Below are positions 1-37,789 of a stretch of DNA of 37,789 nucleotides, piece after piece. Each line of letters starts with the position of its first letter. Positions within the stretch are counted from its first letter, which is position 1. The translations under genes were made by a program, and so were the position numbers. The stretch is from positions 1 through 37,789 of the IMG/VR virus record IMGVR_UViG_3300023178_000118; one strand, written 5' to 3'. Under the pieces are notes generated by a model. That model ran no database searches. It had not been told where the DNA came from and saw nothing but the letters and a program-made list of their open reading frames with translations. The DNA comes from a virus.

Positions 1-2165
1 TCCTTGTCTTGAGACAACCCCACAGGATACCAATTTTTTATTTTCTTAACATCGTCAAAGTGTTTGTATCTATTTTCTGCAAAACCGATAGGCTCCGCTG
101 TATTGTCGTTGTAAGTCGTTGTAGTTTTAGTTAGGGTCAATGTGGAGTCTAATGTGCCTTGGCTTGTTAGAGCGTGGTTTGAGAGCGTTATAACAGATCC
201 AGTAACATCAGATATGGTTAGCTCTACTCCATCATTTAGTGGGTCAGTAGCATCGGATATAGTAATGACATCACCAACTAAGAAAACACCTTCTGTTTCA
301 AAATCAGTAACAGCAGATTCTATTGTGTTGGCCGATGCATCAACTGTGATATCGTTATAGGTTTCTGATGTTACTTGAATAGTTGGTGAAACATAATTAG
401 CACTTATTACTTTATTATTAGGTGGTTGTAAGTCTGAATCTTCTCTTAGTTTCCAATGAGCAGATAAGCTATCATTATCAGCCCATTCACTGTTGACATA
501 AGATATAGATTCAAAATTTCGTGCGTGCTCTCTAATATCTTCATCATGTAAGGCTCCGGTCCAAACCCTCACCTCTTGTAAAAATCCGTTGAAGTCGGTG
601 CCAGGAAATCTTGTGGCTACTGTGCCTTGGGAATCAAAATCTAACGAGCTTATCTGTGGTAAATTAACATTAGCGCTAGATGTAAAAACAATATCTTCGC
701 CACCGGCAGGGTTTCCAGATAAAGTCATAAGAAATATTGTTAAGTCGTCATTTTCTTTTTTGGCGGCAACATTAACAAAATGGTCCTTCATATGCACATA
801 AGAAGATACACTGCTATCGGGAGTGGTAGCAAAAACACTTACATCTACTTTGTGTTGAAAATTAAGCCTACCTTGATCTGTTATAGACATACTAAAATAA
901 TCATTATCTATAATAGTGTGGTTTTGGACTGCCGTGGCAGAAAGTCTTGCTTCAATGGTGAAGTCGGTTTCGGAAACAAAATCAAAAACTCTTGAAGAGT
1001 TGGTCATGCCATTGATAGTTTGCACATAGTTTGTGCCATCAGAGTATAAAGCTTTAGTATCAACATATTCTGATTCTTTTACTAAGATGGGCTTATTGAA
1101 TATACTATATTCATTTATTTTTATTATCTTTTCATTTAGGCCATACAACCTTACAATATCTTTATAGGCTTCAACAGTTCCTTTTTCTTTTAGTAAGTGA
1201 GGTATAGAATTTACAATTCTATTCCAAATTTCATCAGTAACTTCTCTTGCTGTTGCACCTGATGTGGATTCTATAAGCCATTGCTGTATGCCTTTATCAG
1301 CAGCAGAATCATATAACTCCACTCCAAACTCAGCAGCAATAACAGGCAACATCTTTCTTGGTGTTGTGTTATACTCTTCGTATGAAGCTTTTTTGATAAA
1401 CTGCATTTGGTCTACGTAAGAATGTAACAAATCCATTTCTTCAGCCAAAACACCTATAAGGTTTTCTAGATTACCTTCTTCATCACCATTGAAAAGTATC
1501 TCTGGTAACATATTGTTTATGCTTTGCGCTCTGTTTATTGGTAATTCAAATAAATCCTCAAAAACTATGTTTTGATTTTCTATTGTGCCATCAGTGTTTA
1601 TGAAGTAGCTGTAAGAAGTACCTGGCGTTACTTCAATTAAAGAAATACTTTCTTCTTCAAATCTTGTAGCGTTTTCCTCCAAAAATTCTCTTATGTCCTG
1701 CTGTGTGTTGCTTGTTAATTCGTTTATTTCGTTTCGGTGAATGATAACTAGCGGCACAATCTCTCCGTCATCATTTACGGCACCAGCAGTTAAACTATTA
1801 TAAGCCGAATCTAAAGAAGTAGAAGATTTTCCGAATTGCTTTAGTAACCACAAGTCAAATCCATTTGATTTTTTCTTATACTCGTCTACTTGCAATATAT
1901 TTGTGGCAGAAAGATTTGCTGTATCACTATAAAGGGTACCAGATAAACCTATAGGGTATTCATTCAATAATCTGAATATACCTCTATCTAATTTCTTTTT
2001 AGCGTTACCAAAAAGTGTGTGCTCTGAAAAGTCAAAATAATTCAACAATGGAATTGTTTTGTTTGCTGCGACTCCGGTTATAGCGTTTGAGGTATACTCA
2101 CCGCTGGTTGAGCCAATAGCAGATAGTGACTTTGTTAAATCTTCTAAACTAAACCCGTAAGGCAT
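1..2165 (-). CDS. Tail/baseplate structural protein with LamG-like domain, 3' end cut by window
   Basis: The reading frame begins at an ATG at 2165 (protein starts MPYGFSLEDL) and stays open to base 1, giving 721 codons without a stop; the C-terminus lies outside the window. An AGGGG Shine-Dalgarno lies 7 bases before the ATG and the upstream gene stops only 10 bases away, so it is the last visible gene of the baseplate operon. Roughly residues 385-540 read like a concanavalin/LamG-type beta sandwich (segments such as FTIEARLSA, FVNVAAKKEND and GFLQEVRVWTGALHDEDI), a fold that often binds glycans. The N-terminal 350 residues are mixed helical and unassigned. Position after gp6 and the DNRLRE-like gene suggests a peripheral baseplate or short-fibre component. 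I recognise the domain type only, not the whole family; a gp7/gp10-like peripheral wedge role is possible but unproven. Confidence 0.7.
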   Translation of the reverse strand, partial: MPYGFSLEDLTKSLSAIGSTSGEYTSNAITGVAANKTIPLLNYFDFSEHTLFGNAKKKLDRGIFRLLNEYPIGLSGTLYSDTANLSATNILQVDEYKKKSNGFDLWLLKQFGKSSTSLDSAYNSLTAGAVNDDGEIVPLVIIHRNEINELTSNTQQDIREFLEENATRFEEESISLIEVTPGTSYSYFINTDGTIENQNIVFEDLFELPINRAQSINNMLPEILFNGDEEGNLENLIGVLAEEMDLLHSYVDQMQFIKKASYEEYNTTPRKMLPVIAAEFGVELYDSAADKGIQQWLIESTSGATAREVTDEIWNRIVNSIPHLLKEKGTVEAYKDIVRLYGLNEKIIKINEYSIFNKPILVKESEYVDTKALYSDGTNYVQTINGMTNSSRVFDFVSETDFTIEARLSATAVQNHTIIDNDYFSMSITDQGRLNFQHKVDVSVFATTPDSSVSSYVHMKDHFVNVAAKKENDDLTIFLMTLSGNPAGGEDIVFTSSANVNLPQISSLDFDSQGTVATRFPGTDFNGFLQEVRVWTGALHDEDIREHARNFESISYVNSEWADNDSLSAHWKLREDSDLQPPNNKVISANYVSPTIQVTSETYNDITVDASANTIESAVTDFETEGVFLVGDVITISDATDPLNDGVELTISDVTGSVITLSNHALTSQGTLDSTLTLTKTTTTYNDNTAEPIGFAENRYKHFDDVKKIKNWYPVGLSQDK

Positions 2166-2175
2166 ACATCAACCC

Positions 2176-3648
2176 CTATTTTATATAGAAAGACCAAATT
2201 TCTGGTTCGTCGTAAACAAAAGTTTGACCATTTATATTAAGTGTAAATACTAGCTTATATTCCATCCCTCTATATAAGTTTTCTGTATCCAACAAAAAGT
2301 AATTGCCATTTTCATCGTATGACAAATTATCTTGAGAAACTTCAACTAGATCAGTTATTTTTTCTCTTATTTCAAACTTACCATTTGTGCAAGTATGAGT
2401 ATTTAAACTATTACTCATGCCCGTCACCGATTGTAATCTTGTAGAAGCATCTCTAATGAATACTTTTATAAATGACTTAGTACCTTTTTCGTAAGAGTTT
2501 TGTAAGTTTGGCAACCTAATAGGATACTTACTTATTTCATAATATCTTTGAGCATCAACTGTAGGTAAGCTAACATTGAAATTAAATGTCTTGCTCAGAT
2601 TCAACGCTTCTTGGTCAGAAGTTATTGTCCAGTTGTCAACAAAGTTTTCCGTTGCGCTGAGGGCAATGTTAATTCCCGTTAAAGAATCTTCTAAATCGTT
2701 TTGTGCTGTGCCTATGTTTATTTTATATGTTCCAACAGCAACCCTTGAAGCTGTAAGATTTGTGGGGCTGATAGAAACACCGTCAGCACTTAGTGTAACA
2801 TGGCCTGGAAACTTACCAGTTCCGTCTAAGTCAACAAGATTGCCATTTTGAAAGTTATAGTAAAACAAACTACCATTGTTAGAAAACTGTAAAATATTTC
2901 TATCATCTCTTATACTGTTATCCCACTCAACAGAAAAATAAGGAGCGTTGGATGTGTTTGTTTCTCTTGAGTAAAACTTTTTGGTATTCCAGCTGGTTGT
3001 CATATAACTTTGAATGACACCGGCATCGATTGTGTCTTGTATAGTTTTAGATTCCTGTGCGTCCGACATTCTAATCATAAAACCATAATTAGCACTAGCG
3101 CCATTTAGGTATTCTTTAAAATACTCTGTTATATCTATCTTAAGGTTTTCTTCACCATGCTCGAAATATTGACTGGCAGAATTACTATCCCATTCTTTAT
3201 TATGCGCTCCCAATATTACGTTGCCACCAGAAGCACCACCGGCATAGTCAGCCCACAATGTTGTGTTAGTTGCGTATAGTGAATTAGCGGCATCTTCATA
3301 TAAGTAATCATCAGAATCTAAACCTCTACCTTCTACCCAAGATGCGGTTAATGGTAGTGCCCATATATCAAAGTCTGTAGCTATTTCCTCTCCATGCATA
3401 ACATTTTTCATGTTTATGAAGGCTGAAGCTGTGTTATCTTCTCTTGGATCACCTATAGTTTTGTTTTCTATTTTTTCTTTTAGGTCTTCCAAAGGGAATT
3501 GAATTAGTATTCTTGCCCATTCTTTTTTGCCTGTAAGTGGAGTGTATTTGTTATACACTTCCAACACAGGATTGGCCCCATTATTTGCAGTAAGGCTGGT
3601 CTCTGAAATAAATGTATCTTTACTTGAATATGCTCTTGATTGTGCCAT
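2176..3648 (-). CDS. Structural protein with DNRLRE-like N-terminal domain
   Basis: 490 residues. The N-terminus (SKDTFISETSL, then NPVLEVYN, then ARILIQFPLEDL) follows the pattern of DNRLRE-type beta-sandwich domains seen in secreted and phage surface proteins: a 'stress' strand followed by a 'lIxFdL' strand. The C-terminal 150 residues (RLPNLQNSYEKGTKSFIKVF onward, ending in QTFVYDEPEIWSFYIK) look like a second beta-rich domain. There is no signal peptide and no catalytic motif I can name. The start is supported by AAGAGATT upstream and by the 10-base gap to the stop of the gp6-like gene. Placement immediately after gp25 and gp6 suggests a virion component attached to the baseplate periphery, perhaps a fibre or glycan-binding module. 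Function is inferred from position. Confidence 0.6.
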   Translation of the reverse strand: MAQSRAYSSKDTFISETSLTANNGANPVLEVYNKYTPLTGKKEWARILIQFPLEDLKEKIENKTIGDPREDNTASAFINMKNVMHGEEIATDFDIWALPLTASWVEGRGLDSDDYLYEDAANSLYATNTTLWADYAGGASGGNVILGAHNKEWDSNSASQYFEHGEENLKIDITEYFKEYLNGASANYGFMIRMSDAQESKTIQDTIDAGVIQSYMTTSWNTKKFYSRETNTSNAPYFSVEWDNSIRDDRNILQFSNNGSLFYYNFQNGNLVDLDGTGKFPGHVTLSADGVSISPTNLTASRVAVGTYKINIGTAQNDLEDSLTGINIALSATENFVDNWTITSDQEALNLSKTFNFNVSLPTVDAQRYYEISKYPIRLPNLQNSYEKGTKSFIKVFIRDASTRLQSVTGMSNSLNTHTCTNGKFEIREKITDLVEVSQDNLSYDENGNYFLLDTENLYRGMEYKLVFTLNINGQTFVYDEPEIWSFYIK

Positions 3649-3658
3649 TTATAATCTC

Positions 3659-5467
3659 TTAAGCTAGTGTGCCTTGTATGTCAAAGTTTGGATATTTTAA
3701 TTCTGGCACAATATCAGCAGGGAAATAAACTATATTGTTTCTTGTTATGTTGTCCATGCTTAAAGAATATGAAGAGTATGTCCTACTATTTTCTTCGCCA
3801 GTTAAATTCAATATTTTCAGTGATGGTATAGCTGCTACTTCATCTAAGTTTTGTAAATTTCTCAACAAATCTGAAATAGACAATACAGATCCAATGTCCA
3901 TGTTTTCAGTTTTTAGATAATTCATTATGTTGATAATGCAAGTAACCAGCGATTGTTGTTTGTTAAAACCGGCGGATGGGTATAATGTAAAGTTAACGCC
4001 TATGTTAACAATTTTAGCGTCAGATATTCTTATGCTGTCAGAGACTCCTTTGTATTTTTTCAAATAAGTTTCCATGTTGTTTTTCAAAACAATATCTGTT
4101 TGCGCTAGATGCCCTTCGCTATTTCTACTTATGGTTATAAGCTCTACGCCCGATAGCTTGTAGGGGTCTTTTCTTGCCGACAGTCTAAAAACAGTGCCAA
4201 ATTCGGGTGGCATAGACATAGCTCTTATTTTGTAGTCTTCCAAAGTAACACATCTATTTTGAGCATTCATATTACTTATAGCGTTCATTCTAATGCTCTC
4301 GTTAGACTCTGCGTCTTCACCCCCATAAGCGGCTTCTGGATTATTAAAGGTTATAGATTGCTCAATATTTGATATTTGATTAGGATACGTATTTACAACA
4401 TCAGGATTAGCATATGTAACTAAAGTTTCAACTGATTTAGTCAAAACATCGGCACCTATATTTGTTGCAACCCCTCCTCCGACTCTATACCTTATATTAA
4501 TTATGCTATTTGGTTTAGGTAGGTTGCCTAAAGATTTTGTTTTTAGGAAGTTTGTTGTATCCAACGCCATTGATGGAAATCCATCTACATACCCTTTTAG
4601 TTTTGGGGGTAAAACAAAATCTTCGGGATTTAATAATATTTCTGAGTCCTCCACCGCACTTCGTCCTGCACCGAATCTTATTGTCAAAGTGCCGTCCACT
4701 TCTCTTTCCAAAACATATCTGTTAGGCACTTTTTTCATTTTCATAATGTGTGTAGCGCCGTCGTCATTTTCTTGCACATTTGAGTCACCAATAAAAATAG
4801 CATCTGTTGAGAGGTTATCCACTTCAGCAAATTCAACTCCATCATTATCAACAACAGAGGATACCTCTGTCACCAACCTATCTGGTAGGGTAATTCCAAG
4901 AAAAGGCCGCGGCTCGTCTGGTGTTTTATATTTGAATGTCTTTGTGCGACCCGACATTGCTCTAACACCACTAATAGAATATGTGACAAAAGTACCATCA
5001 TCAAATACAACCTCTCTGTTATGATCCGAAGAAAAATCTGCTCTTTCTATTAGCTCAAAGTTTGCTGGCTCAAATTTGCTTGTCAACCTAGTCCCTGCAT
5101 TGACGGAAAAAACTGTTTCAGCTGATGTTGCTTTTTCAAAAGTAGCTGATACCGTTATGTCGGCTGTTGCAGGCACCACCGATTTTGAAACATAGCCGAA
5201 ACCCTTAGCGTGAGATAGTATGTTTTTTCTTTCAACAGCTCTTGTAATAAAATTTTCGTTTACTGTCCTGTCCATCTGAAAGCTTAGTATATCTGCTACG
5301 TAAGCCATAAGCTCTAGTATAGCCATGCCACCAGAAGCTTCATTGAAGTCTTGAATGGTGTCTGGAAAATATCTTTTTAGATATTCTTGCAAATCATTTC
5401 TTACACTGTAAAAATCTTTACTAATATAGCTTATGTTTTTACTTTTTGTTGGTGTTCTTGAAGCCAT
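3659..5467 (-). CDS. 6: Baseplate wedge protein, gp6 / baseplate J family
   Basis: About 602 residues, close to T4 gp6 (about 660). The N-terminus is typical of marine gp6 proteins: ISYISKDFYSVRNDLQEYL, then DFNEASGGMAILELMAYVAD and SFQMDRTVNENFITRAVERK. Later segments (PEAAYGGEDAESNESIRMNA, VTLEDYKIRAM) match the gpJ-like core conserved in T4 gp6 and P2 gpJ. gp6 dimers form the continuous inner ring of the baseplate that couples to gp25 and gp53 and opens on sheath contraction. The frame extends upstream to a GTG at 5485, but the ATG at 5467 (MASRTPTK) is preferred because AAGGAAG sits 5 bases before it and it leaves a 10-base gap to the gp25 stop instead of an overlap. Nothing is missing in the core. 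Confidence 0.92.
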   Translation of the reverse strand: MASRTPTKSKNISYISKDFYSVRNDLQEYLKRYFPDTIQDFNEASGGMAILELMAYVADILSFQMDRTVNENFITRAVERKNILSHAKGFGYVSKSVVPATADITVSATFEKATSAETVFSVNAGTRLTSKFEPANFELIERADFSSDHNREVVFDDGTFVTYSISGVRAMSGRTKTFKYKTPDEPRPFLGITLPDRLVTEVSSVVDNDGVEFAEVDNLSTDAIFIGDSNVQENDDGATHIMKMKKVPNRYVLEREVDGTLTIRFGAGRSAVEDSEILLNPEDFVLPPKLKGYVDGFPSMALDTTNFLKTKSLGNLPKPNSIINIRYRVGGGVATNIGADVLTKSVETLVTYANPDVVNTYPNQISNIEQSITFNNPEAAYGGEDAESNESIRMNAISNMNAQNRCVTLEDYKIRAMSMPPEFGTVFRLSARKDPYKLSGVELITISRNSEGHLAQTDIVLKNNMETYLKKYKGVSDSIRISDAKIVNIGVNFTLYPSAGFNKQQSLVTCIINIMNYLKTENMDIGSVLSISDLLRNLQNLDEVAAIPSLKILNLTGEENSRTYSSYSLSMDNITRNNIVYFPADIVPELKYPNFDIQGTLA

Positions 5468-5477
5468 TTTTTCTTCC

Positions 5478-5885
5478 TTATTCACTTATCCTAAAAGATA
5501 CTCTATCAGAAAAACCATTTGTGCCTGTTACAACATATAATATCGTTATAAGTAACTCGTTGTTGTTTAAAAGTGAGTTTGTGCTAACGTCCTCTAAAGT
5601 TAGGTTTGTTATTGTAACTGCCGGTAAATACCTACCCACAGTTTCTTTTACTTCTTCATACATCTGCTCACGCATCTCAAAGATATTAGTCATGTTTTCA
5701 AAAAGCAAACCACCACTAGATATAATTTTAGTACCCATATCTGGGTGCATCAACCTCTCACCTTTTTTGGTTAAGATTAATATTTTTATATCCTCTTTTA
5801 TAGCACCTTGAAAACTTCTGTGAGAGTCTGGAAACCCTCTTGAATATTTTCGCAGCGGCCATTTAAAATTTATATCGCCTGGCAT
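5478..5885 (-). CDS. 25: Baseplate wedge protein, gp25 (gpW/gp25 lysozyme-like fold)
   Basis: 135 residues, the usual gp25 length. The central segment (ERLMHPDMGTKI, then NIFEMREQMYEEVKETVGRY) is the conserved gp25 signature. In T4 and in type VI TssE, gp25 bridges the gp6 ring to the first sheath ring, and a conserved acidic/Pro/Arg motif is needed to start sheath polymerisation. The N-terminus (KWPLRKYSRGFPDS) is the usual phage extension. It starts 3 bases after the stop of the hub gene without a strong Shine-Dalgarno, so translational coupling is likely. gp6 follows 10 bases after its stop, the same gp25-gp6 order found in many contractile systems. Confidence 0.9.
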   Translation of the reverse strand: MPGDINFKWPLRKYSRGFPDSHRSFQGAIKEDIKILILTKKGERLMHPDMGTKIISSGGLLFENMTNIFEMREQMYEEVKETVGRYLPAVTITNLTLEDVSTNSLLNNNELLITILYVVTGTNGFSDRVSFRISE

Positions 5886-5888
5886 ATT

Positions 5889-7151
5889 CTATTGCACAAA
5901 TTGAGTGTTGCTCAATGTGTCCTCTAATTTTTCATTCACTTCCAATATAGTTTCTTCAAACTCTTCAAATTTTTCATCTATCTCTACTAAAACATCTTGC
6001 TTTTTTATAGGTTTGGTATCTTGGTCTTCTATTTCAAACTCTATGTTTATGTCGCCTCCATTTTTTCCTATCTTTTGCTCGTAATTAAAAACTTCACCCG
6101 ACACATTATGAGTGTGGTCTTTGTATAACTCATATATTTCTACAACTATTTTTTTTAGTTGATTAACTACACCTATTATTTGTTGTAGGCTTTCTTTGTT
6201 TTTATCTCCGAGCACTTGTCTATATAAATATTCATCAACAGAATTACCAGTCCCACTTTGTATGCTTATATTTACGTGTCTTTCCGCTAAATTTATTATA
6301 TAATCATATTTGTTTTCATAATCTAATTCGTAATTCTTAACTACAGGAGGACCATTTGCGTTTGATGGTACTAAATCGGAAGGCTCCCCAACATAAGCTT
6401 TTAGATTTTTATTTACAAGTTGTCTTACTCCTACGTACCTACTCAACGGAGTTTGTCCAGCATGTATTGTTTTTGTTCTGGTGACACCTATTGTTGGACT
6501 ATCTGGCTTTATACCCTTTCTTATAGGAGCGTTAACACCGAATTCAATAAGTGGGCTATGATCGTTTAAAATATCAAATGAGTGTCTTAGATATGTGCCA
6601 TGTCTACCTTGCTGTATAACATCCCCATCTAAAACTGGTATTACATACTTGTCTTTTTTAGGAGATTTTATAGGTGTATCTCTCCTCATTCCATCTATGT
6701 CTATCTCGCCATTGGCAAACCGTTGATTTTTGTTTTCTTGCCAATGCTTAGCGCCACTATAATTTAAATATTGATAGTTGTTTACTTTACCCACCCAATA
6801 ACCAAAAGAAGATTTTACGTTTTGTTCTTTGATGATAAAAACTTCCTCACCAATTTCTGGTATGGATATATTTGTCATTGGCAACAAAGGTGGATACCAT
6901 TTCTTTTTTTTCACCAAATCCGGTCTTTTTGCATGCACACCTTCATCTAATATAACAGCGCAAATGGCATATGGTGGATTAGATAAATTAGTTTTACCAA
7001 TGTTTAAACCCTCTCTGTTTATATCTACAACTACAGCTCTTCTCAAAATCATTTCTTTGTTTTCGTTAAGACCTTTAGAACTGTCCGAAGCATTCTTTAT
7101 AAATTGGCTTTGACTATGTATTGTTCTAGATATATTAAGAGTTTGCGGCAT
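5889..7151 (-). CDS. Baseplate hub protein with gp5-type OB fold, no lysozyme domain
   Basis: About 420 residues. Residues 35-135 resemble the N-terminal OB-fold of T4 gp5 and VgrG-like hubs: RRAVVVDINREGLNIG, a PEIGEEVFIIKEQ strand, and GYWVGKVNNYQYLNYSG. The middle is unassigned. The last 120 residues are an acidic, Lys/Glu-rich helical region with HTHNVSGEVFNYEQKIG, reminiscent of the histidine-containing DHTH motif in phage spike/hub proteins, followed by a predicted coiled coil. No lysozyme catalytic domain and no obvious triple-stranded spike helix with VxGxxxxx octads are visible, so wall digestion, if any, must come from another protein. The ATG at 7151 is chosen over the GTG one codon upstream because GAGG lies 6 bases before it. 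It overlaps the end of the preceding small gene by 17 bases, implying coupled translation. Confidence 0.72.
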   Translation of the reverse strand: MPQTLNISRTIHSQSQFIKNASDSSKGLNENKEMILRRAVVVDINREGLNIGKTNLSNPPYAICAVILDEGVHAKRPDLVKKKKWYPPLLPMTNISIPEIGEEVFIIKEQNVKSSFGYWVGKVNNYQYLNYSGAKHWQENKNQRFANGEIDIDGMRRDTPIKSPKKDKYVIPVLDGDVIQQGRHGTYLRHSFDILNDHSPLIEFGVNAPIRKGIKPDSPTIGVTRTKTIHAGQTPLSRYVGVRQLVNKNLKAYVGEPSDLVPSNANGPPVVKNYELDYENKYDYIINLAERHVNISIQSGTGNSVDEYLYRQVLGDKNKESLQQIIGVVNQLKKIVVEIYELYKDHTHNVSGEVFNYEQKIGKNGGDINIEFEIEDQDTKPIKKQDVLVEIDEKFEEFEETILEVNEKLEDTLSNTQFVQ

Positions 7152-7383
7152 CACTTCCCTCTTTTACTGATTTTTCAAAACCTTCTATTGAGTCGTATTC
7201 TGAAAAATTCACATTATTTTCTTCTAAGTTTTTATGTATAAATAATAACTCATTATCTATCCGTTTCATTTTCGCCTCCATCTCTGAAAGCGATTCCAAA
7301 AGATACCTGTATTCTAAAATTAATTCTTGATATCTTTCAACATATTCTTTTATATTTTCTTCATTGCTAAATATGTTTTGCAT
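7135..7383 (-). CDS. Small acidic coiled-coil protein
   Basis: 82 residues. Residues 8-60 form one long amphipathic helix rich in Glu, Lys and Leu (heptad-like LILEYRYLLESLSEMEAKMK), followed by an acidic tail. No family is recognised. It lies between the sigma-like gene (6-base gap) and the hub gene (17-base overlap), so it is translated as part of the baseplate operon. Small coiled-coil proteins in this position may be hub chaperones or minor baseplate parts, but nothing in the sequence decides this. The ATG has only a weak Shine-Dalgarno, consistent with coupling to the gene before it. Confidence 0.7.
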   Translation of the reverse strand: MQNIFSNEENIKEYVERYQELILEYRYLLESLSEMEAKMKRIDNELLFIHKNLEENNVNFSEYDSIEGFEKSVKEGSDAANS

Positions 7384-7388
7384 ATCTA

Positions 7389-8039
7389 CTATAACACTTC
7401 TATTTTGGCTTGACTATATTTTATTTTTAGTTTAGATATAGTTTTAGTTATCTTTCTGCTTGGTAAGTCAGTAGCTTCTCTTATATAAAGATACAATTGT
7501 TTTTTGTTATAAATATCAAACATATCATAATTTTCTAATATATCTGATATAACACCTAACACTAACCTATCTTCTTTATTTAGGCTATCAACAAAAATAT
7601 CATCTTTTAAATAGGCTGGTAAAAGCGATAAAAATTCTCTTAATTGATTTTGCTTTTCAAGCTCGTCATTTTGAATAAGAGATATGCTATGAAGCATATC
7701 CTCCTTATCTTGATTGTCTATAAAGACCATCTTTTTTTTACTATTACTTTTTTGTATCAACCAATTCTTGCTTACCGTACCAAAGAAACTGTATGATTTT
7801 TTGCCTTTGGTATGGTCAAACCTATCAATTTTTTCATACAGATGAGTAACCAACTCATGTTCTATTTGGTCAAAGTCTGTAAGTATCTTGTTGAAGTTAT
7901 AAGTATAGTATATATTTTCTACCAATTTTTTGAAAGCAGGTTGTATAACTGTAACATACACACCATGTTTTTCTTCAACATCATCAGAAGTGTTGAATAT
8001 AACTATAGCTTTCTCTTCAATGTCGCCCCAATATTTCAT
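7389..8039 (-). CDS. Putative late-transcription sigma factor, T4 gp55-like
   Basis: 216 residues from the ATG at 8039 (MKYWGDIEEKAI). This start is chosen over the in-frame TTG at 8051 because GGAG lies 6 bases upstream. The segment EHELVTHLYEKIDRFDHTKG followed by KKSYSFFGTVSKNWLIQKSN has the pattern of phage gp55 and sigma region 2: a long helix, 'FDxxKG', an aromatic-rich 'SFF' segment, then 'NxLIxKxxK'. The C-terminus (LPSRKITKTISKLK) looks like a helix-turn-helix end. T4 gp55 (185 residues) directs host RNA polymerase to TATAAATA late promoters together with the sliding clamp and co-activator gp33. Its place inside a baseplate operon is unusual. The assignment rests on motif pattern rather than full alignment, so it should be treated as probable. 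Confidence 0.62.
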   Translation of the reverse strand: MKYWGDIEEKAIVIFNTSDDVEEKHGVYVTVIQPAFKKLVENIYYTYNFNKILTDFDQIEHELVTHLYEKIDRFDHTKGKKSYSFFGTVSKNWLIQKSNSKKKMVFIDNQDKEDMLHSISLIQNDELEKQNQLREFLSLLPAYLKDDIFVDSLNKEDRLVLGVISDILENYDMFDIYNKKQLYLYIREATDLPSRKITKTISKLKIKYSQAKIEVL

Positions 8040-8077
8040 TTTTTGCTCCAACTTAAAGCCTGAATATACCTAATAAT

Positions 8078-8107
8078 ATTGTAATACAAAAAAGTCTATT
8101 TTGTAAA
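8078..8107 (-). promoter_or_regulatory. Candidate sigma70-type promoter before the gp55-like gene
   Basis: On the minus strand TTTACA (8107-8102) is followed after 18 bases by TACAAT (8083-8078), a five-of-six match to each consensus hexamer. It lies in the 87-base gap between the large hub-like gene and the sigma-like gene, about 39 bases from the start codon. It could let a host holoenzyme make the sigma factor independently of the long operon. The AT-rich setting raises the chance of coincidence. Confidence 0.4.
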
Positions 8108-8126
8108 TTTGAAAAAAATTGTTGGT

Positions 8127-11100
8127 TTAATAAGCGCCAATAGTAGGCTCTAGTATTGTAGAAGGGGCAACCAACATCAAATTCAATTCAGTTATAAAAT
8201 CATTTACACCTATTTTTTCGCTTATACCAATTATACAATAAAAACCATCTATTAATCCAGCCACATTTCTTATCTGCACAATCTGCATGCATTCTAGTCC
8301 AGTAGTTCCATGTATAGTGGCTGTAAGTTGATTCATGTAATAACTAAACATTTGACTTAGTTGATTTGAATTGTTCATTCGTTCAATTGCCAATTTTTCA
8401 TACAAGCTATAATCCTGAGACATATATTCTGCGAACAAACCTTCTGGTATAGATTCTAGTAACTCGTTAAATGTTTCTTCGTCATCAGCTGCGACGGTGG
8501 CCGTTCCAGATAATTGTCCTTCAAAAGCTTGAATGCTCGCTAAGGTATCAGCATCGTTAGGTCTATTCTTTAACATATAATTTCTCGCAAATGCCCCGAA
8601 ATCTACCATATTTGGATTAGGAGCCCTTCCTTCTTGGTCTAGACTACTCCTATTTTCTTTTATTATTTTCAAAATATCTCTTCTACCGTTTGGACCTCTA
8701 ACAGATGCGCCATAAAGAAAAGCTATATTGGGGTCCATTTTTGCAGTAACTGATAAACTTTTTAATAAAGAGTTTTTTGTTCTGTAGTCGATAATAAAAT
8801 TTTGTCCTTCGGCTATAATACTATCCACATCGGGATTATAGTCAGCGTTGAATTTAACTTCATCGGCCGACATAGCTCCAGCGGCTTGTATGCTCAAGTC
8901 ACCGTTGGATAAAGGCACTAAAACAAGTCCAAGGTCAGGCATGGCAACACACTCTGTCAATATTTTGGTTATTATATCTGGAAAGCTTCTTCCTTGAGAG
9001 TTATCTAAAACTTCATCAACTTTATCAGCATCTAATAATACTTCTGCTGTATTAGATATCCTTGTTGTTTTTAACCCAACAGTATCTATATTTTTAAAAT
9101 CTTTATCGTCTGCGTCCTCACCGGAGACAATCTTTTTTATGGGTAAGGTAACACCTATGGGAAAGAAAATACTACTACCTTTTTGCCTTATCTTTACATC
9201 TCTTGGTGTATCTGGTGTTAGTGTTTGCCCTTTAGTTAATCTAAATCCTCTCTTGAATTTTAAAAAGACATCAAATTTTTCATCAACTAATACTTTATAT
9301 CCAGAACCTTCTGGACCCGATACAAAAAAAGCAGAGTCAGTTGGTTGCAACAAATTGGGTACTATGTTTTCTATCTCTTCGTAATAAACACCTTGCAATG
9401 CATTGCCATTTTCGTCCACGGCCCACTCTTTTGATTTCGGTCTAGCGGATGGTATAATACTGGATTCTACTCTATAATTGTCGCCGGACTGACTGCTTGG
9501 ATCTCGTATGGCCACAAGTGAATCGGCTTCGTATGAAGGCGATTCACCCAATTCGTTAGATGTTTCTTTTGCTATTCTGCTTCTAAATTGGTTTTGAAAT
9601 CTGGCAAATGGTTCGCTTATTTGGCTCTCTCCTAATTCTGAATATACTATATTTATTCTCTTATTGGAGTATTTATGTTCGTAATACTTAAAAGCTTCAA
9701 CAACCCATCCAAGATAATAGTAAATTATATCTTCACCTAATACATAATTATTGTTCTGATAGCCATTAACAATATCTCCATCTGCATTGAGTCCAGGCCG
9801 TTTCGCAGTGCCAACACCATATTTTGTTATTATAACTCCCTCTGGAAGGTCTCTAAATGTTTCTGTATAACTTTCAGGTATATTTAAATCACCAGATTCA
9901 AACAAAGCTTTACCAGAAAATAGCTTATCAAATCTTGATTCAGAAAGGGAAATACTCTCCGATATATTCGTAAAATCTTCTGCGTTTTTAATCGCCGCAT
10001 TACCGCCAGATTTCCTTAAATTATATTTCTTATTTTCGGCCTTATTTTTGTTGTCTTGAGCTACCCATTTAATTTTAACTCTTCCTGCGTTCCTTGTTCT
10101 GTTAGTCCTATTGCCACTATAATCAACTTCACCAGTTTGTCTATTATATACTATGGGTATAAAAAGAGCAGACAGGCCCAGAATATTGAGTTTTTGGCCC
10201 TCGCCCCACCCATTGGGCGCCTGTGACCATGTAGAAGACTTGTCCTCTATAAAAGAACCGTCCACGACACTACCTATTCTCTCAAGCCTTTCAGATTCAT
10301 TCAATGCTCTTCTAAATCTTTCCGGTTCGTCTTCAGCCAGCTGTAGTATCGCCTCCCGATTACCGTTTAGTTTACCAAGCACAGTATTAGGTTTCACTTC
10401 GGCTCCGTATAAACGGTCTGCATCCTGGTCAAATAGCTCTTGTATTCTTCTATGGACTTGTCTGTCTTTTCGACCGCCGTCGGATCTTGCCGGACCTGCA
10501 GTTACAAAAATATCTACATCGCCTAAAAACCCTACCATAGCTAAGTTAGCTATTCTAGCAGTTTGCTCAGCATGGTTATCATTATCTGCCTCGTCTAACC
10601 CCCCTAAGTTTTCAAACAGAGCTTCCGCTGCGGTTGTTTCACCTATACTCACATCTTGTTCTTCACCATCTCTATTAAATGTGCCAATACTATCTATCGC
10701 CGCGTCGGCCCTCGGTGGTCCACCTAACAATCTTGAATTCATAAAATACTGCACTGATTTGCCAAGAGAGGACATTTTTCCGCCCATATTAAATATTACT
10801 TCACTGTTTTGTGCAGCTACAAAATCTAGAGTGCCCTCCATTTGTCCTAAGTTATTAAAATCCCATGCAAATTTATGTAATTGCACAAAGACATATCTAA
10901 AATCTTTTCCGTTATAATATACATCTTCATTGAAATTTAAACTGAAAGTGTTTTGATTTTTGTCAAAAAAAGAATTTGGAGCACCGCTACTCCAACCATA
11001 CATTAAAAGAAAGTTTGACCCAACAGTTAATAATTTATTGTATTCATATCTGTTTCTAACTAAACTTGGGTCATTTAAAGTGACCGTAAGAGAAAAAGTT

Positions 11101-11540
11101 TCACTAAAAGGAGATTCTGTTGTCCTATTACAAGACATATCCTTTATTCCGAAACCCCCCGTCCAATTATTAGAAGACCCTTGAGCTTCCGGTCTGTTCA
11201 TATCAATCATATACAGTGGGCCGTTTTCTGAGCCTACTAAAGCGCTGTTTATAGTTGATATTGAAGAATTATCTGCGCCTTCCACAGCAAGAATTATGGC
11301 CCGCTGAAAAGACTCTATAAATCCATCAGGCAAACGAGGATTGTTGTCGGTCCTGTTTGCATTGCTTTGTATTACACTTTGATATAAAAGACCCTCATCT
11401 TCGCTAAAAATAGAATATAATTTTATAAATGGGGTTAGGCCACTAAGTTTTGTGTTGGGCATAAGATATTTTTTTTGCTGCCAACCAGAAATAACATTAG
11501 GGTGTGGTTTTTTATATTGACTCGTAGTCTCTTCTGCCAT
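8127..11540 (-). CDS. Large baseplate hub-like structural protein
   Basis: 1137 residues; starts MAEETTSQYKKPHPNV with AAGG 9 bases before the ATG, one base after the gp53-like stop. Around residues 135-180 the segment ETFSLTVTLNDPSL, then LTVGSNFLLMYGWSS, resembles the first barrel of hub proteins of the gp27/gpD type. Near the C-terminus MNQLTATIHGTTGLECMQIV, then GLIDGFYCIIGISEKIGVND and ITELNLMLVAPS, follows the 'translocate to a rotated frame, return a measured quantity' barrel typical of gp27/gp44 hubs. The 800 residues between are far longer than in T4 gp27 (391) and hold an Arg/Asp-rich section and beta-rich segments. The role as central hub ring is inferred from these two ends and from location between gp53 and the OB-fold spike protein. 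A fused peripheral domain is likely. Confidence 0.55.
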   Translation of the reverse strand: MAEETTSQYKKPHPNVISGWQQKKYLMPNTKLSGLTPFIKLYSIFSEDEGLLYQSVIQSNANRTDNNPRLPDGFIESFQRAIILAVEGADNSSISTINSALVGSENGPLYMIDMNRPEAQGSSNNWTGGFGIKDMSCNRTTESPFSETFSLTVTLNDPSLVRNRYEYNKLLTVGSNFLLMYGWSSGAPNSFFDKNQNTFSLNFNEDVYYNGKDFRYVFVQLHKFAWDFNNLGQMEGTLDFVAAQNSEVIFNMGGKMSSLGKSVQYFMNSRLLGGPPRADAAIDSIGTFNRDGEEQDVSIGETTAAEALFENLGGLDEADNDNHAEQTARIANLAMVGFLGDVDIFVTAGPARSDGGRKDRQVHRRIQELFDQDADRLYGAEVKPNTVLGKLNGNREAILQLAEDEPERFRRALNESERLERIGSVVDGSFIEDKSSTWSQAPNGWGEGQKLNILGLSALFIPIVYNRQTGEVDYSGNRTNRTRNAGRVKIKWVAQDNKNKAENKKYNLRKSGGNAAIKNAEDFTNISESISLSESRFDKLFSGKALFESGDLNIPESYTETFRDLPEGVIITKYGVGTAKRPGLNADGDIVNGYQNNNYVLGEDIIYYYLGWVVEAFKYYEHKYSNKRINIVYSELGESQISEPFARFQNQFRSRIAKETSNELGESPSYEADSLVAIRDPSSQSGDNYRVESSIIPSARPKSKEWAVDENGNALQGVYYEEIENIVPNLLQPTDSAFFVSGPEGSGYKVLVDEKFDVFLKFKRGFRLTKGQTLTPDTPRDVKIRQKGSSIFFPIGVTLPIKKIVSGEDADDKDFKNIDTVGLKTTRISNTAEVLLDADKVDEVLDNSQGRSFPDIITKILTECVAMPDLGLVLVPLSNGDLSIQAAGAMSADEVKFNADYNPDVDSIIAEGQNFIIDYRTKNSLLKSLSVTAKMDPNIAFLYGASVRGPNGRRDILKIIKENRSSLDQEGRAPNPNMVDFGAFARNYMLKNRPNDADTLASIQAFEGQLSGTATVAADDEETFNELLESIPEGLFAEYMSQDYSLYEKLAIERMNNSNQLSQMFSYYMNQLTATIHGTTGLECMQIVQIRNVAGLIDGFYCIIGISEKIGVNDFITELNLMLVAPSTILEPTIGAY

Positions 11541-11541
11541 A

Positions 11542-11880
11542 TTAATAAGCCTTTTTTGATTTTGCTTTAATAACTGTCATAACTCTTTCTACGTTTGATG
11601 GTATTCGCAAAATTTTTCCAGGAGTTAACGTTTTGTCAAAAGGAGATGACATCTCATTTGCAAGACAAATAACCCACCAATAAGAAGCTTCACCATAAAA
11701 CTGATGTGCTATTGTATCTAACCTATCAGTAGATGTTATTGTGTAAAAACTATCTTCATCTGTCTCTATTTCTTTTGGTAAAATTGTAGGAAAGGTAGAC
11801 ATCATAGTAAAAGTTTTGTTTTTATCGTTGTTTTCTGACACCGTAACTAAATCGTTATGTTTGTATCTTGACATTCTCAT
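11542..11880 (-). CDS. 53: Baseplate wedge protein, gp53 / LysM family
   Basis: 112 residues. The segment YTITSTDRLDTIAHQFYGEA, then YWWVICLANEM, then LTPGKILRIPS is a LysM-type fold in the arrangement used by T4 gp53 and by short LysM baseplate proteins in other myophages. In T4, gp53 clamps neighbouring gp6 dimers in the inner baseplate ring. The first ATG (MRMSRYKHND) is chosen because GAGG lies 9 bases upstream; the second ATG would be 15 bases away. It sits 14 bases after the preceding gene and 1 base before the next. Confidence 0.82.
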   Translation of the reverse strand: MRMSRYKHNDLVTVSENNDKNKTFTMMSTFPTILPKEIETDEDSFYTITSTDRLDTIAHQFYGEASYWWVICLANEMSSPFDKTLTPGKILRIPSNVERVMTVIKAKSKKAY

Positions 11881-11894
11881 CGCGAATAACCTCT

Positions 11895-14537
11895 CTATCC
11901 GTTAATACCTTCTTTTTCTTCAAAGCTATTCCTACCTGCTGAATCTTCAAGCTGTTCCGCTCCTCCAGCTGCAGCAATAATATCAGCATAAGTAAATCTT
12001 TCACCTACTGTAACTGTTCTATTTCCTCGTTCGTCAACAAAATTTGCTTCACCGGATCCGGTATATTCAAATTGATGTCTAGCTAATAGACTTACGAAAG
12101 TTTCTTCATGTGGTTTGTTGGGGTCAACAGAAATATTTTGGGGTATTAAATTAGTTGCTGGAGACCAAACATCTCTATTGTTGGTTATAAACTGATTGTC
12201 ATTATTTTGACCAACGCCTATATCGGCAGCACCGTTATTCCCAGCTCTAAAACTAGCACCACCGGACATCATACCCTCAGATAAACCTTGATAAAAGTTT
12301 GTATCTCTGTCTGGCTGTCTATCATGTATTACTTGAAAACTAATAGATATTTCACAAGCCATTGGCATCCTTAAACCTCTTTGTATTTGCCATTTGTTAG
12401 GACCAAGAAAATCCCAGTTGAAAGATAAACTTCTAATAAAGCCACCAACTCTCTTATACATATCGCCAATAGTTATTCTTATAATAGGTCCACCATTTAT
12501 TTTAGCAGGGTGGGTGTCGTATAAAGGATAAACTTGTTGAGCTAACCAATTTACTCGCTCGTAAACATTTTGTTGTTCTCTTACAGAGTTGGCAAAAACA
12601 ACAAATCTCATATCTAAGTTTCTACTTGATTTCTCATATGTGTGTACTTCTTCACTTCTACCAGAGTAGTGACTACTCGACCATGATGGAGAAAATTGTT
12701 CGGATAGTTGAGATAATGTACCTTGAAAGTAAGCAAACTGCTCAAATGTATCTGATTTTGTTTCGCCAGTATAAGGGTCTTTCGACCTATTAGCTGTTTC
12801 AAAAAGAAAAGGAAAATACTGTTGATTTGCAAGAAGGTTTGCTTGCGAATCTACATCTAACTCTTCTCCGGTCTCAAGAGTTTGTACTGGTTCTCTATTC
12901 CATACAGCAGGCAATAACTCTCCACTCCCATACACATTACCAGCAATATTAGAATAAAAACCTCTATCTCTTGAAATATATGTTGAATACTGAGCATCTT
13001 CTTCAAAGCTTATAGCTCCACTTTTTGGTGTCGCTATTCCGCTTTTAAGATATCTTGGTTCTTCAATATCTCTAATATCAGTTCTTGACAGAAAACCTCT
13101 TGGTACGCTTCCTTTTGTGCCTCGGCTTAAAGATTCTTCGGGTTCAGCATCTGGATTCCTGAATTCATTTATATAGTCTCTTGTATACAACAAATCCCAA
13201 GATTTTTGTATATCAGTAAAGCTAGTGTCAAAACCATTAAAAGTTACTTCTGTTCCATCATCCAAAGTGCCAGTCCTCAAAGCAGAAAAAACCCCTCTTC
13301 TTGGTAAAAGTTGGTTTTGCTGCAATATCAAATCTAATGGCACCTGACTGTTATCCTTACCATTGATGGGACTGCCAACACCTATGTTTTTAGCACGTAC
13401 CTTCCACAGGTCTTCTAATAATTCTCTGTTGGGCGGCGGGCCTACATGCACATCTAACTCAGATCTAACTTGGTATTGAGCATTGGCGTTTCCAGATCTA
13501 TTTTGAAAAATGTTTACTTCTGTATTCCAATGTTTATATCCTTCAGTTTGCCCTAAGTTAAAACCTTTATTAGCAAAACTTATCCTCAACCCTTCGTTAG
13601 ATACGCCTTTATCATAATACCCTAACGAATCATAAGCGTAAACATAATTACTTTTGTTTGACTGATATGTTCTTTCAACAGATGCTTCTACATATTTGTT
13701 AGAGTGTCTTGTTGGGTTTGGCGTGGCTCCACCTATAGTGTCGTATCTAGCTGTACCTTTTGCTATATCTATAGCAATAGCTCTTTCTTCTCTTGTTCTC
13801 GCTCCAACGGGCCCAGAAAATTCCTTAATACCTATTATAGACCTTCTAGCTGGATTGAATTCGTTATTTTTCCATCTTTTTATAAGGTCATCATCACCTT
13901 CATTTGTGTTTTGTCTTCTTACATAAAAATCTCTTTCGGTATCCTTTAAGGTTTTTACATAATCTTTCTGAATATCTTCTCTTGGGTATCTTTCTGTTGG
14001 TCCTCCACCAGAAGGTAATTTGCCTATTCTATTTTTTTCTATTGGATCATAGTCTTTGTTTTTCCATCTTCTGGTGAGATCGTCCTTGCTGGTCTCTGCT
14101 CTTGTTTCCCTACCATCAATAGCATCTGCAACTCTCTCAATGGTTTTTACATAATCTTTTTGAATATCTTCTCTTGGATATGCTTTAACTGACCCTCCGT
14201 AAAGTGGAATATTTCCAATTCTATTTTTTTCTATTGGATTATAATTTTTATTGTTCCATCTTCTTGTAAGGTCATCCTTACGTTGCTCTGCTCTATCTTC
14301 CCTACCATCTATGGCATCTTTTACTCTTTCTACGGTTTGCAAATCCGCAGAAATTTCTGAATCCCTTTTAGATTTTTGTTTTTCAGCATTCCATCTTTGT
14401 AACATCTCAGACATTAATGGTGATTTTAAATACAATTCCATATTTCTTTCTTTACGTTCTATGTTATCTTTTATAGAGCGTAATTCAGTGGTATAATCAT
14501 TTCTTCTATTTTGATATAACGTTAGTAGTTTAGGCAT
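11895..14537 (-). CDS. Baseplate/tail-tube-proximal protein with N-terminal tandem repeats
   Basis: 880 residues. The first 65 residues are charged helix (TTELRSIKDNIERKERNMEL). Residues 68-245 hold about two and a half copies of a 64-residue unit (motifs DAIDGRE, DDLTRRW, PIEKNRIG, YPREDIQKDYVK). The C-terminal third (YFPFLFETANRS, RNLDMRFVVFANS, GGFIRSLSFNWDF, RMPMACEISISFQVIHD) resembles the beta-barrel domain of tube-nucleating or tail-completion proteins that end in a 'GFI..LsfnW....MacEIsisF.Vih' pattern, as in gp48/gp54-like and phiKZ/SPO1-like baseplate proteins. Being next to the tape measure and gp53 fits a protein at the hub-tube junction. I do not recognise the whole protein; the family label is inference. 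Confidence 0.55.
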   Translation of the reverse strand: MPKLLTLYQNRRNDYTTELRSIKDNIERKERNMELYLKSPLMSEMLQRWNAEKQKSKRDSEISADLQTVERVKDAIDGREDRAEQRKDDLTRRWNNKNYNPIEKNRIGNIPLYGGSVKAYPREDIQKDYVKTIERVADAIDGRETRAETSKDDLTRRWKNKDYDPIEKNRIGKLPSGGGPTERYPREDIQKDYVKTLKDTERDFYVRRQNTNEGDDDLIKRWKNNEFNPARRSIIGIKEFSGPVGARTREERAIAIDIAKGTARYDTIGGATPNPTRHSNKYVEASVERTYQSNKSNYVYAYDSLGYYDKGVSNEGLRISFANKGFNLGQTEGYKHWNTEVNIFQNRSGNANAQYQVRSELDVHVGPPPNRELLEDLWKVRAKNIGVGSPINGKDNSQVPLDLILQQNQLLPRRGVFSALRTGTLDDGTEVTFNGFDTSFTDIQKSWDLLYTRDYINEFRNPDAEPEESLSRGTKGSVPRGFLSRTDIRDIEEPRYLKSGIATPKSGAISFEEDAQYSTYISRDRGFYSNIAGNVYGSGELLPAVWNREPVQTLETGEELDVDSQANLLANQQYFPFLFETANRSKDPYTGETKSDTFEQFAYFQGTLSQLSEQFSPSWSSSHYSGRSEEVHTYEKSSRNLDMRFVVFANSVREQQNVYERVNWLAQQVYPLYDTHPAKINGGPIIRITIGDMYKRVGGFIRSLSFNWDFLGPNKWQIQRGLRMPMACEISISFQVIHDRQPDRDTNFYQGLSEGMMSGGASFRAGNNGAADIGVGQNNDNQFITNNRDVWSPATNLIPQNISVDPNKPHEETFVSLLARHQFEYTGSGEANFVDERGNRTVTVGERFTYADIIAAAGGAEQLEDSAGRNSFEEKEGING
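13803..14336 (-). repeat. Tandem 64-codon repeats inside the 880-residue tail gene
   Basis: Two nearly identical 192-base units and a diverged partial third lie in tandem. Their proteins share DAIDGRE, KDDLTRRW, NPIEKNRIG/DPIEKNRIG and YPREDIQKDYVK; the third keeps only DDLIKRWKNNEFNP and a following IIG. High DNA similarity of the first two copies implies recent duplication. The unit is basic/acidic and helical with a conserved Arg-Trp, perhaps a spacer or protein-docking element. Confidence 0.85.
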
Positions 14538-14548
14538 AATAATTTCTC

Positions 14549-17500
14549 TTATATATTGTTTGACATATCTGTAAATCTTTCGCCTACTGATTTAGCCACT
14601 TGTCTACCGTCCAGCGTTACAGCTATTGGTCTATTTGATATCGCTGCAATTTCTTGTCTTAACATCTTTATTTCGTTTATCAAAGCATCATTACCCCCAC
14701 CACCAGCATCACCGCCAGCGCCACCACCACCACCACTACCAACAATGTTAGGTGCAATAGATCTTAACTCACTCATAACTTCTGGTTTTACTTTGCCCCC
14801 GCTCTTTATTCTATCAACAGGAACAATAACTTCCTTTTCGCCGGTTTCACCTACCATTGACATTGTAGGCTTAGTTACTACTCCACCTTCAGAAAACCAA
14901 TTCAATGGGTTTAGTTTTCCTAATAAATTCTTAATCCCTTTAACCATCGCACCACCTACTTTGCCAAATATACCTCCTACGGCCTTAATAATTTTAAGAG
15001 CTCCCTTTATTATTGCTTTGGGGATAGACCAGACCAGCGCTTTGACCATTTTAAATAATGCTCCTACAATTTTTACAACTATTTTGCCAACAAATTTAAA
15101 TACTGCAGTAAGTGCCTTTTTTATTTGTGGAAAGAATTTTACAAGAATCATTATTACGGCTATTAACGCCAGTACGGCAAGACCAATGAGAGCAAATGGA
15201 CCCATAGAAACGATCAAAGCGATAAGAGTCGGTATTAAACCGGCTATGACGGTAATTATGGTCATAAAGAATGCGGCCACCACTGACCAAACACCAGCTA
15301 GGAGTGCAACAAACGCTGGAAACAAAGCGCCCCATATCGCCCCTGCTACTGCCATTAACGCTCCAAATAAAGCGCTCAATCCCGTAATTAAGGCACCCCA
15401 TATCGCAGCAGCAGCAGATGCTAAAGCACCTATTAATGCAGGTATTATACCCAATAAACTACTAAAAAATTTTGTCAACGGCCCAGCATTTTCTAACGCC
15501 TCCGATGCGGCCTCTGTGCTCATTTTTCTAATTTCCCAAGCCTGTTTGATAGCAAATAATATCTTCTCAGCGTTGAATAAAGCCCACATACCTTTTTCTA
15601 TCAACTTCTGTTGTATCATAGCTTTTAGTTGTGTCTTCGCAGCATCTTTAAAACTTTTTCCGCTTGCCATTAATCCTTGTACACCTAAGGCAAAATCACC
15701 AACAGCTTCTTTCATCAGTGTATTTGTGCCTGGTCCACCTCCCTTGCTCGGATCACCTTGATTTAATATAGCTTGTGTGTTTGCGTCCAGTTCCTCTGAT
15801 ACTCTTGCTTGTATTTCTGCTTGGTCAGTTAAACCTTGCTGTCTAAAATATTCCTCTAAATTTTGTTGTTTTTCTTGGGCCATTAGGTAATCTTTTTGCT
15901 TTTGTTCTCTTGCTTTTCTATCACCAAGAAGAAAATTACCTAACCCTTGCATAGCAGCTTGTGATGGTTTCATACCGTTTCTTAAACCACTTATTATTTC
16001 ATTTGCAATAACGCCTTTTTCACCAAAGCTACTTTCTATTTTGTTTTGTAAAGTGTCAAGAGCCAGCGTTATGGCAGCTTCTTTTTTATCTTTGGCTTGC
16101 AAGAATCTACCGACATCACCTATTAGTTTCGAGTTATTCTGTAAGAAATCTCCCACACTCCCCATCTCATTCATCAACGCTTCATTGTTGTTGATAAATG
16201 TCTCCGCACTTTCCATGTGTCTACCAACAGCTTCCAAAAAGCCCCAGCTAAATTTCTTTTGGTCGTCTAGTCTATCTTTATTTAACTGATCTTGCACATT
16301 TTGCTGTTCTAACTGAGCGTCAGTGGTATCTTTTATTGAAGCGGATAATCTTCTTTCTGATGCTGTTAAGTCACCAGCAGATGTAGCTAATGCTGTAGCT
16401 GCTTGAGCGCCACCTAAAGAGGCTCCTAGGTCAGACTTAGCACCGAGGCCAGTGCCAACAGCGCCACCACTAACACCTACCGGCCCTAACCCGCCAAAGG
16501 CGCGCCTATAACCCATTTTTTCCATTCCTCTTTCAACTTCTTTAGCTACAGGTTTTCCGGTCATCCAACGTTCCATTGGTAAATACATCTCGCCCGGACG
16601 TTCCTCTGCTACAAGAAGTGTTGGTTCATTAAAAATCTCACCCATCGGATTTGGTTTTCTTGGAGCTGCGCCCACTTTATCGGCTTTGCCCTTGGCTAGT
16701 TTTTCAACGTCAAAATCACCCGACTTTGCGCTGGTATACATTTTGAGCTTTTGCCACGCAGACATCTTATCTAATTGATCTATATTATTTTTTTGCAAAT
16801 AATCTTTTATTTTTTGAGGACTCATTTTTTTTATGGCCTCTTCGCTAAAACCATATCCTCCGCCACTAATATCAACACCATATTGTGCAGCTAACTCTTC
16901 GGCAGACATTCCTTCTACATTCACCTCGGAAACACTATTTGGTATGTTAGCCCCCATGCTAGCTCCGCCACCTCTTCTTCTTCTGCCTCCTCGTGACTTC
17001 GATGTGGGTTTACTGGGCGTGCCTGCTGCTGGAGGTGGGGGTGGGGCTGTACTTGGTTTTGTTGGGGTTTCCAGTCCGGCAGCTCCATTTTTTGCAGCTT
17101 CCAAACCATCAGCGACAGCATTTTTACCACCGCCAGCCATATCCCTAGCAACGTTCACTCCACTTAAAGCGATACCTATTCCTGTACCAATGCCAGGAAA
17201 TAAGCTAGCAACAGCTGCAACAAACTCTATAGCAGCGCCAAGATAATCACCTTTTTTAAACCTATCTATCATATCGTACATGGAAAACAACAAACCCAAC
17301 AAAGGTATCTTTTTTAGAAAACCTTTACCAATAGCTCCGGAGAAAATTTCCTTTAGGCCGGTCAACATCTTCGGTCCAGCTCCTCTAAGAAGGCCCAAAA
17401 CGGAACCTACAATCGCACCACCTTTGCCTTTGGGTACTTTGGGCAAGGACTTGGGCGTTGATGGCCCTTCTTTACTTGTGGTGGTTACGGCATCGGCTCC

Positions 17501-19432
17501 AAAACTTGATAAAGAGTCGAGTAAACCAGAAGCGGCATCAGCCATTTTTACATATAAAGGATTTCTCTCCGTTCCATCGGCTTTACCTAAACCAATTTTT
17601 TTCTTAACAGCGCCACCTACAAGCATAGTAGCTAGACCAGCTATAATAGAAAGTTTAGGATTTTCAAAAACCCACTTTAACATATTTGATATGGTTGTAA
17701 CTACTGATTTTATTGTTTTAAATCCTTCCACCAAAGTATCTTTTGATGGCATTATGCCTTCAAGAGTGTTTTTGAAACCTACTAGAGCTTCATCAATACC
17801 TTGGCCTGAACCAAATATATCAATAAACGCGTCCACTACATTATTGGTAAGTGGCACTATCGCTGATTTAAAAGTGTTACCTATTTTTTCAAGTGTGGCT
17901 TGGTTTTGTGTTGCCAAATCACGAAGGTCCTGTTCGGCCGCCAGAGAAGTCATCTTGTCTTTAATGGCTTCTTTGTTATCTTTTAAATATTGGGCGTTAA
18001 CCTCGGCCAAGCTTGTTCCTTTTTCCAAAATTAGTTGCTCAACGGCGGCTTGCTCTTCCGCGGCTTCTACACCTAAACCTTTCAATTTATTTTGAAGAGT
18101 AAAAGATTTTATAATCGCAGGGTAATCTTTACCTAAAACTTTTTCTAAGAATTCAACTTGAGATTTGTCCGTTGTTACTAATTCACCTTTAGCGTTTATT
18201 TGGTCTTTTAGAGATTGAAGTACTTTGTTTTGCAGACCTTCAGTATCTCCTGCTCTTGCAAGTCTTGTCATTTCCATGGCATCGAATTTTGCCCCAAACA
18301 AAACTGCGGCTTCTTGAGATAAACCTAAACTGCTTTCTAAGTCTTGGAAGTTTTCAGCAGCGCTAGCTGATTCACTTAAGCTTGTACCTAATTGTCTAGC
18401 TCTTATAGCGGCCTGTTTCAATCTTTCGGGAGCCATTAATAACGCAGCATTAGTTTGTTCTGAATAAGAGGTAACATCTCTAAATACCAAACTAGCAGAT
18501 ATACCTGCGTTTACAGCGTCATTTTTCATTGTGTTTGCAAAATCTTGAGCGTTCGCCGCGGACATACCTAACGTCTTGGTCAATATCTTTAATGTACCAA
18601 CCGCTTCTTCGGAACTCATTCCTAGTCCCGACATAAGAGAGCCGGTGATTTCAAGGTTTTCTTGAGTTACATAAGCCAACTTTCCGTAAGTGTTTATAAC
18701 ATCACTTACTATCGCCGCTTGCTGCTCGGTATCTATACCCATTTGCTGAAGCGCACCCGAAGCTGCTATAAACTGTTTTCTCATTTGGCCGCTAGCAGAG
18801 ACAGATGTGCCAGCAGCTTTTGCGATGTTAACAAAAGCCTTATCTGATTGGTTTAATACATTTAGGACAGCAGCGCCAAGGGTAGCGCCACCAAGAACAG
18901 CAGTTAATTTTCCAAAAAAACCAGAAAATAATTTACCTAACGTGCCACTTTGAAATTCTGCAATTTGAGAAGATATACCTTCTACAGCTTTAGTAAAAGA
19001 ATCTAACTCTTTTAAATACGATTCTTTTAGTTTAGTTTCCTCTTTGAGGTTATTTATTTTTGTTTGTAAATATTTTATTTCTTTTTTATCTAACTTTTCG
19101 TGTATTCGCCCATTCGCTAATCGTATTTCAAGTTGCTTCTTTTCTTCCTTGTTTTGCTTGATGGTTTCTCTTAATGCTTTTCGTCTTTCTGCACGATCTT
19201 TTTTAGTAAATTTTTCATATTCATCCTGATATTTTTTCTTATTTTCAACTTCTTCATCATCTACTTTTTCCGATTCATCATTGTTTTTCTTTTTCTTAGA
19301 TAAAGCATCAGCGGCCTCGGCTTGAGTATCTCTCAATGTAGACGCAAGATCACGCATAATCTCTGCAGTTTCGTGCAAAGAGTCTTTTATTTCCTTTATT
19401 TCTGATGATAATTGATTTGATATATCAGGCAT
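14549..19432 (-). CDS. Tail tape measure protein
   Basis: 1627 residues, the longest complete gene here. Residues 1-150 are charged coiled coil. Residues 165-620 (GASGALQQM-like helices, ITGSLMSGLGMSSEEAVGTL, YSEQTNAALLMAPERLKQAA) are typical phage tape-measure helical repeats. Residues about 1315-1475 are a long Ala/Leu/Ile membrane-active stretch with several hydrophobic helices. Near 1514-1540 the segment GGVVTKPTMSMVGETGEKEV is the familiar C-terminal tape-measure motif. A related motif (PTLLVAEERPGEMYLPMERW) occurs near residue 940, so it is present twice. In contractile phages this protein sets tail length and is ejected ahead of DNA. At the usual 0.15 nm per residue it predicts a tail of roughly 200-240 nm, against about 100 nm for T4. 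No clear Shine-Dalgarno precedes the ATG, which lies 14 bases after the preceding stop. Confidence 0.93.
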   Translation of the reverse strand: MPDISNQLSSEIKEIKDSLHETAEIMRDLASTLRDTQAEAADALSKKKKNNDESEKVDDEEVENKKKYQDEYEKFTKKDRAERRKALRETIKQNKEEKKQLEIRLANGRIHEKLDKKEIKYLQTKINNLKEETKLKESYLKELDSFTKAVEGISSQIAEFQSGTLGKLFSGFFGKLTAVLGGATLGAAVLNVLNQSDKAFVNIAKAAGTSVSASGQMRKQFIAASGALQQMGIDTEQQAAIVSDVINTYGKLAYVTQENLEITGSLMSGLGMSSEEAVGTLKILTKTLGMSAANAQDFANTMKNDAVNAGISASLVFRDVTSYSEQTNAALLMAPERLKQAAIRARQLGTSLSESASAAENFQDLESSLGLSQEAAVLFGAKFDAMEMTRLARAGDTEGLQNKVLQSLKDQINAKGELVTTDKSQVEFLEKVLGKDYPAIIKSFTLQNKLKGLGVEAAEEQAAVEQLILEKGTSLAEVNAQYLKDNKEAIKDKMTSLAAEQDLRDLATQNQATLEKIGNTFKSAIVPLTNNVVDAFIDIFGSGQGIDEALVGFKNTLEGIMPSKDTLVEGFKTIKSVVTTISNMLKWVFENPKLSIIAGLATMLVGGAVKKKIGLGKADGTERNPLYVKMADAASGLLDSLSSFGADAVTTTSKEGPSTPKSLPKVPKGKGGAIVGSVLGLLRGAGPKMLTGLKEIFSGAIGKGFLKKIPLLGLLFSMYDMIDRFKKGDYLGAAIEFVAAVASLFPGIGTGIGIALSGVNVARDMAGGGKNAVADGLEAAKNGAAGLETPTKPSTAPPPPPAAGTPSKPTSKSRGGRRRRGGGASMGANIPNSVSEVNVEGMSAEELAAQYGVDISGGGYGFSEEAIKKMSPQKIKDYLQKNNIDQLDKMSAWQKLKMYTSAKSGDFDVEKLAKGKADKVGAAPRKPNPMGEIFNEPTLLVAEERPGEMYLPMERWMTGKPVAKEVERGMEKMGYRRAFGGLGPVGVSGGAVGTGLGAKSDLGASLGGAQAATALATSAGDLTASERRLSASIKDTTDAQLEQQNVQDQLNKDRLDDQKKFSWGFLEAVGRHMESAETFINNNEALMNEMGSVGDFLQNNSKLIGDVGRFLQAKDKKEAAITLALDTLQNKIESSFGEKGVIANEIISGLRNGMKPSQAAMQGLGNFLLGDRKAREQKQKDYLMAQEKQQNLEEYFRQQGLTDQAEIQARVSEELDANTQAILNQGDPSKGGGPGTNTLMKEAVGDFALGVQGLMASGKSFKDAAKTQLKAMIQQKLIEKGMWALFNAEKILFAIKQAWEIRKMSTEAASEALENAGPLTKFFSSLLGIIPALIGALASAAAAIWGALITGLSALFGALMAVAGAIWGALFPAFVALLAGVWSVVAAFFMTIITVIAGLIPTLIALIVSMGPFALIGLAVLALIAVIMILVKFFPQIKKALTAVFKFVGKIVVKIVGALFKMVKALVWSIPKAIIKGALKIIKAVGGIFGKVGGAMVKGIKNLLGKLNPLNWFSEGGVVTKPTMSMVGETGEKEVIVPVDRIKSGGKVKPEVMSELRSIAPNIVGSGGGGGAGGDAGGGGNDALINEIKMLRQEIAAISNRPIAVTLDGRQVAKSVGERFTDMSNNI

Positions 19433-19446
19433 TGTATTTTGCAGTA

Positions 19447-19773
19447 CTAGTTTTTAGAAAAATATCTTTTAAAGTCGGACATCTTTAATGTTTTAATATC
19501 ATTCTTATTCATAGGTTTGCTTTTGTTAGCTTTTTGAATATCCTTGTTAGAAAGCATATCTCTCCCTATAACTTGCCCTAAAGTTAATCCATTAGATAGT
19601 TTTTTCTTGGAAGCTTTTTTTAATCTGGAGTCCATTTTACTAAGTAAATCTTTTTTTCTTTTCTTGAGTTTTTTTATTTCTGATTCTTTTGTTTCAAGCT
19701 CAAGTCTTTTATTAATATAGGCTAAGAGACCAGACACCATTGTCATTTTTAATAATGCTGAAAGACTTTCCAT
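19447..19773 (-). CDS. Small basic protein upstream of the tape measure
   Basis: 108 residues. A short hydrophobic helix (ALLKMTMVSGLLAYI, residues 6-20) is followed by a Lys-rich coiled coil (ETKESEIKKLKKRKKDLLSK), then NGLTLGQVIGRDMLSNKDI and a basic end. GGAG lies 7 bases before the ATG. It is the first gene after a hairpin terminator and heads the long operon with the tape measure. No family is recognised. Its position between the gp26-family gene and the tape measure suggests a tape-measure partner, but this is positional inference only. Confidence 0.7.
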   Translation of the reverse strand: MESLSALLKMTMVSGLLAYINKRLELETKESEIKKLKKRKKDLLSKMDSRLKKASKKKLSNGLTLGQVIGRDMLSNKDIQKANKSKPMNKNDIKTLKMSDFKRYFSKN

Positions 19774-19815
19774 TGTGTAGCTCCATTTTATATGGTATTA
19801 TTCACTATAAATAAA

Positions 19816-19847
19816 TATACCTCTCTGCAAAAAAACAGAGAGGTATA
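19816..19847 (-). terminator. Hairpin terminator-like element after the gp26-family unit
   Basis: A perfect 12-base inverted repeat (tatacctctctg at 19816-19827 and its complement at 19836-19847) encloses an 8-base A/T loop. On the minus strand the stem is followed by a moderately T-rich tail (TTTATTTATAG), weaker than the other terminators here. It separates the gp26-family/extension unit from the tape-measure operon. Confidence 0.6.
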
Positions 19848-19858
19848 ATGCAACTATA

Positions 19859-20044
19859 TTACTTTTTTCTCATCGCTTCTTTTTCAGCTTTATTTTTTTC
19901 TTCTAAAGCTTTATTAACTCTTTTTATCCACCACTGTCTAAAAGAAACGGGCATATTGTAAGCGTCTTGAAAACTAAGTTTTCCATAATATACACAAGCG
20001 AAAACTTCTTCCCAAAAATATTCTTTATGGCTTTCATTCAGGCC
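19859..20044 (-). CDS. Start-codon-less ORF, probable +1 frameshift extension of the gp26-family gene
   Basis: From 20044 to the TAA at 19861-19859 a 61-codon frame encodes a protein beginning GLNESHKEYFWEEVFACV and continuing YYGKLSFQDAYNMPVSFRQW, then a basic helix ending in EAMRKK. It is in the +1 frame relative to the overlapping gp26-family gene, which stops at 20034. Upstream in this frame a TAG lies about 18 bases before the slip site, and no ATG, GTG or TTG occurs before an internal ATG at NMP, by which point the Trp/aromatic part of the protein is already past. Amphipathic composition, conserved-looking 'MPVsfRqw' and lack of a start argue for translation by ribosomal frameshifting from gp26. 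A sequencing indel in TTTT would give the same picture, so this must be excluded. Confidence 0.68.
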   Translation of the reverse strand, partial: GLNESHKEYFWEEVFACVYYGKLSFQDAYNMPVSFRQWWIKRVNKALEEKNKAEKEAMRKK

Positions 20045-20885
20045 AAAAGAAACCCACCCCTATTGGGATGTCCACCTCCTCCTTATGGCCGCAATAACTA
20101 CAAGTGAAGGGTTGTTTCATAATTACATCAGGTTCATTATCGTTTAGATATTTTCTAAAAGCTCTAGAATCTCTTATAGACATACTTTTTACAAAATTAC
20201 TTATTGTTTCTGGCGAATCATCACCGTTGACAGATAATATTTGCTTTGAATATCTAGTTGTTATGTTTCTTTCCAAAGGTGACCCTGTTTTTTGTTTCGT
20301 CACTCTAAGCACTTCCTGTATTTCGTTTTCTTCCATTGAGGTTAGGAATCTAAACTTTATATTTATGCCGCTTGGAAGTGCAAAATCAAATGCAGGATTA
20401 TTTACATCTTCTGGATTCAAATCTAATGTTCTTACAGCTAACCCACTCAAATCAAAAGTATAATTATTTTCTTCTTCACAACTTGGACAATCTAATCTAA
20501 CTTCATAATCTGGGCCATAACCACTTATTCTAAGAAAAGTCATTATTGAATTTTTATCACCAGAAACCAAGTCATCTACGCTTATACTTTTATCAACAAT
20601 ACAACTTTGTAGTAGGTGGTCAAGTGCCTTACCAGACCTTAGAAGGGATCTTGATGTTAGTATGTCTTCGTCTGCAGCAGTAAGATGTCTTACTTCAATA
20701 AATTCTTCTTTGTGCAATGGATGGGTTTCCCCGTAAAGTTTACCCATGCTTGGTAAAAGCACCATATCTCTTGGTACAGAGTAACCGGATCTTTGTTCAT
20801 CTTTATTAGCCACCTCTTGTCGAGGAATAGGGGGAGATGCACCTTCTGCTGTATCTTCCTCTACTTTAATTTTTGATTTAGCCAT
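20034..20885 (-). CDS. 26: gp26-family baseplate hub / tail assembly protein
   Basis: 283 residues. The segment MVLLPSMGKLYGET, then EEFIEVRHLTAADEDILTS, then LLRSGKALDHLLQSCI is the hallmark of the T4 gp26 baseplate protein family (Pfam T4_baseplate). Two Cys pairs (C133/C136 in CPSC and C262/C265 in CSYC) form a likely zinc ribbon. It sits upstream of the tape measure, where long-tailed phages keep their tail assembly chaperones, and its last codons overlap a frame (to 19859) that would add 61 residues after a +1 shift at residue 280. The start has AAGGAG 7 bases upstream. T4 gp26 is a hub-assembly protein; a chaperone role for this family member is inference from position and the overlap. 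Confidence 0.83.
   Translation of the reverse strand: MAKSKIKVEEDTAEGASPPIPRQEVANKDEQRSGYSVPRDMVLLPSMGKLYGETHPLHKEEFIEVRHLTAADEDILTSRSLLRSGKALDHLLQSCIVDKSISVDDLVSGDKNSIMTFLRISGYGPDYEVRLDCPSCEEENNYTFDLSGLAVRTLDLNPEDVNNPAFDFALPSGINIKFRFLTSMEENEIQEVLRVTKQKTGSPLERNITTRYSKQILSVNGDDSPETISNFVKSMSIRDSRAFRKYLNDNEPDVIMKQPFTCSYCGHKEEVDIPIGVGFFWPE
20042..20051 (-). other. Candidate +1 ribosomal slip site
   Basis: On the minus strand the gp26-family frame reads TTC TTT TGG shortly before its TGA. A Phe-tRNA on TTT can move one base forward and pair perfectly with the next TTT, after which translation continues GGC CTG AAT into the 61-codon extension. An alternative +1 position is GGG-G about 12 bases upstream. 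The TGA four codons past the slip codon limits the window for shifting. Confidence 0.5.
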
Positions 20886-20924
20886 TTTAGACTCCTTATA
20901 TAAAAATGTTATAACATATAATAT

Positions 20925-20953
20925 ATGTTAATAAAAAAATAAAGAGTTGTAAA
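20925..20953 (-). promoter_or_regulatory. Weak candidate promoter for the gp26-family gene
   Basis: TTTACA (20953-20948) and TAACAT (20930-20925) are spaced by 17 bases on the minus strand, just after the terminator of the tail tube gene and 40 bases before the gp26-family ATG. The -10 is a poor match (four of six), so only the location makes it credible. The rest of the gap is AT-rich. Confidence 0.28.
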
Positions 20954-20956
20954 CAG

Positions 20957-20991
20957 CAAAAAAAAGCACCCCTAAAAAAGAGGTGCTTTTT
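20957..20991 (-). terminator. Intrinsic terminator of the tail tube gene
   Basis: Minus strand GCACCTC and GGGGTGC pair (one G-T) around a T-rich loop, extended by A-T pairs, and are followed by eight Ts. It lies 18 bases after the tube stop codon. Confidence 0.88.
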
Positions 20992-21008
20992 TATTTATAT
21001 AAATACTA

Positions 21009-21506
21009 TTAGTATCTCAGAATACACTCATCTGGTCTAACAGTAATGGATATCTCTACAGGATCAGCACCATCGTAAGAAAGATCACCAAAAGTAGCTT
21101 CAGAAATAAAAGCTCCTCTGATGTCCCACTTTTCTACTGATGCGCCGACGGGATCAAGCATTTCGATTGAGAAATTCTTCTTGTAAAAAGAAGCATATCC
21201 ATCACGACCAGAAATTGTTTCGTGAGAAAGTCTAACCCATTCCATAACACGTTGAGCTGATGAAGGAGCGATAGGATCGTGCAATGTCATTGCGATTGTA
21301 CCCCATTCACCCTTACCGGCCAAATATCTCTTGCTGTTGATATAATCAATAGTAACTGGTTCCATTGTAAAAGATGGTCTTGCAACAGTTTTGAGAGTAT
21401 AAGCAGGGATTTCTTCATCTTGAAAGAAAAGAATCCAACGATTATTTCTTTTTGGCTCAAATGTATCTGGTAACAGCCTTCCTTGATTTAGTGTTGTTAC
21501 TGCCAA
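21009..21506 (-). CDS. 19: Tail tube protein, gp19 family
   Basis: 165 residues, the typical gp19 size. The segments NRWILFFQDEEIPAYTLKTV, then GEWGTIAMTLHDPIAPSSAQ and MEWVRLSHETISGRDGYASF, then EKWDIRGAFISEATFGDLSY are those of T4-like tube proteins. Hexameric rings of this protein stack around the tape measure to form the inner tube. The start is an unusual TTG at 21506 (protein MAVTTLNQGR), preceded by GGAG 7 bases upstream; no ATG exists near the N-terminus, the first internal Met being at residue 47. It has its own terminator downstream and is separated from the sheath gene by another terminator, so it is probably made as a single-gene transcript, consistent with high copy number. Confidence 0.93.
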   Translation of the reverse strand: MAVTTLNQGRLLPDTFEPKRNNRWILFFQDEEIPAYTLKTVARPSFTMEPVTIDYINSKRYLAGKGEWGTIAMTLHDPIAPSSAQRVMEWVRLSHETISGRDGYASFYKKNFSIEMLDPVGASVEKWDIRGAFISEATFGDLSYDGADPVEISITVRPDECILRY

Positions 21507-21539
21507 TTTCTTTCTCCGTTTTGTTTATTATAAATATAT

Positions 21540-21580
21540 AAAACAAATAAAATTTGTTGGGGGTTATCCCCCAACAAATT
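21540..21580 (-). terminator. Strong intrinsic terminator after the sheath gene
   Basis: A perfect 13-base stem (21551-21563 with 21568-21580) has a GGGGG/CCCCC core and a 4-base loop, followed on the minus strand by a T-rich run (TTTTATTTG). It begins 10 bases after the sheath stop and lies upstream of the tube gene, decoupling the two. Confidence 0.9.
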
Positions 21581-21589
21581 ATTTATTTA

Positions 21590-24454
21590 CTAAACTTCAT
21601 CAAATGATGCACCACTACCGTCAACATTAAAGTCAAAGATAATAATTTCAGCGGCCTGTGTAGGCTGTAGGAAAATCTTACCTTTGATAATGTTTCTGTC
21701 AACTAGATCGGGTGTTGTTGTTGATTCGTCTAGTATAGCTCTAAACTGTGTCAAACCATTTTGAGCCTGTACTGTGCTCAAATATTCGTTTACTCTTGCT
21801 AGAATTGCACCTTGTGTAGATTCGTTGTTAGCTTCAAAGACAAACAATCTTGAGAAACCAGCGATTGTCTTTCTTACTTCTACTAGCATTCTTCTAACAT
21901 TGACTCTATCAAGCACTGACTGCTTCTTCTGCAGTGTCTTCTGACCGAAGATAACAATACCTTGGCCTGGGAATGTAGCTATTGGGTTTACGTTTACTGT
22001 ATAGAGACTATCTCTTTGAGATTGATTTAGTCTACGTCTTGCTTCCAAAACAGTATCCAATCCACCTCTTGTAAATCCTGCTGGTGCAAACCAAGGTTGG
22101 GCAACGCTGTCGTTGAATGCGTAAGCACCAAGCACTTCTACACTTGGTGGTACCCACATTAGACGATTGTTTTCAGCGTCATTAATTCTAACCCAAGGGT
22201 AATAAGCAGCAGCATAATTTGTGTCATACTTAGCTGACTCTGAAATAGCGTTAGATACACTTAGTGCCAACCCAGCGCCGCTTGTTGATGTGTCACCCAA
22301 ATCAATAATAGCGAAAGCATCGGAACGTGCTGTAATCATGTCAACAAGCTTATCGTTTGTTGTGCCAGCTTCACCGGAGTGCACACCAGGCACTGCGATA
22401 AGATTGAAATCAACTTCTTCTGGATTAGAGAGAATGTTGATAGCTGTTGAGAAGTCAGCGCTGATGCTGCCGTCATTATATGAATTAGCCATATCTTTTC
22501 TTGGGTCGAAACCATCAGTACCACCATACATAGCTACTGTAAAACGAATCTGATTTGTTGTCGAAAAGTTTCCAGCGTTGACACCTGTTGTGTCAATCAA
22601 AGTGTATGATGATGGGACATTAGTAATTTCATCAGCAGCAGTACCATAAACAATACCTGCCTGCTGTGCAAAAGTACCGTTGCTTGTGTTTACTACAGAG
22701 TTCTTAAGTCTATCAGCCATACCAGCGTCAAGAGAAACACCTGCATATGTTGTAGATGAAACCTCTCCTCTTGCGTTTAGGTGGTTTGTCTTAAGACTTA
22801 CAGGAGCGTATGTGCAAAATCCTGTAGCGAAATCAGAATCAAAGTTGTTACCTGTGATAACAGATGTGAATGTACCACCTGCTTGTGTCAACACTGACTC
22901 TTCCACTGTGATTTCAGTAGTTGTTGCGCTAACGACAGTGAAATCACCATCGTTGCCTGGGAAAGTTACAACTGTTGTGTCTGCGATTGTAACATTGCCA
23001 CTTAGGTTTACAGTTGTTACAAATCCATCATCACTGAAACTGTCAACAGTAACACCTAATGATTCACCAGATACTTGCACATCACTACCAACAACAATAT
23101 CAATCACTGTACCAATTATGATTGTGGATGCGGTCGTAAAATCAGCGTTAACAGCACCTGAAGATGTAGTACCAGCAACTGTAATTGTAGCACCAGCATC
23201 TAAAAATCCCCATTCAGTGTGAGGTGTAGGATCTGTTATTGTGCCAGTGTTTGAATAAGCAATAGCTGTATCTGTTACAGAAAATTCAATTGTTGTTCCC
23301 AAAGCGTCCCTGTTTGTTGGGTTGACATTAGCTGTAGGATATCCCTTAAAACCAGCAGGGTGTGCATTTGTTGGTGCACCTTCCACAACTTCAACTCTAA
23401 CAAACTTTGATTTGTTTTCAAAATCACCATCATACATAACTTCAACAGGAGATGTGTTAAAGTTATAAACGGGATAACGATCACCAATAGCTCTGCCGAC
23501 ATACTTAGCAGAAGATGGATCCATAGTAACGTCTTCATATGATTCCAAAACTTGTGGTTGGTCATCTGTATCACCTGCTGCACGAATAGCAATGCTAAAT
23601 GTGGGGAATTCTGTAGCAGAATCAGATTTGTTAACGTTTGTTACTGAAACTTTTACAGAAGCAGGTGAGTGTGTCATTTGATGAAACTTAAACATTTCAA
23701 ATACTTGACCATCAAAGTTCTGTGAAACAACAGAGGGTGTCTGAGGCTCAAACAATCCAGCAACGGTATCAAACTGAGTTGTACCTACTGTGTTTCCAGA
23801 TTGAGCTGTAACACTAACCCAATTTGGTACACCGTTGGTGTTTTCAGATGCGTTATCTACTGTGCCAGCGTAGTCACCAACAGCGTAGTCGAATACAGCA
23901 TCAGTGTAAAGGTCGCTAAAAAGCTCACCATCTGTGTGCTTCTTGGGGTTGCTACCGATTACTTTCTTAATATACTTGGGGCTTGAGGGACTAAGTGAAA
24001 GACCAGTGGCGATTTCACCATTAGCGCTCAGCGCAAAGTTTGTTGGGCTGCCAGATACAAGAATGTCAGAGGCATCGTTGCTTCTTCTTCTAACAATACC
24101 GAGAACGGCGTTGCCATTTACCAAAGAAGCTGTTGTTGTAGCTGACTCTGGGAAAGCAAGCACGCCTGCTTGACCAACACCAGTGGCGCTACGACCAGCT
24201 AGCTTTACAAATGTCAAGCTATCTGCGCTTCTAAGATAATTTCTTGCGGCATATCCAGCATAATGTTCGGGATTTAGTCCACCAAATACTTCCTTAAACT
24301 GACCAAAACCTGTGACAGTAATAGGTCTGTAAGCTGGACCTTTTGATGACAACCCGATTAGAGCAGCACCAACGCCAGCTTCGGCAGCAGATGGAATAAA
24401 TGATTCGTCTATTTCCTGTGTATACACACCAGGAGATACGAAAACACTTGCCAT
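21590..24454 (-). CDS. 18: Tail sheath protein, gp18 family, with inserted beta domain
   Basis: 954 residues against 659 for T4 gp18. The N-terminus (FVSPGVYTQEIDESFIPSAA, then GAALIGLSSKGPAYRPITV, then YAGYAARNYL) and C-terminal core (YAAAYYPWVRI, VPPSVEVLGAYAF, FAPAGFTRGGL, INPIATFPG-like VNPIATFPGQGIVIFGQKT, RVNVRRMLVEVRKTI) are classic sheath segments, the latter forming the contractile core that interlocks between rings. The extra length lies in the middle; residues about 395-540 are a Thr/Val/Ser-rich beta segment with two repeats of an Ig-like feel, likely displayed on the outer surface. GGAG lies 7 bases before the ATG. It has its own upstream region and terminator, consistent with high-level expression. 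Confidence 0.94.
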   Translation of the reverse strand: MASVFVSPGVYTQEIDESFIPSAAEAGVGAALIGLSSKGPAYRPITVTGFGQFKEVFGGLNPEHYAGYAARNYLRSADSLTFVKLAGRSATGVGQAGVLAFPESATTTASLVNGNAVLGIVRRRSNDASDILVSGSPTNFALSANGEIATGLSLSPSSPKYIKKVIGSNPKKHTDGELFSDLYTDAVFDYAVGDYAGTVDNASENTNGVPNWVSVTAQSGNTVGTTQFDTVAGLFEPQTPSVVSQNFDGQVFEMFKFHQMTHSPASVKVSVTNVNKSDSATEFPTFSIAIRAAGDTDDQPQVLESYEDVTMDPSSAKYVGRAIGDRYPVYNFNTSPVEVMYDGDFENKSKFVRVEVVEGAPTNAHPAGFKGYPTANVNPTNRDALGTTIEFSVTDTAIAYSNTGTITDPTPHTEWGFLDAGATITVAGTTSSGAVNADFTTASTIIIGTVIDIVVGSDVQVSGESLGVTVDSFSDDGFVTTVNLSGNVTIADTTVVTFPGNDGDFTVVSATTTEITVEESVLTQAGGTFTSVITGNNFDSDFATGFCTYAPVSLKTNHLNARGEVSSTTYAGVSLDAGMADRLKNSVVNTSNGTFAQQAGIVYGTAADEITNVPSSYTLIDTTGVNAGNFSTTNQIRFTVAMYGGTDGFDPRKDMANSYNDGSISADFSTAINILSNPEEVDFNLIAVPGVHSGEAGTTNDKLVDMITARSDAFAIIDLGDTSTSGAGLALSVSNAISESAKYDTNYAAAYYPWVRINDAENNRLMWVPPSVEVLGAYAFNDSVAQPWFAPAGFTRGGLDTVLEARRRLNQSQRDSLYTVNVNPIATFPGQGIVIFGQKTLQKKQSVLDRVNVRRMLVEVRKTIAGFSRLFVFEANNESTQGAILARVNEYLSTVQAQNGLTQFRAILDESTTTPDLVDRNIIKGKIFLQPTQAAEIIIFDFNVDGSGASFDEV

Positions 24455-24596
24455 GCTTTTTCTCCTAAATTAATAATGTAAAATAATAAAAAAACAATTT
24501 GTCTTTTTTTACAAGTAAGTTGCATAAGTAGAATGTTATTTTGACGCAAATACTTTATAACCTATAACACTTATAATAAATACGTTTTAAAAAACC
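24455..24596 (-). promoter_or_regulatory. Sheath upstream region
   Basis: This 142-base AT-rich region between the terminator of the upstream unit and the sheath ATG must contain the sheath promoter, because the terminator isolates it. A minus-strand TTTATTATAA (24580-24571) recurs in three other intergenic gaps of the window. No convincing -35/-10 pair and no T4-type TATAAATA is seen. Confidence 0.4.
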
Positions 24597-24632
24597 CAAA
24601 AAAAAGAGCCTATCATAAAGATAGGCTCTTTA
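24597..24632 (-). terminator. Intrinsic terminator after the Hc1-like gene
   Basis: A perfect 12-base stem (24604-24615 with 24621-24632) with a 5-base loop is followed on the minus strand by eight Ts. It starts 21 bases after the stop of the histone-like gene and insulates the sheath gene. Confidence 0.92.
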
Positions 24633-24652
24633 AAGTTAGATTTTATTTATTT

Positions 24653-24823
24653 TTACTTGCTAGCTTCTACTGATTCCTTACGATACTGAGTTGCTAGCTT
24701 TTTAATTTCGCCAATAGCCTTACGTGCTCTTTGTGCCGCGGCCTTGTTTCCGTTGCTAACAAACTTATCGTGATTCTCGCGAAAGCTCTCAAACAATTCT
24801 TCAATATTTGAATATGTTTCCAT
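24653..24823 (-). CDS. Histone H1-like Hc1-type DNA-binding protein
   Basis: 56 residues from the ATG at 24823 (METYSNIEELF), preferred because GGAG lies 9 bases upstream; an in-frame ATG five codons earlier has no clear Shine-Dalgarno. The core GNKAAAQRARKAIGEIKKL followed by ATQYRKESVEASK matches, nearly residue for residue, the start of chlamydial Hc1 as I remember it (GNKAAAQRVR, then YRKES and KAEK). Hc1 condenses the chlamydial chromosome, and relatives occur in Bacteroidetes and some phages. The long Lys/Ala-rich C-terminal tail of chlamydial Hc1 is absent here, so only the N-terminal helical domain remains. It might bind phage or host DNA, or be a packaged virion protein. It is last in a three-gene unit ending in a strong terminator. 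Confidence 0.82.
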   Translation of the reverse strand: METYSNIEELFESFRENHDKFVSNGNKAAAQRARKAIGEIKKLATQYRKESVEASK

Positions 24824-24867
24824 ATCACTAATCTCCATCTTCGGTATATTCTGGTTATGTGATAAAA

Positions 24868-25107
24868 TTATTCAGCCGCAGCGTCTGCTTCAGCGATCGG
24901 CTCTGGCTGTTCTTGCTGTGTTAAATCGATTCCAAGCTCTTCCAACAATTCATTCAACTGCAACAATGCACCTCTGTTGACAGTATAATTTTCTGTTAGC
25001 GTGTTAAGCTGACGTTGAGTCTCTTGCACTTGCTGAGCAAGCTGATTGAGAACACTGATAATGTTTTCGCGCTTACTCAATAGTGCGTCTGATTCTACTG
25101 ATGCCAT
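24868..25107 (-). CDS. Small coiled-coil protein
   Basis: 79 residues. Residues 8-60 form a Gln/Leu-rich heptad helix (LNQLAQQVQETQRQLNTL, then LLQLNELLEELGIDL) with an acidic Ala-rich tail. Such small helical proteins are widespread in marine phage genomes without a known role. AGGTAGG lies close before the ATG, and only 3 bases separate it from the stop of the glycosyltransferase-like gene, so the two are cotranslated. Confidence 0.75.
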   Translation of the reverse strand: MASVESDALLSKRENIISVLNQLAQQVQETQRQLNTLTENYTVNRGALLQLNELLEELGIDLTQQEQPEPIAEADAAAE

Positions 25108-25110
25108 ATC

Positions 25111-25890
25111 TTACCTACCTTTCTTTATTTTATTTTCTAACAACAAACAATATAGTAGTATGTTGTCGTCTTCAAATTTTGAATGACCTTGTGTGTAATA
25201 TTTTATAGATGTTTGGTAATCGCCCATTATATCATAAGCTTTACCTAACATATAATAGCTTTCTATATCTTCTGGGTTATTTTCTAATCTTTTTATACAC
25301 AGCCTAATATATTCTTCATCAACAGCTAAATGTTGCCAACTATGTATCAAAATATTAGAATCAATACGTTTTAAACCCTCTCTATCTATAGTATAATAAA
25401 GATTTTCGCCTATGTTATACTTGTATCTTATTCTTTTATCGTTTCTGAATAATCTAATACACTTTTTTTGTATACATCTAGAATACCCTCTATAGAAGCT
25501 GGCATCGATTGTGGCAGGGTCTGTATTTTCTTGGGAAGTATATAGGTTTATTTCCGTTTCAAAGCCATAGGTGTCATTGGCGTTGCCATAGAGTATTCCA
25601 TTTGATATGCGTTGAATACTATTTGCATCTATTTCGTCGTTGACATTCATTTTGAATATCCACTTACCACTACAACAATCTAAACCTTTGTTATAAGCAG
25701 AAGAATAATCATCTTCCAAGTCTGTTTTCACTATAACTATTTTTTCGTTATAGTCTTTATATATAAATTTTTTTCTATTACCCGTTATAACCACAACAGC
25801 TTCATCAATGATGCTTTCAAAATCATTTATAATAGAATAAACTTTTTCGTATTCATCTTTGCATACTATCAGTAGTGATAAATCTTTCAT
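25111..25890 (-). CDS. GT2-type glycosyltransferase-like protein with TPR tail and altered DxD
   Basis: 259 residues. The start LSLLIVCKDEYEKVYSIIND, then DDYSSAYNKGLDCCSGKWIF is the GT-A fold pattern of family 2 enzymes (compare 'SSARNxGLxxAxGxW'). These normally continue into LDADDE; here residues 81-86 read MNVNDE, so both metal-binding Asp positions are Asn. C-terminal residues 195-255 (LENNPEDIESYYMLGKAYDI, then GDYQTSIKYYTQG) are a TPR pair, as in bacterial GT2-TPR proteins. It may transfer sugar to a phage or host protein, or be an inactive sugar-nucleotide-binding relative. A structured RNA with an intrinsic terminator lies immediately before its CAGG ribosome site, suggesting regulated expression. 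Confidence 0.75.
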   Translation of the reverse strand: MKDLSLLIVCKDEYEKVYSIINDFESIIDEAVVVITGNRKKFIYKDYNEKIVIVKTDLEDDYSSAYNKGLDCCSGKWIFKMNVNDEIDANSIQRISNGILYGNANDTYGFETEINLYTSQENTDPATIDASFYRGYSRCIQKKCIRLFRNDKRIRYKYNIGENLYYTIDREGLKRIDSNILIHSWQHLAVDEEYIRLCIKRLENNPEDIESYYMLGKAYDIMGDYQTSIKYYTQGHSKFEDDNILLYCLLLENKIKKGR

Positions 25891-25903
25891 ATATACCTGC
25901 TAT

Positions 25904-25940
25904 AAAAAAACACTCAGAGCCTAAACTCTGCTCTGAGTGT
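25904..25940 (-). terminator. Intrinsic terminator in the leader of the glycosyltransferase-like gene
   Basis: A perfect 11-base stem (ACACTCAGAGC with GCTCTGAGTGT) is followed on the minus strand by seven Ts, ending 14 bases before the start codon. It either ends a short RNA or acts as an attenuator. Its 5' arm (CACTCA, 25939-25934) can alternatively pair with TGAGTG (25979-25974) of the structured RNA upstream. Confidence 0.88.
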
Positions 25941-25951
25941 CTGTGTAATAA

Positions 25952-26030
25952 CCTTAATCACGATAAATGAAATCACTCACCCCCTTTGGTTGCCTGCGAA
26001 GCAACTGATGTGATTATTTAGTATTAAGGC
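25952..26030 (-). ncRNA. Compact structured RNA element, candidate riboswitch/attenuator or small RNA
   Basis: On the minus strand CCTTAAT (26030-26024) pairs with ATTAAGG (25958-25952) to close a nested structure: AAAT/ATTT, ATCAC/GTGAT and TCA/TGA form a second helix with bulges, and GTTGC (26006-26002) with GCAAC (25994-25990) forms an apical hairpin with a 7-base loop. An unpaired AAAGGGGG follows, overlapping AAGGGGGTGA, which could pair with the anti-Shine-Dalgarno with one wobble. A promoter lies just upstream and an intrinsic terminator just downstream. A GTG-start ORF of 20 codons (25976-25914) could be a leader peptide but has poor spacing. I do not recognise a known RNA family. No protein gene explains this stretch. 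Confidence 0.6.
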
Positions 26031-26044
26031 TCGCCTATATATTT

Positions 26045-26073
26045 TTATAATAAATTTTTGCTTGGTTTGTAAA
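26045..26073 (-). promoter_or_regulatory. Candidate promoter of the structured RNA
   Basis: TTTACA (26073-26068) and TTATAA (26050-26045) are separated by 17 bases on the minus strand, directly after the stop codon of the membrane protein gene. Initiation about 7-12 bases downstream would start the RNA right at the first closing helix. Confidence 0.45.
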
Positions 26074-26514
26074 CTAATTTTCTTCTTTTAGTGCTTCTCT
26101 AAAAACTGCTTTGGCTTCTTTTTCAGCTTCCTTTAATTTTTCTTCACTTGCTTTTCTTTGCGCCTTCGCTTTCTCTTCGTTGGCTATAACTATTTTAGTT
26201 ATTTCGTCAAGCTCATCTTGTGTTAAAGGCTCTAGACCATTCTTTAATGTTATTTTGTGAATAACGCCAAAAATTATTTGCATTTCGTTTTCATTTATAT
26301 GTGTATGAAATTCTTCTATTGAGGCGTTATATATGTCTTTAAAAACAAATTCCATGTTGGCTCTTAATTGTTTACCATTTATTTGCTTTGAAACCTCTGT
26401 AGAAATTAATTTTTCTTGCATTGTATAGTGTATTGCTTCGTGAGCTATGTATATAATAAAAACAGAAAATGTTATATTACCAATTATTTGTAAAAACTTT
26501 TCAAAATTATTCAT
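26074..26514 (-). CDS. Small membrane-anchored protein of unknown function
   Basis: 146 residues. One hydrophobic helix near the N-terminus (IIGNITFSVFIIYIAHEAI, about residues 10-28) is followed by a soluble domain and a strongly charged Lys/Glu/Ala helix at the C-terminus (residues 110-146). An N-in signal anchor with a cytoplasmic or periplasmic coiled coil is the simplest reading. Topology resembles small phage inner-membrane proteins such as holin/spanin or exclusion proteins, but no family is recognised. HEAIH within the helix superficially fits HExxH but is not credible as a protease site. A terminator lies upstream and a promoter directly downstream, so the gene stands alone; its own promoter was not identified. 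Confidence 0.7.
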   Translation of the reverse strand: MNNFEKFLQIIGNITFSVFIIYIAHEAIHYTMQEKLISTEVSKQINGKQLRANMEFVFKDIYNASIEEFHTHINENEMQIIFGVIHKITLKNGLEPLTQDELDEITKIVIANEEKAKAQRKASEEKLKEAEKEAKAVFREALKEEN

Positions 26515-26528
26515 AAATACCTTCCTAT

Positions 26529-26573
26529 AAAAAATGGTCTTGTCATATTATATTATAATACAACAAGACCATT
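26529..26573 (-). terminator. Intrinsic terminator after the secreted repeat-protein cluster
   Basis: An 11-base stem (AATGGTCTTGT with ACAAGACCATT) encloses a 19-base AT-rich loop and is followed on the minus strand by six Ts. It follows the stop of the 836-residue gene by 27 bases and closes the cluster of secreted proteins. Confidence 0.85.
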
Positions 26574-26600
26574 ATATATAAGTTTTATTTTACTTGTTTA

Positions 26601-29111
26601 CTACGGGCAATGCCATGTCTCGCTTTGCCCATCACCATTAGAGTTTATAGTTATAAACTTACTAGCTCCGATGGGATTGCCAGGGGGAGAAGATACGTAA
26701 GTTGTTGGGCCAGAAGTGGTGAATCCAGTTGCTGGACAAGAAATATCACACTTAAACCTAGCAGTCGATTGACTACCCGCGTCGGGTGTTATTGTTACTT
26801 CTTGACCATTAGACAAGCCAACGGATGTCTGACCACTAATAGAGCCAACACTGGTGCTGTATCCAAAATCACATTTATTCACCCTAACATCACTTGTTAA
26901 ATATCCTCCTGAACTAACAAGAAGGTCTGATCCAGATGTACCTTCTGAAGCGGAAAATGTGCCGCCTGATCTGTCAGGCATAGAGCCTGTTCGTGCTGTA
27001 AAAGCAGAGCCATTAGAAGTGCCATAATACTGCTGCCCACTTCTAACATTTTCCTCGCCTGTATCTCTAGCTCCACTTATACCAGAGTGGCTTTCCGTGT
27101 TAACAGAATTACAACTTACACTTTGATATGGTCCCGAATTCGCAGTTTGTCCGTGGTTAATTGTTGCTGTCTTAGAAACTCTATTGATTTTCACATCTCC
27201 TGATAAGTATCTGTCACCTGTTGCAACAACATAATCTCCTGATCCTGAAACAGGAGTATTGGTTGATCCTGATTGTGTTGAAAGAGAGCCGCTGCGTCTT
27301 TGCCCACTTGAAGTCCAATACTCATAACCACTCCGTACCTGAGCATCATCAGCGTCTGTGGTGCCAGTGCCTGCATCTACAACATCAACACTAATACTGC
27401 TATAGTAACCTGCAGCATACCCTCCATCAGAAGTAAAGCTACCGGCCCCGTTGTTAGCCATTGTGCCATCCACTACACTACCGTTTGTGTCCCATGCCTC
27501 ATACCCACTAAGAATTTGAGCACCGGCAGCGTCAGTATCCGCTGTGCCTGCATCTATAACACTTACTGTGCCGCCACTATAATAACCAGCGTCCAACGAA
27601 ACATCATCAGTGTTGAATGTAGGTGCACCTCTGTTTGGCATTGTGCCGTCAATTAAAGATCCTGTCGAACCCCAAGCTTCATACCCTGCAAGAATTTGCG
27701 CTCCACCAGCATCTGTGTCAGCTGTACCTGAAGCCACAACATCAACTGATATACTACTATAATAGCCTGCAGGTTTGCTGCCATCAGAAGTAAAACTTCC
27801 AGCGCCATTATCAGGCATTGTACCATCAACTAAATCACCAAGCTCACTCCATGCCTCATAACCACTAAGAATTTGTCCTCCGCCAGCATTTGTATCACCG
27901 GTGCCTGGGTGAATTACATCAACTGTTATACCACTATAATAACCAGTATTTTTTACACCGTCAGTATCAAAAGTCACAGACCCTCTGTTTGGCATTGTAC
28001 CATCAACTAAATCACCAAGCTCACTCCATGCCTCATAACCTGTGAGTATTTGAGCACCTGAGGCGTTTACATCACCAGTACCTGGGTGAATTACATCAAC
28101 TGTTATGCCACTATAATAGCCAGCGCTTTTCGTACCATCAGTGTCAAAGTTTACTGAGCCTCTGTTAGGCATCGTTCCATCAACTAAACCACCAGTAGAA
28201 TTCCATGCCTCATAACCACTAAGAATTTGCGCTCCACCAGCATCTGTGTCAGCTGTACCTGAAGCCACAACATTAACTGTAATGCCGCTATAGTATCCTG
28301 CAGCATACCCTCCATCAGCAGTGAAACTTCCGGCTCCGTTATTGGGCATAGAGCCTGTTACAAGTGTTCCGTCAGATTGAAAGCCTTCGTTAGATACTAA
28401 TAATGTAGCTGCTGTAACATCTGGTGTAGCTGTGTTTCCATTCAATCTATTTCCAGAGCTTGGATAAGTTCCTGTATTACCAGCAATACCAACACCAATC
28501 CTTACATTAGTTGCAGATAGGTTTGTTGGGTTGTTGATGGTCAAATCTTTATCTACATAATCATTATTAGTTTGCAATGTGAATGGAAAATTAGCTGGTG
28601 TATATGAACCACTTGATATGCTACCACCATTAGACAAAGCACCTCCATATGTTGGAATAGTTCCGGTGGTTTCTGTCATGCCAGCACCTGTATAAAAAGT
28701 GAAGCCACTCATTACATTAGATGCTGCTGCTGTTCCTGCTGTAAAAGCAACAGCTTCGTTGGCATCTATTGCTGATGTAAGACCATCTAAGTCAGCGTCA
28801 TAAGCTACTAAACCCCAACTAGAGCCATTACAAAAATACAATCTATTGTTAACAGTGCTCATCATTAGATTACCTTGTCTAGATGCTTCACAAGTAGGCA
28901 ATCCCCCTTCTGGCACATCTAACAAAGCTGTAACTTGTATGGTGTCAGTATTTGCTTTTGAAGCATCTAACCTTTGACCCAAAGCAATTTTATATACAGC
29001 AAACTTATTAGCCAATCTCATTGTGTCTTCGACAGCTTGTGTTCCTCCAATCTGAGCAAAGGCATTGGTATATAAAAATAAAACAAAAATTAAGTTAATG
29101 ATTTTAGCCAT
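26601..29111 (-). CDS. Secreted fibre-like repeat protein A
   Basis: 836 residues. A signal peptide (MAKIINLIFVLFLYTNAFA, cleavage before Q20) precedes a head domain shared with two neighbours (AVEDTMRLANKFAVYKI, then LPTCEASRQG and NNRLYFCNGSSWG). A linker (residues 110-250, with TFYTGAGMTETTGT) leads to six repeats of about 59 residues (253-607; GTMPNRG, GYYSGITVDV, QILSGYEAW). The C-terminal part includes a module also found in the 810-residue paralogue (GSLSTQSGSTNTPVSGSG, RYLSGDVKINRVS, INHGQT) and ends Cys-rich. The repeats resemble the 'GTMPNNGA...GYYSG...GVxIFG' units of phage tail fibres and adhesins. A signal peptide is not expected on a virion protein assembled in the cytoplasm. 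AAGGA lies 8 bases before the ATG, inside the end of the previous gene (22-base overlap), so translation is coupled. Confidence 0.8.
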   Translation of the reverse strand: MAKIINLIFVLFLYTNAFAQIGGTQAVEDTMRLANKFAVYKIALGQRLDASKANTDTIQVTALLDVPEGGLPTCEASRQGNLMMSTVNNRLYFCNGSSWGLVAYDADLDGLTSAIDANEAVAFTAGTAAASNVMSGFTFYTGAGMTETTGTIPTYGGALSNGGSISSGSYTPANFPFTLQTNNDYVDKDLTINNPTNLSATNVRIGVGIAGNTGTYPSSGNRLNGNTATPDVTAATLLVSNEGFQSDGTLVTGSMPNNGAGSFTADGGYAAGYYSGITVNVVASGTADTDAGGAQILSGYEAWNSTGGLVDGTMPNRGSVNFDTDGTKSAGYYSGITVDVIHPGTGDVNASGAQILTGYEAWSELGDLVDGTMPNRGSVTFDTDGVKNTGYYSGITVDVIHPGTGDTNAGGGQILSGYEAWSELGDLVDGTMPDNGAGSFTSDGSKPAGYYSSISVDVVASGTADTDAGGAQILAGYEAWGSTGSLIDGTMPNRGAPTFNTDDVSLDAGYYSGGTVSVIDAGTADTDAAGAQILSGYEAWDTNGSVVDGTMANNGAGSFTSDGGYAAGYYSSISVDVVDAGTGTTDADDAQVRSGYEYWTSSGQRRSGSLSTQSGSTNTPVSGSGDYVVATGDRYLSGDVKINRVSKTATINHGQTANSGPYQSVSCNSVNTESHSGISGARDTGEENVRSGQQYYGTSNGSAFTARTGSMPDRSGGTFSASEGTSGSDLLVSSGGYLTSDVRVNKCDFGYSTSVGSISGQTSVGLSNGQEVTITPDAGSQSTARFKCDISCPATGFTTSGPTTYVSSPPGNPIGASKFITINSNGDGQSETWHCP
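27291..28355 (-). repeat. Six tandem 59-codon fibre-like repeats (protein A)
   Basis: Six in-frame units of 177 bases (one of 180) encode GTMPxxG, xFxxDGxxxxGYYSxIxVxV, GTxDxxxxxQILSGYEAW and a short LVD ending. Two inner units share long identical DNA runs (for example around TCACCAAGCTCACTCCATGC), implying recent duplication or gene conversion. Confidence 0.9.
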
Positions 29112-29476
29112 CTTGTTATCCTTTCTGTTAGGCCCATTGCATAATAATCCTGTAATTTAATTATGCTTGCTATGATATTCCAATTAGTGCCATCACAAAA
29201 ATACAATCTACTATTAGATGTGTTGACAGCTATATTTCCTTTTGTGCTTGTGTTACACGTTGGTAAAACTATCTCAGGCACTTTTAATTCTTTTTCTACA
29301 ATAAGACTATCTAAAATTATTGTGGAAGCATCTAATCTCTGCCCCTTATCTATTTTGTATACAGAAAATTTATCAGCTAATCTCATTGTGTCATCAACAG
29401 CTTGAGCGCCTCCTATTTGAGCAAATAGAGGTTGTGTCATAAATAATAATAAAACTACTAACAATAAATTTTTCAT
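29090..29476 (-). CDS. Secreted head-domain-only paralogue
   Basis: 128 residues. The signal peptide (MKNLLLVVLLLFMTQPLFA, cleavage before Q20) and head domain (QIGGAQAVDDTMRLADKFSV, then GQRLDAS, LPTCNTSTKG, NSRLYFCDGTNWN) match the first 100 residues of the two long paralogues. After that the protein ends with a short unrelated tail (LQDYYAMGLTERITRWLKSL) whose last codons contain the Shine-Dalgarno and ATG of the next gene. It is either a deliberate short version, for example a subunit or decoy, or a remnant left when recombination removed its repeats. Intact signal, Shine-Dalgarno (AAGGA) and overlap with the next gene favour function. Confidence 0.75.
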   Translation of the reverse strand: MKNLLLVVLLLFMTQPLFAQIGGAQAVDDTMRLADKFSVYKIDKGQRLDASTIILDSLIVEKELKVPEIVLPTCNTSTKGNIAVNTSNSRLYFCDGTNWNIIASIIKLQDYYAMGLTERITRWLKSLT

Positions 29477-29493
29477 TTTTTAATCCTTGTGTT

Positions 29494-30024
29494 TTATTCT
29501 GAAGTTGTTGAAGTTGAATCAGGTTTTTGAAAGCGTGATTTTTGTGCAATATAATAATTCTTCCAAACATCATACACCGATGAAGCTTTTTTAGCAAATT
29601 GTGTGTTTTTATAATGAGTATCTTTTTCTACAGATATACTATTCATAATATTTTTTTGTTGTTCAATGGTTGGAAAATAATCCATAATAACTTCATCTTC
29701 TTCACTAAAAAACCTACCATTCCATATACCTATATAGCATCTGGTTTCATCCGACATTTCTGATTTGTCAAAAAAAACAAAATACAAGTTTAGTGTGTCG
29801 AAACTAGCGTAAGCGTTAGATAAAACTTGCAGGTTTTCAACTTTAATTTCAACATCAGTCAAATTTTGTTCTATTGTATTATCTACAGCAACATCTCTTT
29901 CGCCCCAGATACTATAAATTAAATTATTTTGAGTGTCTTTTAAATTCAATAAATTGTATTTTTCAGCATTAATATAATCCACATTAGCTATTAAAAAAAA
30001 CAAAACAATAAGCATAAATTTCAT
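29494..30024 (-). CDS. Secreted protein of unknown family
   Basis: 176 residues. An N-terminal signal peptide (MKFMLIVLFFLIANVDYINA, cleavage before E21) is followed by a globular domain with alternating strands (IYSIWGERDVAV, NLYFVFFDKSEM, RCYIGIWNGRFF) and a Lys/Ser/Thr-rich C-terminal tail. It shares no similarity that I can see with its fibre-like neighbours. AGGA lies 4 bases before the ATG. Sitting between two secreted paralogues, it probably belongs to the same exported set, perhaps as a partner or processing protein. No function can be named. Confidence 0.7.
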   Translation of the reverse strand: MKFMLIVLFFLIANVDYINAEKYNLLNLKDTQNNLIYSIWGERDVAVDNTIEQNLTDVEIKVENLQVLSNAYASFDTLNLYFVFFDKSEMSDETRCYIGIWNGRFFSEEDEVIMDYFPTIEQQKNIMNSISVEKDTHYKNTQFAKKASSVYDVWKNYYIAQKSRFQKPDSTSTTSE

Positions 30025-30041
30025 TTTATCCTACCTTTCTT

Positions 30042-32474
30042 TTAGCATCCACAAGTTACAGTTTCCAATATTGGCAGATTTCCGCTATGAGTAAAACATC
30101 TTCTACCACCCGCTGTTTCTGGACCAGTGGAAGCGTAATCAAAAACATTCGCCTGCGCATCCCCAGTGGTAGTCGATACCACTGTTGTAGTTCCGCATTT
30201 CTCATTACAAAAAAATCCCGGAGACAGCGGCAGATATGTTTCATTTCTTAACTTATAATTACTGCCGCAACCAGATGTAGTTGTAGAGTATTCGGTGTCC
30301 CCCTGCGAGCAGTGATATACGCTAGATGACGAGCCGTCATTAGCATTAATTGTTATCTGATTGCCTAACTCGATATTGGTACCGGAACTACCAGCGGTCG
30401 GACCAGTTACACTAAAACCGGTGCTGGCAGAATTGCACGTAACACTTTGATATGGTCCCGAAGACGCAGTTTGTCCGTGATTAATTGTTGCTGTCGCAGA
30501 AACTCTATTGATGGTTACATCGCCCGATAAATATCTGTTGCCTGTTGCAACAACATATGAACCGGACCCTGAAACAGGAGTATTGCTTGACCCAGCTTGA
30601 GTGGAAAGAGAGCCGCTGCGTCTTTGCCCACTTGAAGTCCAATATTCATAACCAGATCGCACTTTAGCATCATCTGCGTCTGTGGTGCCAGTGCCTGATT
30701 CTATCACATCAACAGTTATTCCGCTGTAATAACCAGCGCTTTTTACACCATCGCTATTAAAAGTTGCTGAGCCATTATCAGGCATCGTACCGTCTATCAA
30801 ACCACCAGTTGACCCCCAAGCTTCGTATCCACTAAGAATTTGAGCACCACCAGCATTGGCATCACCAGTGCCCGCTGCAACTACATCAACACTTATACTA
30901 CTATAATAACCTGCACTATAGCTCCCATCAGCAGTGAAACTTCCAGCTCCATTATTAGCCATTGTGCCATCAACTAAAGATCCAGACTCGTTCCAAGCCT
31001 CATATCCACTAAGAATTTGGCCGCTACTAGCATTCGTATCACCAGTACCTGCCGATATTACATCAACAGTTATGCCACTGTAATAACCAGCACTTTTTAC
31101 ACCATCACTATTGAAAGTTTGGGAGCCGTTGTTAGGCATCGTTCCATCAACTAATCCACCAGTAGAGTTCCATGCTTCGTATCCACTAAGAATTTGAGCG
31201 CTACCAGCATTTCCATCGGCAGTACCAGAAGCAACTACATCAACAGTTATGCCACTGTAATAACCAGCGCTTTTTACGCCATCGCTATTAAAAGTTTGAG
31301 AGCCGTTGTTGACCATTGTGCCGTCAACCAAAGATCCAGATTCGTTCCAAGCTTCATAACCACTAAGAATTTGACCACCACTAGCGTTTACATCACCAGT
31401 GCCTGTTGCAATTACATCGACAACTAGACTGCTGTAGTATCCTGAGTTTTTAGTTCCATCAGTATTAAAAGTTTGAGAGCCGTTATTAGGCATAGTTCCA
31501 TCTATCAAATTACCAGTAGACCCCCAAGCTTCATAACCACTAAGGATTTGTCCACCGGCAGCATCACCATCACCTGTGCCAGAAGCCACAACATCAACAG
31601 TTATTCCGCTATAGTAGCCAGCGTTTTTTACACCATCACTATTGAAAGTTTGGGAGCCATTATTAGGCATCGTTCCATCAACTAATCCGCCACTAGAATT
31701 CCACGCTTCATATCCGCTAAGGATTTGTCCACCGGCAGCATCACCATCACCTGTACCTGATGCAACTACATCAACAGTTATTCCGCTGTAATAACCAGTG
31801 TTTTGCACTCCATCACTATTAAAAGTTACAGAGCCTCTGTTCGGCATCGTTCCATCTATCAAACCGCCAGTTGACCCCCAAGCTTCGTATCCACTAAGAA
31901 TTTGGCCGCTTGCAGCATCAGTGTCACCTGTACCAGAAGCAACTACATCAACTGTAATACTGCTGTAGTATCCAGCGTTTTTTACACCATCACTATTGAA
32001 AGTTTGAGCACCGTTGTTGGGCATTGTTCCAGTAGTTTCTGTCATGTTTGGACCAGCATAAAAAGTTTTTGCTGTTAATACATTTGGAGCAGTTGCGGTT
32101 CCTGCAGCAAAAGCTGATGCATCATTTGCATCTATCGCTGATGTAAGACCATCTAAATCACCATCATAAGCTACTAAACCATAACTAGATCCATTACAGA
32201 AATATAGTCGGTTATCTGTAGACTTCATAACTATTACACCCTTTATTAGTGAGCTACAAGTAGGTAATGTCTCTGTTATTGGCACTTTTAATATATAGTT
32301 TATGTAAGAAGTATCTGCGTTTACATTAGAAGAAACAAATCGTTGCCCATCTGAAATTTTATAGGCATGAAACTTATTTTCCAATCGCATGGTGTCTTCA
32401 ACAGCTTTTACTCCACCAAACTGTGCAAAACATTGTGTAGCTAATAACAACAATACACTAAATAAAATTTTCAT
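30042..32474 (-). CDS. Secreted fibre-like repeat protein B
   Basis: 810 residues. A signal peptide (MKILFSVLLLLATQCFA, cleavage before Q18) precedes the shared head (FGGVKAVEDTMRLENKF, LPTCSSLIKG, DNRLYFCNGSSYG) and TFYAGPNMTETT linker. Eight tandem 59-residue repeats span residues 149-620 (GTMPNNGSQTFNSDG, GYYSGITVDVVASGTGD, QILSGYEAW). The C-terminal module matches protein A to INHGQTASSGPYQSV, then a unique Cys-rich end (at least eight Cys, with CNEKCG and CGC) suits disulfide formation outside the cytoplasm. A perfect AGGAGG lies 9 bases before the ATG, so this first gene of the cluster should be well translated. As for protein A, fibre-like repeats with export signals suggest surface display or secretion from the infected cell; binding target unknown. 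Confidence 0.8.
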   Translation of the reverse strand: MKILFSVLLLLATQCFAQFGGVKAVEDTMRLENKFHAYKISDGQRFVSSNVNADTSYINYILKVPITETLPTCSSLIKGVIVMKSTDNRLYFCNGSSYGLVAYDGDLDGLTSAIDANDASAFAAGTATAPNVLTAKTFYAGPNMTETTGTMPNNGAQTFNSDGVKNAGYYSSITVDVVASGTGDTDAASGQILSGYEAWGSTGGLIDGTMPNRGSVTFNSDGVQNTGYYSGITVDVVASGTGDGDAAGGQILSGYEAWNSSGGLVDGTMPNNGSQTFNSDGVKNAGYYSGITVDVVASGTGDGDAAGGQILSGYEAWGSTGNLIDGTMPNNGSQTFNTDGTKNSGYYSSLVVDVIATGTGDVNASGGQILSGYEAWNESGSLVDGTMVNNGSQTFNSDGVKSAGYYSGITVDVVASGTADGNAGSAQILSGYEAWNSTGGLVDGTMPNNGSQTFNSDGVKSAGYYSGITVDVISAGTGDTNASSGQILSGYEAWNESGSLVDGTMANNGAGSFTADGSYSAGYYSSISVDVVAAGTGDANAGGAQILSGYEAWGSTGGLIDGTMPDNGSATFNSDGVKSAGYYSGITVDVIESGTGTTDADDAKVRSGYEYWTSSGQRRSGSLSTQAGSSNTPVSGSGSYVVATGNRYLSGDVTINRVSATATINHGQTASSGPYQSVTCNSASTGFSVTGPTAGSSGTNIELGNQITINANDGSSSSVYHCSQGDTEYSTTTSGCGSNYKLRNETYLPLSPGFFCNEKCGTTTVVSTTTGDAQANVFDYASTGPETAGGRRCFTHSGNLPILETVTCGC
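30615..32030 (-). repeat. Eight tandem 59-codon fibre-like repeats (protein B)
   Basis: Eight units of exactly 177 bases encode GTMPNNG-xF-NSDG-GYYSGITVDV-GTGD-QILSGYEAW-LVD. Units 2, 3 and 5, 6 are most alike at the DNA level. The eighth switches at its end to KVRSGYEYWTSSGQRRS, the same ending used by the last repeat of protein A. Confidence 0.92.
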
Positions 32475-32507
32475 AAATTATAACCTCCTAATATTATTAT
32501 AATAAAA

Positions 32508-33839
32508 TTATGATGTGGGGACATCCGCAATCATACCCAAAGGCACATAAAACTCTGCATTTGCTCTTGTAAATCCAGAAGTTTCTTCTGACATTTTTCC
32601 TAACAACCACCAACTATTATCACTAGCTTGCCACCACCCCAATGACCAATATGTGCCAGCAACTACTTCAACAAGCATAGGTGAAGCTATCGTCATTGAT
32701 GTTCTAAATTGACCTTCCACATTTACTGTTCCATCTACATCTAATTTGTATGATGGCTGGTCCGTTCCAATGCCGACGTCGCCCGTCGTTGTTACCGAAA
32801 CAAGAGAGTTTGCAGTTAAAAAGCCGCCTATACCTCCATAACCAATAGCATAATTTGTGTTTCCTTGAGGTATCCCTACTTGAAAGGCGTTTGTCGCACT
32901 GGTATAGGCATCCTCGTGCTCTATGTATATACCTGCCCCACTGCTCGCTGTAAATGTGCTTTTTAACTTGATGCTAACGTCATCATTGCTCTGAAATTTT
33001 GCTAAGCCTTCACCGGGTCCAGATTTTGTTACTTCAAAGTTACCATCGCTCGTGATGCGAGCAAGTTCGACAACGCTTCCACCCGCCGCTTGATACGCGA
33101 CACTCCACGCATCACCTGTGGCATCAGTTGGGCCGAGCCGTTGATACCACGAAGACAACCCTGTATTTGCTTGTGTTCCCTGTTCGGTTGCGTTAGACCC
33201 AATGACTAAACCATTGTAATTTGTGCTGACACCCGCATTGGTGGCGATAAACGATTTTTGTGTACTGCTGTCTTGATATTTAAATATTAAATGCGTGTTT
33301 CCAGATGTGTTGATGTCAACAGGGGCCGTTGGCAAGTCCGTTCCAATGCCGACATTACCAGCATTAGTTATTCTCATTTTTTCATCGTTGTCAGTAAGGA
33401 AACGTATAAAGTTTGTTCCATTACCATTACCGGCGTGTATTTCAAAATCGTGGTTTGTTATAGTTCCTATTCTACCATTATCCGCACCACTACTTGGAGT
33501 TTGTATTTCTACCGTTCTTCCTTGAGAATCTTCTAATCTTAACTTAGCAATGCCAAAGTTATCACTAGACGTTGCTTTTGCATGAATAAGAGTTGCTGGC
33601 TGGTCCGTGCCTATGCCAACCAATCCTGATCCAACGGCAAGGTTACCGTTATTTAAATTTAAATTTTTACCAACTGCGATATCGCCATCCGCTTTTATAA
33701 GCGTTACTCCAGCACCAGCATCGTCAGTGCTATTATATGACAGCACATTTTCAAGTAAATTTTGTGGATTTGGATTTACAACAGAAAAGGGTAATGCCCC
33801 TCTTAACAATCTTCCAAATTCTTTTGTTGCTGATTTCAT
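32508..33839 (-). CDS. Tail fibre protein with VGIGT repeats
   Basis: 443 residues, no signal peptide. The N-terminus (MKSATKEFGRLLRGALPF, then NLLENVLSYNSTDDAGAGV) would be the attachment end. Repeats of NVGIGTDLP or GIGTDQP after EKMRITNAG mark the trimeric beta-helical shaft typical of marine phage fibres. The C-terminus (SWWLLGKMSEETSGFTRANA, then FYVPLGMIADVPTS) would be the distal tip. The 'chaperone of endosialidase' domain often found at such ends is absent. GC content rises sharply in the middle (about 60% in 33061-33120), suggesting exchange of receptor-binding parts. An AAGAGA ribosome site lies 6 bases before the ATG. Confidence 0.82.
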   Translation of the reverse strand: MKSATKEFGRLLRGALPFSVVNPNPQNLLENVLSYNSTDDAGAGVTLIKADGDIAVGKNLNLNNGNLAVGSGLVGIGTDQPATLIHAKATSSDNFGIAKLRLEDSQGRTVEIQTPSSGADNGRIGTITNHDFEIHAGNGNGTNFIRFLTDNDEKMRITNAGNVGIGTDLPTAPVDINTSGNTHLIFKYQDSSTQKSFIATNAGVSTNYNGLVIGSNATEQGTQANTGLSSWYQRLGPTDATGDAWSVAYQAAGGSVVELARITSDGNFEVTKSGPGEGLAKFQSNDDVSIKLKSTFTASSGAGIYIEHEDAYTSATNAFQVGIPQGNTNYAIGYGGIGGFLTANSLVSVTTTGDVGIGTDQPSYKLDVDGTVNVEGQFRTSMTIASPMLVEVVAGTYWSLGWWQASDNSWWLLGKMSEETSGFTRANAEFYVPLGMIADVPTS

Positions 33840-33970
33840 AAATTTTCTCTTATTGCTTCTTATTATTGTTTTAGGGTGTTATAATAAATATAATTGTCCA
33901 TTTAATATCATTATATTAAATATTTTTATTTTATTTATTTTCTATGTTGGTCCTAACGCAGGTGCTTTTA
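33840..33970 (-). other. AT-rich gap between two fibre genes
   Basis: This 131-base region contains a perfect 9-base A/T-only inverted repeat (33900-33908 with 33913-33921) and one minus-strand TTTATTATAA (33888-33879) about 40 bases before the fibre ATG, also seen in three other gaps. No gene and no strong terminator were found. It may hold a promoter for the 443-residue fibre. Confidence 0.4.
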
Positions 33971-34225
33971 TTATTCTGCTTGATGTGATGAGACATGAGC
34001 AGCATACGCATCTTTGATTTCTTGTGTCCATACTGCGCTTGCAATTGCTTGCACCTCTGCGCTTTCGCCAGATACGTCTGCGTCTGGCGTGAGTACCTTG
34101 CGTTCAAATGCGCGAGTCAGTTCCACACCATCGCGCTCTACTACAGTAGCTGTGCGAACTTGTATGTGTTTATACTGTCCAACGATTTCGATTTTATCTT
34201 CTTCTATGCGTTCTGTTAGTGCCAT
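33971..34225 (-). CDS. Small fibre-associated protein of marine phage type
   Basis: 84 residues (MALTERIEEDKIEIVGQY, then VRTATVVERDGVEL, then AIASAVWTQEIKDAYAAHVS). Short proteins beginning ALTERIEEDKIEI and including a TATVVxRDGVEL strand and a VWTxEIKxAY helix commonly sit beside tail fibre genes in marine phages and prophages; role unknown, perhaps a fibre cap or assembly factor. GC content is about 57% in a sampled stretch, far above core genes, so it probably arrived with the neighbouring fibre tip. AAGGAGA lies 7 bases before the ATG, and it follows the large fibre gene by 12 bases. Confidence 0.78.
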   Translation of the reverse strand: MALTERIEEDKIEIVGQYKHIQVRTATVVERDGVELTRAFERKVLTPDADVSGESAEVQAIASAVWTQEIKDAYAAHVSSHQAE

Positions 34226-34237
34226 TTGCTAATCTCC

Positions 34238-37200
34238 TTATGCCATTTTGTATTTGAGGCTAAAAGTAATAGTCTCATCACCGCTAAACTGCGATGCCGC
34301 AACACCGTATGTCGTACCCGTCATTAGGTATATGTGGCAATAATTATTACCCTCGTATAGTACGATGCCGAAGTCTTGTGCGTTTGCAGTTGCGCCTGTA
34401 ATAAAACACGTGGATGCACCCATATAACGTTCACCAGAACCATTATCGCAGGTAAATGGCAGCGACATTACTACATGACCAGATGGCGACGAAACGCTCG
34501 AAATTCTGATTCTTCCGCTAACCGTCACATACCCACCCACTATCTGATAACCAACGGCATTGTAACTTGAGTCAACAGTTATAGACCCAGAATCTGGCGT
34601 TAGCGCTGCTATATGAGCGCCCTCTTCATAGTCGTCCAACGCATTAGCGTCGGCTGTATCACCATTAAAAGTAATACCGCCAGAAGTTCGGATACGTGCC
34701 TTTTCGCTACCGCCACCCAAAAATTTTATATCGTTCGTATTACTAGTAGCACCCCCGATATTGATATTGTTTGGCGAATAGAACCAAACTTCACCCGGGG
34801 CCGCTCCGTGAGCCGTATAAATTGACCCTAAACAAGAAATGTCTAACGTGCCACCTCCGCTTGTATTGTCTATCCCAAACGTAACGGCGGTACTATCATT
34901 TCCATCTAAATTAAGAATGCAGCGAGGCGCGCCCGTGCCTATGCCGACCCGACCTATGTGATTGATCCGCATCCGTAGGGCATCATCGCCTTCTGAAGCA
35001 CTGTTTCCTGTTGTATGAAAATCCAGCGAATACCGACCGTAGGGGTCCATAACCACAGAACGAATAGCCGCACCTACACCTGCACCGTTACCCGAAGTGT
35101 CGGCAGTATTAAAATACACAGCACCTAAATAGTCGTTTCCAGAAACCGTTCCATCTGGGGTATAACCGACTTCAAATTGATAATTACTATCCAGATTTAT
35201 TGCCGCTCCTACGCGGCCAGCTCCCGCACTCGATATTGTTTGCGTTGGGCCATCGAATACAGCATCACCAACTACAGAGAGAGCCTTTGATGGCAAGTCC
35301 GTGCCTATGCCGACGTTGCCCGTATAGTCAAACGTGACAGCATCAATATTAACAGTGCCGTCTGCCGTATTATCTATACCGAATCGCAAATTGCTTGCAA
35401 CATTACTAATTGCCCACGCTGCACCTCCACCTTGACGACCTATCTGAATACCGCCTGCGGTACTTGTCGAATCTTGTTCGACGTACAGCATGGCATTTTT
35501 TGTGTCAGTTATATTTATCCCAACATGACCTGCGTTAGTTATTCTCATTGATTCAGCAGTTGTTCCACCATTTCTTGTGTCAAATCTAAGATAACCATTG
35601 CTACCATCTACTCTTTTACCATATATTGCAGCGTGTGCTGCAGCTTCAGACCAATTATTAGTTGTAGTGTGAAAAAATATTCCGTGACCACCATCAACAT
35701 CTGTAGAGCTATGCGCTAAAAGAATATTACCACCCTTAAGTGTTAGTAATGACGGAGGAGAAGTTACACCTATACCAACATGACCACCTGTTGTTACAGC
35801 AAATTTTGCTTCTGATGTATTATTATCGTTTGTTGTATTCAAAGACCATGTGTTGAAGTGATCGCTACCACCTCTACGCAATATACCTTGATACCAGATT
35901 ATACTTCCTTTTGTCCCTAATCTTATCGCTGCTGAGCGCACAGGCTGTGCAGTTGTTTCATATTGCTTTATTGTAAGAAATGCTCCGCCATCGCTGTGTG
36001 TGTTTTCAAAATAAGCAATATCACTATCGGAGCTGTATTCATCAGCAACATGAAGTCTGGCTAATGGTGTAGTGTTACCACCTATACTAACGTCACCATC
36101 ACCAGTTATTCTCATATATTCTGTTCGCGCTGGCCCAACTGCAAAATTTAAAAACCCCTTTTCTGAACCGGCAGTGCAAACTTCTATACCACCACCTATG
36201 AAACCATATTCTATATCATTAGTTACATCTGCGCTGTTTCCGTGACTAAAACGAACACCTATAGAAGAATTAACTGCATTGTCTTGTCTTTTTAAATCTA
36301 ATATGCCGAAATTACCTCCATTTGTAGATGGAGTTATAATAGTTGCGACAGTAGCATTTCCCTCACCCAAAACTGATAATTGACGGGGTGGTTCCACCAT
36401 ATTAATGCCAACAAAACCAGCACTAGTTATTCTCATTCTTTCATCTGATGTTTGTAACGCGGTTCCATCTAATGCATATCTTGTAAAAAATGATAAACCA
36501 GCTGCGTACCCTCCAGCATCCTCAGCAGTAGCCATAATAGATGCTCTAGCTCGACCTGAAACTCCTGTTTGATTAAAAACAATACCTACTCTGTCTTCAA
36601 GAGTAGTGGCAATTGAGCTTAAATGCAGTGCGCCATACGCGGGTTCATTTCCTCTTCTATCTTCTTTTACTGTTAAACGATGATCAATGGGGTTTGTTTC
36701 ACCTATACCAACATTGCCAGCACTAGTTATTCTCATTTTTTCGGTCATCGTGCCAACAGATGAGGTTTGAAACAATAGCGCTCCGCTGTTATATACAGAA
36801 TCCGTTTCAGTGTCTATTTGACTGAGTGTCACATCACCGTTTCTATTTCTGGCTTCTAATCTTGCAACAAAGGCCGATACACCGTTTGGTTGATAACCCT
36901 CAATCTTGAGTGCGTTACCCGTAGCTGATCCTGCTGTGGTACGGATATACACGTTTGCGCTGCCATCAGACACTACGTCAAGTTTGTGATTAGTGTCTGG
37001 ATTATTAGTACCAATGCCGACAGTACCAGAACCAGTAATTTTCATTGCTGTTCTGGAACCATCTGATCCTACTTGATTAAATGACAATGATGTTTGGTTG
37101 CTAGCAATAGGAACATTACTACGATGAACGCTTATATTATTCCAACCAAGTGTCATAAATTGTGCTGTATCGTCAGAACCGCGATTAAGCCGCATACGAT

Positions 37201-37789
37201 CATCAACAGTTGTTCCACCATCTAAATCAAGTGCATACAATGGATTATCAGTTCCGATGCCGACATAACCAGCATTATTTATTCTCATTCTTTCACGCCA
37301 ATCAGCGTTGCCACCACCAGCTCTTGTTTTAAAAGATAAATCACCATTATAAGCAGATTTATAAATATTGTTGATAGACCATTCAGCTTGATTACTACTT
37401 CCTGTAACAAGGCTAATACTAGAAAAATCCTCCGCAGTTTCATTATTGTTTCTAGCAACAATTTGTGCTCTTATTCTTTGGTCATTATTAGGTGCAAAAT
37501 TTACAGTTTCATCTTTTCTAACATCAAGACGAACTGCCGGAGAATCTACTCCTATACCAACATTACCATCACTAGATATTCTCATTCTTTCAGTTTGAGC
37601 AGCACCTGTTTGGAAGGCTAAGCCGTCACCCCCATTGATGCCTGCGATACTAGCTCTAATAGTTGTTGCATCAGACCTAAACTGAAGTGCAGCGCCTGAA
37701 GATTTTTCTAATATGAGAGAGTTTCCAGCAGTTGATTTTATATGCAGCCCGCCAGTCATTGATGTAGAAGGCGAATCAGTCCCTATACC
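34238..37789 (-). CDS. Very long tail fibre protein, 5' end beyond window
   Basis: The frame is open through the right edge (first visible residues GIGTDSPSTS), so the ATG at 37759 is not the true start; 1183 residues are visible. About a dozen units of 'ERMRITSAGNVGIGT..P...L.V' alternate with beta-rich segments, the shaft architecture of marine T4-like fibres. The C-terminal 140 residues begin ALDDYEEGAHIAALTPDSGS and resemble the widespread LDDYEEGTWTP fibre tip, with VGGYVTVSGRIRIS strands; no intramolecular chaperone is present. DNA from about 34.24 to 35.5 kb is much richer in GC than the remainder, so the distal third looks imported. This is probably the main long tail fibre and host-range determinant. 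Confidence 0.87.
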   Translation of the reverse strand, partial: GIGTDSPSTSMTGGLHIKSTAGNSLILEKSSGAALQFRSDATTIRASIAGINGGDGLAFQTGAAQTERMRISSDGNVGIGVDSPAVRLDVRKDETVNFAPNNDQRIRAQIVARNNNETAEDFSSISLVTGSSNQAEWSINNIYKSAYNGDLSFKTRAGGGNADWRERMRINNAGYVGIGTDNPLYALDLDGGTTVDDRMRLNRGSDDTAQFMTLGWNNISVHRSNVPIASNQTSLSFNQVGSDGSRTAMKITGSGTVGIGTNNPDTNHKLDVVSDGSANVYIRTTAGSATGNALKIEGYQPNGVSAFVARLEARNRNGDVTLSQIDTETDSVYNSGALLFQTSSVGTMTEKMRITSAGNVGIGETNPIDHRLTVKEDRRGNEPAYGALHLSSIATTLEDRVGIVFNQTGVSGRARASIMATAEDAGGYAAGLSFFTRYALDGTALQTSDERMRITSAGFVGINMVEPPRQLSVLGEGNATVATIITPSTNGGNFGILDLKRQDNAVNSSIGVRFSHGNSADVTNDIEYGFIGGGIEVCTAGSEKGFLNFAVGPARTEYMRITGDGDVSIGGNTTPLARLHVADEYSSDSDIAYFENTHSDGGAFLTIKQYETTAQPVRSAAIRLGTKGSIIWYQGILRRGGSDHFNTWSLNTTNDNNTSEAKFAVTTGGHVGIGVTSPPSLLTLKGGNILLAHSSTDVDGGHGIFFHTTTNNWSEAAAHAAIYGKRVDGSNGYLRFDTRNGGTTAESMRITNAGHVGINITDTKNAMLYVEQDSTSTAGGIQIGRQGGGAAWAISNVASNLRFGIDNTADGTVNIDAVTFDYTGNVGIGTDLPSKALSVVGDAVFDGPTQTISSAGAGRVGAAINLDSNYQFEVGYTPDGTVSGNDYLGAVYFNTADTSGNGAGVGAAIRSVVMDPYGRYSLDFHTTGNSASEGDDALRMRINHIGRVGIGTGAPRCILNLDGNDSTAVTFGIDNTSGGGTLDISCLGSIYTAHGAAPGEVWFYSPNNINIGGATSNTNDIKFLGGGSEKARIRTSGGITFNGDTADANALDDYEEGAHIAALTPDSGSITVDSSYNAVGYQIVGGYVTVSGRIRISSVSSPSGHVVMSLPFTCDNGSGERYMGASTCFITGATANAQDFGIVLYEGNNYCHIYLMTGTTYGVAASQFSGDETITFSLKYKMA

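Follow-up and report, generated by a model that had tools for sequence, protein, structure and literature searches.

Tail fibres of phages are regarded as parts that are made and assembled in the cytoplasm. Bdellovibrio exports phage-fibre-like proteins, the mosaic adhesive trimer (MAT) proteins, in which a conserved β-rich domain comes right after the signal peptide and the tips vary (PMC10769870). Phages of Porphyromonas gingivalis possess genes for products with Sec signals that follow the Q-rule (PMC10367356), i.e., the presence of Gln directly after the signal peptidase I site, which is typical of Bacteroidetes substrates (PMC5837995). PblB-type prophage tail adhesins are related to tail fibres, and a putative signal peptide has been reported for the pneumococcal form (PMC4508584). 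Trimeric autotransporter adhesins such as Eib and YadA possess a C-terminal β-barrel anchor. EibD and Lom are outer-membrane proteins, EibD being a trimeric autotransporter with a YadA-type anchor. Both are encoded by prophages and are listed as phage-encoded surface/adhesion proteins (PMC8065619). The exported fibre-like architecture itself is already known from MATs, in contrast to a first-pass annotation of the DNA studied here, whose author knew of no described system with it. Phage-encoded exported adhesins and Q-rule phage proteins have been described as well. A myovirus encoding exported fibre-like proteins inside its fibre cluster was not encountered in the literature searched.

The window analysed, i.e., the whole stretch of 37,789 nucleotides, contains the tail module of a contractile-tailed phage, including genes for baseplate wedges (Table 1). 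Four consecutive minus-strand genes, A to D (26601-32474), are situated between the tail fibre genes and the sheath gene in a late block. Judged by described architecture, the closest analogue of A and D is the MAT system (PMC10769870); in both cases a signal peptide, assigned in the block proteins by a crude filter and a conservation break, is followed by a conserved domain of about 130 residues, a fibre-like shaft and variable C-terminal tips, and several paralogues exist per genome. MATs are encoded by a predatory bacterium, whereas the block occurs in virus records only and no relative of its head domain exists in the GTDB genome collection. Many MATs end in an S74 domain, whereas A and D lack a Peptidase_S74 match at E<=1. 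As they lack this domain, are not encoded in a predator genome and have heads likened to those of MATs by description only, A-D are not filed as MAT members, although they might work like them.

The Q-rule proteins of P. gingivalis phages are phage-encoded, carry Sec signals and expose Gln after cleavage, as predicted for A, C and D; these phages are temperate, and the study in question describes no fibre architecture for their proteins, in contrast to A and D. PblB differs from the block proteins in belonging to temperate prophages of Gram-positive bacteria; in S. mitis it is part of the phage tail and is set free when the cell lyses. In comparison with trimeric autotransporters, A and D show no match to the YadA anchor and have Cys-rich tips instead. 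A late fibre cluster and repetitive shafts are features that A and D share with the ordinary fibres of T4-like myoviruses (PHROGs 18345 and 9942), which are devoid of signal peptides and contain few cysteines. Our preferred reading, to which we assign a probability of roughly 0.6, is that the block is an accessory late-gene module whose products would be Sec-exported, fibre-like binding proteins for the envelope of the infected cell.

Table 1. Features of the tail module and of the four-gene block A-D in the window.
Feature	Position	Strand	Length	Description and basis
Window	1-37,789		37,789 nt	Virus record IMGVR_UViG_3300023178_000118
Tape measure	14549-19432
Hub	20034-20885
Tube	21009-21506
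Sheath	21590-24454		954 aa
Glycosyltransferase-2/TPR gene	25111-25890	minus		Fibre-sheath slot
Terminator-like hairpin	26533-26573	minus		19-pair stem, then T run; directly after D, closes the four-gene block
Gene D	26601-29111	minus	836 aa	Signal peptide, head, spacer, 6 fibre repeats, Cys-containing tip
D C-terminal tip	26604-27290	minus		Residues 608-836; 5 Cys
D shaft	27291-28355	minus		Residues 253-607; 6 repeats of 59-60 residues; repeat analysis
D head	28662-29054	minus		Residues 20-150; alignment
D signal peptide	29055-29111	minus		Residues 1-19 (MAKIINLIFVLFLYTNAFA, then Q); filter and conservation break
Gene C	29090-29476	minus	128 aa	Signal peptide (29420-29476) and head alone, no shaft
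Gene B	29494-30024	minus	176 aa	Predicted to be exported (signal peptide at 29965-30024); no family match
Gene A	30042-32474	minus	810 aa	ORF; signal peptide, head, 8 fibre repeats, Cys-rich tip
A C-terminal tip	30045-30614	minus		Residues 621-810; 8 Cys
A shaft	30615-32030	minus		Residues 149-620; 8 repeats of 59 residues; repeat analysis; distant relatives are tail fibre modules
A head	32031-32423	minus		Residues 18-148; C73/C93 pair and NRLYFCNG; alignment, purifying selection
A signal peptide	32424-32474	minus		Residues 1-17 (MKILFSVLLLLATQCFA, then Q); filter and conservation break at the cleavage site
Ordinary tail fibre	32508-33839	minus		No signal peptide; GWWQA..SWWLL tip
Second tail fibre	34238-37759

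Signal peptides and export

Signal peptides were sought with a crude filter requiring a positive n-region, an uncharged h-region with a mean hydropathy of at least 2, and small residues at -3 and -1; as the filter may place the site a few residues off (TNA in D), exact cleavage sites were set by eye. Only A, B, C and D pass among the 73 window ORFs of at least 60 aa, in agreement with the earlier claim of Sec-type signal sequences on four adjacent genes. In all four, Lys occurs among residues 1-3 and is followed by a hydrophobic core and a small-x-small site, the signal peptide of B being the weakest, and cleavage is predicted before Q18 in A, E21 in B, Q20 in C and Q20 in D, positions that the first-pass annotation had also proposed. 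The predicted mature parts of A, C, D and a 1391-aa homologue from a related phage open with Q[FI]GG. Among these four proteins, leaders are 22-47% identical as compared to 53-81% in the first 32 mature residues, and such a jump in conservation at the cleavage site is the pattern expected of a cleaved leader. One might object that cleavage is predicted here by a crude filter and that the hydrophobic N-termini could be uncleaved membrane or virion anchors of fibres made in the cytoplasm. This is quite improbable given the classic n-h-c structure with small-x-small sites in all four proteins, the Gln that A, C, D and the 1391-aa homologue all have at +1, and the abrupt rise of conservation at this residue.

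When the same filter was applied to the 109-kb contig encoding the homologue, the homologue and six other ORFs passed among 176, four of the six being opposite-strand frames. When it was run on twenty more stretches from relatives, the filter let through nothing but the homologue, an exported protein of 200 aa and two short frames of doubtful status. By this filter, the block proteins depart from ordinary tail fibres, which are cytoplasmic and have no export signal. Export of A-D out of the cytoplasm of the infected cell is very likely, since signal sequences occur on four adjacent genes, are kept in a diverged relative and are absent from ordinary fibres of the same genomes, and since the cysteines are consistent with disulfides. 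Neither an outer-membrane anchor nor a lipobox or type IX secretion tail could be recognised in the block proteins, which counts against the preferred reading in so far as it would require passage across the outer membrane before lysis.

Gln occupies position +1 in A, C, D and the homologue, as in the Q-rule, whereas B has Glu; the four Gln-bearing proteins are homologous and do not represent independent cases. According to tail proteins, the best cultured relatives are a Microcystis phage and Flavobacterium phage immuto. In immuto, sheath, tube, hub and tape measure genes are arranged in the same order as in the window, and no exported fibre was found in the 99 kb examined. A host belonging to the Bacteroidota seems likely, as Gln at +1 fits the Q-rule and a Flavobacterium phage is among the cultured relatives.

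Head, shaft and tip

Alignment confirms that three of the four proteins have a head in common, C and D being 43 and 58% identical to A, respectively, with conserved QxGG, D-T-M-R-L and K-F motifs, a Cys pair and RLYFC[ND]G. B shows no homology to A, C or D and may serve another purpose. The 59-residue repeat noticed in the first-pass annotation was recovered with the same copy numbers, eight in A and six in D, at 59-60 aa per unit, and the Cys-containing ends were found as it had described them. The shaft units of A and D are tail-fibre repeat modules; their distant relatives occur in tail fibres of other contractile phages (L031, L032), where signal peptides are lacking, and in tail proteins of L033 and L125; A and D themselves do not match PHROG tail-fibre families. 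The proposal that the phage exports adhesin-like proteins is thus supported as to export, by signal sequences that are kept in the relative, while the adhesin-like part is a reasonable reading because the repeats are related to tail-fibre modules.

Residues 586-685 of A, which span the junction between shaft and tip, are 85% identical to D, and the sequences diverge beyond. A Cys-cap module is shared by the tips of A and D; a module common to all three tips was not supported for the pairs formed by A or D with the 1391-aa homologue. A contains 11 and D 7 cysteines as compared to 0 and 6 in two neighbouring ordinary fibres, numbers that are consistent with disulfides. In heads and repeats, pN is well below pS, with synonymous sites near saturation, and both parts are evidently under purifying selection. 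AlphaFold2 models of the head plus repeats, predicted as a monomer, and of the tip (mean pLDDT 35 and 30, respectively) were too poor to be used, and the Foldseek match of the former to the tail fibre of Rhodococcus phage Trina (E 8.6e-4, TM 0.12) was set aside. Pfam/NCBIfam matches to His-tRNA synthetase, HisZ and 6-phospho-β-glucosidase were weak and below curated cut-offs, and PDB sequence searches gave chance matches only.

An AGGAGG ribosome binding site is located in front of gene A, and the end of C overlaps the start of D by 22 bases. The end of gene C (29090-29140; ATGGGCCTAACAGAAAGG, MGLTERI...) resembles the start (34160-34225; ATGGCACTAACAGAACGC, MALTERI...) of a phrog_6228-type gene at 33971-34225, perhaps as a recombination remnant from the placing of D.

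Distribution among related phages

A tube-based scan yielded 80 loci of the lineage. L006/L017 are near-identical copies (99.96%), and so is L034 with respect to the 3' part of D. The sole diverged relative is the 109-kb contig G001, of which G002 is a 99.6-99.97% copy. Synteny between G001 and the window extends over sheath, tube, hub and wedges, with identities of about 34-64%. G001 encodes the 1391-aa homologue (L007, 6762-10937), which has a signal peptide, the head with an insertion of some 300 residues, and a shaft that leads to a Cys-containing end. The insertion, largely made of 21-residue repeats (SSPSADIENADINVLTNETSM), splits the head and separates its QFGG part from its Cys-pair part. 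The 1391-aa protein is preceded by an 87-aa homologue of the GWW tip, just as A is preceded by the ordinary fibre with this tip, and a 118-aa hydrophobic protein is encoded just downstream. The recurrence of the architecture in one diverged, syntenic phage indicates that it has been selected.

A head HMM run over 46 records of the lineage, many of which are fragments, matched only the window-like copy and G001/G002, so that the block was found in two phage types only, which gives the comparison little depth. L037 and L104, whose tubes are 96-98% identical, carry a different small gene at the place of D. The block is accessory, judging from both observations. B has a relative only in a near-identical contig, and no family was matched. 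Among INPHARED phages, neither A nor the repeat pair nor the head had a homologue with a useful E-value, and none was found on the plasmids searched. Three extra viral contigs suggested by a head DNA pattern were antisense chance matches, and the single further match of a CNG..W..DxDxDG pattern was also due to chance. Only two relatives of the repeat came from GTDB, one in a tail region of prophage type and the other in a mobile-element protein of Lachnospiraceae (L124, 4462-6675). The latter starts with a membrane segment, continues as a long coiled coil and carries its tail-fibre-type module close to an end rich in His and Cys, and it is another non-virion use of such a module.

The position of A-D within a late block, flanked by virion fibre genes and the sheath gene, as well as their shafts of tail-fibre type, would suit virion fibres that follow an unusual route, i.e., that are exported, matured by periplasmic disulfide formation and attached to particles when the cell lyses or afterwards. 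However, these phages already possess several ordinary signal-less fibres, which in G001 comprise 1104-1937 aa, and the block is absent from most relatives examined. For contractile-tailed phages, no case of assembly outside the cell is known. A virion role of this kind therefore seems rather unlikely, and the exported proteins are probably sent out instead of, or as well as, onto particles.

Possible role in the envelope

The fibre-sheath slot of relatives contains genes for glycosyltransferase 9 (GT9), glycosyltransferase 2 (GT2), a carbamoyltransferase and a PfkB-type kinase, a set that recurs upstream of the sheath in L046, L052, L061, L063 and L081 and suggests phage-driven changes of surface or virion glycans. 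As the window retains a GT2/TPR gene there, the slot seems to hold surface-sugar genes, which seems to fit an envelope-directed role of A-D through guilt by position.

According to the preferred reading, A-D would be made late in infection alongside the virion fibres, signal peptidase I of the Bacteroidota-type host would remove the leader and leave an N-terminal Gln, and folding and disulfide formation would take place in the periplasm. The head common to A, C and D might serve for anchoring or assembly, C, which lacks any other part, could act as a cap or competitor, and an envelope or surface target would be bound by the distal tips. Located in the envelope until lysis sets them free, the proteins would most likely keep receptors on the infected cell or its debris from capturing progeny or rival phages. 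On the basis of sequence comparisons, binding to the envelope or surface is a reasonably probable role for the block proteins, while receptor shielding in particular is a tentative proposal. Of the specific roles suggested in the first-pass annotation, namely coating of the cell, blocking of receptors, binding of virions and linking of cells, each would agree with these comparisons, and none is favoured by them over the others.

The small exported protein B and the protein encoded downstream at 26074-26514 resemble the make-up of a lysis region, and the relative encodes its 118-aa hydrophobic protein just downstream of the homologue. Therefore, A-D might be envelope factors for lysis or membrane work rather than adhesins, the shaft serving only as a spacer across the periplasm. 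In contrast, no convincing holin, spanin or endolysin family match was obtained, and long repeat shafts with variable tips are unlike known lysis proteins, which makes such a function very unlikely.

If the phage exports fibre-like binders, adsorption could be influenced outside the cytoplasm of the infected cell, for example by hiding receptors on debris or by excluding rivals; a path along which fibre modules are exchanged between phages and bacterial surface adhesins such as MAT proteins would also be indicated. One might speculate further, with little confidence, that the host Sec system allows a myovirus to construct an additional fibre set beyond the cytoplasm, which after export is anchored by the common head in the envelope or on particles, and that adsorption around the dying cell is controlled in this way. 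Such an exported fibre set would correspond, on the viral side, to the Bdellovibrio MAT system.

Further features of the tail module and its relatives

The sheath is longer than usual, and its similarity to known sheaths is mainly confined to the N-terminal and C-terminal parts, so that a large insertion is likely. The protein encoded at 26074-26514, just after the cassette slot, is small and has a hydrophobic segment at its N-terminus and a charged tail that resembles a coiled coil; variants of it are encoded in the close relatives L037 (164-604) and L104 (3-263 and 284-724, in tandem). In G001, two adjacent exported-looking proteins of 157 and 232 aa are encoded elsewhere (L024, 4465-5644), one of them with Ala-Gln at the likely cleavage site. 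The 200-aa protein of a more distant relative (L139, 5367-6008), possibly an exported enzyme, has a signal peptide that ends in Gly-Gln.
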